A stretch of 64,000 bases of DNA, taken from the NCBI RefSeq assembly GCF_000526375.1, contig NZ_JAFY01000005.1:496001-560000 (forward strand), read 5' to 3'. Made by a program: the position numbers and the translations under genes. The DNA comes from Aminiphilus circumscriptus DSM 16581 (GTDB lineage: Bacteria; Synergistota; Synergistia; Synergistales; Aminiphilaceae). Shown in pieces: positions 1 to 64,000 of the stretch. The notes beneath the pieces were generated by a model that was given only the letters and a program-made list of their open reading frames with translations, did no database searches and was not told the origin of the DNA. Position 1 is the first letter of the stretch; each line of letters opens with the position of its first letter.

Positions 1-84
1 CATTTCAATCCTCCCGTATTCGATAGGGCAGCATCCCACACCGAAACCAGGGCGCTCCATGTAGACCTTGAGGACTCTCTCCAT
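1..84 (-). CDS. 5' end of an unidentified gene running off the left edge
   Basis: Only the first 28 codons are present. They start at an ATG at 84 and begin MERVLKVYMERPGFGVGCCP. A purine-rich AAAGGA lies about 12 nt upstream, a plausible ribosome binding site, and the gene follows the CheX-like gene on the same strand after about 50 nt. The adjacent Cys-Cys is notable, but nothing in this short piece identifies a family. No function is assigned. Confidence 0.45.
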   Translation of the reverse strand, partial: MERVLKVYMERPGFGVGCCPIEYGRIEM

Positions 85-136
85 TGGCAGTCACGTCCTT
101 TCCTTTTTCCGAACGCCCGGTGAAAGCACAAGCGCC

Positions 137-622
137 TCAACTGTGCAGGGAGACCACCAAATAGATGTTTCCTTTGGGGTTTACCTGAAAAGGAAGCGTG
201 AAGGAAACGATTCCAGGCTTCTGAGGAGGTACGGCCTTGATGTTCTCCCCCGCGATGATCTGGGGAGGAGTCAGATCCATGCCTTCTATGTCGAGTTTCA
301 TCAGCGTCTGGCCACTCACCATGTTCGTCAGCTCTCCCACGACACTCAGCGCCACGTTGTCCTCCAGGTTCGGCGGAATCATACCTCCGGACATGGCATT
401 CACATAACTCGCAAATCCCTGCTCGTCCACCATGAGCGCCGCCGTGCCGTGCACCCCTCCTCCGACAAGCCCCACCAACGCCGCAACACGGCTTCCCGGA
501 GCATTGACCCCTTGCGTCACCTGCGTTTTTACGAGAGACACAGTGACACCCAAAGTTTGACTCACGGAAACCAATCCGGCTCCGAAACTGTTCACGAACT
601 TCGACAGCAATTCTCCCGCCAT
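137..622 (-). CDS. CheX-like chemotaxis phosphatase
   Basis: The product is about 161 aa and is related to CheX/CheC, which dephosphorylate CheY-P in the cytoplasm. The family signature S/D-x3-E-x2-N followed by Pro about 22 residues later is visible as SVVGELTN and then TPP. A central NAPGSRVAAL block is shared with the paralogue at 44604-45119. The ATG at 622 is preferred over an upstream in-frame start because AGGAGG sits about 9 nt before it. No other chemotaxis gene is adjacent, so the cognate response regulator is unknown. The function is by family resemblance only. Confidence 0.7.
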   Translation of the reverse strand: MAGELLSKFVNSFGAGLVSVSQTLGVTVSLVKTQVTQGVNAPGSRVAALVGLVGGGVHGTAALMVDEQGFASYVNAMSGGMIPPNLEDNVALSVVGELTNMVSGQTLMKLDIEGMDLTPPQIIAGENIKAVPPQKPGIVSFTLPFQVNPKGNIYLVVSLHS

Positions 623-749
623 TGTCGACGCTCCTCCTGGGCCAATCCTCCGATTTTTTCCTCGTCCTCCCGGTGGGATCGAGGTTTTTCCCTCAAATCC
701 ACACCACGCTTCAAACAAGAGGTGAAAGTTCCCGTCACTCCTTGCAACA

Positions 750-1238
750 TCATTCTACCCGTCCTTCTCCGGAGATCCAAGAAGGCTTCTTTATTTTCTC
801 GGGACCCAACGCGGCAAGAAGGGTACTCCAGGCCGCAAGGTCATCAAGGGGCCGAGGTGGGACCTGCAGCGAGAGGGGCAGCAGACGCCGCATTCCCCTG
901 GGAGGATGCAACTCCCAGTAAAGCCTGCGGGCATCGAGCGTGGAATATCGCTCCTCCACGACGCGAAGGGAAAACGCGCCTTCCGAGAGAAGCTTTTCCA
1001 TTTTTTCCGATCCCGTTCCGTTCCCGAGAAAAAGAACCCGCACTGCCTCGTTCGGCACGTTCTCCGCACACCCCTCGGTGTGCCAGGGCTCCAAGCTCTC
1101 CCATCGCCTCGTCCGAAGAGCATCCAGAAAAACCGGCAATGCCGAAATCGGCGCAATTCCCGCGAGGAGAAGCGTGCCATCCTCCTCCGCAAGGACCCAG
1201 CCGAATTTCTCCCTTCCCGGATCGACACCGGCTAACAC
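750..1238 (-). CDS. YqgF/RuvX-like RNase H-fold nuclease
   Basis: The predicted 162-aa protein has the RNase H-fold start AGVDPGREKFGW (first acidic residue after a beta strand) and the later VVEERYSTLDARR block, which matches the YqgF pattern of an acidic residue before ..TLEARR. YqgF proteins process pre-16S rRNA or resemble Holliday junction resolvases. The start is taken as GTG at 1238, overlapping the stop of the upstream acyltransferase gene by 7 nt, with GGAGG about 11 nt upstream. That overlap suggests translational coupling. It is more divergent than standard YqgF, so it may be a lineage-specific paralogue. Confidence 0.6.
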   Translation of the reverse strand: MLAGVDPGREKFGWVLAEEDGTLLLAGIAPISALPVFLDALRTRRWESLEPWHTEGCAENVPNEAVRVLFLGNGTGSEKMEKLLSEGAFSLRVVEERYSTLDARRLYWELHPPRGMRRLLPLSLQVPPRPLDDLAAWSTLLAALGPEKIKKPSWISGEGRVE

Positions 1239-2116
1239 GAGATCATGGCCTCCGTGGAAGCCCACCTGGGATAGAGCCACATCCACTGTTCCGGATAGGA
1301 AACGATCCATTCGCTGAGGACATCGTTACTGCGCCGTACGGAGTCCTTTTCGTCCTCCCCGAAAAGCGTTCCCTCTTTTCCCTCCAGCGGAGAAAGAAAA
1401 TGAAGATCATGAAAAATTCCGTCCTCACGACGAACCATGAAAAGAGGCACCACGGGAACCTGAAGTTTGAAGGCCATTTTGACGGGACCATAAGGGGTAC
1501 TGGCAGGAAGACCGAGGAAGGGAACAACAATTCCCCGATCCTTAGGATCCTGATCGAGCAAAACTCCAAGAATCTCGCCTTTTCGCAGACAACGCAAAGC
1601 TTCTTTCAGATCGAATCCTTTGCCGATGGTGACGACACCACAGGAACGCCGCAGCTCTGCAATGAGATCGGAAATGCGGGGATCCCGCTGTTCCGCACCG
1701 ATGGCGTTCATGGGATATCCCCGTTCCGCAAGCCAAGCGGCGGCCATCTCCCAGCTCCCAAAATGCGCCGTGAGGAGAATGACACCCTTTCCCCGGGCGA
1801 GGGCGTCTCGCAGATGCTCCTCTCCATGAACGGTAACGAAGCGTTTCACCTGTCCCTTCATTTGAGGAAGCCGGAGAAACTCCACGACACTGCGTCCAAT
1901 GTTCCCATAGGAACGCCGCACGATATGCCGCGCCTCGGGTATTCCCACTCCCAGAGCCCGGACGCAGCGAGCTTCCGCGCCGTCCACACGCTTCTTGTCC
2001 CAGATCCACAACAATGTTCCAAGTGTCTGACCAACCCGGAGCGCGGCGCGGTGAGGCAGGTGGTTCACCAGTCGCCGCACAACACAAAGCATCTTCCAAA
2101 CCGCCTCCCGATTCAC
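1232..2116 (-). CDS. lipid A biosynthesis acyltransferase (LpxL/HtrB family)
   Basis: This is a membrane-associated acyltransferase adding secondary acyl chains to lipid A precursors, or a related glycolipid acyltransferase. The HFGSWE sequence fits the H-x4-E/D catalytic motif, followed by LLDQDPKDRG and the family-typical YPEQWMWLYPRW near the C-terminus. The GTG at 2116 gives 294 aa, the usual family length, with an AAGGAGGG upstream; GTG at 2152 or 2236 would add an N-terminal extension that the family lacks. Its presence implies an outer membrane with lipid A. It overlaps the YqgF-like gene. Confidence 0.8.
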   Translation of the reverse strand: MNREAVWKMLCVVRRLVNHLPHRAALRVGQTLGTLLWIWDKKRVDGAEARCVRALGVGIPEARHIVRRSYGNIGRSVVEFLRLPQMKGQVKRFVTVHGEEHLRDALARGKGVILLTAHFGSWEMAAAWLAERGYPMNAIGAEQRDPRISDLIAELRRSCGVVTIGKGFDLKEALRCLRKGEILGVLLDQDPKDRGIVVPFLGLPASTPYGPVKMAFKLQVPVVPLFMVRREDGIFHDLHFLSPLEGKEGTLFGEDEKDSVRRSNDVLSEWIVSYPEQWMWLYPRWASTEAMISC

Positions 2117-2309
2117 CCTTGACGTCCCTCCTTGATACAACAACTTCCACACACGTCCCATGCCTCCATAAATGGCCTCCCCTGTTTTCTCCGGGGTGCG
2201 TCGCTCCTCTTCCCCTGCATGCTCTCCACTGCCCACTTGACCGACAGTGAAGACATTCTATACTTTTCTCCATAATTCTGAAGCGACAAAACCGCTCGGG
2301 AGGTGTGTC

Positions 2310-3107
2310 ATGCTCGAAAAAATCCTCTATCCTTCGGACCTTTCTCCCTTCTCCCAGAAAGGACTCGCCTGGGTCGCCGCCAAGGTGACGCGAAAAGAAT
2401 CGGAAATTGTCATCGCTCACGTGGTGAATCCCGCCGCCGGGTACAACACACCGCACCTCGTCCGAGAGGCGGAGATCAGGCTCGCCGTCATGGAGCAGAG
2501 CCTCCTGCCTTACAATCTGCGCCACGACACGGTCGCCCTTGCGGGGGAAGAATTCGAAACCCTCGCGGAATACGCACAGAACGAGGAGTGCACGCTTGCG
2601 ATTCTCCTCGCCGAACCGGACGACGATCTCCTCGCCTTCGTCCACAAACTGGCAATCCCACAGTTAATCCTCAAGACCGACGGAGAGGAGCTCCCCGAGA
2701 GAGACCTTTTCGAGCACGTGGTTATCGCCGTGGGGCTTTTCGAAGAGAGAACCGAACGTCTTCTCGAAGCGGCACGGGCATTCCTCGAGGGAAGAAATGC
2801 CTCCGTGACGCTCCTCCACGCCGTCCCTCTCGATGACCCCGGCAACGCGGATCTTCTCGTGCAGGCCGCAGATGCGGCACTTCAGACCGTTTCGGATGCA
2901 CTGACTCCCCTGGTAAAAGAAGTCCGCACCCTCCTCGTGAGCGGCTATCCCGAGGAGGAACTCCCCGCGGCACTGCAGCAGCTGGAGCCGTCTCTGCTCA
3001 TCCTGGGCGTCTCCCAACACGGCGAACTCTGGGAAGTCCTGGTGGGAAGCGTCGCCAAGTCACTCATCGAGGAAACGCCCTGCCATATCCTCATCGTCCC
3101 GAACTGA
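2310..3107 (+). CDS. tandem-domain universal stress protein
   Basis: The 265-aa cytoplasmic protein has two UspA-type domains, about residues 1-140 and 145-265. The first opens with MLEKILYPSDLSPFS, a standard Usp beginning. The second ends with a glycine loop and GSVAKSLIEE followed by CHILIV, the usual nucleotide-binding C-terminal segment. The ATG at 2310 is chosen because GGGAGG lies 7 nt upstream; the frame opens 63 nt earlier without a site. It is divergent from the acyltransferase gene and convergent with the TRAP permease gene. The specific stress role is unknown. Confidence 0.8.
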   Translation: MLEKILYPSDLSPFSQKGLAWVAAKVTRKESEIVIAHVVNPAAGYNTPHLVREAEIRLAVMEQSLLPYNLRHDTVALAGEEFETLAEYAQNEECTLAILLAEPDDDLLAFVHKLAIPQLILKTDGEELPERDLFEHVVIAVGLFEERTERLLEAARAFLEGRNASVTLLHAVPLDDPGNADLLVQAADAALQTVSDALTPLVKEVRTLLVSGYPEEELPAALQQLEPSLLILGVSQHGELWEVLVGSVAKSLIEETPCHILIVPN

Positions 3108-3229
3108 GCTTTTTTCCGCTTCGCCACACTTCCTCCCTCTCATCATACCAGCATTTTTTCCGATCCGAACGCACGAAGCGGAGGTACCGAGAGTTTCCGG
3201 CGCCTCCGCTTCGTCGGAAAACCGCACTC

Positions 3230-3246
3230 CTCCGGATTATCCGGAG
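3230..3246. terminator. short hairpin between convergent genes
   Basis: CTCCGGA and TCCGGAG form a 7-bp stem with a 3-nt loop between the convergent stress-protein and TRAP permease genes. It lacks a long T-tract, so a terminator role is only likely from position. Confidence 0.35.
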
Positions 3247-3278
3247 AAGAAAACATCCTCGTAAGGCTGCCTCTCGGT

Positions 3279-5267
3279 CTACGCCCCGAGGGGAACCCTT
3301 TCCTTTCCCGCCATGAAGCGCTGAACGAGAAAGAACGCAAAGAGTGTCGCGATGACCGCAACCTTTGTCACCGTTCCGGGGAGAAAGGCCGCGACCCCCG
3401 CCAGAATTGCGACAGCCCGGGAGGGTACTCCGAGATTACGGAACATCCATCCCTGCCCCCCCGCCGCCAAAGCCACCACGCCGAGGAGGGAAGCCACCAC
3501 GAGAATCGCCAGGTGAACCGGCTCAGGCTGCTGGAGAATGATCATGGGGGTGTAGATGAACGTGTAGGGCAGCAGGTAGGCCACGATGACCATGCGCGTC
3601 GCATGGAGGCCGGTGCGCGTCGGGTCCGCTCCGGCAATGCCCGCCCCGGTGAATGCGGCGAGACAGACGGGAGGGGTGAGATCCGCCATGATGCCGAAGT
3701 AGAACACGAAGAGGTGGGCCGACAAGGGCAGGACACCGAGCTTGATCAGCGCGGGAGCGATGATGGTGCTCGTGACGATGTAGTTGGCGGTGGTGGGAAG
3801 CCCCATTCCCAGCACGAGGCAGGCCACCATGGCGAGCATCAGGGTGGGCAAAAGCCGTCCCCCCGCCACGTCGATGATGTTGTTCGAGATGGTGAGCCCC
3901 AGGGACGTGAGGGACGACGTGCCCACCACGAATCCCACGAGGGCGCAAGCGACGGCCACGCCGAGCGCGCCCCGGGCACCCTCGTCGAGGGCGGCGAGGA
4001 TCTCCCTGATGCCCAGGCGCGTGTGCGCTCGGAACATACTCACGACAACCACGGAGACGATTCCCCAGTAGGCGGCGGCAAGGGGTGTGTATTTTTGGAG
4101 CAGCATGGTGATGATCACCGCGAGAGGAATCAAAAGATGCCCGTCCTTGCGGAAGACTTCACCCACCCGGGGCAGTTCGGAACGATCGAGCCCCTTGAGC
4201 CCCCGCCGCCGGGCACGGATATGCACGTTCACGAAGAGCGCCCCGTAATAGAGCAGCGCGGGAATGATGGCTGCCGCGGCGATCCGCAGATAGGAGATGC
4301 CGAGAAATTCGCTCATGATAAAGGCCCCGGCCCCCATGATAGGCGGCATGAGCTGGCCCCCCGTGGAGGCACAGGCCTCAACCGCTCCCGCATATTCGGG
4401 AAGATACCCCACGCGTTTCATCAGAGGAATGGTGAAGGCCCCCGTGGTGGCCACGTTGGCTACGGAAGAACCGTTGATCGTCCCGAGAAGCCCCGAAGCG
4501 ACAATGGCTACCTTCGCGGGCCCACCCGGGCTGTGTCCGGCCACGGCCAGGGAAAGCTCGTTGAAGAAACGCGCACCTCCGCTCCGGGAAAGAAACGCCC
4601 CGAAAAGGATGAACATGAAGACGAAGGTGGCGGACACTCCCAAGGCAACGCCAAAGAGCCCCTCCGGGGTGAGGTACATGTGCTGGATGATGCGGGAAAG
4701 CGAGTAGCCTCGGTGCATGAACATTCCCGGCGCATACCGCCCGAAGGCGCAATAGAGGAGAAAGAGGAAGGAGAGCGTGGGAAGAACCTTGCCCACAATG
4801 CGCCGCCCCGCCTCGAGGACAAGCGCAATGGTGAGCACCCCGAGGACGACATCCGAGGAAAGCGGACGAGCCCCTCTCCGGGCGATCTCGTTGAAGAAGA
4901 AGACAATATACCCGGTGCCGACCACGGCAAGAGCCGCAAGAATCCAGTCATACCAGGGAATTTTTGTACGATTCAGCCTCGGGGACGCGGGATAGAGCAG
5001 AAACACCGCCGCAAGCGCGAAGGTCAGGTGCACCGCCCGCTGGATCGCCGTGGGCAGAAGGCCGATCCCGGCCGTATACATGTGAAACAGGGACATGGCA
5101 ATGCACCAGGCGGAGACCACATATCCCTGCCATCCCGTCAGCCTCCGATAACGACTCTCCGTGTCGTACTTTTCCACCAGGTGCTGTACCTGCTCCTCCT
5201 CCAGAGACTCGACCACAGGAACACCACCAGCGGAAAGCTTCTCCACGTCTTTCTCGCTATTCGACAT
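3279..5267 (-). CDS. TRAP transporter fused permease (DctQ-DctM fusion, TAXI type)
   Basis: A 662-aa polytopic inner-membrane protein. About 60 cytoplasmic residues are followed by four helices equivalent to the small DctQ subunit and then the 12-helix DctM-like unit. Family hallmarks include LGTINGSSVANVATTGAFTIPLMK, split here by its two conserved turns, plus GMGLPTTANY and ADLTPPVCLAAF. Such proteins import amino acids or dicarboxylates with sodium and take substrate from a TAXI-type binding protein. That partner is the disrupted gene just upstream at 5354-7662, so this permease may currently lack a functional receptor. The stop is followed by a weak hairpin. Confidence 0.9.
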   Translation of the reverse strand: MSNSEKDVEKLSAGGVPVVESLEEEQVQHLVEKYDTESRYRRLTGWQGYVVSAWCIAMSLFHMYTAGIGLLPTAIQRAVHLTFALAAVFLLYPASPRLNRTKIPWYDWILAALAVVGTGYIVFFFNEIARRGARPLSSDVVLGVLTIALVLEAGRRIVGKVLPTLSFLFLLYCAFGRYAPGMFMHRGYSLSRIIQHMYLTPEGLFGVALGVSATFVFMFILFGAFLSRSGGARFFNELSLAVAGHSPGGPAKVAIVASGLLGTINGSSVANVATTGAFTIPLMKRVGYLPEYAGAVEACASTGGQLMPPIMGAGAFIMSEFLGISYLRIAAAAIIPALLYYGALFVNVHIRARRRGLKGLDRSELPRVGEVFRKDGHLLIPLAVIITMLLQKYTPLAAAYWGIVSVVVVSMFRAHTRLGIREILAALDEGARGALGVAVACALVGFVVGTSSLTSLGLTISNNIIDVAGGRLLPTLMLAMVACLVLGMGLPTTANYIVTSTIIAPALIKLGVLPLSAHLFVFYFGIMADLTPPVCLAAFTGAGIAGADPTRTGLHATRMVIVAYLLPYTFIYTPMIILQQPEPVHLAILVVASLLGVVALAAGGQGWMFRNLGVPSRAVAILAGVAAFLPGTVTKVAVIATLFAFFLVQRFMAGKERVPLGA

Positions 5268-5532
5268 TATACTGCATCACTCCCCTGAGCATGAAAAAAG
5301 GCGGGGCGGCGAAGCGCCCCGCCGCTGCGTGTTTCCGGGCGGATATCCCTCTATTACTGAATGACGCCCACTTCCTTGTAGTACTTTTCCGCACCAGGGT
5401 GCATGGGGATCTTGAAGAGCTTGGCGTTCTCGGGAAGCATCGTCTCCATCTTGGAGTTCACCGCCACCAAGTCGGCCTTCTTCTCGAAGGCGCTCTTGGT
5501 GAGCTGGTAGACAAGATCGGCATCAAGACTAG

Positions 5533-6768
5533 GGAAACCCTGAACAAGCTTCTCTAAAAATGTTCACAGCGGGAGGAAAAGAGGAAATGCCCCGCAAAGA
5601 CCACGTTTCCCGCACCTTTGGCAGCGAAACGTGAGGAATTATCTCCGTCTTCCAACCCTTTTTAACCCCGGTAGCGATTTTTAGAGACACTACCCCCCTG
5701 TGGACAGGAGAAAACCTCTCGCCATGTAGAGATTGCACAGAGCGAAGAGCACGTACACGACACCGGTATTTTTGGCGAGACCTTTATAGCGCACTTTGGT
5801 GAATCCGAAGACGCATTTGACGACGTGGAAGACATGTTCAACCCGCGAACGGACTTTTGAAAGAAGACGGTTTTGCTCTTTCTCTTCTTCGGTGAGCTTT
5901 TTGTGCTTCGTGGCTCTTTTTTGGGTATAATCCACGGCGCGCGGGGCTTTCGTCCGGATCTCTTCGGTTTTGCCCATGTAGGCCGAATCTCCCCGGACTT
6001 CTTTTTCTTCTCCGTGCAGGAGTTCACCGATTCGGGTGGAGTCGTGCACGTTCGCCGGAGTGGTGACGAGACTGTGGACCTGTTTGCTTTCCTTGTCCAC
6101 ACCGACATGGACTTTCATACCGAAGTAGTACTGGTTGCCCTTCTTCGTGGAATGCATCTCCGGGTCGCGTTTCTTCTCCCGGTTTTTCGTCGATGAAGGA
6201 GCATGGATGATCGTGGCATCCACGATGGTTCCCTCGGAGAGTTTTAAGCCCCGGGAGGCGAGATGAAGATTCACCGCCTCGAAGAGTTTCTCTGCGAGCT
6301 TGTGGGTTTCCAGAAGATGGCGGAACTTGCAAATCGTGGTCTCGTCCGGAACGGGTTCGTTGCCGAGATCGATACGGGCGAAGCGCCGCATGGACTCCAC
6401 GTCATAGAGGGCTTCTTCTACACCCCTATCGCTGAGGTTGAACCAGTTCTGGAGAAAGTGGATCCGGAGCATTCTCTCCAGCCCTATGGGAGGACGTCCT
6501 CTTCCCTCTTTCGGATAGAAGGGTTCGAGACGAGCGCAAAGCTCTTTCCAAGGAACTATCTGTTCCATTTCGGCGAGAAAGAGTTCCCGTTTGGTGGGTT
6601 TTCGGTATTTCTCGAACGAAATGGCGCTCGCGAAAGTTTTCTGTCGCTTCATCGTACCTCAGCCCCCTGGAAAGAAGGTCGCACCGGAGGAACATGGTGG
6701 CTTTGGGATTCATTTTACGGTCTCAAGGAAAAAACGGCGACATCCGCGCGGAGTTTTTCAGAGATTCC
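5533..6768 (-). mobile_element. IS5-family insertion sequence
   Basis: The element is 1,236 bp with imperfect terminal inverted repeats, GGAAACCCTGAACAAG on the left and GGAATCTCTGAAAAAC reading in from the right, which resemble IS5 ends. It carries one transposase gene. CTAG precedes it and TTAG follows; IS5 elements duplicate YTAR-type 4-bp targets, so these may be a diverged duplication. It lies directly beside a MITE with the same type of ends, and only the outer flanks of the pair (5529-5532 and 6884-6887) match exactly. Confidence 0.85.
5690..6652 (-). CDS. IS5-family DDE transposase
   Basis: The intact 320-aa transposase matches the IS5 subgroup closely: MEQIVPWKEL near the N-terminus, LRIHFLQNWFNLSD, GTIVDATIIHAPSSTKN (first catalytic Asp), KKGNQYYFGMKVHVGVD, the second Asp in GDSAYMG, and RSRVEHVFHVVK with the catalytic Glu. 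It would cut and paste the surrounding IS and may also act on the MITEs of this window because their ends are alike (inference). No frameshift is seen, so it may be active. Confidence 0.93.
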   Translation of the reverse strand: MKRQKTFASAISFEKYRKPTKRELFLAEMEQIVPWKELCARLEPFYPKEGRGRPPIGLERMLRIHFLQNWFNLSDRGVEEALYDVESMRRFARIDLGNEPVPDETTICKFRHLLETHKLAEKLFEAVNLHLASRGLKLSEGTIVDATIIHAPSSTKNREKKRDPEMHSTKKGNQYYFGMKVHVGVDKESKQVHSLVTTPANVHDSTRIGELLHGEEKEVRGDSAYMGKTEEIRTKAPRAVDYTQKRATKHKKLTEEEKEQNRLLSKVRSRVEHVFHVVKCVFGFTKVRYKGLAKNTGVVYVLFALCNLYMARGFLLSTGG

Positions 6769-6772
6769 TTAG

Positions 6773-6883
6773 GGAAGCCCTGAGGAAGCTCTGAAGAAAG
6801 ACCTTTCGCTTTCCCTTGACTCGAATCGCGTCAGGCTCTGCGAGGCGCCCTGCGGGGCTGACGCAGCATTATTCAGAGATTCC
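6773..6883 (+). repeat. MITE copy 1 (IS5-like ends), abutting the IS5 element
   Basis: The right end is the family terminus TTATTCAGAGATTCC. The left end is unusual, with GGAAGCCCTGA followed at once by GGAAGCTCTGAAGAAAG, as if the terminus were partly duplicated. The core carries the family block GGCTCTGCGAGGCGCCC. TTAG lies before it and CTAG after it. The copy supplies the last codons of the hybrid TAXI reading frame. It has no coding capacity of its own. Confidence 0.8.
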
Positions 6884-7694
6884 CTAGCCTTAACGGCGAC
6901 AATGTTCCAGCTCGCGTAGGTTTTCACGGGCGCGGTCTGGTTTTTGTAGAAGTTCGCAGGAATCGTGAAAGGAACCCAATAAGGAGTCTGCTCCATAACT
7001 TTATCGAGAATTTCGTCGGAAAGGTCGATGAATTCCACAAGATCCAAGGTGGTGACTTCCACAACGCCGGCGATGCCAAGGGATCCCACGACGATGCCGC
7101 AGTCAATCCGCTTGTCGCCAAACGCGGCAGCCGTATCGGAAAGGCCGAGGTTTTCCGGCGTAATATCCTTGTCAGGATCGATTCCCGCAGCCTTCAGCAG
7201 CTCACGGGCCGTCACCTCCGTGCCGCTCGCTACAGCGCCGATGGATACACGCTTCCCCTTGAAGTCCTCGATGGACTTAATGCCGCTCCCTTTGGCGACG
7301 AGGAGGTGAACAGGTTCGGGATAGAGGGGGAGCATGGCACGGAGTTCTTTCTGCGGATTCCCTTCGTACTTGCCCTGCCCCATATAGGCGTGGTAGTAGA
7401 GACCGTCCATGAAGCCCAGCTCGGCCTCTCCGTCGGCCATGAGCTGAATGTTGTTCACCGTGCCTCCCGTGGACTGGGCACTGGCCTTCACGTCGGGGAT
7501 TGTATCGCTCCAAATTTTTGCCAGTGCAGCTCCCACGGGATAGTAGGTACCACCGGTGGTTCCGGTACCAATGTTCAGAAACGTCACCGCAAACGCACCG
7601 CTTGTAAGGAAACCCAAACACAGAACCGCACAGAGCACGCCCCACAAAGCCTTCTTACGCATACAATCCCCTCCCCATATATGGTGTCCAATAG

Positions 7695-7723
7695 AGCATA
7701 CAAAAAAAGCAGAGTGGCGTCAA
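7695..7723 (-). promoter_or_regulatory. sigma70-type promoter of the TAXI-TRAP operon
   Basis: TTGACG (7718-7723) and TATGCT (7695-7700) on the minus strand are separated by exactly 17 bp, and the start codon follows about 33 nt downstream. The spacing and the -35 match make this one of the clearer promoters in the window. Confidence 0.6.
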
Positions 7724-7765
7724 CTTTCCCATCTGATTCACGCAAGGCCGAACCAAACATCTCCG

Positions 7766-10054
7766 TCATTGGGGATCCGCCGACATGGACGAATGAGACG
7801 CATCTCTTGCGCCATCTCCATCACGACAAACGGAGATGTCTTCGCCCATCCTGTTTTTCAGATGCGTGGCAATAATGGAGCGAACCATAACGGAACGAGA
7901 GCGTTTGTGCCGATACATGGCGTCATCGGCCTCCCGGAAGAAAGACCACACGGAACCCCGCCCTCCAAAACGCACCGCATACCCCATGGAAAGGCTGAGG
8001 TAAAGAGCCCCTTCGCCGTTACTCGTCTCCACCGCACGGAGAAGCAGATCCAAACGCTCCTTGACGATCCGCTCGTCACATCCCGGCAAGAGCACCACGA
8101 ATTCGTCGCCACCGATACGAGCAACGACGTCGGATCTGCGAAAAATGTTCCGAAGCAATTCCGCACACCTTCGGAGGAGACGGTCGCCCTCGGCGTGTCC
8201 AAGCGTGTCGTTCACGAGCTTGAGACAATCCACGTCGAAAACCGCAATACCAAGAGGATCGAACCGCCCGGAATCGAGCCGGCGCATTTCCTCCTCGAAA
8301 TAAGCCCGGTTGTACAGGCCCGTGAGCATATCGTGGAGCGAAAGATATTCGAGTTCCTCCAGTGCCTTTCGACGATCCGTCACGTCCAGGAGAATCCCCT
8401 GGAGATGGCTCGGCGTTCCATCCGCTCCGGAACGGACCCACGTACGTTCCTCGATCCAGCGGACATCTCCGCTCTTCGTGAAAAAACGATACTCCCGGAT
8501 ATACTCCCTATGTCCCTCCTCCGCGTGGTTCGCGGTTTCCCGGAGCACATCGACCCGGTCTTCCGGGTGGATCAGGGTCCAGTAGGAGATCGTTCCTCCC
8601 AGGAACTCTTCCGGAGCATAGCCGAACTGGCGGATATTTTCCGAGACATACTCCACCGGCCACTCCGGTCCGACTCTCCAGAGAATTGCCACCACGGGGC
8701 TTCGTCCGATGATCATCTCCAGCTCGTTCCTTCGTCGGAGCACCTCCTCCAGGTTTTCCATAGTCCGCTTGAGTTCGGTGATGTCGAAGAGAACACCCTC
8801 CATCCAGCGGGGAATTCCCTCTTCGTCGCGAAGAATACGCCCTCGGTCGAGAATCCAGCGGATGCCTCCATCCCGATGGATAATGCGATATTCCCGGGAG
8901 TAGCGATCTCCCTTTTCTCCTCCGACGAGCCACTGGAGGAAGGCCTGACGATCTTCCGGAATCATGATGTCCGGAATGGTGAGATCGCCGTCGTCGAGAA
9001 AACGCTCCGCTGCATATCCCGTGATCTCCTCCACGGCACTTCCGATGAAAAGTTTGCTGCAGAAGACATCGAGACGGCTTCGATACACCGCACCGGGAAT
9101 GTTCCGCACCAGATCTCCGTAACGTTCCTCGCTCTCGGACAAGGCCGCGAGGGAACGCTCCCGCTCTCGAAAAGCTTCTTCGAGTACCAGGGCATGACGA
9201 CGCATCCTCCGCCGCAAGACATGAAACCACCACACTCCGACCGCCAGGAGAACCGCGAGGGCACCCCAGAAAAGAACGCGTTCCGTTTCTCCCCTCTCTC
9301 CCCGCAAAACGCCGAACCAGGCATCGTGAATCTGATCGTAACGCCCGGTGGATCGTAGAATATCCATTCCCTCCGTGAGAAGAGCCAAAAGCCTCGCGTC
9401 GTTCTTTCGCACGGCGAAGCAGTACTCCAGAGGCACAAGAGGCTCTCCCACGGACGTGACGTTGTCGATGCGGTGCCGCCTGAGAAGGTAGTGCCCTTGA
9501 TAGGCACCGAGCAACGCCGCATCGTGCACTCCACTTGCAAGGAGCCGAAGCGCCTCCGCCGGGGTCTCCACGGGAACGATCTGACCGAAAAGGCCGTACT
9601 CGGCAGCGAAGTCGTGCATGACATCGCCTCTCTGGACAAGAACCGATTTTCCGCGAAGGTCGTCCAGAGAGAAAATCGGCGTGTTTCGCCTTACGAAAAT
9701 GCGGTGAGAAACGAGCGTGTGAGGAGGCGAGAACTCCACAAGACGACGGCGCGCCTCCGTGCGGAACATGCCCATCAGCATGTGGATCCTGCCTTCCTCC
9801 AGCGCAGTGCGGACATCGCTCCAAGGGCCGAGAACGATGCGAACGCGCAATCCCATCGCTTCCGCCAGAGCATGCAACAGATCCACGTTGAATCCTGCAG
9901 GATGTCCTTTTGCGTCGAGGAATTCGTAAGGGGGGAAATCATGATCTCCGCCGACGAGGATCTCCTCCTCGGAAGCGGCGAAAAGGAGGGCGGAAAAGAA
10001 CAACGACACGAGGAGAGCGGCGAACACGGACCATATCGGAACGACCCTTCGCAT
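7766..10054 (-). CDS. diguanylate cyclase with periplasmic SBP domain and two PAS domains
   Basis: The 762-aa protein has a signal or anchor segment (about 5-28), a family 3 solute-binding domain (about 30-260), a second membrane helix (about 265-285), a linker, two PAS/PAC units (about 315-445 and 450-575) and a C-terminal GGDEF domain. The catalytic motif is intact as IGGDEF, and NDTLGHAEGD precedes it, so it should make cyclic di-GMP in response to a periplasmic ligand, perhaps an amino acid. No EAL or HD-GYP domain follows. The ATG at 10054 is chosen for its AAGGAGGG site; an upstream in-frame start has none. Confidence 0.85.
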   Translation of the reverse strand: MRRVVPIWSVFAALLVSLFFSALLFAASEEEILVGGDHDFPPYEFLDAKGHPAGFNVDLLHALAEAMGLRVRIVLGPWSDVRTALEEGRIHMLMGMFRTEARRRLVEFSPPHTLVSHRIFVRRNTPIFSLDDLRGKSVLVQRGDVMHDFAAEYGLFGQIVPVETPAEALRLLASGVHDAALLGAYQGHYLLRRHRIDNVTSVGEPLVPLEYCFAVRKNDARLLALLTEGMDILRSTGRYDQIHDAWFGVLRGERGETERVLFWGALAVLLAVGVWWFHVLRRRMRRHALVLEEAFRERERSLAALSESEERYGDLVRNIPGAVYRSRLDVFCSKLFIGSAVEEITGYAAERFLDDGDLTIPDIMIPEDRQAFLQWLVGGEKGDRYSREYRIIHRDGGIRWILDRGRILRDEEGIPRWMEGVLFDITELKRTMENLEEVLRRRNELEMIIGRSPVVAILWRVGPEWPVEYVSENIRQFGYAPEEFLGGTISYWTLIHPEDRVDVLRETANHAEEGHREYIREYRFFTKSGDVRWIEERTWVRSGADGTPSHLQGILLDVTDRRKALEELEYLSLHDMLTGLYNRAYFEEEMRRLDSGRFDPLGIAVFDVDCLKLVNDTLGHAEGDRLLRRCAELLRNIFRRSDVVARIGGDEFVVLLPGCDERIVKERLDLLLRAVETSNGEGALYLSLSMGYAVRFGGRGSVWSFFREADDAMYRHKRSRSVMVRSIIATHLKNRMGEDISVCRDGDGARDASHSSMSADPQ

Positions 10055-10332
10055 TCCGCTCCCTCCTTCGGCAACGGATCGACCTGGGGGCTTCCTGTTT
10101 TCAATGCTCAAAATCGCCGTGTTCTCATTTTACTTGACGAAATTTAAGGGCGCAAGCACAGCACTCAAAACATCGCGGAAGAGGCGGCAAGGAGACCCAA
10201 CCCGGAGGATGGCGTTCTGTCTTGAGCCTGCTTCATTCGTTTTCCGCGGAAACTCTTGCACGGCATCCCGATCTGTCCTCCTTCCAAGTAGAAAATTCCC
10301 ATGCGCTTTTCGCACATCCGACGCAAAAACAA

Positions 10333-10365
10333 CAGGGACGACGGAAACAGATTCCGTCGCCCCTG
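10333..10365 (-). terminator. rho-independent terminator after the transglycosylase-like gene
   Basis: CGACGGAA pairs with TTCCGTCG across a 5-nt loop and the stem extends with CAGGG/CCCTG. Reading along the minus strand it is followed by TTGTTTTTG, and it lies 36 nt past the stop at 10401. Confidence 0.65.
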
Positions 10366-10400
10366 CGAATCCTTTCTCTTTGGTCAGACAACCCATGCCG

Positions 10401-11018
10401 CTATTTCTTCGCCTCGAGTTTTTCCTTGTAGAGAGCCACGAGATTCGTGTAGTTCTTGAAAACCTCTTCCCTGAAGGTGAGACTGTGTTTGCTGTAATAC
10501 CGCTCCACGGTTTCGTCGTAATCGTGGGTGCTCTTGGCGAGATTGTCCTTCAAGATGTGCGTGCCCACGCGAATGTTGATGACGGGCTTGAAGAGAATGC
10601 GAAGGTTCTTCACATTGGGATATTCCCGGTAGATCCATTTACGGTTGTCGTCCCAGTTGATCATCATGAGCCCGTATTCACTCTGGGTTTTCGCGGTCCA
10701 GACGAGATTGGACTGGGCGATCATCAGGGAGGCGATAAGGAAAGGGTCCACTTGAAACTGCTGTGCCGCCGCCTCCACGTACTCGGCGTAGTTCGCCGCA
10801 CGTTTCTCGCTGATGTCTTTGTTCACCGTCCGGAAATAGGCCCGAAGCGCGTCTTTTCTCGCGCCGGCGTTCTCCGGGAGATTCCAGAGCTTCATGTACG
10901 CCACATCCGGACTCGTCCGGAAAAGCGGTGTGTAGGCAAACAAAGGCAATGCCCCGAGCAATACCGCCGCAAGAAGAAAAACCACAAGTCCCACGTTTCG
11001 TTTTGTACCACCGTTCAT
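10401..11018 (-). CDS. lytic-transglycosylase-like exported protein lacking the catalytic Glu
   Basis: The 205-aa protein has an N-terminal membrane or signal segment (about 7-28) and an SLT-like domain. The family block normally reads A-x-E-S then G-x-M-Q. Here it is MIAQSNLVWTAK followed by EYGLMMINW, so the catalytic Glu position holds Gln. The later NIRVGTHIL and family-typical downstream block are kept. The related protein at 60546-61154 has VKES and GLMQI at these positions. This copy therefore probably binds peptidoglycan without cutting it, or uses another residue. The ATG at 11018 has GGAGG just upstream. Confidence 0.7.
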   Translation of the reverse strand: MNGGTKRNVGLVVFLLAAVLLGALPLFAYTPLFRTSPDVAYMKLWNLPENAGARKDALRAYFRTVNKDISEKRAANYAEYVEAAAQQFQVDPFLIASLMIAQSNLVWTAKTQSEYGLMMINWDDNRKWIYREYPNVKNLRILFKPVINIRVGTHILKDNLAKSTHDYDETVERYYSKHSLTFREEVFKNYTNLVALYKEKLEAKK

Positions 11019-11266
11019 GATTGTTCCTCCATTTCCTTCCGGACACATGCTCCGCCTCCGGTCTCCCGTGATTCCTCTCTGGAGATTTGGGCATCGTACC
11101 ACCGAAAGGATTCCTCCAACCCCGAAAAATGACGTATTTCCGCCTTGCCGGCTACGGGAAACTCTTCTCGGAAAGCCTGAGGAACAGCCGGATCACACCC
11201 GTTCGTTCGTGCTCCGCCTCGGGCATGAGGCATCGCTCCTTCCACAGGGGGACACTCGACGGCAAA

Positions 11267-12454
11267 TCAGAGCCTGGCCACGCCAGTCCTTCGCGCCGCC
11301 TCTCCCACGCGGGAGGCCATTTCCGAAACGACCCTGGGATCGAAGGCGTCGGGAATGATGTACTCGGGCCGCAATTCTTCCTCGCTCACGAGAGAGGCAA
11401 GGGCCTCCGAGGCGGCGAGCTTCATCGCCTCGTTCACAACTCTTGCCCGTACGTCCAACGCGCCCCGGAAAATTCCTGGAAATCCGAGGCAATTGTTGAT
11501 CTGGTTCGGGTAATCGCTCCGACCGGTGGCCACCACCGCCGCCCCGGCAGCCTTCGCTTCGTCGGGGTAGATCTCCGGCACGGGATTCGCCATGGCGAAA
11601 AGAATGGCATCCCTGTTCATAGTGCGCACCATTTCCCCCGTCACGAGACCGGGGCCGGAAATTCCGAGAAAAACATCCGCGCCCTTGAGAGCGTCCGCAA
11701 GGCTCCCTTTGACCTTCTCCGGATTCGTGATGGCCGCAAGGGCCTCCTTTGCGGAATTCATTCCCTGGGGACGCCCTGGATAGATGGCTCCGACGCGGTC
11801 GCAGAGGATGAGGTTTCTCGCCCCCGCGGAAAGGAGGAATTTGGCAATGGCCACCCCGGCAGCTCCGGCCCCTGACAGGACCATGCGGCACTCGCCCATT
11901 GTCTTGCCCACGATTTTGAGCGCGTTCCAGAGGCCCGCGAGAGCGATGACGGCGGTCCCGTGTTGGTCGTCGTGAAACACGGGAATGTCCAGACGCTCCT
12001 GAAGTCGCGTTTCGATCTCGAAACAGCGGGGGGCGGAAATATCCTCCAGGTTGATGCCTCCGAAACTGGAGGAGATGAGCGCCGTGGTCTCGATGATCAC
12101 GTCGGGATCCTTGGAATCGATGCAGATGGGAAACGCGTCAATGCCGGCGAAGCGTTTGAAAAGGCAGCACTTTCCCTCCATGACGGGAAGCCCCGCGTTG
12201 GGGCCGATATCGCCGAGCCCGAGCACGGCGGTACCGTCGGTGACCACTGCAACCATGTTGTTTTTCGAGGTCACCTCATAGATGGCATCGGGATTGCGCA
12301 CGATTTCCCGGCAAGGCTCGGCAACGCCCGGCGTGTAGACCAGGGAGAGTTTTTCCATGCCGTCCACGGGAATTCGTGGATTCACATCTATCTTGCCCCG
12401 ATGCTCTCTGTGCAGTTCCAACGCCCTTTCAAACACGTCCATTTTCTTTTCCAC
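11267..12454 (-). CDS. NAD(P)-dependent malic enzyme
   Basis: A 395-aa cytoplasmic enzyme converting malate to pyruvate and CO2. Features include VYTPGVAEPCREI, GLGDIGP, the substrate/metal region PVFHDDQHGT, the dinucleotide loop LSGAGAAGVAIAKF and FAMANPVPEI. The GTG at 12454 (nine bases before an ATG in frame) is chosen because GAGGAG lies 8 nt upstream. It follows the phosphofructokinase gene by 52 nt, probably in one operon. Together with the fumarase and DctPQM genes further upstream it offers a route from imported C4 acids to pyruvate. Cofactor preference cannot be read from sequence alone. Confidence 0.9.
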   Translation of the reverse strand: MEKKMDVFERALELHREHRGKIDVNPRIPVDGMEKLSLVYTPGVAEPCREIVRNPDAIYEVTSKNNMVAVVTDGTAVLGLGDIGPNAGLPVMEGKCCLFKRFAGIDAFPICIDSKDPDVIIETTALISSSFGGINLEDISAPRCFEIETRLQERLDIPVFHDDQHGTAVIALAGLWNALKIVGKTMGECRMVLSGAGAAGVAIAKFLLSAGARNLILCDRVGAIYPGRPQGMNSAKEALAAITNPEKVKGSLADALKGADVFLGISGPGLVTGEMVRTMNRDAILFAMANPVPEIYPDEAKAAGAAVVATGRSDYPNQINNCLGFPGIFRGALDVRARVVNEAMKLAASEALASLVSEEELRPEYIIPDAFDPRVVSEMASRVGEAARRTGVARL

Positions 12455-12506
12455 GTTTTCAACTCCTCGACATCGAAATGAGAGATTCGGAAGCACTGTC
12501 TTCGTA

Positions 12507-13721
12507 TCAGTACACGCGATCCTGCACACCCGGCCCTTCCGCGAAAAGAGGGGTGCAGGGAACAGGAATCCTTCCAAAACAAATGTCCATCTGCTCATAG
12601 AAGGACACGAGGCGAAGATCCACCTCGCGGCGGCGGATCGCCTCCTTCGTGGAAATGTAGCGGATCTCGCCGCCGTTGACCGAGAGCACCGTCACTCCCG
12701 AGAACCCCTGCAGAAGGAGGAGAACCGCTGCGGCGCCTGCCTCCTTGCCGAAGTTCACGTCGTAGGCGAAGGTGGAACCGGAGCGAACGAGATGTCCCGG
12801 CACGACCTCCCGGACCTCCGGGCTGGTGAAGACATCCGGAACGTACATGCCGACCTGTTTCAGAAACCGCTCGATCTCCTCGTCCCGGCGAAGCCGATCT
12901 TCGAGGCACTGCCGAACGTAGCGCCCGGCTCCCGCGAGCTTGACGTGACCGAAGGAATCCAGGGACGCCGAGCCGTCGGCGAAGAGGTTGCCCTTGTCAT
13001 CCCGAATACCCTCGGCGACGACGATGGTGTAGGTGCCGGAGCGAAGGTCGCTCCGGAGAATGCGCCGCGTGTAGTGCCGCTTCATGTGGTCGTAGACCAC
13101 GTCGAAGTCGACGGGAATCTCCGGAATGAGAATGCAGTCCGCGTCGGAGGCCACGCCTCCGCGAAAGGCCGTGTGCCCCGTATAGCGTCCGAAGACCTCC
13201 ACCACCATGATGCGGTTGTGTGTCTTGCCGGTGGTCTGGATCTCGTTCACGAAGTGAGCGATCTTGTTGATGGCCGAATCGCCCCCGACGGAATAGGTAT
13301 GGAGGTCCAGATCCATGGTTTTCGGTGCGTGCACACAGGGAATGCCGTTTTCCGTGAGATCCACCATGACACTCCCCGTGTCGTCGCCGCCGGAGATGAC
13401 GAGCCCGCCGATATCGAATTTTTTCAATCCGTCGAGAATGCGCCGGTATTTGTCCGGATTTTTGATCTTCGAGATCTTCACCCGAGAATGTCCCGCTTCG
13501 GATCCCGCAAAGGACGAGTGCACGTGGTCGATGCGCTCGTCGTCCAGGCGGACCAGCTCGTCATAGTCCACGAGATTGTAGAGCCCCGCATAGCCGCTGG
13601 GAATGATGTAGGCACCAATGTTCCGAGCCACCGCGATCTTCGCCGCGGCCCGCACCACTGCGTTGAGTCCGCCACAATCGCCTCCGGCCGTAAGAATGCC
13701 GATGTTTCGGATGGGTTCCAT
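12507..13721 (-). CDS. 6-phosphofructokinase, probably pyrophosphate-dependent
   Basis: The 404-aa phosphofructokinase has the N-terminal GILTAGGDCGGLNA nucleotide or pyrophosphate loop, the diagnostic GGDDT and PKTMDLD segments, and VEVFGRYTGH for the sugar phosphate. In this family Asp after GGD together with Lys in PKT marks use of pyrophosphate, whereas ATP enzymes have Gly at the first position. It should phosphorylate fructose 6-phosphate reversibly. It is followed by malic enzyme in the same direction. Donor use is inferred from those residues. Confidence 0.85.
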   Translation of the reverse strand: MEPIRNIGILTAGGDCGGLNAVVRAAAKIAVARNIGAYIIPSGYAGLYNLVDYDELVRLDDERIDHVHSSFAGSEAGHSRVKISKIKNPDKYRRILDGLKKFDIGGLVISGGDDTGSVMVDLTENGIPCVHAPKTMDLDLHTYSVGGDSAINKIAHFVNEIQTTGKTHNRIMVVEVFGRYTGHTAFRGGVASDADCILIPEIPVDFDVVYDHMKRHYTRRILRSDLRSGTYTIVVAEGIRDDKGNLFADGSASLDSFGHVKLAGAGRYVRQCLEDRLRRDEEIERFLKQVGMYVPDVFTSPEVREVVPGHLVRSGSTFAYDVNFGKEAGAAAVLLLLQGFSGVTVLSVNGGEIRYISTKEAIRRREVDLRLVSFYEQMDICFGRIPVPCTPLFAEGPGVQDRVY

Positions 13722-13805
13722 CGTTCCGACCTCCTTTGCGGATGTTCTTCATCCTTCCATAAACCGACGACGCCAGGGCGGGAAGTTGTCCCGCATTCTC
13801 CCGCC

Positions 13806-14534
13806 TCAGCGGGTCCTCCAGGGAAAACGTCCATACTCCCTCCCCCTGTACTCGTAGACATAGCGCAGAGGCTTGCTTCTATCGCGGAGAAAGAGCGGCA
13901 ACAGCAGCATCCCCGCGAGAAATCCTCCCACATGTGCCCAGTAGGCGACACCTCCCGACTGCATGGGAATACCGAGCCCGGCCGTACCGCCGATGAGCTG
14001 GAGAACAAACCAGAATCCGAGCATGATCACCGCGGGAACGCGCATGGTGAAGAAAAAGAGGAACAACGGCACGAGAACGAACACCCTGGCTCGCGGAAAG
14101 AGGAGAACATAGGCTCCCAGAACTCCCGCTACGGCACCGCTTGCGCCGATCATGGGAACGGTCTGTCCCGGGCCGAGCAGCGCCTCCAGAAGAGCCGCCG
14201 CGACACCGCAGAGTGTGTAGAAGAGAAAAAATCCTCCGTGTCCGGTGCGGTCCTCCACGTTGTTGCCGAAGATCCAGAGATAAAGCATATTTCCAAAAAG
14301 GTGAAACCATCCTCCGTGGAGATACATGGACGTGAAGAGTGTAAGCAGCTCCGCTGGATTCTCCCGCCACAGAGCGAGACGGACGGGAACCATGCCGAAG
14401 GTGTTCGTCAGCACCAGCAGTTCCTGACGGGGCAGCACCGCTTCGTAAAGAAAAACGAGGACATTCGCCCCGATGAGCAGATAGGTGACGAAGGGAAAAC
14501 GCTCTCCCGGAACATCATCGCCGAGAGGAATCAC
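13806..14534 (-). CDS. rhomboid-family intramembrane serine protease
   Basis: The 242-aa protein has about six membrane helices. The catalytic Ser is in GASGAVAG, and the catalytic His is in the helix AHVGGFLAG. The loop-1 region shows MYLHGGWFHLFGNMLYLW. The start is the GTG at 14534, which overlaps the TGA of the upstream protease gene as GTGA with GGAGGGG before it, so the two are probably translated together. Rhomboids release membrane proteins or act in sorting. Whether it handles the Synergist-CTERM tail of the subtilase at 51897-53393 is speculation. Confidence 0.85.
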   Translation of the reverse strand: MIPLGDDVPGERFPFVTYLLIGANVLVFLYEAVLPRQELLVLTNTFGMVPVRLALWRENPAELLTLFTSMYLHGGWFHLFGNMLYLWIFGNNVEDRTGHGGFFLFYTLCGVAAALLEALLGPGQTVPMIGASGAVAGVLGAYVLLFPRARVFVLVPLFLFFFTMRVPAVIMLGFWFVLQLIGGTAGLGIPMQSGGVAYWAHVGGFLAGMLLLPLFLRDRSKPLRYVYEYRGREYGRFPWRTR

Positions 14535-15412
14535 GCCTCGTCCCCTCCTCCCCTCCACGCGGAAAGGAATCCTCCGAGAGTCCCTTTGCCTCTCTTGGGC
14601 ATTTCGTAGGGCAGGGGAATGTAGTTCACCGAAGGACGCCCGCGCCCGTGTTGCGGATAGAGCATCATGAGGGCGTAGACCTCCTCGGGCATGTCCGTTC
14701 CCACGGGCAATCCCAGTTCCCGGGCCTCCTCAGCCGAAATGGGGTAATCGTGGGTCCATGTGCCCTGGCTCAGGAGATCCGCCAAGGCTTCAGCCCTCTC
14801 CTTGGGCATGCCGTTTGCGGTGATGATGGTCACCACCAGTTCCCGAACCTGACGAAGCGCCTTCCGGGCTACATCGGCCAACACCAGGGTCTGATCGTCG
14901 ATGTCGTTGCTGTTCTTCTGTTCGAGCACCTTCAGCAGAGACGCCGCGGGCATCTGTCCCAACTGCGGATCCACCGGCCCGAGCACGGCATTGGAGTCCA
15001 TCACGATGTGATCCGCCGCGAGCGCCACCAGCGTGCCGCCGGACATGGCGTAATGGGGTACGAAGACAGACACGGGAGCCTTGTGGCGGATAAGGGCGCA
15101 GGCAATCTGTTCCGCCGCGAGGACAAGCCCGCCCGGGGAATGGACGATCAAGTCGATGGGCATGTCCGACGGTGTGAGACGAATGGCACGAAGAATCTCC
15201 TCCGAGTCGTCGATGTCGATATAGCGCGAGACGGGAATTCCTAGAAAAGAGACCGTCTCCTGGCGATGAATGAGGGTGACCACCCTGCTCTTCCGTCTAC
15301 GTTCCATGCGAACGATGATGGAACGGCGCTGTCCCTCCAGAAGCTTCTGTTGGAATAAGGGCGTGAGAAAACTTCCGAGGAAAAAAAACCAGAAAAGCCA
15401 GCTCATGTCCAT
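14531..15412 (-). CDS. SDH-type (ClpP/crotonase-fold) membrane serine protease
   Basis: The 293-aa protein has an N-terminal membrane helix (about 3-20), a basic linker, and a ClpP-like domain. The block IVHSPGGLVLAAEQI is followed by PHYAMSGGTLVALAAD, where the Ser before GG is the probable nucleophile, and by NAVLGPVDPQLGQ. This matches the serine dehydrogenase proteinase family (PF01972-type), related to SppA and NfeD-associated proteases. The ATG at 15412 is chosen because the helix begins there and GGAGAGGCGGAG precedes it. It overlaps the rhomboid gene, giving a two-protease operon. Confidence 0.8.
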   Translation of the reverse strand: MDMSWLFWFFFLGSFLTPLFQQKLLEGQRRSIIVRMERRRKSRVVTLIHRQETVSFLGIPVSRYIDIDDSEEILRAIRLTPSDMPIDLIVHSPGGLVLAAEQIACALIRHKAPVSVFVPHYAMSGGTLVALAADHIVMDSNAVLGPVDPQLGQMPAASLLKVLEQKNSNDIDDQTLVLADVARKALRQVRELVVTIITANGMPKERAEALADLLSQGTWTHDYPISAEEARELGLPVGTDMPEEVYALMMLYPQHGRGRPSVNYIPLPYEMPKRGKGTLGGFLSAWRGGGDEA

Positions 15413-15862
15413 GTCTCCGCCTCTCCTTTCCGTTTCGGCTCCCCGCGCCATCTCCCGGCGGGAAGGCGGGAGTTCTCCCGTTCCCGAGATTGTACCCGCA
15501 AGATGCGGCTTCTGCCACTCAAGATTGCCGGAACAGCCGTTTCCGAAAAAATTTTCCGCGGAGAGAACGCACCAGCCTTCGAGGAACGGAAGAAGCGTCA
15601 CGACATCAAAAAAGGGAAACGCCGGATCATCCGGGCCGATCGGACATCCCCCGCGCAAGGCGATCCTCGGAAGAAAAGCGGGAACTTCCTCCCGCCTGCG
15701 CGAGGATGTCTCTCAAACAAAGCGCACCCGAAACCGCCACGCGCATCTCCTCCACCATCCGCCGGGAAAATGCAACTGCACCTCATCGATCGCCGCCGCA
15801 CTCCTTTTCCAAGACGGCAGCTCCTCCGGGAAAACGTCTCCCGGCACTGCCCAGCGCAAAAA
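15413..15862. other. 450-bp gap without a recognised gene
   Basis: This stretch lies between the SDH protease start and the dctM stop. Frames open here, but none has a ribosome binding site plus a recognisable protein. It should hold the protease operon promoter and the end of the dct transcript; no clear hairpin with a T-tract was found. Confidence 0.4.
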
Positions 15863-17143
15863 TTACCCGCCGAACGTTCTGGGGATGACCAGAATTATAT
15901 CCTGGAAGTAGGTGATGAGCAGGAGATCCAGAAGGAGAACTCCCAGGTAGGGCATCACTTCCCGCGTAACTTTCTCTATGGGAATTTTCGTGATTGCCGA
16001 GACCACGAAGAGGTCCAGTCCGACCGGAGGAGTGATGCAGCCGATGGCGAGGTTCACCACCATCATGACTCCGAAGAAGAGCGGATCGATGCCCATGGAC
16101 AGCGCCACGGGAAGCAGAATGGGCGTGAGAATCACCACCGCCGCGGAGGCGTTGATCAGGGTTCCCACGAAGAGAAGCAGCACGTTCACCAGCATGAGAA
16201 AGACAAGGGGATTTGAAGTGAGCGTGGTGAAGTACAGCCCGAGTCTGTGCGGCACCTGGGCGTTGGTGAGAATCCAGCCGAAGAGGTTGGCGCCGCCCAC
16301 GACGAACATGATCATGGTGGTGCTCACCGCCGCATCGAGCAAGACCTTGGGAAGATCGGAGATCCGCAGTTCCCGGTAGACGAAGAGGCCGATGAAGAGA
16401 CCGTACACCGCCGCCACCGCCGCCGCTTCCGTGGGGGTGAAGATGCCGCCGTAGATACCGCCGATGATGATCACCGGCATGAGCAGCGCCCAGAAACACT
16501 CCCGGAAGGAACGGACAATGTTGCCGAAGGAGAGGGAGCCGACCCCCTCGTATCCTCGCTTCTTCGCGATGAAATAGCTCACCAGACACATGGAGACGCC
16601 CATGAATGCTCCGGGAAGAAATCCTCCGAGAAACATGTCCCCGATGGAGACGGACGCGATGGCACCGTAGACAACCATGGTGATGCTCGGAGGAATGACG
16701 ATGCCCACGGTGCCTCCCGCGGCCACCACCGCCGCAGCGAAGTCCTTGTGATAGCCCCGCTTCTCCATCTCGTCGATCATGGCCGTGCCGATGGCGGCCG
16801 TGGTCGCCGCGGACGACCCCGAGATCGCGGCGAAAAACATGCCCGCCACGCCCACCACGAGGGCAAGTCCTCCCGCGAGCGCCCCAACGAGGGAATGCGC
16901 AAAATTGAGCAGCCGCCGCGTTACTCCGCCGTGAGACATGAACGCCCCGGCGAGCATGAAGAACGGCACGGCAATGAAGGAAAAGGAGTCCACGGAGGTG
17001 AACATACGCTGCGCCACGACAATGAGAGGAATATCCATGATCGTGTAGAGCGCCACCGCCGCGGAGGCACCGAGGGCGATGCCGATGGGGGCTCCCGTGG
17101 CAAGCACGAAGAGGAATCCGCCGAAGACAACCCAGAGGATCAT
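15863..17143 (-). CDS. dctM: TRAP transporter large permease DctM
   Basis: The 426-aa protein with about 12 membrane helices is the main sodium-coupled channel unit of a C4-dicarboxylate TRAP transporter. Typical segments are PFFMLAGAFMSHGG, the SGSSAATTAAIGTAMI turn and GCITPPVGLDLF. Its ATG at 17143 overlaps the dctQ stop as ATGA, a usual arrangement in this operon. It is the last gene of dctP-dctQ-dctM. Substrate is inferred from the adjacent fumarase genes and CitA/DcuS-type sensor. Confidence 0.92.
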   Translation of the reverse strand: MILWVVFGGFLFVLATGAPIGIALGASAAVALYTIMDIPLIVVAQRMFTSVDSFSFIAVPFFMLAGAFMSHGGVTRRLLNFAHSLVGALAGGLALVVGVAGMFFAAISGSSAATTAAIGTAMIDEMEKRGYHKDFAAAVVAAGGTVGIVIPPSITMVVYGAIASVSIGDMFLGGFLPGAFMGVSMCLVSYFIAKKRGYEGVGSLSFGNIVRSFRECFWALLMPVIIIGGIYGGIFTPTEAAAVAAVYGLFIGLFVYRELRISDLPKVLLDAAVSTTMIMFVVGGANLFGWILTNAQVPHRLGLYFTTLTSNPLVFLMLVNVLLLFVGTLINASAAVVILTPILLPVALSMGIDPLFFGVMMVVNLAIGCITPPVGLDLFVVSAITKIPIEKVTREVMPYLGVLLLDLLLITYFQDIILVIPRTFGG

Positions 17144-17616
17144 GCCGTGTCCCCTCCCTTCGTGAGAAAGGCGTACAGCTCCACCAGGAGTTGGCAGAGC
17201 ATGAAGAAACACCCCGCCGGAATGGCCAGATAGACGTAGGCCATGGGAATCTCCATGGCGGGAGAGAGCTGTTCGAAGGTACGCAGCACCATATTCGCCC
17301 CCTGAACGATCATGATGGTCATGAAGACGATGCTGATCGCGTAGGCAAGACTTGTGCAGACCTTCGCCGCACCTCCGCGAAGCCTGCTGCTTATGGCGAG
17401 CACCGCCATGTGCCCTCCCCGACGGGCAACCACGGGAAGCCCCAGGAAAACCGTCCAGACGAAGAGGTACCGGGACAACTCCTCCGAATAGGTGAGGGAA
17501 CTGTGCAGGGCATAGCGGGCCACCACCTGGGCGAAGGTGAAGAAGAGCATGAAACCCATGGTGACGATGATGATTCTCTGAAGGACCAGATCGGCCATAT
17601 CGAGCACTTTTTTCAA
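17140..17616 (-). CDS. dctQ: TRAP transporter small permease DctQ
   Basis: The 158-aa protein has four membrane helices and the DctQ block YSEELSRYLFVWTVFLG. It stabilises the DctM unit. The apparent start is a TTG at 17616 with GGGGGG 6 nt upstream; an ATG six codons later is possible. It lies between dctP and dctM on the same strand and overlaps dctM by 4 nt. Confidence 0.88.
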   Translation of the reverse strand: MKKVLDMADLVLQRIIIVTMGFMLFFTFAQVVARYALHSSLTYSEELSRYLFVWTVFLGLPVVARRGGHMAVLAISSRLRGGAAKVCTSLAYAISIVFMTIMIVQGANMVLRTFEQLSPAMEIPMAYVYLAIPAGCFFMLCQLLVELYAFLTKGGDTA

Positions 17617-17729
17617 GCAGATCCCCCCGATTTCGCGGAGAGGAGCGGCGAAAAATGCCGCTCCTCTCCTACCCGAACGAAGTCTTTCCGGCGCACCGCA
17701 CCACCGAAAAGACGGAGCCTGTCCGTCGT

Positions 17730-18713
17730 CTACTGAACGTTCACAGTCTTTTCAATGTTCTCCTTGCCCACCTTGTCCTCGAACTTCGCCCAGACACCTC
17801 GCGTCGCCTCGGCAAAGGCCTTTTTATCCACGTCGTCGTTGATCTCGCTCTTTCCGCTCTCCCGGATCTTCTGCCAATAGCCATCCTCCAGCTCCCGGCA
17901 GAGGTTGCGCTGCCAGTCCCGAGCTTCCACGGCGGCCTCGAGCACCTTTTCCTGCAGCTCCTGGGAGAGTTTGTTCCACGCCTTGAGGCTCACCAGGACA
18001 GGCTCCGCCGAATAAGTGTGCCCCGTGAGAGAGATATATTTCTGTACCTCGAAAAACCGGGCGGTGTAGATGTGCGCCGCAGGATTCTCCTGGCCGTCCA
18101 CGACACCCTGTTGCAGCGCGGTGAACAATTCACCAAACGCCATGGGCGTGGGGTTCGCACCAAGGGCTTTCATCATCTCGATGTAGATCGGTTGCTCCAT
18201 GACACGGATCTTGAGCCCTTTCATGTCCTCGGGCACCCGAATGGGATGTTTGTTGTTCGTCATGTGTCGCACGCCGTTCTCCATGTAGACGAGGACTTTC
18301 ATTCCCTTGCCCTCGAGCTTCGCACCGATCTCCATGCCCACCGTGTCCAGAGCTTTGTAGGCATGCTGCACATCCCGGAAGATAAAGGGAAGATCGAAGA
18401 CCGCCACTTCGGGAAGGAAATTTCCCAACACGGCCGTGCTGGTGAGGGTGAAGTCAATGGTGCCGAACTGGGTTCCCTCGATGAGATCGCGCTGATTGCC
18501 GAGCTGGCTGCTCGGAAACACCTGAATCTCCACCTTGCCCCCGGTCTTCTCCTTCACAAGATCCGCAAATTTCTGCGCTCCCTGCGCGTAGGGATTCTCG
18601 GGATCCGCGATGTGCCCCAGCTTGAACACGAACTCCGGCTCGGCAAAGGCCGTTCCGGTGACAACAAGGATGAACGCCAGAATCAATGATGCCCACACGG
18701 TTCCTTTTTGCAT
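17730..18713 (-). CDS. dctP: TRAP transporter periplasmic receptor DctP
   Basis: The 327-aa protein has a signal peptide (about 1-22, ending TAFA) and the DctP fold: FKLGHIADPENPYAQGAQKF, a conserved Arg in the KIRVMEQ region that binds the substrate carboxylate, and VVDGQENPAAHIY. The ATG at 18713 has a strong AAAGGAGG site 8 nt before it. It delivers substrate to DctQM, encoded directly downstream. Expression is probably controlled by the response regulator gene just upstream on the same strand. Confidence 0.92.
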   Translation of the reverse strand: MQKGTVWASLILAFILVVTGTAFAEPEFVFKLGHIADPENPYAQGAQKFADLVKEKTGGKVEIQVFPSSQLGNQRDLIEGTQFGTIDFTLTSTAVLGNFLPEVAVFDLPFIFRDVQHAYKALDTVGMEIGAKLEGKGMKVLVYMENGVRHMTNNKHPIRVPEDMKGLKIRVMEQPIYIEMMKALGANPTPMAFGELFTALQQGVVDGQENPAAHIYTARFFEVQKYISLTGHTYSAEPVLVSLKAWNKLSQELQEKVLEAAVEARDWQRNLCRELEDGYWQKIRESGKSEINDDVDKKAFAEATRGVWAKFEDKVGKENIEKTVNVQ

Positions 18714-19057
18714 TCCACACACCCTCCTTTGTCTTCCTCCGTTCCCGAAAAAAACCCGGAGGTCCCTCCTGTTTTGCTCCCCCCCTCTTTCCCTGTCTCC
18801 CCGTGGAGACGACGCAGCCTTGGAGGAACACGACGAGTGTGCTCTCTTCATCTTTTTTGAACAAGAGTTTCGGTTTTTTTCCGGCCAAAAGAATCTTTTC
18901 GTTCACGGAAGGAGCGGAGGGAAAAGAGGAAATCCCTTGGGGTGGAAAGCTTTTCCGGAAGACGCTCTATGAACGAAATCAAACAAAAAGAAACAGTGCC
19001 TTCCGGGAACAACCCGGTGATTCGGATACCTCCCGGTGAAACGCACTCCCTCCGCAA
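18714..19057. other. 344-bp leader between the regulator gene and dctP
   Basis: No gene was recognised. On the minus strand it holds A/T-rich runs (for example around 18840-18890) with a short CTCTT...AAGAG inverted repeat. It is the natural place for a regulated dctPQM promoter and operator, but no convincing -35/-10 pair was found. Confidence 0.4.
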
Positions 19058-19741
19058 TCAGGGGAGAAGACGATATTTGTTCAAGGGGCGTCCCACCTCA
19101 CCGTAGCAACGTTCCATTTCGGCCTTTCCGGTGGCGACGAGATGCTCCAGATAGCGACGGGCCGTGACCCTGGAAATGCCCGCTCCCGTTGCGGCCTCGT
19201 CGGCGCAGAGCGGAGCCACCGCATTCCGCAGCAACTCCTCGATCCTGTCGAGCATGTTCGCGTTGAGCCCTTTGGGAAGGGTGGCGCGGATGTTCTTTCG
19301 GTTCCGGATGAGAAAAAAGCCGTCGATGTCCTCCTGGCTGAACTCGCCCTGGCCGTTCTGAACGCGGCGCATGAGGTCCCGGTAGGCATCGAGGGCAGCC
19401 CGGAAACGCTCGAACGTGAAAGGTTTGACGAGATAATCGAACACGCCTGAGCGAACTACGTCCTTGACGACTCCCGCCTCATGCGCCGCGGAAATGATGA
19501 TCACGTCCACACTTTTCCTGACGGCACGGAGCCTCTCCACGACTTCGAGCCCGTCCATCTCGGGCATGAAGATGTCCAGGATGATCAGATCCACCGCCGT
19601 CCTGGACAGGAAATCGAGCGCACGAACACCGTTTCCGGCGGTTCCCACCACGCGGAACCCCGGAACAGAGAGCAGAAAACGCCGATGAATGTCGAGAACC
19701 ATGGGATCGTCCTCAACGATGAACACCGTGATATCCCGCAC
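19058..19741 (-). CDS. CitB/DcuR-type response regulator
   Basis: The 227-aa regulator has a receiver domain (about 1-120) with the acidic pair D11-D12, phospho-acceptor D56 in LIILDIFMPEMDG and the conserved Lys in YLVKPF. A C-terminal helix-turn-helix follows (ISRVTARRYLEHLV). It pairs with the kinase encoded 39 nt upstream. The start is GTG at 19741 with AAGGAGGAG before it. This family activates carboxylate uptake and metabolism genes, so dctPQM immediately downstream and the fumarase genes upstream are the likely targets (inference). Confidence 0.85.
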   Translation of the reverse strand: MRDITVFIVEDDPMVLDIHRRFLLSVPGFRVVGTAGNGVRALDFLSRTAVDLIILDIFMPEMDGLEVVERLRAVRKSVDVIIISAAHEAGVVKDVVRSGVFDYLVKPFTFERFRAALDAYRDLMRRVQNGQGEFSQEDIDGFFLIRNRKNIRATLPKGLNANMLDRIEELLRNAVAPLCADEAATGAGISRVTARRYLEHLVATGKAEMERCYGEVGRPLNKYRLLP

Positions 19742-19780
19742 CGTCTTCTCCTCCTTCCGCAGAGGGGCCGGTAACCGCCG

Positions 19781-21478
19781 TCACCCCCCTCGGGAATCGC
19801 CCTCCTTCGTTCCATGGGGAATGCGCACGAGAAACTCCGTTCCGCCTCCGGGACGAGCGTGCACGCTCACATCTCCTCCGCAGGCGTCCACGACGTTCTT
19901 CACGTTGAAGAGGCCATATCCCCTCTGGAGACCTTTGGTGGAAAAACCCTTCTCGAAAATGTGCTCCACAAGATCGGGAGAAATACCTCCGCCTGTGTCA
20001 CGGACACTCACGAGAATTCCCCCCGATTCGTCGAAAATGGAAATTTCCACGACTCTTCGCTCCGGTGCTTCCTGAAGGACCGCCTCCATCGCATTTTCCA
20101 GGAGATTGCCCACGACCAGAACGAGAGCCTGGCTATCGAGATCCTCAAGAGGACCACAGAAACTGTCCTGATCGAGAGAGAAGGAGATATTCAATTCTTT
20201 GCAGCGACCGGACTTTCCGAGAAGGAGTCCTCCCAAGGAAGGATTCTTGACACGCCGGGCGATGAAAGACATGAGAGAGCGCTGGGTTTCGACGATGCCG
20301 GAGATGAACTCCACCGCTCTCGCATATTCACCGAGCTGGACGAGACCCGATATGGCCTGGAGCTTATTGAGAAATTCGTGGTTCTGCACCCGCAGAGCCT
20401 CCACGTAGCGCTTGACTCCCGTGAGTTCCTCCGCCATGGAAAGGACCTGGGTCATGTCCCGAAAGCTCGCGATGGCACCGACGACGCGCCCCTTCACCTT
20501 TACGGGAATCCGGTTCGTGAGAATGCGCGATCCCAGAAGATTCTGCTCCTGGTCCAGTTCGCTCTCGCCCGTGGCGAGCACTGCGGGAAGGCGCGTGGAG
20601 GGAATCACCTCCTCCACACTGCGCCCTACAGAATCGCCTTCAACCCGAAGCAGCTCCTCCGCCCTTCGATTCATAAGCCGGATTCGTCCTTCCGCATCGA
20701 CGGCGACGATTCCCTCCGGGACGGCTTCGATCACGCTGTCCAGTTCCTGGACAACCCGGGCGATTTCGTGGGGCTCCAGACCACCCATGGCCCGCTTGAT
20801 ATCCCAGGCAAGGACAGTAGCTCCCAGAAACCCCACTCCAAGACCGAGGAGCAATGCGACCTGGAGAAAACGATTGAGCACCCCCACCTGTTTGCGTACT
20901 TCCGTCAGAAGAATGCCCACGGCAACGGCCCCGACCTGGTCTCCCTCGAAATAGACGGGAACGAAGGCCCGCATGGACGGCCCGAGCGTTCCCACCGCCT
21001 TGGACACATAGGTCTCTCCGCGAAAGACGAGCCCCTCGTCGCCTCCCACAAAGGTTTTTCCGATACGCTCCTCCACGGGATGGGAGTATCGGACTCCTCG
21101 CATGTCGAAGAGGACGATATACTCCGCGCCGGTTTTCTGTCGGATCCGCTCTGCAATGGGCTGAATTACCCGCTCACCTCCAGGTTTGCCCAGCGAGCGC
21201 TGAATATCGGGGATCTCCGAGACCGAGAGGGCCACATTCATGGCATTTTCACCGAGGCGAGTCTCGAACTGGGCCACAATCTTCCGGCTCGTCACGAAAC
21301 CGACCACGGCGAGGCTCGCGCCGAAGAACGCGAGTCCCATGAGGATGATCTTCGTCCGAATCTTCAGAGGATGGCAAAATCCCTTCCCTCTGTTCCCCAG
21401 ACTGCGAAAGATGCGGCGGGAAAAGAGCCGCTCCTCACCATCGGGCATACGACGTCTCAAAAAAGTCAGGATCCTCAT
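19781..21478 (-). CDS. CitA/DcuS-family sensor histidine kinase
   Basis: The 565-aa membrane kinase has one helix at about 43-65, a periplasmic PDC-like sensor with the RYSHPVEERIGK and GTLGPSMRAFVPV blocks of this family, a second helix at about 205-225, a cytoplasmic PAS domain and a SpoOB-type kinase core. The H-box is LRVQNHEFLNKLQAI, and the ATPase N-box is NLLENAMEAV with DTGGGI following. These sensors bind citrate, malate, fumarate or similar acids. Its ATG at 21478 overlaps the fumarase beta stop as ATGA, physically coupling sensing to fumarase production. Confidence 0.88.
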   Translation of the reverse strand: MRILTFLRRRMPDGEERLFSRRIFRSLGNRGKGFCHPLKIRTKIILMGLAFFGASLAVVGFVTSRKIVAQFETRLGENAMNVALSVSEIPDIQRSLGKPGGERVIQPIAERIRQKTGAEYIVLFDMRGVRYSHPVEERIGKTFVGGDEGLVFRGETYVSKAVGTLGPSMRAFVPVYFEGDQVGAVAVGILLTEVRKQVGVLNRFLQVALLLGLGVGFLGATVLAWDIKRAMGGLEPHEIARVVQELDSVIEAVPEGIVAVDAEGRIRLMNRRAEELLRVEGDSVGRSVEEVIPSTRLPAVLATGESELDQEQNLLGSRILTNRIPVKVKGRVVGAIASFRDMTQVLSMAEELTGVKRYVEALRVQNHEFLNKLQAISGLVQLGEYARAVEFISGIVETQRSLMSFIARRVKNPSLGGLLLGKSGRCKELNISFSLDQDSFCGPLEDLDSQALVLVVGNLLENAMEAVLQEAPERRVVEISIFDESGGILVSVRDTGGGISPDLVEHIFEKGFSTKGLQRGYGLFNVKNVVDACGGDVSVHARPGGGTEFLVRIPHGTKEGDSRGG

Positions 21479-22041
21479 TGTTGTCGGGTAAAGGCTGCGG
21501 GGCCGATCTCGTAGAGATCGTTCCCGCGGAAATCCACCACCACCACGAGAGGAAGGTCTTCCACAACGAGTTCCCGGATCGCCTCGGGTCCCAGGTCTTC
21601 ATAGGCCACGATCCGCACGGACCGGACACATCGGGCGAGGAGCGCCGCCGCGCCACCGGTGGCACCGAGATAGACGGCACCATGTTCCCGAATGGCACGT
21701 ACCACCTCGGGAGACCTTCGTCCTTTGCCGATCATGCCCTTGAGTCCCTGGGCCAGAAGAAGAGGGGTATAAGGGTCCATGCGCGTACTCGTGGTCGGAC
21801 CGATGGGGCCGATCACGCGTCCTGGCTTTGCCGGAGCCGGTCCGGCATAGTAGATCACCTGGCCGGAAAGGGAGAGGGGAAGCGCCATGCCCTTTTCGAG
21901 GCATTCCGCCATGCGCCGATGCGCCGCATCGCGGGCCGTGTAGACGGAACCGCTCAAAAGAACCAGATCTCCAGCCCGAAGAGACGAAAGCGCCGCCTCG
22001 TCCAAAGGCGTTACGATGGAACGCGGTTCACTCGAATGCAT
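21475..22041 (-). CDS. class I fumarate hydratase (or L-tartrate dehydratase) beta subunit
   Basis: The 188-aa protein corresponds to the C-terminal domain of iron-sulfur fumarases. It has LSGSVYTARDAAH, YYAGPAPAKPG and GPIGPTTSTRMDPYT, which bind substrate. It forms a complex with the alpha subunit encoded 14 nt upstream. The ATG at 22041 is preferred because GGAGG precedes it. Tartrate dehydratase has the same two-subunit layout, so substrate is not certain; the malic enzyme and dicarboxylate transporter in the window favour fumarate/malate. Confidence 0.85.
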   Translation of the reverse strand: MHSSEPRSIVTPLDEAALSSLRAGDLVLLSGSVYTARDAAHRRMAECLEKGMALPLSLSGQVIYYAGPAPAKPGRVIGPIGPTTSTRMDPYTPLLLAQGLKGMIGKGRRSPEVVRAIREHGAVYLGATGGAAALLARCVRSVRIVAYEDLGPEAIRELVVEDLPLVVVVDFRGNDLYEIGPAAFTRQQ

Positions 22042-22054
22042 GGTCCTCGCCTCC

Positions 22055-22900
22055 TTACAGAATGCCCTCGGCGTGGCGAAGGGCATGGCAACAGAGGTTC
22101 ACCGCCACGGGAAGGCCGGCGATGTGGGTGGGCAGCCATTCCGCGGCGACGCCGAGACAGGTGACGCGCCCTCCGTATCCTCCAGGTCCGATGCCCAGAG
22201 CATTCACGGCAGCAAGGAGGCGTCTTTCGAGAACCGCATATTCCTCATCGGGATGGGGCTTACCCAGAGGCCGAAGCAAGGCTCTCTTCGCGGCGAGGGG
22301 AGCGGTCTCGAAATTACCTCCGATACCGACGCCGATCACGACGGGCGGACAGGGATTCGGTCCCGCTTTGCGCACCGTCTCCACCACGAACTCCACCACA
22401 CCTTCGACACCGTCGGCGGGCTTCATCATGCGCAGAGCGCTCATGTTCTCGCTGCCCATTCCTTTGGGGGCCACGGAGATATGAACCTCCTCTCCCGGGA
22501 CAAGGCGCAGATGCACCACCGCCGGTGTGTTGTCCCCGGTGTTACTCCTCCGGAACAGCGGGTCGGTCACGACGGACTTCCGGAGGAATCCCTCCGTATA
22601 GGCCCGACGGACACCCTCGTGCAGGGCATCCTCGAAGTTGCCGCCCTCGAAATGCACGTCCTGACCCACGTCACAGAAAAGCACCGCGAGACCACAGTCC
22701 TGGCACACAGGCACGCGTTCCTCCGCAGCGATGCGATGATTTTCGAGGATGTCCTCCAGTACAGCCTTTCCAAGGGTGGACGTTTCCTCGACACGCCCCC
22801 TCTCCAAAGCCAGGACCACATTGCGGGGAATTCCGTAATTCGCCTCAAGCAGAAGTTTTTCCACGAGATCGGTCACGGCAGAGACAGCTACGGATCGCAT
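22055..22900 (-). CDS. class I fumarate hydratase (or L-tartrate dehydratase) alpha subunit
   Basis: The 281-aa subunit carries the [4Fe-4S] cluster that acts as Lewis acid. Candidate cluster cysteines are in PVCQDCGLAV, GPNPCPPVV and NLCCHALRH. Other family segments are GDNTPAVVH and PKGMGSENMSAL. It catalyses reversible hydration of fumarate to malate together with the beta subunit. AAGGAGGGG lies before the ATG at 22900. It heads the fumarase - kinase - regulator - dctPQM cluster. The cluster is oxygen-sensitive in this family, consistent with an anaerobe. Confidence 0.87.
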   Translation of the reverse strand: MRSVAVSAVTDLVEKLLLEANYGIPRNVVLALERGRVEETSTLGKAVLEDILENHRIAAEERVPVCQDCGLAVLFCDVGQDVHFEGGNFEDALHEGVRRAYTEGFLRKSVVTDPLFRRSNTGDNTPAVVHLRLVPGEEVHISVAPKGMGSENMSALRMMKPADGVEGVVEFVVETVRKAGPNPCPPVVIGVGIGGNFETAPLAAKRALLRPLGKPHPDEEYAVLERRLLAAVNALGIGPGGYGGRVTCLGVAAEWLPTHIAGLPVAVNLCCHALRHAEGIL

Positions 22901-23050
22901 GCTACATCCCCTCCTTCTCGAAACAGCATACCATCGAGCGGAGGAATGCCAAACCTCTTCTGCGGTTCGAGCATCGGCGACAAATTCAGAACGCCTTCGA
23001 AAGATCGGAAAACGAAAGGATCATTCACGGGAACGGAATCGCAGAAAAAA

Positions 23051-23150
23051 GAAAACCCTGAATAAAGACCTTTCGATTTTCCTTGACTCGGGTCGCATCA
23101 GGCTCTGCGAGGCGCCCTGCGGGGCTGACGTAGCCTTATTCAGAGATTCC
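23051..23150 (+). repeat. MITE copy 2
   Basis: A 100-bp copy runs from GAAAACCCTGAATAAAG to CCTTATTCAGAGATTCC, flanked by AAAA on both sides as a possible 4-bp target duplication. It lies in the 400-bp gap between the fumarase alpha gene and the end of the first decarboxylase operon. No gene is seen in the rest of that gap (22901-23302). Confidence 0.85.
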
Positions 23151-23302
23151 AAAACATCGAGATATGCACCCTCTCTCGTGATGATGTCAGAATTCCTGCG
23201 GAGAGCACGCAACGCGATTTCCGATCCGGATGTCTTGTGGTTCCAGCGGCGCAGAGGAGGATTCGGACAACAGGCGACCTCGCAAAACGGGCATCATCGC
23301 AC

Positions 23303-23340
23303 GACGCAGGGGGCCTTCCGTACGGAAGGCCCCCTGCGTC
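23303..23340 (-). terminator. 38-bp perfect palindrome ending decarboxylase operon 1
   Basis: GACGCAGGGGGCCTTCCGT is followed by its exact complement. It lies 29 nt past the mmdB stop at 23369 and should form a very stable hairpin in the mRNA. No T-tract follows, so it may terminate weakly or protect the 3' end. The same palindrome follows the second operon copy. Confidence 0.65.
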
Positions 23341-23368
23341 TGGTTCCTGCGAAACACGGAATTCTCCG

Positions 23369-24490
23369 TCAGTGCGTGAGCAACGTCAGCATGGTTCCCG
23401 CCGCCACAGCGGTCCCGATCACGCCCGCCACGTTCGGGCCCATGGCGTGCATCAAAAGAAAATTGCTCGGAAATTCCCGTTGGCACATGCGCTGCACCAC
23501 CCGGGCCGCCATGGGCACCGCGGAAACTCCCGCCGCACCGATCATGGGGTTGATCTTTCCGCCGGACAGTTTCTTCATGAGCTGGCCGAAGAGCACGCCG
23601 CCTCCGGTGCTGAAAACGAAGGCCACAAGACCGAGAAGTATGATCTTCAGGGTCCCTATGGTCAGGAAACTCGTGGCATCCATGGTGGCTCCCACGGACA
23701 GGCCCAGGAAGATCGTGGTGGCGTTCAGAATCTCGTTCTGCGCCGCTCCGCTCAGACGCTCCGTCACGCCGCACTCCCGAAGGAGGTTGCCGAACATGAG
23801 CACGCCCACGAGCGGCACGGAGGCGGGCAGGATCAAACCGGCCGCCATGGTGCACACGATGGGAAAGAGCACTTTTTCCGTCTTGCTCACGGGGCGGAGC
23901 TGGTCCATGCGAATGCCCCGGTCGGCCTTGGTGGTCAGAAGGCGGATCACCGGCGGCTGGATGAGCGGCACGAGCGACATGTAGCTGTACGCCGCCACGG
24001 CCACGGCACCGAGGATCTGGGGCGCCATCTTCATGGTGAGGTAGATGCTCGTCGGGCCGTCCGCGCCTCCGATGATGGCGATGCTCGCCGCTTCACGCAC
24101 GCTGAAGCCCATGACCATGGCGAGAAAAAGGGCTACGAACACGCCGAGCTGCGCCGCCGCCCCCAAAAGAAAGGTGATGGGGTTCGCCATGAGAGGGCCG
24201 AAGTCGGTCAGGGCTCCGATGCCCATGAAGATGATCACGGGGTAGATCTCGTGCTCCGCTCCGTAGAACACGTACCGAAGAAAGCCTCCCTCGTCCATGA
24301 TGCCCGACAGGGGAAGGTTCACGAGCAGGCAGCCGAAGGCGATGGGCACGAGCAGAAGCGGCTCGAAGCCTTTGCCGATGGCCAGATAGAGGAGCACCAG
24401 GGCCACGGCAAGCATGACGAAATGACCGCCCGTGAGGCCCAAAAATCCGGACTGTTCTAAAATGCTACGCAGTGCTTCCACATACAGCAT
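23369..24490 (-). CDS. mmdB: sodium-pumping methylmalonyl-CoA decarboxylase beta subunit, copy 1
   Basis: The 373-aa integral membrane protein of the OadB/MmdB/GcdB family couples decarboxylation of carboxybiotin to sodium export. Family features include the conserved re-entrant region ending IIGGADGPTSIY, which contributes a sodium-site Asp, and the later NPMIGAAGVSAVPMAARV. It differs from copy 2 (27978-29099) by only three residues. It is the last gene of operon 1, followed by the palindrome at 23303. GAGGGAGG precedes the ATG. Confidence 0.92.
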   Translation of the reverse strand: MLYVEALRSILEQSGFLGLTGGHFVMLAVALVLLYLAIGKGFEPLLLVPIAFGCLLVNLPLSGIMDEGGFLRYVFYGAEHEIYPVIIFMGIGALTDFGPLMANPITFLLGAAAQLGVFVALFLAMVMGFSVREAASIAIIGGADGPTSIYLTMKMAPQILGAVAVAAYSYMSLVPLIQPPVIRLLTTKADRGIRMDQLRPVSKTEKVLFPIVCTMAAGLILPASVPLVGVLMFGNLLRECGVTERLSGAAQNEILNATTIFLGLSVGATMDATSFLTIGTLKIILLGLVAFVFSTGGGVLFGQLMKKLSGGKINPMIGAAGVSAVPMAARVVQRMCQREFPSNFLLMHAMGPNVAGVIGTAVAAGTMLTLLTH

Positions 24491-24531
24491 TGTTCGTCCT
24501 CCCTCGTTCCCGGGGAACGGCAGGAACTCTA

Positions 24532-24927
24532 CTAGCCCACGACGACGAGGACGTCGCCGGTGTTGACGGAATCACCTTCCTTGACGCGTATTTCCTTCAC
24601 TGTTCCTCCGCTTGGCGCCTGGATCTCGTTCTCCATCTTCATGGCCTCCAGAACGACCAGCAGATCTCCGGGGTTCACGGAGGCTCCCACGGAAACCGCC
24701 ACTTTCAGGATCTTGCCGGGCATGGGGGAACTCACCACGTCGCCTCCGGCGGGAGCCGCCGGAGCCGGCGCCGCCGCAGGTGCGGGCGCAGACGCCTTCG
24801 GCGCCGGGGCCGCGGCGGCCACGGGCGCGGGCGCCGCCACAGGAGCAGGCGATGCGCCTCCCTTGATCTCTTCAACTTCCACGTCATAGCTCTTGCCGTT
24901 CACTGCGATTCGAAACGTTCGGGCCAT
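24532..24927 (-). CDS. mmdC: methylmalonyl-CoA decarboxylase biotin carrier subunit, copy 1
   Basis: The 131-aa protein has an N-terminal strand region, an Ala/Pro-rich flexible linker (about 35-65) and a biotinyl domain with EAMKMEN, whose second Lys-flanked Met motif carries biotin on the Lys. It shuttles CO2 between the carboxyltransferase and the membrane pump. ATG at 24927 has AAGGAGGAAG upstream. It lacks a 12-bp unit in the linker that copy 2 has twice. Nucleotide identity to copy 2 ends abruptly 22 nt upstream of the start, at 24949. Confidence 0.92.
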
Positions 24928-24949
24928 CTTCTTCCTTCCTCCTTGGGAG

Positions 24950-25107
24950 TTCGTATCCACACTTCATCCGCTCGGAATGCCGGTCTGCCCGATAAAGGAA
25001 ACACCTCCCCGACAGACGCGCAAAACCGATCCGCACGAGAGTTGGTCGTCTTTTTCGTCGCAACCGCCTCTTCCGAACATGGCCGGAAGGGACGGCACGC
25101 GGAAACG
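24950..25107. other. operon-1-specific intergenic segment
   Basis: The 158 bp between mmdD and mmdC in operon 1 bears no resemblance to the 467-bp counterpart in operon 2, although both neighbours are almost identical. No gene or clear promoter was recognised. Confidence 0.5.
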
Positions 25108-25524
25108 CTATTCAAGCCCCTCCAGATTGCAGGTACGAGCGAGAGCCCTCCAGCCGCTTCCGCTCCCCGCCTGTCTGGAGACGGTGAAAACAGGACGCAC
25201 GTTCGTCACCGTGACGGCGCTGCCGAGCGTCGCCGCCACCGCCGCGGTGAGAACCGCGACGAGTTCGTCCTCATCCTCGCCCTGAACCTGCACGGATGCA
25301 GCAGGCGCGACGGAAACGACCGACGGAGCAGCTGGTTTCGACGGCGCGGGCGCTTCCACTTTTGCCGCCCTGTTCTTTTTTCTGTTGTCCACGGATGTAG
25401 CGAGAAGCTTGTTTCCCCGAATGACCAAACTCAATCCGACCAGCACCAAAAAGACGATGCTGAAGGCGATGAGCGCCAGGATCACCGCGCCTCCCGCTCC
25501 GACAAAATGGGATGCCAGTTCCAT
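25108..25524 (-). CDS. mmdD: decarboxylase small membrane subunit (OadG/MmdD-like), copy 1
   Basis: The 138-aa protein has one membrane helix (about 8-32), an Ala/Pro/Ser-rich linker and a C-terminal strand-rich tail (LVAVLTAAVAATLGSAVTVTNV). Such subunits anchor the carboxyltransferase to the beta subunit. The N-terminal 30 and C-terminal ~50 residues are essentially those of copy 2, but the linker (bases 25264-25427) is different in sequence and length. ATG at 25524 follows AAGGGGGAG. Confidence 0.85.
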   Translation of the reverse strand: MELASHFVGAGGAVILALIAFSIVFLVLVGLSLVIRGNKLLATSVDNRKKNRAAKVEAPAPSKPAAPSVVSVAPAASVQVQGEDEDELVAVLTAAVAATLGSAVTVTNVRPVFTVSRQAGSGSGWRALARTCNLEGLE

Positions 25525-25548
25525 GTACGTCTCCCCCTTCCCTCGTGC

Positions 25549-27108
25549 CTATTGCGGCATGATCCCGTGTTTCCGCTTCGGACGCTGCTCCTTCTTCCCC
25601 TCCGTCAGCAGAAGTGCCTGGTACAGCGCTCCACGGGTCTCCTCCGGAAGGATCACGCGATCCACAAAACCCCGCGCCGCTGCCACATAGGGGTTCGCGA
25701 AGGCTTCTTTGTACTCGTCGATCTTCTGCTTCCGCACGGCAACCTGGTCCGTGGCGCTCTCGATCTCTTTCCGGAAAACGATGTTCGCCGCTCCTTCAGC
25801 TCCCATGACCGCGATCTCCGCCTGGGGCCACGCGAGCACGACGTCCGCTCCGAGGTCTTTGCTGCACATGCCGAGGTACGAGCCTCCGTAGGCTTTCCGA
25901 AGAATGATGGTCACGAGGGGAACGGTGGCTTCGCTGTAGGCGTAGAGCATCTTCGCTCCGTGACGGATGATTCCGCCCTCTTCCTGGGCACGCCCGGGGA
26001 GATAGCCGGGAACGTCCTCGAAGGTGACTACGGGAATGTTGAAGGCGTCGCAGAAGCGAATGAATTTGCTGGCTTTGTCCGAGGCGTCGATGTCGAGGCA
26101 ACCCGCCATGTAATTGGCCTGGTTGGCGATGATGCCGATGGCGATGCCTCCCACCCGCGCAAAGCCGGTGACGATGTTCCGCGCCCACAGAGGCTGCACT
26201 TCCAGAAAGCTTTCTTTGTCCACCACACCGCTGATGACGTCGATGACGTTGTAACCTTTGTTGGGGTTGGTGGGAACGAGGGTCCGGAGAGCGGGGTTGA
26301 CGCTGAAGGGGTCTTCGTCGGTCTCTTCCCAGGGGGCGTCCTCCAGGTTGTTCGAGGGGAGGTAGCCCAGAAGGCGGCGCACCTGGCGGAGGCAGTCGTC
26401 CTCGGTGGCGCAATAGAACTGGGCCACGCCGGATTTGCTGTTGTGGGTCAGGGCGCCTCCGATCTGTTCACTTGTGACTTCTTCCCCGGTGACTGCCTTG
26501 ATGACTGCAGGGCCGGTGATGTGCATGATGCCCACTTTGTCCACCATGAAGGTGAAGTCCGTCAGGGCGGGGCTGTACACGGCGCCTCCGGCGCACGGAC
26601 CGGCGATGATGGAGATCTGGGGCACCACTCCCGACGCCAGGACGTTTCGGAAAAAAATGTTGCCGTAACCCGAAAGAGCGTCCACGGCCTCCTGGATTCG
26701 GGCGCCGCCGGAGTCGTTGATCCCTATGACCGGGGCTCCGTTCTTCACGGCAAGGTCCATCACTTTGCAGATCTTCTTCGCGTGCGCCTCGCCGAGGGAA
26801 CCGCCGATGACGGTGAAGTCCTGGCTGTACACGTACACGATGCGGCCGTCGATGGTCCCGTAGCCCGTCACGACTCCGTCCCCGGGAAACACTTTCGTCT
26901 CCATGCCGAAGTTCGTGCAGCGATGCTCCACGAATTCGTCGATCTCCACAAAGCTCCCCTCGTCAAGAAGCTTCGCGATGCGCTCCCGCGCCGTCAGCTT
27001 TCCCGAGGCATGCTGCTTCTCCACGGCTTTACCGCCGCCTCCGCTTTGCGCTCGTTCCCGTTTCGCCAACAGTTCCTCGCAAAGCTGGTCGATGCTCTTC
27101 TCCGACAT
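25549..27108 (-). CDS. mmdA: methylmalonyl-CoA decarboxylase carboxyltransferase (alpha) subunit, copy 1
   Basis: The 519-aa biotin-dependent acyl-CoA carboxyltransferase moves CO2 from (S)-methylmalonyl-CoA to biotin on MmdC. Visible features are GKLTARERIAKLLD at the start, INDSGGARIQEAVDAL and the oxyanion-hole Gly pairs around AGPCAGGAVYSPAL, then DVPGYLPGRAQEEGGIIRHGAK. Length is normal. It differs from copy 2 by a single residue (Thr for Ala near position 480). Propionyl-CoA carboxylase beta chains are close relatives, but the mmdB/C/D partners decide for the decarboxylase. Confidence 0.94.
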   Translation of the reverse strand: MSEKSIDQLCEELLAKRERAQSGGGGKAVEKQHASGKLTARERIAKLLDEGSFVEIDEFVEHRCTNFGMETKVFPGDGVVTGYGTIDGRIVYVYSQDFTVIGGSLGEAHAKKICKVMDLAVKNGAPVIGINDSGGARIQEAVDALSGYGNIFFRNVLASGVVPQISIIAGPCAGGAVYSPALTDFTFMVDKVGIMHITGPAVIKAVTGEEVTSEQIGGALTHNSKSGVAQFYCATEDDCLRQVRRLLGYLPSNNLEDAPWEETDEDPFSVNPALRTLVPTNPNKGYNVIDVISGVVDKESFLEVQPLWARNIVTGFARVGGIAIGIIANQANYMAGCLDIDASDKASKFIRFCDAFNIPVVTFEDVPGYLPGRAQEEGGIIRHGAKMLYAYSEATVPLVTIILRKAYGGSYLGMCSKDLGADVVLAWPQAEIAVMGAEGAANIVFRKEIESATDQVAVRKQKIDEYKEAFANPYVAAARGFVDRVILPEETRGALYQALLLTEGKKEQRPKRKHGIMPQ

Positions 27109-27439
27109 CTACCATAACCTCCTCGTCCTGCTTCTGCCCCTCGGCGACTCGGGACAGCCCGTCACTCAAGCCTCCGCAGCGTGAACAACGTTCCGCTCCG
27201 AGCGAAGGCGTTCCTCACAGAATGATTCCGATCCAGGGAAATGCTCGACAGTCCGCCCGTGGTTCTCTTCTCCGGAAAAACGTCATTCCTGACGGAGAGC
27301 GTATTCTCTCTCAGTTCCCGATTTTCAAGACGAAAATCTTGAACGAAAACGGCTGGGAACCGGGCAGGCTCCTGTGGAAGCAACGACAATACGAGGTATC
27401 GACCGCGAAAATGCGAACTGTGGAGAACTCCCGTTTGAA

Positions 27440-27463
27440 GGTACCGAAGGCGGTTCCGGTACC
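27440..27463. promoter_or_regulatory. inverted repeat in the operon 1 leader
   Basis: GGTACCG and CGGTACC form an inverted repeat separated by 10 nt, about 65 nt downstream of the predicted transcription start of operon 1. It could be a protein operator or an RNA hairpin. The family is unknown. Confidence 0.35.
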
Positions 27464-27527
27464 GATGCTTCTATATTTTTCTGACTATTACGACGAAATA
27501 ATCTCCTTCGCGTCGTTGTTACGGTCA

Positions 27528-27556
27528 TTTATACAGGTCAACGGAGATCGCGTCAA
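27528..27556 (-). promoter_or_regulatory. promoter of decarboxylase operon 1
   Basis: TTGACG (27551-27556) and TATAAA (27528-27533) on the minus strand are separated by 17 bp. It lies downstream of the second operon's terminator palindrome and 420 bp upstream of mmdA copy 1, giving operon 1 its own start and a leader of about 410 nt (27109-27520) with no recognised gene. Confidence 0.6.
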
Positions 27557-27786
27557 GCAACGGATCTTTTTGCGTCATCGTGCATACAGAGCGGCTTAAA
27601 TCATGAACGCCTTGCGTTCTGTCGTGAAAAAGAGACTCGCCACATCGCACGTGGAGATCCGATGGCATGAGAAAAACCTCTGACACACTACACAGCAATG
27701 TTTTTTCGACAAACTGAAAAAGAGAAGAATGGCAACGAAGAGGCAACGTTCATACCGACACAGTTCGTCCGTGTCATCACACTTAA

Positions 27787-27886
27787 GGAATCTCTGAATA
27801 AGGCTGCGTCAGCCCCGCGGGGCGCCTCGCAGAGCCTGACGCGACCAGAGTCAAGGAAAAGCCAAAGGCCTTTATTCAGAGCTTCC
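27787..27886 (-). repeat. MITE copy 3
   Basis: A 100-bp copy in the reverse orientation relative to copies 1 and 2 runs from GGAATCTCTGAATAAGG to TTTATTCAGAGCTTCC. TTAA lies before it and ATAA after it, a near match for a 4-bp target duplication. It is 26 bp from the terminator palindrome of decarboxylase operon 2. Confidence 0.85.
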
Positions 27887-27912
27887 ATAACTTTTTGAGG
27901 ATTTTTACAATA

Positions 27913-27948
27913 ACGCAGGGGGCCTTCCGTACGGAAGGCCCCCTGCGT
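27913..27948 (-). terminator. 36-bp palindrome ending decarboxylase operon 2
   Basis: This is the same palindrome as at 23303-23340, 29 nt past the mmdB copy 2 stop. It marks the outer edge of the duplicated unit. On the minus strand a moderately T-rich stretch follows (TTATTGTAAAAATCC). Confidence 0.65.
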
Positions 27949-27977
27949 CTGGTTCCTGCAAAACACGGCATTCTCCG

Positions 27978-29099
27978 TCAGTGCGTGAGCAACGTCAGCA
28001 TCGCTCCCGCCGCCACGGCGGTCCCGATCACGCCCGCCACGTTCGGCCCCATGGCGTGCATCAAAAGAAAATTGCTCGGAAATTCCCGTTGGCACATGCG
28101 CTGCACCACCCGGGCCGCCATGGGCACCGCGGAAACTCCCGCCGCACCGATCATGGGGTTGATCTTTCCGCCGGACAGTGTCTTCATGAGCTGGCCGAAG
28201 AGCACACCCCCCGCCGTGCTGAAAACGAAGGCCACAAGACCGAGAAGTATGATCTTCAGGGTCCCTATGGTCAGGAAACTCGTGGCATCCATGGTGGCTC
28301 CCACGGACAGGCCAAGGAAGATCGTGGTAGCGTTCAGAATCTCGTTCTGCGCCGCTCCGCTCAGACGCTCCGTCACGCCGCACTCCCGAAGGAGGTTGCC
28401 GAACATGAGCACGCCCACGAGCGGCACGGAGGCGGGCAGGATCAAACCGGCCGCCATGGTGCACACGATGGGAAAGAGCACTTTTTCCGTCTTGCTCACG
28501 GGGCGGAGCTGGTCCATACGAATGCCCCGGTCGGCCTTGGTGGTCAGAAGGCGGATCACCGGCGGCTGGATGAGCGGCACGAGCGACATGTAGCTGTACG
28601 CCGCCACGGCCACGGCACCGAGGATCTGGGGCGCCATCTTCATGGTGAGGTAGATGCTCGTCGGGCCGTCCGCGCCTCCGATGATGGCGATGCTCGCCGC
28701 TTCACGCACGCTGAAGCCCATGACCATGGCGAGAAAAAGGGCTACGAACACGCCGAGCTGCGCCGCCGCCCCCAAAAGAAAGGTGATGGGGTTCGCCATG
28801 AGAGGGCCGAAGTCGGTCAGGGCTCCGATGCCCATGAAGATGATCACGGGGTAGATCTCGTGCTCCGCTCCGTAGAACACGTACCGAAGAAAGCCTCCCT
28901 CGTCCATGATGCCCGACAGGGGAAGGTTCACGAGCAGGCAGCCGAAGGCGATGGGCACGAGCAGAAGCGGCTCGAAGCCTTTGCCGATGGCCAGATAGAG
29001 GAGCACCAGGGCCACGGCAAGCATGACGAAATGACCACCCGTGAGGCCCAGAAATCCGGACTGTTCTAAAATGCTACGCAGTGCTTCCACATACAGCAT
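27978..29099 (-). CDS. mmdB: sodium-pumping methylmalonyl-CoA decarboxylase beta subunit, copy 2
   Basis: A 373-aa membrane pump subunit nearly identical to copy 1, with the same GGADGPTSIY sodium-site segment. Differences from copy 1 are Ala for Gly in STAGGVLF, Thr for Lys in LMKTLSGG and Ala for Thr near the C-terminus. It is the last gene of the large operon that begins with methylmalonyl-CoA mutase. At this identity both copies presumably work, unless expression differs. Confidence 0.92.
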   Translation of the reverse strand: MLYVEALRSILEQSGFLGLTGGHFVMLAVALVLLYLAIGKGFEPLLLVPIAFGCLLVNLPLSGIMDEGGFLRYVFYGAEHEIYPVIIFMGIGALTDFGPLMANPITFLLGAAAQLGVFVALFLAMVMGFSVREAASIAIIGGADGPTSIYLTMKMAPQILGAVAVAAYSYMSLVPLIQPPVIRLLTTKADRGIRMDQLRPVSKTEKVLFPIVCTMAAGLILPASVPLVGVLMFGNLLRECGVTERLSGAAQNEILNATTIFLGLSVGATMDATSFLTIGTLKIILLGLVAFVFSTAGGVLFGQLMKTLSGGKINPMIGAAGVSAVPMAARVVQRMCQREFPSNFLLMHAMGPNVAGVIGTAVAAGAMLTLLTH

Positions 29100-29140
29100 T
29101 GTTCGTCCTCCCTCGTTCCCGGGGAACGGCAGGAACTCTA

Positions 29141-29548
29141 CTAGCCCACGACGACGAGGACGTCGCCGGTGTTGACGGAATCACCTTCCTTGACGCGTAT
29201 TTCCTTCACTGTTCCTCCGCTTGGCGCCTGGATCTCGTTCTCCATCTTCATGGCCTCCAGAACGACCAGCAGATCTCCGGGGTTCACGGAGGCTCCCACG
29301 GAAACCGCCACTTTCAGGATCTTGCCGGGCATGGGGGAACTCACCACGTCGCCTCCGGCGGGAGCCGCCGGAGCCGGCGCCGCCGCAGGTGCGGGCGCAG
29401 GTGCGGGCGCAGACGCCTTCGGCGCCGGGGCCGCGGCGGCCACGGGCGCGGGCGCCGCCACAGGAGCAGGCGATGCGCCTCCCTTGATCTCTTCAACTTC
29501 CACGTCGTAGCTCTTGCCGTTCACTGCGATTCGAAACGTTCGGGCCAT
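29141..29548 (-). CDS. mmdC: methylmalonyl-CoA decarboxylase biotin carrier subunit, copy 2
   Basis: The 135-aa carrier is identical in layout to copy 1, with biotin Lys in EAMKMEN. It is four residues longer because a 12-bp Pro-Ala unit in the linker is repeated (around 29390-29410), a typical slippage change. The ATG at 29548 has the same AAGGAGGAAG site as copy 1. An upstream extension of the frame has no site. Confidence 0.92.
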
Positions 29549-30015
29549 CTTCTTCCTTCCTCCTTGGGAGAGTGCAAGATTAAAAAACATGAGGGTTTCT
29601 TCACGAAGCGAAAGCGTAACATCCGGAACAGCAATCGACTCTCGAGGTGCGGGACCATGCACAGAACCGTATGCCACCGTCGCAACAGCTCACTCCGGCA
29701 CATTCCGAGAAAACGAGTGTTCCGGTTCTTTCCGAGACCACAGAAATCCTGCGATCAAACGAACAGCCGATTGCACACCGCACTGGCAAAAGCCCCGAGT
29801 CAATCGCCACGTCGTGTCGCCGTACTGAACCGCCTTACAAACCATCACTGCGGCGTTCTCTAAAAGTAAAGACCAGGGGAACACCGAATGAACTGGCCGG
29901 ATCCTCTTTAAGGCACGTACAAAGGCGCCAATTCCCCCGTCACGACAGCACCACGCCGCAACTTTGTCATCCCGGGAGAAAAGTCACGACACCAAAAAAT
30001 TCCTCGGCTCAGAAA
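29549..30015. other. 467-bp segment within operon 2 without a gene
   Basis: No supported gene was found between mmdD and mmdC copy 2. It shares only the first 22 bp (the mmdC ribosome binding site) with operon 1 and is three times longer than the matching gap there. A repeat-type or remnant origin is possible, but no inverted ends were seen. Confidence 0.5.
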
Positions 30016-30417
30016 CTAGAATCCCTGCCCCTCCAGATTGCAGGTACGAGCGAGAGCCCTCCAGCCGCTTCCGCTCCCCGCCTGTCTGGAGACGGCGAAA
30101 ACAGGACGCACGTTCGTCACCGTGACGGCGCTGCCGAGCGTCGCCGCCACCGCCGCGGTGAGAACCGCGACGAGATTTTCCTCGTCAGCGTTCTGGGAAG
30201 CGCCGGTGGCAACAGACCGGGAAACAGCTGGGGCTGCCGGCTTGGGTGTCGAAGAAGCAATCTGCTGCTTTTTTCTGCTGTCCACGACTTCGGAAAGGCA
30301 CTTGTTCCCCACAATGATGAGACTCAATCCGATGAGCACCAGAAAGACGATGCTGAAGGCGATGAGCGCCAGGATCACCGCGCCTCCCGCTCCGACAAAA
30401 TGGGATGCCAGTTCCAT
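30016..30417 (-). CDS. mmdD: decarboxylase small membrane subunit (OadG/MmdD-like), copy 2
   Basis: The 133-aa protein has one membrane helix (about 8-32), a linker unlike that of copy 1 and the shared C-terminal tail. The linker-coding bases 30175-30321 replace bases 25264-25427 of copy 1, and the boundaries are sharp. The last residues also differ (NLEGQGF instead of NLEGLE). Same function as copy 1, joining carboxyltransferase to the pump. It lies between mmdA and mmdC. Confidence 0.85.
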   Translation of the reverse strand: MELASHFVGAGGAVILALIAFSIVFLVLIGLSLIIVGNKCLSEVVDSRKKQQIASSTPKPAAPAVSRSVATGASQNADEENLVAVLTAAVAATLGSAVTVTNVRPVFAVSRQAGSGSGWRALARTCNLEGQGF

Positions 30418-30441
30418 GTACGTCTCCCCCTTCCCTCGTGC

Positions 30442-32001
30442 CTATTGCGGCATGATCCCGTGTTTCCGCTTCGGACGCTGCTCCTTCTTCCCCTCCGTCA
30501 GCAGAAGTGCCTGGTACAGCGCTCCACGGGTCTCCTCCGGAAGGATCACGCGATCCACAAAACCCCGCGCCGCTGCCACATAGGGGTTCGCGAAGGCTTC
30601 TTTGTACTCGTCGATCTTCTGCTTCCGCACGGCAACCTGGTCCGCGGCGCTCTCGATCTCTTTCCGGAAAACGATGTTCGCCGCTCCTTCAGCTCCCATG
30701 ACCGCGATCTCCGCCTGGGGCCACGCGAGCACGACGTCCGCTCCGAGGTCTTTGCTGCACATGCCGAGGTACGAGCCTCCGTAGGCTTTCCGAAGAATGA
30801 TGGTCACGAGGGGAACGGTGGCTTCGCTGTAGGCGTAGAGCATCTTCGCTCCGTGACGGATGATTCCGCCCTCTTCCTGGGCACGCCCGGGGAGATAGCC
30901 GGGAACGTCCTCGAAGGTGACTACGGGAATGTTGAAGGCGTCGCAGAAGCGAATGAATTTGCTGGCTTTGTCCGAGGCGTCGATGTCGAGGCAACCCGCC
31001 ATGTAATTGGCCTGGTTGGCGATGATGCCGATGGCGATGCCTCCCACCCGCGCAAAGCCGGTGACGATGTTCCGCGCCCACAGAGGCTGCACTTCCAGAA
31101 AGCTTTCTTTGTCCACCACACCGCTGATGACGTCGATGACGTTGTAACCTTTGTTGGGGTTGGTGGGAACGAGGGTCCGGAGAGCGGGGTTGACGCTGAA
31201 GGGGTCTTCGTCGGTCTCTTCCCAGGGGGCGTCCTCCAGGTTGTTCGAGGGGAGGTAGCCCAGAAGGCGGCGCACCTGGCGGAGGCAGTCGTCCTCGGTG
31301 GCGCAATAGAACTGGGCCACGCCGGATTTGCTGTTGTGGGTCAGGGCGCCTCCGATCTGTTCACTTGTGACTTCTTCCCCGGTGACTGCCTTGATGACTG
31401 CAGGGCCGGTGATGTGCATGATGCCCACTTTGTCCACCATGAAGGTGAAGTCCGTCAGGGCGGGGCTGTACACGGCGCCTCCGGCGCACGGACCGGCGAT
31501 GATGGAGATCTGGGGCACCACTCCCGACGCCAGGACGTTTCGGAAAAAAATGTTGCCGTAACCCGAAAGAGCGTCCACGGCCTCCTGGATTCGGGCGCCG
31601 CCGGAGTCGTTGATCCCTATGACCGGGGCTCCGTTCTTCACGGCAAGGTCCATCACTTTGCAGATCTTCTTCGCGTGCGCCTCGCCGAGGGAACCGCCGA
31701 TGACGGTGAAGTCCTGGCTGTACACGTACACGATGCGGCCGTCGATGGTCCCGTAGCCCGTCACGACTCCGTCCCCGGGAAACACTTTCGTCTCCATGCC
31801 GAAGTTCGTGCAGCGATGCTCCACGAATTCGTCGATCTCCACAAAGCTCCCCTCGTCAAGAAGCTTCGCGATGCGCTCCCGCGCCGTCAGCTTTCCCGAG
31901 GCATGCTGCTTCTCCACGGCTTTACCGCCGCCTCCGCTTTGCGCTCGTTCCCGTTTCGCCAACAGTTCCTCGCAAAGCTGGTCGATGCTCTTCTCCGACA
32001 T
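30442..32001 (-). CDS. mmdA: methylmalonyl-CoA decarboxylase carboxyltransferase (alpha) subunit, copy 2
   Basis: This 519-aa carboxyltransferase differs from copy 1 by one residue (Ala for Thr). It has the same GGARIQEAVDAL, AGPCAGGAVYSPAL and DVPGYLPGRAQEEGG segments. It lies 142 nt after the epimerase gene in the succinyl-CoA to propionyl-CoA operon, so this copy is expressed with the mutase. Identity with copy 1 at the DNA level continues about 26 nt upstream of the start codon, to 32027, then stops. Confidence 0.94.
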   Translation of the reverse strand: MSEKSIDQLCEELLAKRERAQSGGGGKAVEKQHASGKLTARERIAKLLDEGSFVEIDEFVEHRCTNFGMETKVFPGDGVVTGYGTIDGRIVYVYSQDFTVIGGSLGEAHAKKICKVMDLAVKNGAPVIGINDSGGARIQEAVDALSGYGNIFFRNVLASGVVPQISIIAGPCAGGAVYSPALTDFTFMVDKVGIMHITGPAVIKAVTGEEVTSEQIGGALTHNSKSGVAQFYCATEDDCLRQVRRLLGYLPSNNLEDAPWEETDEDPFSVNPALRTLVPTNPNKGYNVIDVISGVVDKESFLEVQPLWARNIVTGFARVGGIAIGIIANQANYMAGCLDIDASDKASKFIRFCDAFNIPVVTFEDVPGYLPGRAQEEGGIIRHGAKMLYAYSEATVPLVTIILRKAYGGSYLGMCSKDLGADVVLAWPQAEIAVMGAEGAANIVFRKEIESAADQVAVRKQKIDEYKEAFANPYVAAARGFVDRVILPEETRGALYQALLLTEGKKEQRPKRKHGIMPQ

Positions 32002-32143
32002 CTACCATAACCTCCTCGTCCTGCTTCGACGGGTCGCACATGCACCCGTCCGCATACCTCCATCTCCACGCCGCATACGGACACCACATACGACAGAACG
32101 GAACGGAGAGGAAAAGACCCCGCCGTTCCGTTCGTGTTTCGCG

Positions 32144-32545
32144 CTACCGTTCCGAGATTTCCAGAAGAATGCCACCTGTCGCTTTAGGATGCACAAAGGC
32201 GATTCGGGCACCACCGGCACCGTAGCGAGGTGTCTCGTCGATGAGACGAATTCCCTTGGTTTTGAGTTCCGCGAGTGTTTCCTCAAGGTTCTCCACGCGG
32301 AGAGCGATATGGTGAATGCCCTCTCCCTTCTTCTCGATGAACTTGGTCACCGGGCTGTCCGGAGCCGTTCCTTCCAGAAGCTCGATCTCCGTGTCTCCCA
32401 CGGGCAAAAAGGCCGTCTTGACCTTCTGCTCCTCCACCTCTTCGACGCCTGTACAAGCAATTCCAAGAGCAGCCTCCCAGATTTTCAGAGACTCATCGAT
32501 GCTCTGTACCGCAATACCGATATGGTCGACCACTGTGACCTTCAT
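32144..32545 (-). CDS. mce: methylmalonyl-CoA epimerase
   Basis: The 133-aa member of the vicinal oxygen chelate fold has two beta-alpha-beta-beta-beta modules. Metal-ligand positions are visible in VDHIGIAV (His), GIHHIALRV (His) and ILLEISER (Glu). It interconverts (R)- and (S)-methylmalonyl-CoA between the mutase and decarboxylase steps. The ATG at 32545 begins [10 protein letters not shown], the family start, after AGGGGGTG. Flanked by the mutase small subunit and mmdA, it completes the pathway. Confidence 0.93.
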
Positions 32546-32686
32546 AATGATGCGCACCCCCTGCGTTTTTACTCGTCGGCCCCCGAAAAAAGAGTTCGGG
32601 TGCTTTCGCGGAAAGGCGAGCGACAGACCAGACAAGAGGCCCTGCCGGCTCCTCCCGGGCAGGGCACAAAACGTTCCGGGCACGCT

Positions 32687-33109
32687 CTAGGACTGCACTT
32701 CTTTCGCCCTTTTCTCCTCCACCGCTTTCCGAAGCCACTCGATGCTCTCCGTCGTGGGCGTCCCCGGACCGAAGACCGCTCCTGCGCCCATCTCCAGAAG
32801 GCTCGGCACGTCATTTTCCGGAATGACGCCGCCGCCGAAGACAATGATGTCCTCCGCGTTCCGCTCCTTGAGCATGTCGATGATGGTGCGGAAATAATGT
32901 TCGTGCGCTCCGGAAAGGATGCTGATGCCGATGGCGTCGGCGTCCTCCTGGATCGCCGTTTCGACGATCTGTTCCGGAGTTTGGCGAAGACCGGTATAGA
33001 TGACTTCCATGCCCGCATCTCGGAACGCACGGGCAATGACTTTCGCACCGCGGTCGTGCCCGTCCAGGCCGGGTTTGGCAACAACCACGCGGATCTTTCT
33101 TTCGCTCAT
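32687..33109 (-). CDS. methylmalonyl-CoA mutase cobalamin-binding subunit
   Basis: The 140-aa stand-alone B12 domain has DGHDRGAKV, whose His replaces the dimethylbenzimidazole ligand, SILSGAHEHYF and the glycine-rich VFGGGVIPEND. It assembles with the large subunit encoded 66 nt upstream. The split two-gene form is common in anaerobes and archaea. No MeaB/ArgK chaperone gene or cobalamin riboswitch was seen near it in this window. Confidence 0.93.
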   Translation of the reverse strand: MSERKIRVVVAKPGLDGHDRGAKVIARAFRDAGMEVIYTGLRQTPEQIVETAIQEDADAIGISILSGAHEHYFRTIIDMLKERNAEDIIVFGGGVIPENDVPSLLEMGAGAVFGPGTPTTESIEWLRKAVEEKRAKEVQS

Positions 33110-33175
33110 GGCTTCTCCTCCTCCATGCGTCGCTTTTTCGAATTCAGGATCGAAACATCCGCGAAATCCGGGAAT

Positions 33176-34861
33176 TTAGAGAACGATGTTCTCCCGATAT
33201 TCGCCGAACTCCTCGCGAAGCACGCCGCAGATCTCGCCCTCCGAAGCATAGCACCGGACGGCATCGAGAATAAAGGGCATAAGGTTCGTTCCCTCGTCCC
33301 GAGCGGCTTTCCGGATGTCTTCGAGAGCCGCTTTGACCTTCAGGTTGTCACGACCAGCCTTGACTGCATTGAGTTTCGCGACCTGACGCACTCCAACGCT
33401 GGGATCCACGCGGAGGAGTTCGCGACCGGAATTATCTTCCTTGATCTGGAACTTGTTGACACCGACCACCACCGCATCGCCACTCTCGACGGCTCTCTGG
33501 TAGGCATAGGCCGCATCCTGGATCTGCTGCTGCACATACCCCTTTTCGATGGCCACGAGCATACCGCCCATCTCATCGATTTTCTCTATATACTCCAACG
33601 CCTGCGTTTCGAGGGTCTTCGTCAGGGCTTCGATGTAATAGCTCCCGGCAAGGGGATCCACGGTGTTGCAGACGCCGGATTCATAGGCAATGATCTGCTG
33701 CGTCTTCAGGGCAATGCCGACACTCTTCTCCGTCGGAAGGGCGAGAGCCTCGTCCATGCTGTTCGTGTGCAGGGACTGCGTTCCGCCGAGAACCGCAGCG
33801 AGGGCCTGGAAGGCCACACGGATGATGTTGTTCTCGGGCTGCTGCGCCGTGAGCGTGCTGCCTCCGGTCTGCGTGTGGAAACGGAGCATCATCGCCTTGT
33901 CGTTGGTGAGGCCGAAACGCTCCTTCATGATCTTCGCCCAGATACGCCGGGCAGCTCGGAACTTGGCCACTTCCTCGAGGAAATCGTTATGGGCGTTGAA
34001 GAAGAAGGAAAGCCGCTCGCCGAAGACGTTCGGATCCTGCCCCTTCTTGATGGCCGCGTCCACATAGGCGATACCGTCGGCGAGGGTAAAAGCGATCTCC
34101 TGGGCTGCGGTGGAACCTGCTTCGCGGATATGGTACCCGGAGATGGAAATGGTGTTCCACTTGGGAACGTGATTGCTGCAGAAGGCGAAGATATCCGTGA
34201 TGAGACGCATGGAAGGCTTGGGGGGAAAGATATACGTACCCCGAGCGATGTATTCCTTGAGGATGTCATTCTGAATGGTTCCGCCCAACTTGTCCGCCGA
34301 AACGCCCTGCTTCTCGCCAAGAGCGATATACATGGCCAGCAGAATCGAGGCGGGAGCGTTGATCGTCATGGATGTGGTGACCTGATCGAGGGGAATCTGG
34401 TCGAAGAGGATCTCCATGTCCGCCAGGGTATCGACGGGCACACCCACCTTGCCGACCTCTCCCTGAGCCATGGAATGATCCGAATCGTAACCGATCTGAG
34501 TGGGCAGATCGAAAGCGACGGACAGTCCCGTCGACCCCTGGGAAAGAAGATACCGATACCGAGCGTTGGAATCCTCCGCCGTGGAGAAACCGGCATACTG
34601 GCGCATGGTCCAGAATCGCCCACGGTACATATTAGGCTGGACACCCCTCGTAAAGGGGAAACTTCCGGGCATTCCCAAATCTTCGAGGTATTCGAGATCC
34701 TTGATATCGTCGGGAGCATAGACCGTCTTCACGGGGATGCCGCTCCCCGTCGCAAACACTTCCCGCTGTTCGGGTCGTTTCTGTCGCAACTTCTCCATCC
34801 GCGCCTCGAAGGCCTGTTTCTCCCTCTCAATCCTTTTGAGCGCTTCCTCCTTGAACACCAT
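33176..34861 (-). CDS. methylmalonyl-CoA mutase large (catalytic) subunit
   Basis: The 561-aa TIM-barrel subunit rearranges succinyl-CoA to (R)-methylmalonyl-CoA using adenosylcobalamin held by the small subunit. Family blocks include [15 protein letters not shown], the QYAGF motif, [30 protein letters not shown]-like sequence (here starting with TISISGYHI) and [16 protein letters not shown]. It is the first gene of a seven-gene operon. GGGAGGGG precedes the ATG, and a promoter candidate lies about 150 bp upstream. Confidence 0.94.
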
Positions 34862-35008
34862 AATTCCCCTCCCTTAAATCTGCGTCGCGAAGGGCCTCCC
34901 GGGTCCGCCTCGCTCTCCGTCGCACCGACACCCTGTTCCCGAAACATCCGAAAAATGTTCTGTGGTCTCTGGCAACGGACAATCCTGCACGCACGTATAC
35001 GAGACCTT

Positions 35009-35037
35009 ATTATTCTCCAGGCGGCTCCGGAATGCAA
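35009..35037 (-). promoter_or_regulatory. candidate promoter of the mutase-decarboxylase operon
   Basis: TTGCAT (35032-35037) and AATAAT (35009-35014) on the minus strand are 17 bp apart. The implied leader to the ATG at 34861 is about 140 nt. The remaining 34862-35341 interval holds no recognised gene and no cobalamin riboswitch signature. Confidence 0.45.
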
Positions 35038-35341
35038 CAAGGGACTCTCGTTTACACGATAATTACCCATAATTCAGTTTATTTTATTCCCTACGTTTTC
35101 CCCGCCGCTGTGCTTGCACATCACCTGAATGCCTCTGCCGACCGGCGGGAATGAAGGCATCATACACCAGATTTTTCATTCCCGGCGAGATCCTGGAAAT
35201 TTCCGCCCAGACGGTTTTGTGGTATCATGAGTCTGAAGGCCCAAGTCCATTTCTCCGACATGCACCCGCTCTTTCCGATAAAGAGAGGGGAAAGTGTGGG
35301 TTTTCTGTTTGCAAGCCTTTTCGGACGGGGAGGTCTCGACT

Positions 35342-35698
35342 ATGGAAATGATCACCTGCGATCTCTGCGCCAAGCCCTTTGCCACGACAGGGCCGAAAAT
35401 CTGTCCTCGATGCATGAAACGGCTTGATGCCGTGTACGAAAAAGCCCGCGCCTTCATGAGGGACAATCCCGACGAGTCGCTGGACGTGATTCGCCTTGCA
35501 GATCAGATTTCCGAGGACGTGCGCGATCTCGAGATGCTCGTGCAGATGGGGCGTTTCGACCGGGACGTCTCAGGCCCTGCCGTGGAAGATCGTCGTAAAA
35601 AACAACTTCTGGAGGAACTGCGGAAGAACCTTTCCGAGAAATCCGGTGAAGGCAAGAAATACGTATCCTACGGGGAGGAACGGTACGGCAAGCGCTGA
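35342..35698 (+). CDS. YvyF-like flagellar operon protein
   Basis: The 118-aa protein has a zinc-ribbon-like N-terminus (CDLCAKPF then CPRCMKRL) and a helical region, matching the TIGR03826/YvyF type found with flagellar regulator genes such as flgM. Its exact role is unknown in the family. The ATG at 35342 has GGGGAGG about 8 nt upstream. No flagellar structural gene is adjacent here. It is convergent with the flavodiiron gene and originally shared its terminator. Confidence 0.7.
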   Translation: MEMITCDLCAKPFATTGPKICPRCMKRLDAVYEKARAFMRDNPDESLDVIRLADQISEDVRDLEMLVQMGRFDRDVSGPAVEDRRKKQLLEELRKNLSEKSGEGKKYVSYGEERYGKR

Positions 35699-35753
35699 CA
35701 AACCGTCCTGCCGGCATTTTTTCTACTACACCATCTCTCCCCGATCCCACGCC

Positions 35754-35807
35754 GCACGGAACCCCTCTTCGGGAGCAATGTTCAGCGCCCGAAGAGGGGT
35801 TCCGTGC
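35754..35807. terminator. 20-bp-stem terminator hairpin cut by the IS1634 target duplication
   Basis: GCACGGAACCCCTCTTCGGG pairs with its exact complement across a 14-nt loop. It stood between the convergent yvyF-like and flavodiiron genes. The duplicated target begins at the inner end of the left arm (35769-35774), so the second copy at 38183 keeps only the right arm. Confidence 0.75.
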
Positions 35808-36036
35808 TTTGTTCGAATGGATGTGCTCTTCTCCGTCTAGAGTGCGGCGGCGATGTTCCTTCCCAACTCCCGGCAACTCTCGAGATCTTCCTGGGTAGGC
35901 GCCGAACAGACTTCTACATGAGGCCCCACGATCTCCCAATCCCCTTTTTCGCCGAACTGGAGCAGGGCCGCCAAGGCACCCTTGCTCCAACTGTAGGAAC
36001 CGCAGATGCCGAGAACACGGTTTTTCAGCATCTTGT
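35769..36036. repeat. 268-bp direct repeat, left copy (target duplication)
   Basis: This is identical to 38183-38450 except for one T/C difference (ACAGACTTCTA versus ACAGACCTCTA). The repeats border the IS1634-type element exactly. The first five bases could belong to the IS end, so the duplication is 263-268 bp. Confidence 0.9.
35837..36036 (-). pseudogene. orphan 3' end of the flavodiiron protein gene
   Basis: It encodes the last ~66 residues of the flavodiiron protein (NRVLGICGSYSWSKGALAAL to the end NIAAAL) with no start of its own. It is the left copy of the target duplication. The complete gene lies on the other side of the IS. Confidence 0.9.
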
Positions 36037-36192
36037 CCCGACTTCGCCGTTTTTCCCGAGAAAACAAGGATTTTGAAAAAAGGGATGCAGTGTTCATGGG
36101 GGTTCAGAAGATCGGGAAGCCGGAAATCAAAATGTAGTGCCTAGCATATTTGCCCTATTGACATATTGTCTTTCTCCGGATATACTCCTTTC

Positions 36193-37992
36193 ATGTATAT
36201 CCGGGTGAAATCCTCAAAGCTCAGTCCGCGAAAATCAGTCCAGATCGTCAAATCCGTCCGTACCGGGAAACGGGTCTCCCAGGTCATTCTCCAGCACGTG
36301 GGAATAGCCCACGACGAGAAGCAGCTCTCCGAGCTCCGGGAACTGGGGCGGAAGCTCATTCTGGAGATGGAGGAGAGAGAGCAGCCCTCTCTTCCGGGGT
36401 TCTCCCTCCTCGAGAACGAAGAGGCGTGGGAGCGGCCGGTCGGCGACGGGGAGCGGGTCAGCCTCCGGGGGATGAAGAACCTGGAACAGGTGACGGAAGG
36501 GCCTGGGGAAGTCGTGGAGAGCCTGTTCTCCTCCCTGGGCTTCGAGGCGATCTTCGGGGTATCCAACCGGGGGAAGGGGAACACGGAAGTCCTGAAGAAA
36601 TGCCTCGCCTGCGCCCTCGCCAATCCTTCGAGCAAGCGGGGGATGTCCCGTTGGCTGGAGGACGAGGGCGGGACGGACATGTCGCTGAACAGGATCTACC
36701 GAATGATGGACGCCCTGGCGAAGAAGACGGACCGGGTGAGGGAGATCGTGGCGCGGGAGACCGCGTCCCTCTTCGAGACGAAGGCGTCGCTGCTGCTCTT
36801 CGATGTGACCACCCTCTATTTCGAAAGCGTTGAGGCGGATGCCCTGAGGGTGTCGGGGTACAGCAAGGACAACAGGATACAGGAGACCCAGGTGGTGCTC
36901 GCCCTGGCGGTGACGCCGGAAGGATTTCCCCTCTGGTACGACCTTTTCCCGGGAAACACCTTTGAAGGGCATACTCTTGTGCCTGTGCTCAGGAGATGCA
37001 TGGAGACCTTCTCCCCCCGGCAGGCGGTGGTGGTGGCGGACCGGGCCATGTTCACGGAAGAGAACCTGCACGAAGTGGAGAAGGCGGGATGCTCCTTCGT
37101 CGTGGGAGCGAAACTCCGGGGTCTCAGCCGGACCATGAGGGAGAAAATCCTGGACGCCGGGAACTACTCCCCCCTGCCCGGAGATTCGCCTGTCTTCCCG
37201 GAGGGTGAGAGAGAAACGTGCAGCCCTTCCCGTTGGTACTCCGTCCCCCTCGAAAACGGGAGAAATTTGCTCGTCACCTGGAGTGAACAACGAGCCCGGA
37301 AGGACGCCTCCGACCGGGAACGGCTTCTGGCCCGCCTGCGGAAAAAACTGCAGGGGAAGAAGGCTCTTCCGGGAAAAAGCCTTGTCACCAACCGGGGAAC
37401 GAACAAATACCTCTCCCTTGAAAATTCAAACGGACAGGACCGCTACATCCTGGACGAAGAGAAGATCCTCCGGGACAGCCGGTGGGACGGCCTTCACGGA
37501 GTCATCACCAACCTGCCCGTGGAAAGTGCCGCGGAAGCGCAGGAAATCCTCGCCCATTACGGGAGCCTGTGGCGCATCGAAGAATCCTTCCGGGTGAACA
37601 AGCACGACCTCTCCATCCGCCCTGTCTATCACTGGGTACCCCGCAGGATCGAGGCCCACATAACCCTCACCTACCTCGCCTTCGCCCTCCTCCGGCATCT
37701 CCAGCACCGAGTGGCGGTCCGGCAGAACGCGGTGATGAGCGCCCGGGCCATCCGGACCGCCCTGCTGGATGTCCAGTCCACCCTCATGAAGGACGAAGAG
37801 ACGGGGAAACTCTACCGGTTCCCGAAGGCCATGAGCGAGAGCGCCCGGAAGATCTACCGTTCCCTGGGCCTCGTCCGGGGACTGGGGAACACGGAGATCC
37901 TGTCGGTGAGGAAATACAGGAACCGGAAAGGGATCCGGAGCGCCGGGACGGACGGAGACGGAACAGCGGGGGAAGGGACGGGCAGGAACTGA
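36193..37992 (+). CDS. IS1634-family transposase
   Basis: The 599-aa IS4-superfamily transposase has an intact DDE core: LFDVTTLYFES (Asp), VVADRAMFTEEN (Asp) and, after a long beta-strand insertion, YGSLWRIEESFRVNKHDL with the Y-2-R-3-E-6-K pattern. The ATG at 36193 gives MYIRVKSS, the usual family start; it has no strong ribosome binding site. No disruption was seen, so it could be active. The C-terminal tail is basic and Gly/Thr-rich. Confidence 0.92.
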   Translation: MYIRVKSSKLSPRKSVQIVKSVRTGKRVSQVILQHVGIAHDEKQLSELRELGRKLILEMEEREQPSLPGFSLLENEEAWERPVGDGERVSLRGMKNLEQVTEGPGEVVESLFSSLGFEAIFGVSNRGKGNTEVLKKCLACALANPSSKRGMSRWLEDEGGTDMSLNRIYRMMDALAKKTDRVREIVARETASLFETKASLLLFDVTTLYFESVEADALRVSGYSKDNRIQETQVVLALAVTPEGFPLWYDLFPGNTFEGHTLVPVLRRCMETFSPRQAVVVADRAMFTEENLHEVEKAGCSFVVGAKLRGLSRTMREKILDAGNYSPLPGDSPVFPEGERETCSPSRWYSVPLENGRNLLVTWSEQRARKDASDRERLLARLRKKLQGKKALPGKSLVTNRGTNKYLSLENSNGQDRYILDEEKILRDSRWDGLHGVITNLPVESAAEAQEILAHYGSLWRIEESFRVNKHDLSIRPVYHWVPRRIEAHITLTYLAFALLRHLQHRVAVRQNAVMSARAIRTALLDVQSTLMKDEETGKLYRFPKAMSESARKIYRSLGLVRGLGNTEILSVRKYRNRKGIRSAGTDGDGTAGEGTGRN

Positions 37993-38080
37993 ACGAGCCG
38001 GGAGCAGATCTCCTGTTCACCTTTCGCAATACCTTTCGGAGCCCCGAGACACGGTGAGACCGAAAAATCCGCCTCAAACG

Positions 38081-38118
38081 ACAGCCCCTCTTTTCACAGA
38101 ATTGAAAAGAGGGGCTGT
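38081..38118 (+). terminator. terminator inside the IS1634 element
   Basis: ACAGCCCCTCTTTTC pairs with GAAAAGAGGGGCTGT across an 8-nt loop, 89 nt past the transposase stop. It may also slow transcription running through the element toward neighbouring genes. Confidence 0.6.
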
Positions 38119-38182
38119 GTAGTGCCCACCCAAGATGCACTTTCCGGTGTTTGCAAGGCTTCCCGTTTCAAACCCGGCGAAG

Positions 38183-38450
38183 TCGGGAGCAATGTTCAGC
38201 GCCCGAAGAGGGGTTCCGTGCTTTGTTCGAATGGATGTGCTCTTCTCCGTCTAGAGTGCGGCGGCGATGTTCCTTCCCAACTCCCGGCAACTCTCGAGAT
38301 CTTCCTGGGTAGGCGCCGAACAGACCTCTACATGAGGCCCCACGATCTCCCAATCCCCTTTTTCGCCGAACTGGAGCAGGGCCGCCAAGGCACCCTTGCT
38401 CCAACTGTAGGAACCGCAGATGCCGAGAACACGGTTTTTCAGCATCTTGT
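38183..38450. repeat. 268-bp direct repeat, right copy (target duplication)
   Basis: This copy holds the true 3' end of the intact flavodiiron gene (stop at 38251) and the right arm of the former terminator hairpin. Confidence 0.9.
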
Positions 38451-39438
38451 TCTGCAGTGCCGACGTGAGGGCCTGCATTGGCGGAAAAAGTTCCGTGTTG
38501 TACGTACAGCTGGCGAGCACGAGTCCGCGAAATTTCCAGATGTCGCGGATGACAAAAGAGACATGGCTCCGGGAAATGTCGTGAAGAATGACTTTTTCGA
38601 TCCCCTCCTCGGCAAGGGCCCGAGCGATTTCCTCCGCCATGGCTTTGGTATTGCCGTACATGGAACCGTAGACTACCACAACGCCCTTTTCCGCCTCATG
38701 ACGACTCCACTTGTCGTAAAGATCCACCACGTGCCAAGGGTGTTTTCTCAGGATCGGACCGTGAGCGGGAGCGATCACATTCAGATCGAGTGTGCGCACC
38801 TTCTTGATCGCCTTCTGGACCTGAAAGCTGTAGCGCCCGACGATGTTCGAGAAATAGCGAAGGATTTCATCCTCGTAGTAGGACATGTCCACTTCGTCGT
38901 CGAAGACACCGCCGTCCAGAGAGCCGAATCCTCCGAAGGCATCGGAGGAGAAGAGGACCTTGTCCGTCTCGTCGTAGCAGACCATGGTCTCCGGCCAGTG
39001 CACCATGGGAATGAAATGGAAACGGAGTTTGTGTCTTCCCAAGTCGAGTTCCTCTCCGTCCTTGACGACGAGAAAATTCTCGGTGAGGCCGTAGAAATTG
39101 GCGAGCAGATCCTTTGTCTTCGCGTTCCCCACAATGGTCACGTCCGGAAAGGATTCCCGAAGCACCTTGACAGCCCCTGAATGGTCAGGTTCCATGTGGT
39201 TGATCACGAGATAGTCTATCTTCCGCCCCTTTCCCAAAATGGAACGAATTTTCTCGAGGAATTGCGGGAAATAGCCGTTCTTTACCGTGTCGATGAGGGC
39301 AGTCTTTTGATCCGCCACGCAATAGGTGTTGTAGGACACGCCCCTTGGAAGAGGCCAAATGGCCTCGAAGAGGTCCGTCTCCCTGTCGTTCACGCCGATC
39401 CAGTGGATATCCTTCGTGATGGCAATACCGCCGTGCAT
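38251..39438 (-). CDS. fprA: flavodiiron protein (A-type flavoprotein, O2/NO reductase)
   Basis: The 395-aa cytoplasmic protein has an N-terminal metallo-beta-lactamase-like diiron domain (about 1-245) with HMEPDHSG and further ligands in VHWPETMV and the APAHGP region, and a flavodoxin domain (about 250-395) with YGSMYGNTKAMAE binding FMN. Such enzymes reduce oxygen to water or NO to N2O in anaerobes. The gene is whole only because the IS insertion duplicated its last 200 bases. Its original terminator hairpin is now on the far side of the element. Confidence 0.93.
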   Translation of the reverse strand: MHGGIAITKDIHWIGVNDRETDLFEAIWPLPRGVSYNTYCVADQKTALIDTVKNGYFPQFLEKIRSILGKGRKIDYLVINHMEPDHSGAVKVLRESFPDVTIVGNAKTKDLLANFYGLTENFLVVKDGEELDLGRHKLRFHFIPMVHWPETMVCYDETDKVLFSSDAFGGFGSLDGGVFDDEVDMSYYEDEILRYFSNIVGRYSFQVQKAIKKVRTLDLNVIAPAHGPILRKHPWHVVDLYDKWSRHEAEKGVVVVYGSMYGNTKAMAEEIARALAEEGIEKVILHDISRSHVSFVIRDIWKFRGLVLASCTYNTELFPPMQALTSALQNKMLKNRVLGICGSYSWSKGALAALLQFGEKGDWEIVGPHVEVCSAPTQEDLESCRELGRNIAAAL

Positions 39439-40452
39439 GCCTCCAACCTCCTCGCCTTACCCTTTCATCCTGCCCAGTTCGTGCACTCCAGAAACGCGCA
39501 GGACCGAACGCCAACGATCGCCTAAATCTTTCCAGAATAAAACACTTCTTGTCTATTATAGAGCACGTTTTCCTTCAGGAAAACGCAGAAACCTTGGACA
39601 AAAGCCTCCTTGGCCGTGTCTGAAGGTTTTGAACCTTCTTTGCGAAAACCGAGAAAATCCAAACACCTTCCCGGCCCCGGATGAAAGTGGTTAAGGCCTT
39701 TGCGGGGCTTACGTCAGCGTCGCCTTAAGACCATTGAGTGGTCGGTCATGGGGAAGAAGTCGCAGGAGATCATCTTTGTTACCCTGTATCCCAGGGGGAC
39801 TAGCTGGGCTAAATTCCTGGAAAGGGTCGAGGCGGCGCAAGATAGATAGACTATGCGCCATGCCCTGACTCTCCCAGCATGCTCAAAACCTTAGCCTCCA
39901 TGCCGGACCTCGGGGAGTTTGCGTAAACAAGGCGGTTTTCAACCGGGAAAGACTTTAGGAAATCCGCTCTCTGGGGAACTCTCTGGGCGTAGGTCCCCTG
40001 CAGCAGCAACGAAAAAGGGGAGTTGATGCCCGCCATCTTCAAGGACATGGATGGCACCTTGATCCCCAGGGTGGATGCCCCGTGAGAGCTGACTATAGCG
40101 CCAAGGATGCCCCGTCGCCACAGTAGAGGCCGCCACCCCCTTGTGTTGGGATGGGCGCAGGAAAGAGACCACATCCCTGTGGTCAGAGAGGCCCTTATAT
40201 CCCATTCCTCCTTCAAGCGAAGACCCTCTTCGTAGGGTATGCCTTTAAAGCACCGGCACTGGTCCGGGCACCCCGTACGGCTCATGGCCTTCGCCCTGGC
40301 CTGCCGGAAGGCAGGTGTATCCCCTTGTGGAAGCAATATATCCTTGAGGCGGTGGTTATTATCATGCATGTTCAACAACAAGGAGTCTATCATAAAATGG
40401 ATTGGATTTTACCGTTCCGGCCTTTGGTGCGGAGTTGTGGAGGTGTGGGGTA
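39439..40452. other. 1-kb gene-poor stretch, probably decayed foreign DNA
   Basis: No intact gene could be supported. One short plus-strand frame (about 39686-39850) ends as a plausible C-terminus (MGKKSQEIIFVTLYP ... RVEAAQDR), and minus-strand frames around 39851-40393 look protein-like but break between frames. Codon choice changes near 39.7 kb, so the left border of the foreign island probably lies here. Confidence 0.4.
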
Positions 40453-41676
40453 TTGGAATCGGACGTCTTGATAAGGATTGACGGCAAGCCTGTGGCGGCG
40501 GTGAAGGACGGGGTCCTTGCGGATCCATCGGAGGCCTTTGTGGGGAACTCCGCGGCGGAAAGGATCGAGAATTACCACGGGGGATTTTCCGTAATGCCCG
40601 GAGATTTCAACGGGCACAGCCATCCGGAGCAGTCCGTTTACGCCGAGATAGTGGAAGAGGGGTGGGATCTTGCAACCTGGTGCAGGAGGACCATATACGC
40701 TCACAGCGTCCACATGACCCCTGAGCTGGTTTACTTAAGCTGCCGCAGGGCATTTGGCCGCATGCTGCTGAACGGCATAACCTCCGTTGCGGTTTCCTTC
40801 TACTGCCATAACCGCATGGGCAACGCCCTGGACCGCGAGGTCATAAAAGCCGCACTGGATTCGGGCATTAGGATCCTGTTCGGAAGGATGAATTACGATG
40901 TGCTGTCCGAGGACGCGTACCCTAAGAAGCGGGCTTCCCAGGAGAGCTACTTCGAAGGCCCCTATTACGAGAATCATCTCATATCCCTCATGGAGGAGTT
41001 CAAGGGCCTTGCGGGGGTGCAGGTTGCCCCTTCCCTTCACAGCTTTCACGCCAATACGTTGGGTGCCATAGCAAGGGCGCTGGAGCTCGCCTCGGAGCTC
41101 GACTCGCCGCTTCAGTTCCACCTTTCGGAGGATAAGGGAGATGTGGATCTCTGCCTGGACCTCTATGGAGAACGGCCAGCCTTCGTGCTGGCCCGGCTTT
41201 TGGAGAAAACTGGCCCCGTAAGGCTCCTGCTTTCCGATTGCATATGGTTGTCTCAAGAGGAGAAGGACCTAATCGGTCAAATGGGAGCCTCGGTGGTCTT
41301 GAACCTTAGAATGAACCACCGAATGAAGGTGGGAACCCCTGACCTGCCGGGCCTGCTTGAAAGGGGGATTCCGGTTTACCTTGGCACCGATGGAGAGGCC
41401 AGCAACTATGGCCTTAGCATACGAGAGGAGCGGGATTTTACCCTTGAGCGCTTTGGCGTGTCAGTTCCGCTTATACCGTTTAACATGAGGTGCGGCAATG
41501 TGGGGTCCATGGAGATTGGTGCCATGGGGGACCTTAAGGTTATGCATGACAGACGGGTATGGGACGTCTTTGCAGGAGGGCGTAAGGTGGTTTCCCAAGG
41601 TAAACTTTTGACCATGGACCTTGAGGCGGTGGAGGAGCGCATCAGGGAGATGACGTCGAGTTGGGATGTGTTGTGA
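40453..41676 (+). CDS. amidohydrolase-superfamily enzyme (SsnA/chlorohydrolase-like)
   Basis: The ~407-aa TIM-barrel metal hydrolase has the N-terminal metal site GHSHPEQS, an internal HSFHA, a metal His in LQFHLSEDKG and the catalytic Asp in LGTDGEASN. It probably deaminates or hydrolyses a cyclic or amide-containing small molecule; substrate unknown. The start is unsure: TTG at 40453 has GGAGGTG 8 nt upstream, while a longer frame from 40402 lacks a site. Codon use (AGG Arg, ATA Ile) differs from the rest of the window. The thioesterase follows after 35 nt. Confidence 0.75.
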   Translation: MESDVLIRIDGKPVAAVKDGVLADPSEAFVGNSAAERIENYHGGFSVMPGDFNGHSHPEQSVYAEIVEEGWDLATWCRRTIYAHSVHMTPELVYLSCRRAFGRMLLNGITSVAVSFYCHNRMGNALDREVIKAALDSGIRILFGRMNYDVLSEDAYPKKRASQESYFEGPYYENHLISLMEEFKGLAGVQVAPSLHSFHANTLGAIARALELASELDSPLQFHLSEDKGDVDLCLDLYGERPAFVLARLLEKTGPVRLLLSDCIWLSQEEKDLIGQMGASVVLNLRMNHRMKVGTPDLPGLLERGIPVYLGTDGEASNYGLSIREERDFTLERFGVSVPLIPFNMRCGNVGSMEIGAMGDLKVMHDRRVWDVFAGGRKVVSQGKLLTMDLEAVEERIREMTSSWDVL

Positions 41677-41711
41677 TAAAATAAAAGGGTAAAGTCAAAG
41701 GGGGCGATACA

Positions 41712-42116
41712 ATGGATCTGAAAGATATCCTGTCGCTGGGTACCGTAAAGAGGCTGGTGAAAAAGGTGTCCACCTCTGATACGGTGGGCAACAAGTCGGA
41801 GGCGCTGGAGGAGTTCCTTTCAACCGCCGCATGTCTTGAGGCCATGACCCAGTTGGCGGTGGAGCTGCTGGACCCCAAGCTTCCTGAAGGGGTGATATCG
41901 GTTGGGATCATGTCGCACGTTGAAAACCTGGCCCCTGCGGTCTTGGGGGATGATGTGGTATTTACCGTTTCCCTTGACAATGTGGAAGGCAACCGGGTGT
42001 TTTTCTCCATGACCGCCAGCGACATGTACGGTCCTGTGGCAAAGGGGAGCCAGGAGCGAGCGGTCGTTCACGTGTCCGCACTGGAGCGAAAGGTGGCGGA
42101 ACGGCAGGGCCGTTAG
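41712..42116 (+). CDS. hotdog-fold thioesterase (FlK-like)
   Basis: The 134-aa single hotdog domain has the helix EEFLSTAACLEAMTQLAVELL, split by the family's usual turn, then GVISVGIMSHVENLAPAVLGD and the closing strand GSQERAVVHV. Relatives hydrolyse small acyl-CoA thioesters. It is downstream of the amidohydrolase with the same foreign codon use, and the ATG at 41712 is preceded by a purine-rich stretch. The pair may process one substrate, but no pathway can be named. Confidence 0.7.
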   Translation: MDLKDILSLGTVKRLVKKVSTSDTVGNKSEALEEFLSTAACLEAMTQLAVELLDPKLPEGVISVGIMSHVENLAPAVLGDDVVFTVSLDNVEGNRVFFSMTASDMYGPVAKGSQERAVVHVSALERKVAERQGR

Positions 42117-42232
42117 GTTTTGCCTGGACAACCCTCGCTGATGCTATTTGAAGGAAGACAGAAGGCTTGGTTCCCAAAGGAAAACAGGGAGCTTTTGATA
42201 ATGCCTTTGTTTGACTTGTTGTGAAAATTGAC

Positions 42233-42708
42233 TCAACCCAAACACAAGAGAGGCCTGTGGAGGAAAAGTGATTCCGACACGGGCCTCTTAGTGTAGACAA
42301 GTTTACATAACATGGACATGGGCCGTCTCCATGCACTGGAGCAGAAGGGAGGAGACATCGATCTGAAGACGAGCGTATAGCCTGTCTCGTCCTCCGACCT
42401 CGACCGCGTGAAGGTGATCCCGTGATCCGCGCAGAACCGAGTCAGGTGATGGTTGATGAACTCGCTTCCGTTGTCGGAATCGAGCCCCTTCAAGGGGAAG
42501 GGGAGCCGGTCCATGAGAGCGGGGAGGGCCTCCAGCACCCATTCCTGAGCCCGGTTCGGCAGGGCATGAAGCTCGGTCCAGCCGGTGGCCACGTCCGTGA
42601 GGGTCAGCGTGTAGGCAAAGTCCCTGGACGCATTTCCGCCGTCGTGGCTTCCCAGGTTCATCTCCATGAACCCGATCCCTGCTTCGTTCCAGTCGGCAAA
42701 GGTGCATA
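42233..42708 (-). pseudogene. truncated integrase-type (rve) transposase
   Basis: The frame encodes a catalytic core piece with SHDGGNASRDFAYTL, TDVATGWTEL and DSDNGSEFIN (two catalytic acidic residues), then leaves the family sequence after GITFTRSR, so the part with the third residue is missing. The N-terminal half is missing too because the fragment stops where the TRAP remnant begins at about 42709. It is a dead remnant that also marks where the TRAP gene lost its 5' half. Confidence 0.75.
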
Positions 42709-43630
42709 GATGAAGGGGTTGCCTGAGGACGAGGTGCCGCCTCTTTCCAGGACCATGAAGGAAAGAGGGCACATGATACTACCCTTGGCCTTCATACTAT
42801 ACATGCTTGTGGCCGGTTATACCCCGCTTTTCTCCGCCATGGCGGGACTGGTGGCTATAATAGTGGTCTCCTCTTTGAGATCCACCACCAGGATGAGCCT
42901 TAAGGACGCCAAGGGAGCCCTGGAGGCGGGGGCCAAGAGCTCCGCATCGGTGGCAGTGTCCTGCGCCATAGTGGGATTTATCGTGGGGGCGGTTGGGATG
43001 ACTGGCCTGGGGCAGGTGATAGCCATGAACATAATGCACCTCTCCGGCGGGATGCTTTGGGCATCGCTTTTGCTTTGCATGGTGGCGTCAATAGTGCTTG
43101 GGATGGGGCTTCCCTCCACCGCCTGCTACATAGTGGTGGCCACCATCGCCGCCCCGGCCCTTCAAGGGATGGGGGGCCTCCCCTGGCGGCCCACTTCTTC
43201 GCCTTCTACTACGGCACCCTTTCTGGGGTTGTCCCCCCCGTTGCGCTTACCAGTTTCACCGCCGCAGGACTCTCGGGGGGGACGTCCCTCCAAGGTGGCC
43301 CTTATGGGACTCTTCCTTGCCTCTTCGGGGCTCATACTTCCCTTCTTTTTCGTTTACAACCCGGTGCTTCTGCTGGTGGACTTCTCCTGGCTTAAGTTCC
43401 TGGAGGTGTTTGCCGTTGCCGCCATGGGTATACTGCTCCTCTCCTGCGCGTTCATCGGCACCGGGCTTTCTGATATGACATGGTGGGAGAGGGTTTTGTT
43501 CCTGGTATCCGGGGTGGTGATGGTTTACCCCAAGGGGACAGGCTTTAAGGTGGCTATTGTGACGGTCGCGGTTACCGCCTCCCTACACTGGCTGCTCACG
43601 GTCAGGAGAAGATCCCTCCAGTTGTCATGA
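42709..43630 (+). pseudogene. TRAP fused-permease remnant, truncated and frameshifted
   Basis: It corresponds to the C-terminal half of a fused TRAP permease like the one at 3279-5267. KGLPEDEVPPLSRTMKERGH aligns with its cytoplasmic loop, and GMGLPSTACY is the conserved turn. Around 43170 one base is lost and around 43290 one base is gained; between them about 44 codons are read in the wrong frame, while the +2 frame there gives the expected AAHFFAFYYG and PPVALTSFTAAG. With no N-terminal half it cannot work as a transporter. Codon use matches the amidohydrolase island. Confidence 0.85.
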
Positions 43631-43667
43631 TGTCATAAGACCTTTTGCGTGCCTTTTTAAAAAATAA

Positions 43668-43768
43668 GGAATCTCTGAATAAGACTATGTCAGCCCCGCA
43701 GGGCGCCTCGCAGAGTCTGATGCGGCCCGGGGCAAGGGAAAGCGAAAGGTCTTTATTCAGAGCTTTCC
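43668..43768 (-). repeat. MITE copy 4
   Basis: A 101-bp copy runs from GGAATCTCTGAATAAG to TTTATTCAGAGCTTTCC. It is more diverged in the core (TGATGCGGCCCGGGGC). No clean target duplication is visible. It lies at the right border of the foreign island, 24 bp before the thiT promoter. Confidence 0.82.
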
Positions 43769-43791
43769 TAGATCAAACCTGAAAAGTCCGC

Positions 43792-43821
43792 TTGACAGAA
43801 AATGTACCTGGAGGAAATAAT
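43792..43821 (+). promoter_or_regulatory. promoter of the TPP riboswitch-thiT transcript
   Basis: TTGACA (43792-43797) and AATAAT (43816-43821) are separated by 18 bp. The expected start of transcription falls at about 43828, exactly where the riboswitch begins. Confidence 0.7.
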
Positions 43822-43828
43822 CGAACCT

Positions 43829-43918
43829 GCCCGGGGGGAGCTGTGTTTCCGGCTGAGAGGTGGCTTTTCGCCCGACCCCTGGAACCTGATCCGGTTTGTA
43901 CCGGCGGAGGGAACGGGC
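43829..43918 (+). ncRNA. TPP (thiamine pyrophosphate) riboswitch
   Basis: The conserved elements appear in order: closing stem GCCCG, GGGGGAGC, GGCTGAGAGG, the CGACCC junction, GAACCTGATCCGG, ACCGGCGGAGGGAA and CGGGC completing P1. This class turns off thiamine synthesis or uptake genes when TPP is plentiful. Between it and the GTG start, CTTCTCC (43968-43974) can pair with GGAGAAG just before the ribosome binding site, suggesting translational control. Confidence 0.9.
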
Positions 43919-44017
43919 ATGGAGCGAAACCGATACGGTCTCAACCATCCTACCGGAATACCCTTTTCTTCTCCCGCCGACCGGAGAAACCCGCATGGTG
44001 CGGAGAAGGAGGAAACT

Positions 44018-44551
44018 GTGTATTCCAAAGAGGACCAACGCACTCGAATTCTGGTGGAGGGAGCCGTGCTGTGCGGACTTTCGGTGGCGCTTTCCTACGT
44101 AAAACTTTGGCAATTGCCTCAGGGCGGTTCCATCACCCTTGAAAATCTGCCGCTTTTTATGTACGCCTATCGCCACGGATTGAAAGCGGGAGTGCTCGCC
44201 GGAGGGATGTCCGGACTTCTGCAACTGTCGCTCGGAGGCTACATGGTACACCCTATCCAAGCGCTTTTGGACTATCCGCTGGCCTTTGCCGCTCTGGCTT
44301 CGGCATCTTTCGTCCGCAAACCCTTTTGGGCAGGACTCGCCATCGGCACCTTCGCCCGGTTTCTCTGCCACTTCCTTTCGGGCGTCGTTTTTTTTGCAAG
44401 CTATGCTCCCGAAGGGACGCCCGTATGGCTCTATTCCGCCATCTACAACGGGAGCTTCATGGTTCCCGCGCTCGTTCTGAATATCGCCCTCGGCCATTTC
44501 CTCCTGCCTCGGCTTGCGCGTCTTCCCGGCTGGAGTAAGGCGGGGCATTGA
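44018..44551 (+). CDS. thiT: ECF transporter thiamine-binding S component ThiT
   Basis: The ~178-aa protein has six membrane helices and the ThiT block GGSITLENLPLFMYAYRHG followed by LGGYMVHPIQALLDYPLAF, which forms the thiamine pocket. It needs a shared ECF energizing module, not encoded in this window. The GTG at 44018 has AAGGAGG 6 nt upstream and lies about 100 nt after the TPP riboswitch, which confirms the substrate. The CheX-like gene follows after 52 nt. Confidence 0.9.
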   Translation: MYSKEDQRTRILVEGAVLCGLSVALSYVKLWQLPQGGSITLENLPLFMYAYRHGLKAGVLAGGMSGLLQLSLGGYMVHPIQALLDYPLAFAALASASFVRKPFWAGLAIGTFARFLCHFLSGVVFFASYAPEGTPVWLYSAIYNGSFMVPALVLNIALGHFLLPRLARLPGWSKAGH

Positions 44552-44603
44552 ATACGGATCAGGTGGCAAGACGCCCCTGTTTCCCTGAGGAGGGTTTTTC
44601 CCG

Positions 44604-45119
44604 TTGAAACAGGACAAACGGTATATAGGGCGTCTCCATTCACTCGTCAACGCCTTTGGCGTGAGCATGATCAAGATCAGTGAAAAAGTGGGCGTATCGC
44701 TGACCTTCAACAAAGGGGGCGTCTGCCTCGGTATCAACGCGCCGGGGAGCCGGGTGGCGGCACTCCTCTCCCTCTACGGAGAAGGGGCTCATGGAACGAT
44801 CACCTTCTTTCTCAGCGAAAAAGCCTTCGCGTCCTACGTGAACGGAATGACGGGAGGCATGCTCTTTCCGGATCCGGAAGAACCCGTCGCGGTGAGCGTG
44901 GCAGGCGAACTCGCCAATATGGTGAGCGGAAACGCCCTGACCACTTTGAGTGAAAGAGGCTTTTCCGGTCTGGACATCACGCCGCCTCAACTCTTCGTCG
45001 GCACCAACATCAAGTCCCTAAAGCTACCCGAGGACAAGATGGACACGTTTACCCTCCCGTTTTATGTCGGAAACGACCGAGAGAGCATCGTCCACCAAGT
45101 ACTTCTCTTCCGAAAATGA
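44604..45119 (+). CDS. CheX-like chemotaxis phosphatase, second copy
   Basis: The 171-aa paralogue of the protein at 137-622 shares NAPGSRVAALLSLYG, the FASYVNGMTGGM block and the phosphatase signature SVAGELANMVSG plus TPP. The start is a TTG at 44604 with GAGGAGGG about 11 nt upstream. It follows thiT and could be in the same transcript, an odd partnership. A strong palindrome ends it. Function follows CheX by motif; its partner is unknown. Confidence 0.7.
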   Translation: MKQDKRYIGRLHSLVNAFGVSMIKISEKVGVSLTFNKGGVCLGINAPGSRVAALLSLYGEGAHGTITFFLSEKAFASYVNGMTGGMLFPDPEEPVAVSVAGELANMVSGNALTTLSERGFSGLDITPPQLFVGTNIKSLKLPEDKMDTFTLPFYVGNDRESIVHQVLLFRK

Positions 45120-45200
45120 GCGTTCCCTCGCTTTTCAGCGATACGACCGGTAAAGTCGTTCGGGGGGATCCTGCGTTTTCCCCACCTTCCACAATAAAAA

Positions 45201-45238
45201 CAAAGAAGGGAAAGGCCCGCGGGCCTTTCCCTTCTTTG
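45201..45238 (+). terminator. 38-bp perfect palindrome after the CheX-like gene
   Basis: CAAAGAAGGGAAAGGCCCG is followed by its exact complement. It lies 82 nt past the stop, upstream of a MITE. The inner part is G/C-rich, and the distal arm ends in TTCTTTG. Confidence 0.65.
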
Positions 45239-45286
45239 GTGTGCACGCCTTCCTTGAAAATCTTCGCTCAAAAACGCATATTCCTG

Positions 45287-45386
45287 GGAATCTCTGAATA
45301 AGGCTGCGTCAGCCCCGCAGGGCGCCTCGCAGAGCCTGATGCGACTCGAGTCAAGGGAAAGCGAAAGGTCTTTATTCAGAGATTCC
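45287..45386 (-). repeat. MITE copy 5
   Basis: A 100-bp copy has near-perfect inverted ends GGAATCTCTGAATAA and TTATTCAGAGATTCC. CCTG occurs on both sides (45283-45286 and 45387-45390), a clean 4-bp target duplication. It ends 8 bp from the pssA stop codon. Confidence 0.9.
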
Positions 45387-45393
45387 CCTGTTC

Positions 45394-46134
45394 TTATCCC
45401 TCGCGATGCTCCACCTCGGCATTTCCATCCACTTCGAGGCTGAGCCATGCTCCCCAATCGAAACGGAGAAGGCCACTCGCCACGTAGAGAAGGATTCCCG
45501 CAAGGGGGGCCTTTTCTCGAAGCGTGATGAACAGCACCGCCACAAAGGTCGTGAGGAAGGTCACTTTCATCCTGTTGACATTGCCTTTCCGCAGTTTCTT
45601 CAGGTTGCCATAGGGAACCGTCGATACCATGAGGATCGCCGTTCCCACGGTGATGAGCGCCATTACCAGAGGCGGCAGGGAGAATTCCGCCATGGCGAAG
45701 GAAGCGACGAAAAGCCCTCCCGCAGGAATCGGAAGTCCCTGAAAGGAACCCGGCACGTGCATGACGTTGAAGCGGGCGAGCCGCAAGGCGCCGCACAGCG
45801 CGAAAAACGCTGCGACAAGAGCTCCCGTGACGCCGAGAAAGCCGTGCAGGTACGCCCCATAGACGATCAGGCCCGGCGCAACGCCGAAACTGACCACGTC
45901 GGCAAGGCTGTCAAGCTCCATGCCGAAGGCGCTGCTGCCTCCGAGGCTTCGAGCCATTTTCCCGTCCATGTAGTCGAAAAAGACCGCGGCGAAAACCAAC
46001 CACGCTGCGGGAACGAATTTCCCGTGAATCACCATGACCAGGGACAACATACCGCAGAGAAGGTTGCCGCTGGTAATCATGTTGGGAATAATCTTCGTGA
46101 AGGGAACACCTCGAACGTGCCTATTCTTTTTCAT
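45394..46134 (-). CDS. pssA: CDP-diacylglycerol-serine O-phosphatidyltransferase
   Basis: The 246-aa membrane enzyme makes phosphatidylserine. It carries the CDP-alcohol phosphotransferase motif D-G-x2-A-R-x8-G-x3-D-x3-D, seen as DGKMARSLGG then FGMELDSLAD, near the N-terminus, and about seven helices. The gene starts 14 nt inside the end of psd, which encodes the next step. A MITE sits just past the stop and may now shape the mRNA 3' end. Confidence 0.92.
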   Translation of the reverse strand: MKKNRHVRGVPFTKIIPNMITSGNLLCGMLSLVMVIHGKFVPAAWLVFAAVFFDYMDGKMARSLGGSSAFGMELDSLADVVSFGVAPGLIVYGAYLHGFLGVTGALVAAFFALCGALRLARFNVMHVPGSFQGLPIPAGGLFVASFAMAEFSLPPLVMALITVGTAILMVSTVPYGNLKKLRKGNVNRMKVTFLTTFVAVLFITLREKAPLAGILLYVASGLLRFDWGAWLSLEVDGNAEVEHREG

Positions 46135-46750
46135 TGCGTACCACCCCCAGAGCCGTCTCGCCGGCCTTCACCTTCTGTCCGACCGATACGACGCAACGCA
46201 CGGCGGAGGGGAGATAAAGATCGACTTTTGAACCGAATTGTATCATCCCGTATCTTTCGCCTCGGGTCAAGTGCTGCCCTCGACGAGCCCTGCAGACGAT
46301 ACGGCGGGCCAAAAGCCCCGCAATCTGCACGACCAGTGCGGGCCCCGCCGCAGTCTCCATTCCCAGACAAAAACGTTCGTTCTCCGCGGACGCTTTGGGA
46401 CCGTAGGCCACCCATTTCTTTCCAGGCATATACTGAAGATACGTCACTTCTCCGTCCCAGGGGACACGATTCACGTGTACATCCAAGGGGGACATGAACA
46501 CGCCCACGCGCGTCGCCCTCCCCGTGAAGGGATGCTCCGTCACCTCCACTTCAACCACTCTGCCATCCGCAGGACTCACCCACAGAGCCGGATTCTCCGG
46601 AGGCCTTCTCTCGGGGTCCCGATAAAACCACAGAAGAAAACACAACACGGCAAGAAACACCGCAGACAGAGCGGGAGAGACGAACCATCCCCCGAGGGAC
46701 ATGAAGAGCATTCCTCCGATGGCGGGCAGGCCCTCCCTTGCAATGCGCAC
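46121..46750 (-). CDS. psd: phosphatidylserine decarboxylase
   Basis: The 209-aa proenzyme matures by self-cleavage at the Gly-Ser of FGSKVDLYLP, leaving a pyruvoyl group that decarboxylates phosphatidylserine to phosphatidylethanolamine. SPADGRVV and SPLDVHVNRVPWDG are family blocks, and the N-terminus has a membrane segment. The GTG at 46750 uses an AGGAGG site that is coded by the Glu codons at the end of gyrA, 4 nt upstream. It overlaps pssA. Confidence 0.92.
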   Translation of the reverse strand: MRIAREGLPAIGGMLFMSLGGWFVSPALSAVFLAVLCFLLWFYRDPERRPPENPALWVSPADGRVVEVEVTEHPFTGRATRVGVFMSPLDVHVNRVPWDGEVTYLQYMPGKKWVAYGPKASAENERFCLGMETAAGPALVVQIAGLLARRIVCRARRGQHLTRGERYGMIQFGSKVDLYLPSAVRCVVSVGQKVKAGETALGVVRNEKE

Positions 46751-46753
46751 GGC

Positions 46754-49204
46754 CTATTCCTCCTCTTCTTCTTCGGCACGGATGATGCTTGCGTCGGCCA
46801 CCTCATCCCCCTCGTCGAGGCGGACCACGATCGGTCCCGTCGCCTCTCTGCTCAGGATCGGAATATCCTCCGCCGCCAGACGCACCATGCGTCCCCGGTT
46901 GGAAATGAGCAGAATTTCGTCCTTTTCGGCGGCACCCCAGGAACCCACGAGAAGCCCCGTCTTGGCTCCCAGGCGCATGGCGCGTACCCCTCCACCGCCG
47001 CGATGATGGGGAGTGAATTCCTCAAAGGGCGTCCGCTTGCCGAGCCCTTTTTCATTGATCAGCAAAAGATCCGTTCCGGCCTGCACCACATCGCACCCGA
47101 CCACGACATCGCCTTCGTCCAGGCGGATGCCCCGCACGCCCCTGGCCTGCCGCCCCAGAGGACGGAATTCGTTTTCGGGGACCCGGAGGGCTTGCCCGGA
47201 AGCGGTGACGAAGAGCAGATCCTCCTCACCGGAGGTGCACCGAACTCTCGCGATGGCATCTCCCGAATCCAGCGACAGGACCCGCCGCCCTGCCCTGGTG
47301 ATGTTCTCCAGCTCCGTCACGGGCATGCGCTTCGCCACCCCCTGGCGCGTGATGAAGAAGACGAACCGTGCTCCGGAAAGACGGCTGTCTCGGAGAGCCA
47401 CCACCTTCTCGTCCTCTTCGAGCGAGATGAAGGAACTCACGGGCTTTCCCTTTCCGGACCTCGGCTGGGGAATCATGTGTCCCCGGATGGCAAAGACCCG
47501 CCCCTTGGTGGTGAAGAGGAAGAGATCCCGATGCGTGGTGGTGACGGTCACGAGAGAAATCTCGTCCTCTTCCTTGGGCGTCGCTCCCTTCACGCCCTTT
47601 CCGCCCCGATTCTGCAGGCGGTATTCCTCGAGCATCATCCGGCGCAGATAGTTGTCCCGGGAAAGGACAACCACGATTTCTTTCTCCGGAATGAGATCCT
47701 CCATGGAGACATCTTCCATGGCATCCAGAATCTCCGTCCTCCGGGGGTTGCCGAAACGCGCCTTCACATCCTCGATCTCTTCCTTCACGACCCCGTCGAG
47801 CACCTTGGGATTCGCGAGGATGGAGCGGTACATCTCGATGTCACCGAGGAGTTGCGCATATTCTTCCTCCAGCTTGTGGCGCTCCAGACCGGTGAGGCGC
47901 TGCAGGCGCATGTCGAGAATCGCCTGAGCCTGCGGCTCGGAGAATCCGAGACGATCCGTCAATCCCTGGCGGGCCTCGTTCGGATCCTTGGACCCGCGCA
48001 CCACCGCGATGACCTCTTCGATGATATCCAGTGCTTTAAGTAACCCCTCCACGATATGCGCTCTCGCCTCGGCCTTGCGGAGGCGGTAGGCGGTGCGCCG
48101 GCGGACCACGTTGCGACGGTGGGAGAGAAACACCTTGAGCATCTCCAGGAGCGGCAATTCCCTCGGCTGGCCGTCCACGAGAGCCAGATTGATGACGCCG
48201 TAGGTGGTCTGGAGTTGAGTCCGTGAATAAAGCTGCCGCAACGCCACCTGGGAATCCATATCCCGATTGACCTCGAGAACGATGCGCAGCCCTCTGCGAT
48301 CCGATTCATCCCTGATGTCGGTGATGCCATCCAGGTGTTTTTCCTGAACGCCTCTGACAATCGCCTCTATGAGGTTGGTCTTGTTCACCATATAAGGGAT
48401 CTCGGTGATGACAATGGCTTTTTTCCCCCGCTTGACATCCTCGACGTGGGTCTTGCCGCGGACGGAAATTCTGCCGCGGCCCGTCCGGTAGGCCTCGACG
48501 ATACCGTCCCGGCCGAGAATCTCGCCTCCCGTGGGAAAGTCGGGACCGGGCAGAAAATGCAGCAGTTCTCCCAGTTCCACGTCCTCATGATCGAGCATGT
48601 AGCAGAGCGCGTCCGCCACCTCCGTGAGGTTGTGGGGGGGTATGTTCGTGGCCATCCCCACGGCGATACCCGTGGAACCGTTCACGAGGAGATTTGGAAT
48701 GCGCGAGGGAAGCACCAGCGGCTCCTTGAGAGAGTCGTCGAAGTTCGGCCCCCAGTCAACGGTTTCCTCGTCGATATTCTCGAGCATTTCCTCCCCCAGG
48801 GCGGAGAGGCGTGCCTCCGTGTAGCGCATGGCTGCGGGAGGATCCCCGTCGATGGAACCGAAATTTCCCTGACCATCCACGAGGGGATAGCGCATGCTGA
48901 AATCCTGGGCCAGGCGAGCCATGGTATCGTAAATCGCCGAATCGCTGTGGGGATGGTACTTTCCCATGGTCTCTCCAACGACGCGGGCGGATTTCTTGTA
49001 GGCTTGATTGTGGCGAAGCCCCAGTTCGAGCATGGCGTAGAGCACGCGACGCTGAACCGGCTTGAGACCGTCCCGTGCATCCGGAAGAGCGCGACCGACA
49101 ATGACGCTCATGGCGTAATCGAGGTAGCTGTGCTTGATCTCCTCTTCCAGAGGCAGGGGAACCACCGTGCCGAAATCCAATCGGCCACCCAACAGTTCCG
49201 ACAT
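46754..49204 (-). CDS. gyrA: DNA gyrase subunit A
   Basis: The 816-aa subunit contains the breakage-reunion domain with the active-site Tyr in [11 protein letters not shown] and GDPPAAMR before it. Its C-terminal beta-pinwheel starts at the GyrA box [10 protein letters not shown], which separates gyrase from topoisomerase IV. It ends in a run of Glu codons. The ATG at 49204 has GAGGAACG upstream. It forms the first gene of gyrA-psd-pssA; gyrB is not in the window. Confidence 0.95.
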
Positions 49205-49311
49205 GAACGTTCCTCCTCGTTTCCTCACCGCGGTTTTTCCGCACGGAACGACGACAACCGATTTTTGGTGAAGAAAGGGCCTTCACCTCTCGTTTTCCGT
49301 CGCATCGAACG

Positions 49312-49343
49312 TACAAAAAGAGAAAAACGACGGAAATCCGTCG
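49312..49343 (-). terminator. terminator between nitroreductase and gyrA
   Basis: CGACGGA pairs with TCCGTCG across a short loop, and on the minus strand TTTTTCTCTTTTT follows. An extended -10 (TGGTATAAT, minus strand, 49369-49377) lies upstream of it, so it could instead act as an attenuator in the gyrA leader. Confidence 0.6.
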
Positions 49344-49405
49344 CTTTTCGCGCTTGGATCAATATCTCATTATACCACGTACACTCGTCGTTCTTCTTTC
49401 GGAGG

Positions 49406-49933
49406 TTACCAACCGTTCCAGTGTGCCGCGCCCTCGTCGATTCCTTCGTGAGGCTCCTTCACTTCGTCGGGATAGCCGAGGACAGCAATCCCGAGAACGG
49501 AAATTGCTCCGGGAATACCGAGAATCAGCCGAAGCGCCTGTTCTCTCTCGGGAGAATGGTGGACCCCAAGCCAAACACTCCCCAGATCGAGAGCTTTGGC
49601 CGCCACAAGGATGTTCTCCATGGCAGCGGAACAATCCTCCTCCCAATAAATCCGTGCAAATTCGTTCTTTTCGGGTTCGCCGCAAACCACGATTGCGAGG
49701 GGCGCACGAAAAAGCATCTTCCCGTAGGGGTGCGCCCCCGCAAGTGCATCGAGCTTCGCCCGATCATCCACCACCACGAAATGCCATGGCCTGCTTCCTG
49801 CCGCCGTCGGAGCCGCGCAGGCGCACTCCAGCAGCAGGTCGATCTTTTCCCGTTCCACCGGCTGAGAAGTGTATTTCCGAATGCTGCGTCTCCCAAGAAT
49901 GGCGGCAACGGCCGCATGCTCCCGCATGGACAT
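49406..49933 (-). CDS. nitroreductase-family FMN oxidoreductase
   Basis: The 175-aa flavoprotein has the FMN-binding start RRSIRKYTSQPVE, PTAAGSRPWHFVVV and the C-terminal VLGIAVLGYPDE block. It probably reduces nitro compounds, quinones or a specific metabolite with NAD(P)H; substrate is unknown. AAGGAGGAAG precedes the ATG at 49933. It follows the folate transporter gene by 36 nt, probably in one transcript, and ends at a hairpin terminator. Confidence 0.85.
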   Translation of the reverse strand: MSMREHAAVAAILGRRSIRKYTSQPVEREKIDLLLECACAAPTAAGSRPWHFVVVDDRAKLDALAGAHPYGKMLFRAPLAIVVCGEPEKNEFARIYWEEDCSAAMENILVAAKALDLGSVWLGVHHSPEREQALRLILGIPGAISVLGIAVLGYPDEVKEPHEGIDEGAAHWNGW

Positions 49934-49969
49934 ATCCTCTTCCTCCTTGTTTGTCGTTTGTCTGTTCGC

Positions 49970-50503
49970 CTAACCGCAGCGTGGGGCCGGAAAAAGTCGG
50001 ACTCTTCGCAAAAGAATATCCGCTCCTGCGGCATACAACGGAATATGGATCATCGCCGCAATCACACGTCCCGGAAAAAGCGCCGCGAAGGGAAGGCCGA
50101 AGAGGTTTTGAAGAAACCAGGGAACCAGAAACGTCGAGACGAGAATCTGCCCGGAGGCCACCGCCAGAAAAAGCCTCCAGAAGCAGCGCCCGGAGGCCAT
50201 CCTGAAGACGACGGCGGGAAGAAAGCCGGAAAGTGCGGCGGCAAAGGTGAAATGGGGCATGTACGGCCCCATGGGATTGATCCAGTAACCCAGGAGGTCT
50301 CCGAGAGCCCCTACAATCGCCCCCGCAAGGGGACCCATGCTGACGCCCGCAAAAAAGACGGGAAACGTGCCGAAACCGAGGCGGATTCCCTCGACCGGCC
50401 CGATGGCGATACGGATGCTCGCGACGCGAGCCAAAACAATGTTGAGACTCACGAAAAGGGCCAGCAGCACGAGTTCTCTCGTGGTCAATCTCTGTTCATT
50501 CAC
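49970..50503 (-). CDS. ECF transporter S component, folate (FolT) type
   Basis: The 177-aa protein has about six helices. EGIRLGFGTFPVFFAGVSMGP followed by VGALGDLLGYWINPMGPYMP, taken as two short blocks, matches FolT-like S components that bind folates and use the shared ECF module. The GTG at 50503 has AAAGGAGG upstream, and an extra 27 residues in frame are unlikely. The leader has two competing hairpins, but no known riboswitch could be assigned. Other ECF substrates cannot be excluded. Confidence 0.75.
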   Translation of the reverse strand: MNEQRLTTRELVLLALFVSLNIVLARVASIRIAIGPVEGIRLGFGTFPVFFAGVSMGPLAGAIVGALGDLLGYWINPMGPYMPHFTFAAALSGFLPAVVFRMASGRCFWRLFLAVASGQILVSTFLVPWFLQNLFGLPFAALFPGRVIAAMIHIPLYAAGADILLRRVRLFPAPRCG

Positions 50504-50605
50504 AGGCGATCCTCCTTTCCGTTCGCCGGAGAGACCTTCGGCGGCTCTCCTCTTCGTTGTTCTCCGGGGCGGACGAAAAAACACCGCCTTGCCCTCCGGA
50601 TTGTA

Positions 50606-50611
50606 ATTATA
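50606..50611 (-). promoter_or_regulatory. -10 element for the folT-nitroreductase transcript
   Basis: A perfect TATAAT on the minus strand lies about 100 nt before the folT start. No convincing -35 was seen at the normal distance. Confidence 0.4.
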
Positions 50612-50709
50612 GAACGTTTACCCCGGAAACGCATCTCTCGACAACACGCAATGGCGCCGACCGCAACAAACGAGGACAACGGACTTCCGACTCCGCATCT
50701 CTCCCCTGC

Positions 50710-50718
50710 TGGTATAAT
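50710..50718 (+). promoter_or_regulatory. extended -10 promoter of gpsA
   Basis: TGGTATAAT (TG-n-TATAAT) lies 75 nt before the gpsA start. Extended -10 promoters need little -35 similarity, and none is visible. Confidence 0.5.
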
Positions 50719-50793
50719 GGTCTTGTTTCGGCGACAACGCTTCTTCCACAAAGAGCACGATGTCACCGAATCCAATAAAGGAGGAAAACGTTC

Positions 50794-51825
50794 ATGGCCA
50801 ATCTGTCCGTATTCGGAGCGGGAAGCTGGGGAACCGCTTTCGCCCATCTCGCCTCGTCCCGTGGGCATAATGTCTGTCTGTGGTGCCGACGTCCCCAACA
50901 AGCCAGAGCCATCGCGACGTCGGGGAGAAATCCCGACTATCTCGAGGATATTCCGCTCAGTCCGAATCTGCTTCCGACAGGGAATCTCGCCGAAGCGGCG
51001 ATCTTTGCCGAAAGATGGGTTTTTGCCGTTCCCGCCCAATCGTTTCGGGAGTTGGCAGGCAAGCTCCGGCCACTCGCCCCGCGGAACGTCCGGGTCTGCA
51101 ATCTCGCCAAAGGCTTCGAAATCACCACAGGAAAGGCAATGAGCCAGGTCTGTCACGAGACGCTTCCCATGGCCGTGTACAGCGTGCTCTCCGGTCCGTG
51201 TCACGCGGAGGAAGTTGTTCAGGGACTTCCTACCGCAGTGGTCGTCGCTTCGGCACTTTTCGAGGAAGCCTTCGAATGGCAGGTACTCCTCACGGGAAAT
51301 ACTTTCCGTGTCTACACGAACGAGGACGTGACGGGCGTGGAGATCGGCGGTGCCGTGAAAAACGTGGTGGCCATCGCCGCAGGCATAACCCAAGGTATGG
51401 GATTGGGAGACAACGCCGTGGCCGCACTCGCCACGCGAGGACTCGCGGAAATCCTCCGTCTGGGAGCCCGCCTGGGCGCGAACCCGCTCACCCTCACGGG
51501 ACTCGCCGGTGTCGGCGACCTCATGACCACCTGCTACAGCCGCCACTCCAGAAATTTCCGCCTGGGCTTCTCCGTCGGCAAAGGAATGCCACCAGGAGAG
51601 GCACTCCTTCGGTTGGGCCAAGTGGCCGAAGGATATTACACGGCCCAGGCACTCCGGGAACACGCCGACTCCTTCGGCGTGGAACTTCCCATCGTCGAGG
51701 GCGTGTTCCGTATTCTCCACGAGAACGCAGCCCCCCGGGATATTCTGGACGAACTTCTTCTGCGGGATCCGAAACCCGAACTCTCTCCGGAACTGCTCTG
51801 GGGCGGCAGGGAGACGGGCGCCTGA
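50794..51825 (+). CDS. gpsA: glycerol-3-phosphate dehydrogenase [NAD(P)+]
   Basis: The 343-aa enzyme makes sn-glycerol 3-phosphate for phospholipids from dihydroxyacetone phosphate. The dinucleotide loop is FGAGSWGTAFAH. The catalytic Lys is in GGAVKNVVAIAAG, and TGLAGVGDLMTTC is a family block. AAAGGAGG sits before the ATG at 50794. It precedes the subtilase gene by 71 nt and complements pssA/psd in lipid synthesis. Confidence 0.94.
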   Translation: MANLSVFGAGSWGTAFAHLASSRGHNVCLWCRRPQQARAIATSGRNPDYLEDIPLSPNLLPTGNLAEAAIFAERWVFAVPAQSFRELAGKLRPLAPRNVRVCNLAKGFEITTGKAMSQVCHETLPMAVYSVLSGPCHAEEVVQGLPTAVVVASALFEEAFEWQVLLTGNTFRVYTNEDVTGVEIGGAVKNVVAIAAGITQGMGLGDNAVAALATRGLAEILRLGARLGANPLTLTGLAGVGDLMTTCYSRHSRNFRLGFSVGKGMPPGEALLRLGQVAEGYYTAQALREHADSFGVELPIVEGVFRILHENAAPRDILDELLLRDPKPELSPELLWGGRETGA

Positions 51826-51896
51826 AAAGAACTCCTCCAACGCGAACGGACAGAAACACCCGTTGCGGATCCTTTAACGGAAAGGATTTGATCTCC

Positions 51897-53393
51897 ATGC
51901 ACACAATGCACACAGCACCCGTTCGACGCTCTTTTCTGTCGCTCTCCGCTCTCCTTCTTGCGTCGTTCCTGCTCATGACGCTCTTTCCTTCCGCGTCCCC
52001 GGGCGCCCCCTACATCCTCCTCACCCCAAGAGGCGGAGAGGACAGCCTGGTGCATGAAAGCACGTCCTCTTTCCAAGCATCGAAAAAACTCGCCTCGTTG
52101 GGCATCTCGTCCGCCGTGTCGGAGGAGTTCTCCAACATCGGTGCTTCCTTGATCGATCTGGACGATAAAGATGCCGCCCTCGTCCGAAAATCGGGGACGT
52201 TCCTTCTCGTTCGGGCAGACATTCTCTTTCACGCCGCGCCCGAAGAATCCGGGATGACCTTCGACCCGGCGCTGGACACGCCCTGGCACGTCGCATGGGC
52301 ACAAAACGCGGGGCTTACCGCCGGAATCACCGCAGCGCAGTGGAATACCGTTCTCGTGGCGGTCCTCGATTCGGGCCTCAATGACCACCCGGACTTTTCC
52401 GGGGCCCCGATCCGGTGGGACCTCGCCTACAACGCGATCACGCGCACTGCGGGAAGCAGGTCGGCTCTCGCCGACGAGAACGGCCACGGCACGAACGTGA
52501 CGGGCACGCTCGCGGGATCGGCGACGGGCATCATCCCCTCCGCGCCGCTCCTCCCCGTGAAAATCGCCGACAAAAGCGGCAGCGCCAAGGTGAGCGACCT
52601 CACCGCCGCAGTAGATTACCTCGTGGGGCTCGCCAGAAACACGCTGCCGGGGAAAAAGATTTTCCTGAACTTCAGTTATTCCACGGATCCCTCCGACAGT
52701 CCCGACAGCGCATTGCAAAGCTTCTTCGAGGAACTCTTCCTCCGGTGCGACGAGGTGGGAATGCTCTTCTTTTCCGCCGCGGGCAACGAGGCCGCCGACC
52801 TGGACCGCAAGTATGTCTATCCGGCAAGGGCCTCCGCGAGAAACGCTCTTGCCATCGCCGCCACGGATACGGCGGGACTGCTGGCGTCCTTCTCCAACCA
52901 CAGCGCCTACGCAGTCGAAGTGGCCGCTCCCGGAGTGGCCATCACGACGACCGACAAGAGCGGCAGCGGCTACCAGACCGTGAACGGGACATCCTTCGCC
53001 TCCCCCATCGCCACCGGTGTGGCAGTGGCCCTGTGGGCACGCCGCGCCGAACTCGCCAACTGGCAGGTGCGCAATGTCCTCCTCAATGCGGTTGACACTC
53101 CGCTCTGGATGCAGAGCGGCGGCACCGCCCTTTCCATCGCCGCGTCCTCCCTTCCCGTCATTGCGGGGAACGTTCTCCGCCCGGCCCGGACCACCGACAC
53201 CTCCTTCGTGACGAATGCGAAAGGAACGGAGCCAAAGGCCGTGGGACTCGTTCCCGCCTCCGAGAACGGAGGCGGCGGCTGCGCCGCCGCAACGGCGCCG
53301 GCGGGGATCTTCCTTCTGCTCATCCCCCTTGTTCCGCTCTTCCGGCGCACCGGACGACAGACAAGAGCACACAAGGCGCGGAAATCCCTCTGA
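51897..53393 (+). CDS. secreted subtilisin-like serine protease with Synergist-CTERM-like tail
   Basis: The 498-aa protein has a signal peptide (about 10-38), a pro-region (about 40-125) and an S8 catalytic domain. The triad is Asp in VAVLDSGLND, His in ENGHGTNVTG and Ser in NGTSFASPIATG, with the oxyanion Asn in SAAGNEA. The C-terminus has ENGGGGCAA, then a hydrophobic stretch (IFLLLIPLVPLF) and RRTGR, the layout of the Synergist-CTERM sorting signal. It is probably exported, anchored and processed at the cell surface. Confidence 0.88.
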   Translation: MHTMHTAPVRRSFLSLSALLLASFLLMTLFPSASPGAPYILLTPRGGEDSLVHESTSSFQASKKLASLGISSAVSEEFSNIGASLIDLDDKDAALVRKSGTFLLVRADILFHAAPEESGMTFDPALDTPWHVAWAQNAGLTAGITAAQWNTVLVAVLDSGLNDHPDFSGAPIRWDLAYNAITRTAGSRSALADENGHGTNVTGTLAGSATGIIPSAPLLPVKIADKSGSAKVSDLTAAVDYLVGLARNTLPGKKIFLNFSYSTDPSDSPDSALQSFFEELFLRCDEVGMLFFSAAGNEAADLDRKYVYPARASARNALAIAATDTAGLLASFSNHSAYAVEVAAPGVAITTTDKSGSGYQTVNGTSFASPIATGVAVALWARRAELANWQVRNVLLNAVDTPLWMQSGGTALSIAASSLPVIAGNVLRPARTTDTSFVTNAKGTEPKAVGLVPASENGGGGCAAATAPAGIFLLLIPLVPLFRRTGRQTRAHKARKSL

Positions 53394-53403
53394 CTTCGAA
53401 AAA

Positions 53404-53450
53404 ACGACCGCAAGGAACTCGTCCCGAGAGAGCGAGTTTCTTGCGGTCGT
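53404..53450 (+). terminator. terminator after the subtilase gene
   Basis: ACGACCGCAAG and CTTGCGGTCGT form the outer stem, extended inward by AACTCG/CGAGTT around one mismatch. ATTTTTTTTC follows a few bases downstream. Confidence 0.75.
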
Positions 53451-53549
53451 GACACATTTTTTTCATCAAGCGACGGGCCTCCGGGTTCGACATGGTTTCG
53501 AAGCAGCATCGTCACTTGTCCGCACTCTTGTTACACAGCATGACAACAA

Positions 53550-54746
53550 CTACGAGCCAGCGTCATCCTCCCCCTCGGCCGTCTCGAAAAAGACCCCTTT
53601 CTCCCGGAGAATCCGCACAGCCTTTCTGCTCCCACCGGTCAAAGGGTAGTCCCCAAGGGCCTTGGGAGAAACCCAGGCACCCTCGCTCGCGGCATGCGAG
53701 CGGAGCCCCGCGGGCACTTCCCCATCGAAGAAGGCCTCTTGCCCGGGAGCGCTCGGGGGGAGGCAGAGATAGACGCGGAGAGAAACGCGGAAGGTGGTGT
53801 ATCCGTGCGACACCTTGCAGAGCAACGGTCCCGGAAGTATCTCGACCCCGAGTTCCTCCCGCATTTCCCGCACAAGCGCTTCCTCGGGGCGTTCTCCTTC
53901 CTCAACTTTTCCGCCGGGAAATTCCCAGAGCCCTCCCAGAAGTCCTCCAAGAGGACGGCGCCTGAGAAACACCGTACCGTCGGAGCGTCGAAGCATCCCC
54001 GCCACCACGGAAAGGGATACGGAGGCACGCTTTTCGGGAAGAACGGGACGCAGCAACACGGTTCCTGCCTTCAGAGCCGCGCAGGATTTCCGGAGGGGAC
54101 AGGCGTCGCATCCGGGTGTTCTGGGGGTACACAGAAGAGCGCCGAATTCCATAAGTCCCTGGGTGAAATCCCGCGCCTTTCCCTCGGGTATCATGCACCG
54201 CATCGCCGCGAGAAGGCATTCCCGGCCCTTACGGCTCCGCACGCTCTCCCGACAGTCCAAAAGGCGAGCGAGAACCCGCTCCCCGTTGGCGTCCAGCGCG
54301 GGTTCGGGGATGTTCCACGCGATGGCGAGAATCGCTCCCGCCGTGTAGGAGCCGATCCCGGGGAGACTGCGAAGCTCCGGTGCCGTACGGGGAACGCTTC
54401 CTCCGTGACGCTCCACAATACAGCGCGCCGTCCGGAGAAGATTGCGCGCCCTGCTGTAATACCCCAGTCCCTCCCACAGCTTCAGGACATCTTCCTCGTC
54501 CGCCCTGGCGAGATCCGCCACGGTGGGGAAACGGGCAATCCACCGCAGAAAATAGGCAACACCCCGTTCCATCTGGGTCTGCTGAAGCATGACCTCCGAG
54601 ACGAGAATTTCGTAGGGATCATAGGACCTCCGCCAGGGAAGATCCCTATGGTATGCGGAAAACCATTCCACAAGAATGTTTCCGAGTTCGGCAAAAGGCA
54701 CCTCCGTCCGGAGGGGAAACGGACCGCATTGTTCCGCGACATTCAT
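53550..54746 (-). CDS. mutY: A/G-specific adenine glycosylase with intact Nudix box
   Basis: The 398-aa DNA repair enzyme removes adenine opposite 8-oxoguanine. The HhH-GPD domain (about 30-240) shows MLQQTQMERG, LPGIGSYTAGA, catalytic Asp in LDANGERVLAR and the [4Fe-4S] cysteines in CTPRTPGCDACPLRKSC. The C-terminal MutT-like domain (about 255-390) contains GGKVEEGERPEEAL and REMREELGVEI, a complete Nudix consensus that standard MutY lacks. It is the last gene of a tight operon. The ribosome binding site is weak. Confidence 0.9.
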   Translation of the reverse strand: MNVAEQCGPFPLRTEVPFAELGNILVEWFSAYHRDLPWRRSYDPYEILVSEVMLQQTQMERGVAYFLRWIARFPTVADLARADEEDVLKLWEGLGYYSRARNLLRTARCIVERHGGSVPRTAPELRSLPGIGSYTAGAILAIAWNIPEPALDANGERVLARLLDCRESVRSRKGRECLLAAMRCMIPEGKARDFTQGLMEFGALLCTPRTPGCDACPLRKSCAALKAGTVLLRPVLPEKRASVSLSVVAGMLRRSDGTVFLRRRPLGGLLGGLWEFPGGKVEEGERPEEALVREMREELGVEILPGPLLCKVSHGYTTFRVSLRVYLCLPPSAPGQEAFFDGEVPAGLRSHAASEGAWVSPKALGDYPLTGGSRKAVRILREKGVFFETAEGEDDAGS

Positions 54747-54767
54747 TCCGGCTGATCCTACTCCAGA

Positions 54768-55931
54768 TCAACGCACGGGAAGAACGCGCACATCTTCGAG
54801 CACCACCCGACTCGCCGGAGCGATGCGCAGCGCGGCCCCGCCCTCCAGAGAGTGATCGTCGAGAAAATCGAGAACCCGCACGCCGTCCACCAGAATTGTA
54901 TGCTGCCTTCCTGAGACGCGAAGGGAAATCTCGTGGGTTCCCCATCCCCGGAAACCCGGAATGCGGGACACAAGCTGCCCAAGGGGGACGGCGCGAAAAA
55001 CACCCGTTCCTCCGCCGTCCTCTTTCCCCCGGTGAAGCTTCCGCACCAGAAGATATCCCAGGGAATCACGCATTTTCGACGGAACCTGCGTGCTCTCCGA
55101 CGCATCCACGATACCCCTCCGTCCGGGGTCGAAGACGAGCACATACCCTTCTCCGAAGCGTTCGGGCATAAAATCACCTTTCAACCGGTAGTAAAGCCCA
55201 AGAGAACCGGACCCCTGCAACGTCGCCCGAACAACTACCTCGTAATTCGCGGGCCATCCCCCCGTTCCGGGATCCCGCCAGAAAAAGAGCGGACGGCCTC
55301 CGGAGCTCTTCGCCATTCCCGATCCCACGGGATTGAAGACGCTCAGAACACCTCCGACCTCTTTCCGGATCACCAGGGGTGGAAGCGCGTCACGACCACC
55401 CCAGAAAAGATCCGGCCAGACCGCACGTCCCTGGAACAGAAGGGGCTCCATCGCGACACTGCCGTTCTCCGAAGCCAGCATTGTCTTGCCGAAAAAAGGG
55501 ACAAAGAGTTCCTCCATCGTGCCGTTGTAGGGAACGGAAAAAGCCGCATCGCCATACAAATCGCCTTCTCGTGCCCATCCTGCGAGTTTTTTCCGCACCT
55601 CTTTGGGAACGTGGGCGAGATCCGCCCAAAATCCCCGAAGGAAACCGCCCCCGTCGGTGACCATCCCGTATCGAGCGCCCCCCATGGCGGATACGGCATG
55701 GGACAGTTCTTCCAGAGAGGTCGGCGTACTTCCGTACTTGAGGAAAAAGCGCTCCGCTTCGGTACCCAGCCGATGCAGATCCTCGACGATTCTCCCCGCC
55801 CTGGCGCCTGTGCCCAGGCTGGCCATTCCCACGAACAGCGTGCCGAGAACAATCAACAGGACAGCTATCTTCAACAACACGTTCGCTACAATATTCCCGC
55901 AGCGCCATCCCAGGTTATTTCGCCACACCAC
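54768..55931 (-). CDS. unknown membrane-anchored protein with C-terminal lectin-like domain
   Basis: The predicted ~387-aa protein has one N-terminal helix (about 15-38), then a segment like the stalk of type II pseudopilins (AERFFLKYGSTPTSLEEL), and a C-terminal beta-rich region (about 250-387) that resembles concanavalin/3-keto-disaccharide hydrolase folds (VVVRATLQGSGSLGLYYRLKG and HTILVDGVRVLDF in turn). A start at GTG 55931 (or 55928) is chosen because AGGAGG lies 6-9 nt upstream, inside a longer frame from 55949. No function can be named. It is in the DppA-mutY operon. Confidence 0.6.
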   Translation of the reverse strand: MVWRNNLGWRCGNIVANVLLKIAVLLIVLGTLFVGMASLGTGARAGRIVEDLHRLGTEAERFFLKYGSTPTSLEELSHAVSAMGGARYGMVTDGGGFLRGFWADLAHVPKEVRKKLAGWAREGDLYGDAAFSVPYNGTMEELFVPFFGKTMLASENGSVAMEPLLFQGRAVWPDLFWGGRDALPPLVIRKEVGGVLSVFNPVGSGMAKSSGGRPLFFWRDPGTGGWPANYEVVVRATLQGSGSLGLYYRLKGDFMPERFGEGYVLVFDPGRRGIVDASESTQVPSKMRDSLGYLLVRKLHRGKEDGGGTGVFRAVPLGQLVSRIPGFRGWGTHEISLRVSGRQHTILVDGVRVLDFLDDHSLEGGAALRIAPASRVVLEDVRVLPVR

Positions 55932-55955
55932 GCGATCCCTCCTCGGCATCCGGGT

Positions 55956-56777
55956 TCAGGCCGATTCGGCGAGATTCACGGCGGAACGGAACCAGCGATA
56001 GAGTTCGAGCATATCCTCGTTCTCCGCCATCAATCCTCTTCCGGAAAATCTCCTGCTCCCGGGCACGATGCAGGCGGCGTCACATTGGGAGGAACGACTG
56101 AATTCCAACTCCATGCGATACGGAGACTGGAGCGGAAAAAGAGGCGCCTTGCCCGAAAGCGCCCGCTCCATGGCGCGACGGGTCGCCTCGCGCAGTAGAG
56201 CTTCCGTCCTTTCCGGCGGCAGAAGCCGGGCTGCGGAGGCGCTTCGTCCTTCCTTGATGGCGCAGGTGACAAGCTCCTCGCCGAGGAGGCTCTCCGCCTC
56301 CAGACACACCGCCTGATCCCCCGTGACAAGCGCCACGGGGACACCGAGAAAACCGCATACCGCCGCGTTGATTCCCGTTTCTCCCACGCAACGCCCGTTG
56401 AGGCGCACGTCATGAACGATCCGGGACATAGTGTGGTCCGTCACAGCCTTCTCCGTTCCCGCCATGGCGTGGTAGCACACGAAAAAGGCCACCTGACACT
56501 CGTCCACTCCCTCGACCATGCTCAATACCTTCTGCGAGCCGCTGCAGAGTTCCACCGACGTCGGAAATCCCGTGGAGTCGAGATTGTTCATGTTCTCGTG
56601 CGCGTCGTTCACGAGAATGCGTGTGGCGCCCGCCTCAAGAGCGGCATGCACCACGGCGAGCAGATCGTGGCGCTGCATGGCCCTTCCGAACGCGTACCCC
56701 GCGCTGCCCGGTTCCACCTGGTCAAATCCGACGACCCCCGTGGCCCCCTCCATGTCGCAGCTGATGTAGACATGCAT
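55956..56777 (-). CDS. M55-family D-aminopeptidase (DppA-like)
   Basis: The 273-aa zinc peptidase family releases D-amino acids from peptides, probably from cell-wall turnover. The first metal residues are in SCDMEGATG (Asp and Glu), with LVNDAHENMNN supplying His, and VCYHAMAGT and GETGINAAVCG later. AAGGAGTAA precedes the ATG at 56777. It starts 6 nt after the oxidoreductase stop, so the genes are co-transcribed. D-peptide use fits a peptide-fermenting anaerobe. Confidence 0.88.
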   Translation of the reverse strand: MHVYISCDMEGATGVVGFDQVEPGSAGYAFGRAMQRHDLLAVVHAALEAGATRILVNDAHENMNNLDSTGFPTSVELCSGSQKVLSMVEGVDECQVAFFVCYHAMAGTEKAVTDHTMSRIVHDVRLNGRCVGETGINAAVCGFLGVPVALVTGDQAVCLEAESLLGEELVTCAIKEGRSASAARLLPPERTEALLREATRRAMERALSGKAPLFPLQSPYRMELEFSRSSQCDAACIVPGSRRFSGRGLMAENEDMLELYRWFRSAVNLAESA

Positions 56778-56783
56778 GATACG

Positions 56784-57809
56784 TTACTCCTTCCAGGTTC
56801 TCAGAAAATAGGGATCTGCGAAAAGCGGACGACCGAGACCGACGAGGTCACACACACCCTCTCTCAGGAGCCGTTCCGCCGTTTCCCGGCGCCGAATCCC
56901 TCCCGTACAGACGACGAGAGCCCTCCCCTTGCGTTCGCTCACCGCCGCCGCATACGGAGCAAAATAGGCTTCCCCAGGTCCGTCGTAGCCACAGAGATTT
57001 CCCGACAGATCCAGAATGTCCACACCAAGAGCGACAAGTTCCCGAGCGACCCATAGGGCTTCTTCCACGTCGAGTCCTCCTCTGGAAGGCGCTCCGGGCA
57101 AAACATCCGCCATGCCGAGCCGAACCGAGAGAACCGCCTCGTCACCGATCAAGTCTCGAAGAGCATCCGCCACATCGAGCAGAAGACGCGCACGATTTCG
57201 CACATTGCCCCCGTACTGATCCGTCCTTCTGTTCGTAAGCGGGCTCAGGAATTGCCCAAGAAAATAGCCGTGGGCCGCATGGATCTCAACTCCACGGTAG
57301 CCTGCGGCAAGTCCTCGAAGCGCCGCAGCCGCATAGGACGCGACGAAAGCGGAAAGTTCCTCCCGGGAAAGCTCCCGGGGCACCACACCGAATTCATCCG
57401 AGGGATGCGGAACCGCCGACGGCCCAACGGGAACGAATCCGGGACGTTTGAGAAGCTCCGCGTCGCGGAGGAGTCCTCCCGAATGATTGAGTTGTACCAG
57501 AACGGGAACGTTCGCCTCGGAAAAGAGCGCGGTGAGTTTCCGGTGGGACTCCACCAACTCGTCCCGATCCAGCATGTACTGCGTGCGGCGGACCCTTCCG
57601 TCCGGACGGATCGCGTGATGTTCCATCACCACAAGCCCAACGCCTCCCGAAGCGAGAGCGCCGTACCGCCTCAGCGCGGCCTCCGTGGGGCGCCCTTCCT
57701 CGTCGGCGGTTCCCGTCGCCGTGGGAGCGGCGACGATACGATTCGCCATCCTCACCCCGCGAACTTCCAGGGGAGTCCAGAGCATGCCATCGCTTCTTTT
57801 TTCCGTCAC
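56784..57809 (-). CDS. old yellow enzyme family NADH:flavin oxidoreductase
   Basis: The 341-aa FMN-binding TIM barrel has LVQLNHSGG, the substrate-binding pair in IHAAHGYFLGQFLSP and NRRTDQYGG. It reduces activated C=C bonds, but the substrate is unknown. It lacks the C-terminal iron-sulfur and NAD domains of 2,4-dienoyl-CoA reductases. The start is a GTG at 57809 with AGGAGG 8 nt upstream. It follows ychF by 46 nt in the same operon. Confidence 0.88.
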   Translation of the reverse strand: MTEKRSDGMLWTPLEVRGVRMANRIVAAPTATGTADEEGRPTEAALRRYGALASGGVGLVVMEHHAIRPDGRVRRTQYMLDRDELVESHRKLTALFSEANVPVLVQLNHSGGLLRDAELLKRPGFVPVGPSAVPHPSDEFGVVPRELSREELSAFVASYAAAALRGLAAGYRGVEIHAAHGYFLGQFLSPLTNRRTDQYGGNVRNRARLLLDVADALRDLIGDEAVLSVRLGMADVLPGAPSRGGLDVEEALWVARELVALGVDILDLSGNLCGYDGPGEAYFAPYAAAVSERKGRALVVCTGGIRRRETAERLLREGVCDLVGLGRPLFADPYFLRTWKE

Positions 57810-57855
57810 TTCGGATCCTCCTCTCCGCCACCCCTGGAAAGGGCGGCACGCAGTC

Positions 57856-58950
57856 TCAAACGTTGAAACGGATTTCGATCATGTCACCATCAGCGACAAG
57901 GTAGTCGCGACCTTCAAGACGGAGCACTCCCGCCTCCCGGCACCGGGGAAGAGATTCCCCGTGGGCACAGAAATCCTCGTAGGAGACAACCTGAGCGCGG
58001 ATGAACCCCCTCGCCAGATCGGAATGAATCGTGCCCGCCGCAGCGAGTGCCGTGTCGCCTTTCCGGAGAGTCCAGGCCTTCACCTCGTCCGAGCCGGTGG
58101 TAAAAAAGGAAATGAGTCCCAGGAGTCCATAGGCCCTGGCGATAAGACGATTCCGCCCGGATTCGACAACACCCAGATCCTTCATGAACTCCTCCTGTTC
58201 CTCCGGAGCGAGATCGGCCATATCCATCTCCATGCGCCCATAGATGCGGACAAGTCCGAGCCCGCGCTCCGAAACGAGTTTCTCCATGTCCTTCCAGCCG
58301 GGAATCCGGGTCTCGTCCGTCTGGGTTTCGTCCAGATTCAGCACCACAAGCTCCGGCTTGCGCGTCACGAAGGCAAAACCGCGGACGCTCCGTTCTTCCT
58401 CGGGCGAAAAAGCGAGTTCCCGCAAGGGGCGTTCTTCCATCAGATGGGCCTGGCAGCGCTCAAGGAGCACCTTCTCCTGTTCCTCCTCGGGCAGGAGGCG
58501 TTTCTTCGCTCCGAGGCGGGAAAGACGGTTTTCGATGACACCCAGATCCCGGAAGATGAGTTCCATCTCCACAATCTGCCAGTCCCGCAGGGGATCCACG
58601 CTTTCTTCCGGATGGGGGACATCGGGGTTGTCAAAACAGCGTACCACGTGCACAAGGGCATCCGCGTCGCCCACGAAGGAAAGAAAAGCGTTGCCGAGCC
58701 CGGCGCCTTTTCCGGCTCCGCGGGACAGCCCCGCGAGATCCACGAACTCCATAACAGCAGGCGACACCTTTTTCGGTTGAAAAAGGTGAACAAGCCGGTC
58801 GAACCGCTCATCCGGAACAGCCACCATCGCCCGGTTGGGGTCCGTCTTGCCCCCCGCGTAGGCTTTTACCTCAGCACCTGCTCTCGTAATGACATTGAAA
58901 ACCGTTGTTTTCCCAGAAAGGGGAAGACCAACAATGCCGCATCGCAGCAT
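57856..58950 (-). CDS. ychF: YchF/OLA1-type P-loop ATPase
   Basis: The ~364-aa Obg-family protein has the P-loop GLPLSGKTTVFN, switch II DLAGLSRGAGKGAGLGNAFL split by its glycine turn, NLDE in place of the GTP-specific NKxD, explaining ATP preference, and a C-terminal TGS domain with TGSDEVKAWTLRKG. It binds ribosomes and affects stress translation. The ATG at 58950 gives the standard MLRCGIVGLP start with GAGGAG 12 nt before it. It leads the operon down to mutY. Confidence 0.92.
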   Translation of the reverse strand: MLRCGIVGLPLSGKTTVFNVITRAGAEVKAYAGGKTDPNRAMVAVPDERFDRLVHLFQPKKVSPAVMEFVDLAGLSRGAGKGAGLGNAFLSFVGDADALVHVVRCFDNPDVPHPEESVDPLRDWQIVEMELIFRDLGVIENRLSRLGAKKRLLPEEEQEKVLLERCQAHLMEERPLRELAFSPEEERSVRGFAFVTRKPELVVLNLDETQTDETRIPGWKDMEKLVSERGLGLVRIYGRMEMDMADLAPEEQEEFMKDLGVVESGRNRLIARAYGLLGLISFFTTGSDEVKAWTLRKGDTALAAAGTIHSDLARGFIRAQVVSYEDFCAHGESLPRCREAGVLRLEGRDYLVADGDMIEIRFNV

Positions 58951-59106
58951 GATCACATCGCTCCTCGTCTTCTCGATTCCGGCTGGAAAAATACCGCCGG
59001 AACACAGCATATCACAATCTCCGGATCCCGCCGGTCCCAAATCGGCCCTTTTCTGCTACACTTTCCCCGTTTGGTCGACGAAAGCCCTGTGGAGGTGACA
59101 TGCGCC

Positions 59107-59784
59107 ATGTGCAGAATGCTCCTAGCAAACAGGAACGGAATCTTCCGACTCCGGAAGATCCTCGCGGACATTCCGGGTTGCAGCTCACTGCGGGAATACC
59201 TTGAGGCGCTGGAGCTGCGGGATGGAGGAAACGGCAACGGCTACGCCCTCCTCGGCGAAGACGGGGAAGTGCGTATGGCAAAAGGCGTTTCTCTCTCCCC
59301 CGCCGAAGCAGCCCGAGCAATGGAGACGGAGCAGTACGCATGGGTTCTCTTTCACAGCAGGGAAGCCAGCGAGGGTTCCATCTCCGACCGCAATTGCCAT
59401 CCCTTTTCCGTGGAAGGGCGACACTCCGCCACCGGCAAGGCAACGTCCCGGCTCGTCTTCGCGGCGAACGGCAACGAGGCGGCCCTTGCGCCCCTCGCAC
59501 GGGCCTGGGGCGACATCACCGACAGCGAATTCATCGGTCGCATGGTGGTGGACATGGGACTCCCTCTGATGGAGACGCTCTGTTGCTTCGAGTCTAATTT
59601 CTTCGGCTTCGCCGACGGTGTTCCTTTCGTGAAGAAGGGCAACCGGGACATGCTCCTCTTCCGCGACGAAGACGCTCTGGTCTTCGCCAGTGACTTTCCC
59701 TTCGCGATGAAAGGGTTGATGAAACCGCCACAGAACTATTGCTGGACCTTTCCCGAGGATCCGACGATGTGTTGCAAACCCTGA
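59107..59784 (+). CDS. class II glutamine amidotransferase-like protein
   Basis: The 225-aa Ntn-fold protein starts Met-Cys (MCRMLLANRNG), so Met removal exposes the catalytic Cys. FHSREASEGSISDRNCHPF matches the H-x-R-x-A-x-x-G...HPF block of YafJ/GatD-type amidotransferases, and LVFAANGNE follows. The ATG at 59107 is chosen over one 7 nt upstream in another frame because only it places Cys at position 2, and GGAGG is close. The final 49 bases overlap the convergent gene. Substrate is unknown. Confidence 0.75.
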   Translation: MCRMLLANRNGIFRLRKILADIPGCSSLREYLEALELRDGGNGNGYALLGEDGEVRMAKGVSLSPAEAARAMETEQYAWVLFHSREASEGSISDRNCHPFSVEGRHSATGKATSRLVFAANGNEAALAPLARAWGDITDSEFIGRMVVDMGLPLMETLCCFESNFFGFADGVPFVKKGNRDMLLFRDEDALVFASDFPFAMKGLMKPPQNYCWTFPEDPTMCCKP

Positions 59785-60308
59785 AGATCGATTTCCTTCG
59801 CAAGCCGCTCCACATCGGCGCTGGTGATCCCTTCGTAAACGAAGAGCACCAGCGCATCCCATTCCTCCTGGGAGGACTCCGGCTTTTCGCCTCCGAGAAG
59901 AACGGCCAGCGCCCCCGCCGAATTGCCCTTTTCCTGGCGGATTATCGCCGGAAAGCCTCCGAAAGAACATCGCTCCATACGCACCGTGTCGCTCTCCATG
60001 AGAAGCATCCCCGGAACCATGCCTCCGAGATAGGACGCAACTCCTCCACCGATCATGATGCGTATTTCGAGGAGTGCCTTCTCTTTGGTGTAGCTTCTGG
60101 AGAGGACGCCTCCTCTTGCGTCCTCATCGAGAAACAGCTCCACCACGTCCCCTTCCCAACCGGGAAACTCCCGCAGAAACGGTGTGAGGGGCTGAAAATC
60201 CTCCTCACCGAGACGCACTTCTCCAAAAGAAACACATGGTACAGCGCTGTAGAAACACGCAATACATAAAAAAACAGAAAAAACCAAAAGAGTAAGATTT
60301 TTTTGCAT
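59736..60308 (-). CDS. small exported protein of unknown function
   Basis: The ~190-aa protein begins with a signal peptide (NLTLLVFSVFLCIACFYSA, the Cys suggesting possible lipidation without a clear lipobox). The remainder has Glu-rich and Gly-rich strands (RIMIGGGVASYLGGMVPGM) but no family that can be recognised. ATG at 60308 has GGAG 11 nt upstream; an in-frame GTG nine bases earlier is less suitable. It is convergent with the amidotransferase and overlaps its end. Confidence 0.6.
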   Translation of the reverse strand: MQKNLTLLVFSVFLCIACFYSAVPCVSFGEVRLGEEDFQPLTPFLREFPGWEGDVVELFLDEDARGGVLSRSYTKEKALLEIRIMIGGGVASYLGGMVPGMLLMESDTVRMERCSFGGFPAIIRQEKGNSAGALAVLLGGEKPESSQEEWDALVLFVYEGITSADVERLAKEIDLQGLQHIVGSSGKVQQ

Positions 60309-60456
60309 GATTATCACGTCTCCACGTCAAGACAGCTTTCAAATCCGATGTTGCCTTGCTTTGACAAAAGCAAACCACGCTTCTCCCTCCGACGCTTCCG
60401 TAATCCTACGGGTTGCCAGAGAGAAAAAATCCCCTTACCATATATATATATATTTC

Positions 60457-60487
60457 CGCCAGCTGAAGAGGCTGGCGTCTTTTTTCG
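60457..60487 (+). terminator. terminator-like hairpin in the leader of the lytic transglycosylase
   Basis: CGCCAGC pairs with GCTGGCG across 7 nt and TCTTTTTTC follows, a standard terminator form. It sits just after an ATATATATATAT tract (60440-60453) and 59 nt before the start of the gene on the same strand, where it may act as an attenuator. Confidence 0.55.
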
Positions 60488-60545
60488 GGCGAAAAGGAGG
60501 AACGACAACGAAACCACCCCAACCTATCTTGTACGCAAAGGATTG

Positions 60546-61154
60546 ATGACGATGACACGAAGAGCCGGGTGCATTTTCTCCGCCTCGTTCGCGGCGTTTC
60601 TTCTGTTTTTGTTTGTTTGGACCCTTCCCGCATCGGCGCAGGAGCAGTTCTTCAACAGAAACCCCGACTTCCTCTACATGCAGAGCTTGGGCGACGGCAA
60701 GTGCAATCCGAAAACGGCAACGACCATCGCGAGATTTCTGCGAGAGCACAATGGGCGCCTCTCCGGACAGACCGCGGAACGTTATGCGAAACTCATCACC
60801 GATGCCGCCAAGGATTTCGGCGTGGATCCTGTCCTCGTGGCAGCCATCGTCGTCAAGGAATCGACCGCACGGGCGAACACCTCCGCTCACGGATGTTACG
60901 GTCTCATGCAAATCAAGTGGTCCGCCCATCGCAAGAGCATCGCGAGAGCTTTCCCGCATATCAAAACCCTCAAGGACCTCATGGTTCCGGAAAACAACAT
61001 CCGCGTAGGCACCTACTTCCTGGCAAATCACATTCGTCGGTACAACGGAGATATCGACAGAGCCCTCGACCGGTACAAGGGACGGGCGAACGCGAAGTAC
61101 AAGCGGACACTCCTTCAATTTTATACGAGAATGATGAAGTCCTACCGGAGCTGA
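60546..61154 (+). CDS. exported lytic transglycosylase (SLT domain)
   Basis: The 202-aa protein has a signal peptide (to about residue 30, ending ASAQ) and an SLT domain. The catalytic Glu is in AAIVVKESTARAN, followed by CYGLMQIKWSAH and NNIRVGTYFL. It cleaves peptidoglycan glycan strands with 1,6-anhydro ring formation. The ATG at 60546 has AAAGG upstream; another ATG two codons later is possible. It is the apparently active relative of the Glu-less protein at 10401-11018. Confidence 0.85.
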   Translation: MTMTRRAGCIFSASFAAFLLFLFVWTLPASAQEQFFNRNPDFLYMQSLGDGKCNPKTATTIARFLREHNGRLSGQTAERYAKLITDAAKDFGVDPVLVAAIVVKESTARANTSAHGCYGLMQIKWSAHRKSIARAFPHIKTLKDLMVPENNIRVGTYFLANHIRRYNGDIDRALDRYKGRANAKYKRTLLQFYTRMMKSYRS

Positions 61155-61221
61155 CTCTCAACAACACCCAACAAGAGTCGATATTGGGACGGGCTTCCCC
61201 TCCCGTATTCTTTTAGAGAGC

Positions 61222-61278
61222 AAGAAAACACCCGTGCGGCGGAGAGGAGTTTCCTCTCCGCCGCACGGGTGTTTTCTT
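61222..61278. terminator. bidirectional terminator between convergent genes
   Basis: AAGAAAACACCCGTGCGGCG and its complement form a 27-bp stem (61222-61248 with 61252-61278) and a 3-nt loop. A and T runs on the two sides let it stop both the transglycosylase and the TlpA-like transcripts. Confidence 0.85.
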
Positions 61279-61323
61279 CTCCGCCGGAAATTGCGCTCTT
61301 TTTTCCCCTATTTTTCTTTCTTT

Positions 61324-61821
61324 TTACTCCAACAACTCATCCAAAACCTTGCGTATCTCCTCCGTTGCCACGAGTCCGGAATAACTCCGGGCAACGTTGC
61401 CTTCTTTGTCGAAGATCACGGAAAAGGGAACGCCCCGCACGCCAAAGGCGTCGAAGAAACCCGGTTTCCCATCGGTGTAGACAGGAATGTTCGTCACTTC
61501 CCAGGATTCCACGGTTTTCTCCAGCGGCTCATGAGGTGTCCATCCCGGCGCGAGGGCGAGCATCAGAGCACCTTTCTCTTCGTACTCTTTCGCGACGTGA
61601 TTCAGCTCCGTCAGCTCGGTCTTGCAATAGGGACAGCTTGGGGTGAAGAAGACAAGGAGCACGGGCTTTCCCAACAGCGTGTCCGTGGCAAGCACTTCAG
61701 GCCCTTTGAGTGCGGCCAGTTCATATCCTCCCAGCCGCTGCCCCTCCGTCGCTCCCGCAGGAAACGTGAACAAGAGCAGAAGAAGGAACAACGGAAGCAC
61801 GCTCTTCAATCGCTTCGCCAT
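61324..61821 (-). CDS. TlpA/ResA-like thiol-disulfide oxidoreductase
   Basis: The 165-aa exported protein has a signal peptide (about 1-24) and a thioredoxin fold with the redox pair in FFTPSCPYCKTEL. VPFSVIFDKEG contains the cis-Pro expected near the active site. It probably reduces or oxidises periplasmic cysteines; its partner is unknown. AAAGGAAG precedes the ATG at 61821. It is 32 nt downstream of gpmA in the same direction. Confidence 0.88.
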   Translation of the reverse strand: MAKRLKSVLPLFLLLLLFTFPAGATEGQRLGGYELAALKGPEVLATDTLLGKPVLLVFFTPSCPYCKTELTELNHVAKEYEEKGALMLALAPGWTPHEPLEKTVESWEVTNIPVYTDGKPGFFDAFGVRGVPFSVIFDKEGNVARSYSGLVATEEIRKVLDELLE

Positions 61822-61853
61822 CGAATCGCTTCCTTTCCCCTATTTCTTGGTGA

Positions 61854-62603
61854 TCAACGGGCCTTGCCCTGGTTCGCCACCGCAGCCGCGGCTTTCGCCA
61901 CTGCTTCGGGATCTCCGAGATAGAAATGTCCGAGGGGCTTCAGTTCATCATCCAGTTCGTACACCAGGGGAATTCCCGTGGGAATGTTGAGTCCCACAAT
62001 CTCCTCGTCGTCCACATGGTCGAGATACTTCACCAGAGCACGAAGGCTGTTGCCATGGGCGGCGATCAAAAGACGGTTTCCCTTCCTGATCTCCGGAGCA
62101 ATGACATCCTTCCAGTAGGGAACGACGCGCGCCACCGTGTCCTTCAGGGACTCCGCAGAGGGCAGCTCCTCCCGGGACAGGGCTGCGTACCGGGGGTCCT
62201 TTCCGGGGAAACGAGGATCCTCCGCGTCGAGCTCCGGAGGGCGTACCGAGTAGCTGCGCCGCCATTGAAGAACCTGGTCCTCACCGTATTGCGCAGCCAT
62301 TTCGGCTTTGTTGAGCCCCTGAAGGGCTCCGTAGTGACGCTCGTTGAGACGCCAGGAGCGAGTGACGGGGATCCACATGAGATCCATTTCGTCCAAGACT
62401 ATCCATAAAGTACGAATCGCCCTCTTGAGCACCGAGGTGTACGCCGCATCGAAGACGAAGCCTTCCCGCTTTAGAAGACGCCCCGCCTCGTGAGCCTCTT
62501 CCACCCCTCTTGGGGAAAGATCCACGTCGGTCCACCCGGTGAAACGGTTCTCCTTGTTCCACTCGCTTTCTCCGTGTCGTAAAAAAACGATTTTGTAGGG
62601 CAC
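61854..62603 (-). CDS. gpmA: 2,3-bisphosphoglycerate-dependent phosphoglycerate mutase
   Basis: The 249-aa glycolytic enzyme has the phospho-His in [21 protein letters not shown], the acid/base region [12 protein letters not shown] and [11 protein letters not shown]. The GTG at 62603 gives [12 protein letters not shown], the usual beginning, and GAGGAGGAA lies just before it; an upstream extension lacks a site. It ends in an Ala-rich tail. It interconverts 3- and 2-phosphoglycerate. Confidence 0.94.
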
Positions 62604-62765
62604 GGACTTTCCTCCTCTCGATTCCTTTTGCACCTCGTACGAAAACGGACTATCCTGCATCGATTCCGGGGAGAACATAACAGAAATTCGACCCACCGGA
62701 CTCCGCTATTTCCCTTACCAGACTCCTGAGCCTCTCACACATCCCCGCGCTGACGGAAAGAGAGG

Positions 62766-63749
62766 TCACAGGTACTCCTCTCTGTCCACCACGCCCTTCG
62801 GCGCCTCGCCTCGGAGGAAGCGAGCGATATTCGCAGCGGCGAAACGCGCCGCCACGGGATTTATTCCCTCCACCCTGTTCGCGTTGTGGGGCGAGCCGAG
62901 GAAATGAGGAAAACGGAAAAACGGGTAATTGACACGAAAACGCTTCCCCTCTTCAGGTTCGTTCCACCACGTGTCGATGCCCACCTTGAAGCGGGGATGG
63001 TCCCGCATGTGTTCGAAGAGGGCCTTCTCGGAAATGATGTCTCCGCGAGCGACGTTGACGAGAATCGCCTCGTCCTTCATCCACGAGAGTTCCCGGCTTC
63101 CCAGCAACCCCTTGGTGGCTCGCGTGAGAGGAATCGTCACGAAAAGCACGTCCGTGACACGGAGCATCGTCTCCAGATCTTCCAGAGAACCGAGAAAGTC
63201 CACCGGGACATCCGAGACACCACTGCGGTTGATCGCGTGAATTTTCATCCCCATGGGTCGCGCCAGAGCCGCGATGGCCTTGCCAATTCCCCCGAAACCG
63301 AGAATGCCGCATACGGAATTCCGGAACCAGAAGCTTTTCTCGGTGAAATCGTATTCACCCCTGGAAAGCTTGCCGTGGTTCCAGAAGAGAAGTTTTCCAA
63401 GCGCCAAGGCCATGCCGAGGGCGTGTTCCGCAAGAGGATCCGCCCAGGCACCTCCGTTGCTGCAAACGAGTGCTCCCTGCGGAAGCGCGGCGAAAGGGAT
63501 GTTGTCCACTCCCGCGAGCATGGACTGCAGGAAGACGAGTGAATCCAGGCAAGCCAGCTCCTCCGGAGAGAGCTCTGCGGAAAGAAAGAAGGACAGTAGG
63601 ATCTCAACTTCGCGGAGAACTGAGGCCCGCTCCCTGGAGGAAACGTCTTCCACGTAAAGTAACCGGGCGAGAGAACCGACTTCTTCCTCCAAAACTCTCC
63701 GCACCTCTCTCTGCGTGGGGAACGTCACGAAAATCGTCCGTTTTGACAT
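62766..63749 (-). CDS. D-isomer-specific 2-hydroxyacid dehydrogenase
   Basis: The 327-aa NAD-dependent enzyme has the nucleotide loop GILGFGGIGKAIAAL and the catalytic set Arg in LVNVARGD, Glu in TWWNEPEEG and His in LGSPHNAN. The substrate (D-lactate, glyoxylate, phosphoglycerate-like) cannot be told from these motifs. AAGGTG precedes the ATG at 63749. The gene is separated from gpmA by 162 nt and may share its operon. Confidence 0.9.
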   Translation of the reverse strand: MSKRTIFVTFPTQREVRRVLEEEVGSLARLLYVEDVSSRERASVLREVEILLSFFLSAELSPEELACLDSLVFLQSMLAGVDNIPFAALPQGALVCSNGGAWADPLAEHALGMALALGKLLFWNHGKLSRGEYDFTEKSFWFRNSVCGILGFGGIGKAIAALARPMGMKIHAINRSGVSDVPVDFLGSLEDLETMLRVTDVLFVTIPLTRATKGLLGSRELSWMKDEAILVNVARGDIISEKALFEHMRDHPRFKVGIDTWWNEPEEGKRFRVNYPFFRFPHFLGSPHNANRVEGINPVAARFAAANIARFLRGEAPKGVVDREEYL

Positions 63750-63875
63750 GTCCGTTCACCTTCTTTCGTTCAGAAGTCTAGAGAGGATCTCTCCACGTCA
63801 CAGTTCCTCTGAATTTCATGACGTCTCATTCTAGCACGGGCCACGGAAATTTCCGCACCATCGCTTTCTTCGTTG

Positions 63876-63881
63876 TATAAT
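63876..63881 (+). promoter_or_regulatory. -10 element for the last, partial gene
   Basis: TATAAT preceded by TTG lies 91 nt before the ATG at 63972. No good -35 is visible at standard spacing. Confidence 0.4.
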
Positions 63882-63971
63882 TGAACGGGCATGGAATAGC
63901 TCTCCAGAAAATCCGTCACGCCATCCTCAAGACGGAACGTGTGCCTTCAGAACAAGAAGGAGGTTGAGAAC

Positions 63972-64000
63972 ATGAGCATTACTATGAAGGATATCGAAGC
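63972..64000 (+). CDS. 5' end of a gene running off the right edge
   Basis: Nine codons are present (MSITMKDIE) after a strong AAGGAGG site 8 nt upstream. The product cannot be identified from this fragment. Confidence 0.6.

Follow-up and report, generated by a model that had tools for sequence, protein, structure and literature searches.

In the 64,000-nucleotide stretch of the Aminiphilus circumscriptus DSM 16581 genome analyzed here (the window), donor-type DNA occupies positions 39738-43653 (~3.9 kb). This island is a mosaic with a single unmatched stretch inside it (42124-42388), and every matching piece has its closest relative in Thermanaerovibrio, which belongs to the host's order but to a different family. 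The island lies between a flavodiiron protein gene and the TPP riboswitch-ThiT-CheX genes. On the left, the intact flavodiiron gene (38251-39438, minus strand, PF19583/PF00258) is 74% identical in amino acids to its counterpart in G003, a genome of the same family, and carries a host-like codon score (-0.155); a match to the same genome extends the native DNA to at least 39452. On the right, native DNA restarts at 43783, from where it is 92% identical in nucleotides to the same-genus genome G001, and it holds a TPP riboswitch (43824-43930, plus strand; RF00059, 66 bits, gathering score 54.3) ahead of the native ThiT gene (open reading frame 43802-44551, TIGR02357).

A host MITE (~43666-43770, plus strand) forms the right border, as the original prediction had it; within the IS1634/flavodiiron region given as the left border, the IS1634 copy is not itself adjacent to the island, since the native flavodiiron gene intervenes. 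The host genome has 41 listed places for this MITE, the present copy included, and 28 of the 30 loci measured carry both terminal repeats, 102-103 bp apart. Here its target repeat is imperfect (TAA left, TAG right), so the order of MITE insertion and junction formation cannot be read from it. A search of relatives for an empty site ran into contig ends and saw none: the G001 contig begins 189 bp before the right-flank match, without the left flank, and G003 contigs break at both sides of the corresponding site (G001 and the further relative G002 are 81% and 83% complete). The segment is not a mobile island in the classical sense: it has neither an integrase gene nor a tRNA attachment site, the window contains no tRNA, and a transposase fragment is all that is present. 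By plain G+C content the island does not stand out.

The leftmost 632 bp of the island are the remnant of a reverse-strand RlmD/RumA-like 23S rRNA methyltransferase gene. Its 3′ part (39738-40163) is 84.6% identical in nucleotides to the Thermanaerovibrio-genus genome G178 and 77.4% to T. velox, and its 5′ part (40174-40369) is 84.7% identical to G178 (to 40368) and, over 40164-40369, 73.2% to T. velox. Alignment to the G178 gene shows a ~481-bp gap as well as small indels. The window open reading frame 39851-40393 matched no Pfam or NCBIfam model, and the T. velox methyltransferase gene scores 108.3 bits against TIGR00479, under the cut-off of 183.55. The original prediction did not include this remnant. 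A deletion scar follows at 40370/40371, where the window lacks ~550 bp that G178 and T. velox both possess (7171 to 6619 in donor locus L118, 11456 to 10905 in L040); the lost stretch is most of a UPF0126-type (PF03458) gene.

Two intact genes lie to the right of the scar on the plus strand, in a stretch (40371-42114) whose nucleotide identity is 88% with G178 and 83% with T. velox. The amidohydrolase gene (40453-41676, TTG start; PF01979, 91.8 bits, cut-off 25) sits within a larger open reading frame (40402-41676), and its histidine/acidic motifs HSHPEQS, HLSED and GTDGE are conserved in all seven aligned relatives. The FlK-type (hotdog) thioesterase gene (41712-42116; PF22636, 88.6 bits, cut-off 27) passes the gathering score of the FlK fluoroacetyl-CoA thioesterase family. 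T. velox, G178 and T. acidaminovorans share this gene order. The two genes may still be expressed, as the island keeps the donor's ribosome-binding region together with 82 bp upstream. The predicted substrate of the amidohydrolase is probably a product of amino-acid degradation, perhaps one derived from histidine, and the predicted role of the thioesterase is probably the removal of an unwanted CoA thioester.

Beyond the thioesterase gene, a 265-bp stretch (42124-42388) has no match in the donor loci and is single-copy in the host genome; a candidate T. velox IS end at 42293-42313 was rejected, the best match having 7 mismatches in 21. The adjoining transposase fragment (42389-42708, minus strand; rve domain), which the original prediction had noted without its donor-type character, is an internal piece covering approximately residues 173-279 of a 414-aa T. 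velox protein. It matches T. velox positions G038:C1:432555-432874 at 90% nucleotide identity along 320 bp, finds only a 32-bp match in G178, is absent from G001, G002 and G003, and has no second copy in the host genome. Neither the window fragment (31.5) nor the full T. velox protein (43.5) reaches the NCBIfam equivalog cut-off of 224 for the IS481 family.

The last piece of the island (42709-43653, coding to 43630, plus strand) comes from a TAXI-type TRAP fused permease gene, of which it keeps the C-terminal half; it is 87.9% identical in nucleotides to G178 and 83.5% to T. velox. Its open reading frame (42710-43630) covers positions 312-609 of the 615 in TIGR02123 at 188.7 bits, under the whole-protein cut-off of 320.65 as expected for half a protein; the intact T. 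velox gene, which adjoins a TAXI binding-protein gene, passes with 646 bits. The 5′ half is lost, and two single-base frame disruptions leave ~110 bp out of frame. The three open reading frames predicted at first for the amidohydrolase, thioesterase and TRAP remnant thus exist at nearly the exact coordinates given, and the predicted disruption is borne out by the broken methyltransferase, IS and TRAP genes.

Searching 180 genomes of the host's order for the closest DNA placed the nearest of three Thermanaerovibrio genomes at 85-90% nucleotide identity, piece by piece: of the five matched pieces, four lie nearest to G178 (85%, 85%, 88% and 88-89%) and the IS piece to T. velox (90%), T. acidaminovorans is lower (66-80% only), and no donor is closer than 90%. 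The three own-genus or own-family genomes (G001-G003) gave no comparable match, with relatives of the amidohydrolase at 26-30% amino acid identity only and the best TRAP relatives at 37-49%. Outside the island, positions 32001-52000 of the window align to T. velox and T. acidaminovorans at 64-74% nucleotide identity over long matches, versus 83-90% in T. velox for the island itself. Inheritance from of old across the whole order, with the genes kept here and lost in relatives, could account for amidohydrolase relatives at 48-56% amino acid identity in other families of the order. However, the amidohydrolase and TRAP sequences are 84% (T. velox) and 82% identical in amino acids to Thermanaerovibrio, compared to 45-46% for the native CheX gene, and the amidohydrolase tree nests the window gene inside that genus: it groups with the three Thermanaerovibrio rows (support 100/100), then with T. 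velox and G178, leaving T. acidaminovorans outside (97/96), and finally with G178 alone (87/77). Since genomic place and order also differ and codon use is foreign, we give such old inheritance next to no credence. Best-hit taxonomy and synteny, both proposed as checks, leave the predicted foreign origin standing, as the best matches fall outside the family and the island genes adjoin neither flavodiiron nor gyrA genes in T. velox and T. acidaminovorans.

Codon use separates the island from its surroundings. For host, donor and island, respectively, the fraction of AGG is 0.107, 0.461 and 0.405, that of ATA 0.056, 0.629 and 0.611, that of CTT 0.215, 0.200 and 0.363, and that of CTC 0.431, 0.239 and 0.137; AGG, ATA and CTT are therefore enriched in the island as predicted, whereas CTC, also said to be favored there, is depleted. 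In the per-gene check, the donor/host codon log-likelihood ratio was positive for 4/4 island pieces and 38/38 donor open reading frames and negative for all 46 other window open reading frames (self-trained, leave-one-out). Because the signs split so cleanly, the island signal is not due to chance. A cruder first run, on an open reading frame set with some wrong-strand members (e.g., 46238-48043, opposite gyrA), agrees in sign, with positive values in 5/5 island pieces and 41/43 donor frames and negative values in 32/32 host frames. The scores of the amidohydrolase (0.066) and thioesterase (0.018) genes are below those of most donor genes (median 0.178), and the T. velox amidohydrolase gene is also low (0.072, cruder run).

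Contaminating Thermanaerovibrio reads joined into a host contig are a rival explanation, and the contamination estimate for the genome is 2.12%. The segment nevertheless lies inside a contig of 678,472 bp and is a rearranged, partly deleted mosaic with a host MITE at its border. Moreover, two 11-12 kb donor loci (L118 and L119) used as queries found no other donor-level piece in the genome; the remaining matches are at 65-77%, except one of 43 bp at 86%. We therefore consider an assembly artefact very improbable.

The matched pieces share a single donor genus and stand side by side in the window, as expected had a functional transporter-plus-hydrolase unit been acquired as one block and disrupted later, which was the original prediction. 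The donor genomes argue otherwise: the distance between the amidohydrolase and TRAP loci is ~204 kb in T. velox (G038:C1:1259162-1262576 and 1464497-1465427) and ~209 kb in T. acidaminovorans, where they stand in both genomes in an order opposite to the window's (TRAP gene first, same strand), and fall on separate contigs in G178, so that an intact amidohydrolase-thioesterase-TRAP locus was found in none of the three Thermanaerovibrio genomes. Acquisition as such a unit is thus quite unlikely. Recombination between one IS copy following the thioesterase gene and another within the TRAP gene would yield a junction with the window's order of thioesterase, IS and TRAP 3′ half; that the window preserves the junction of such an IS-bounded donor rearrangement, with an amplified or circular segment as the transferred DNA, is a speculative reading that we think improbable. 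Such a recombination would turn a 204-209 kb donor segment into a circle or duplicate it in tandem.

The amidohydrolase-thioesterase pair could have been kept as a working acquisition, with the remainder as passenger debris: both frames are intact amid broken methyltransferase, IS and TRAP genes, motif residues are kept, and window-branch omega is 0.105 and 0.115. Yet omega is just as low in the broken TRAP half (0.065, out-of-frame stretch excluded), which shows no relaxed selection, so low omega mostly reflects time in the donor and, with TRAP as control, dN/dS is no proof that the intact genes are used; intact frames can also arise by chance in a young insert. We regard a working pair as possible, while leaning against it. 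Because even the broken TRAP gene is without relaxed selection, the decay looks recent.

Thermanaerovibrio-matching pieces thus lie between native genes, with parts lost from the methyltransferase, UPF0126-type and TRAP genes and with the amidohydrolase and thioesterase genes intact. We are confident that the DNA came by horizontal transfer from a Thermanaerovibrio species that has not been sampled and decayed afterwards, in keeping with the thermophilic Synergistota-like source that had been predicted (T. velox is given a growth range of 45-70 °C in PMC3910556). In this account, a donor fragment of a few kilobases, rearranged around an IS element either beforehand or soon afterwards, would have been taken up or otherwise acquired and then joined non-homologously into the chromosome, with the flavodiiron gene on one side and the TPP riboswitch-ThiT-CheX genes on the other; deletions and small indels would have followed, and the host MITE would have inserted at the right junction or close to it. 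As an instance of transfer and decay the island is ordinary, though well documented, and such decaying islands are commonplace. The present one offers a clean, base-level example of inter-family transfer within one order, with a thermophilic donor genus named and debris not yet faded, and it cautions that adjoining genes in an island need not form a functional unit.

Compared with known systems, the island shares with T. velox Z-9701 the local order methyltransferase, UPF0126-type, amidohydrolase, thioesterase and a separate TAXI-type TRAP gene at 73-83% nucleotide identity, as well as the transposase stretch, which lies elsewhere in that genome; T. velox differs in its intact genes, its two distant loci in reversed order, and ~480- and ~550-bp stretches absent from the window. 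G178 (contigs C7 and C10) provides the closest DNA for all matched pieces except the IS piece but likewise has intact genes on two contigs. Among known enzyme groups, the amidohydrolase most resembles formimidoylglutamate deiminase (HutF) and related COG0402-type amidohydrolases, its best NCBIfam relative being NF006681 (94 bits), although it falls far under the cut-offs of 362 for this model and 413 for TIGR02022 (72.1 bits). Relatives cluster with FtcD- and HutH-type genes in four of eight named clostridial and Thermotogota loci, whereas in the Thermanaerovibrio donors the neighbors are other genes.

The best matches to the foreign island at 39738-43653 lie in Thermanaerovibrio, a genus of the same order and another family. 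Of 180 genomes of the order, 79 match the island somewhere, the strongest being T. velox, a third genome of the genus (G178) and T. acidaminovorans. Nucleotide identity to G178 is 84.6 and 84.7% for the two methyltransferase pieces, 87.6% for amidohydrolase-thioesterase and 87.9% for TRAP; the T. velox values are 77.4 and 73.2%, 83.4% and 83.5%, and those of T. acidaminovorans 71% for amidohydrolase-thioesterase, 80% for TRAP and 66% over a 189-bp methyltransferase stretch. As yardsticks, other window DNA (32001-52000) gives longest matches of 64-74% to T. velox and T. acidaminovorans, and the native CheX protein is 97% identical to that of the same-genus genome G001 and 45-46% to those of the two Thermanaerovibrio species. 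Among the nearest relatives compared (G001 and, from the same family, G002 and G003), the best protein relatives of the amidohydrolase reach 26, 30 and 28%, and those of TRAP 37, 37 and 49%. A 31-row amidohydrolase tree joins the window gene to the three Thermanaerovibrio rows (support 100/100). Within that group it sits closer to T. velox and G178 than to T. acidaminovorans (97/96), and its pairing with G178 alone has weaker support (87/77). The foreign origin held by the original prediction is supported, with a Thermanaerovibrio source. The island is not named in the titles or abstract openings of seven papers on Synergistetes, horizontal gene transfer and Thermanaerovibrio.

Native DNA flanks the island in contig C5 (678,472 bases; genome 3,223,212 bases, 7 contigs). 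The left border falls somewhere within 39452-39738, beyond the native flavodiiron gene (38251-39438), and native DNA resumes at 43783, with a TPP riboswitch (43824-43930), ThiT and CheX. No empty site is visible in relatives, since contigs of G001 and G003 end at the corresponding places. The island begins with a reverse-strand methyltransferase remnant (39738-40163 and 40174-40369) that has small indels and lacks ~480 bp between its pieces. At a scar at 40370/40371, ~550 bp are absent that G178 and T. velox both have; they comprise most of a UPF0126-type gene. Open frames follow for the amidohydrolase (40453-41676) and a FlK-type thioesterase (41712-42116), then a 265-bp stretch (42124-42388) with no match in the donor loci and no second copy in its own genome. 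Two donor loci searched against that genome gave no piece of donor-level identity outside the island. A 320-bp transposase gene interior (42389-42708) runs straight into what is left of a TRAP fused permease gene, its 3′ half, which starts at 42709 and carries two single-base frame disruptions. Compared with nine genomes, this IS stretch matches T. velox at 90.0%, G026 (another family) at 81%, G050 at 70% and G178 over 32 bp only, and has no match in the other five. A host MITE (~43666-43770) lies right of the TRAP piece. A second copy (45287-45387, between CheX and the next gene), 90% identical to the MITE at 43668, shows a 3-bp target repeat and is a recent insertion, because G001 is uninterrupted there.

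The reading of the island as a transporter-plus-hydrolase unit finds no support in the three Thermanaerovibrio genomes. In T. velox, ~204 kb separate TRAP (1464497) from the amidohydrolase (1260904); in T. acidaminovorans the distance is ~209 kb (401726 and 611155), and in G178 the two occupy different contigs (C10 and C7). In both species they share a strand with TRAP first, whereas TRAP is second in the window, so a simple deletion between the loci does not yield the window order. The simplest account would be rearrangement in an unsampled donor, for example through IS copies.

Codon use was scored with self-trained ORF sets: 46 from the window outside the island and 38 from the donor loci, leaving out orthologues of island genes. 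The amidohydrolase has a donor/host log-likelihood ratio per codon of 0.066, the thioesterase 0.018, and the two pieces of TRAP 0.308 and 0.109. Each of the 46 host ORFs falls below 0 (highest, the IS1634 transposase, -0.061) and each of the 38 donor ORFs above it. AGG, ATA and CTT are raised as had been proposed, CTT (0.363) even above the donor sample (0.200), whereas CTC is lowered.

Window-branch dN/dS (three-taxon Nei-Gojobori, bootstrap ranges) is 0.105 (0.046-0.265) for the amidohydrolase and 0.115 (0.042-0.356) for the thioesterase. The broken TRAP half, read in its relatives' frame as a control, gives 0.065 (0.028-0.115). Since TRAP is certainly broken yet unrelaxed, breakage looks recent and the branch was mostly spent in the donor lineage; low values for the two intact genes are therefore no proof of use in the host.

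The amidohydrolase passes PF01979 and falls below the HutF equivalog cut-offs. It keeps HSHPEQS, HLSED and GTDGE, present in all seven aligned sequences and, in this superfamily, read as metal-site motifs. Four of eight named loci with a relative, these four in four Clostridium genomes, share a cluster of FtcD-, HutH-, FchA- and formate-THF-ligase-type genes; the other four are without it. Gene names were tested on one of these four loci (L032); there FtcD, HutH and the ligase score above their cut-offs and the FchA-type gene below its own (204.5 vs 275). In a same-order genome (L011), FtcD directly follows the relative. With the cluster in four of eight loci plus this neighbour, participation in the catabolism of histidine, or of some related amino acid, is a lead rather than a result. 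Donor genes neighbouring the amidohydrolase look like an amino-acid ABC transporter in translations read by eye, not by model.

Elsewhere in the window, 24081-27108 and 28690-32001 both match one region of a same-family contig (72-74%), which suggests local duplication. An IS1634-family transposase (36166-37992; NF033559, 335 bits against a cut-off of 100) belongs to an element bracketed by identical 268-bp direct repeats (35769-36036 and 38183-38450) containing the flavodiiron gene 3′ end. According to PMC2266710, target duplications of IS1549 and IS1634 are long and variable (8-514 bp), with no mechanism yet proposed; the 268-bp repeats fit this pattern.
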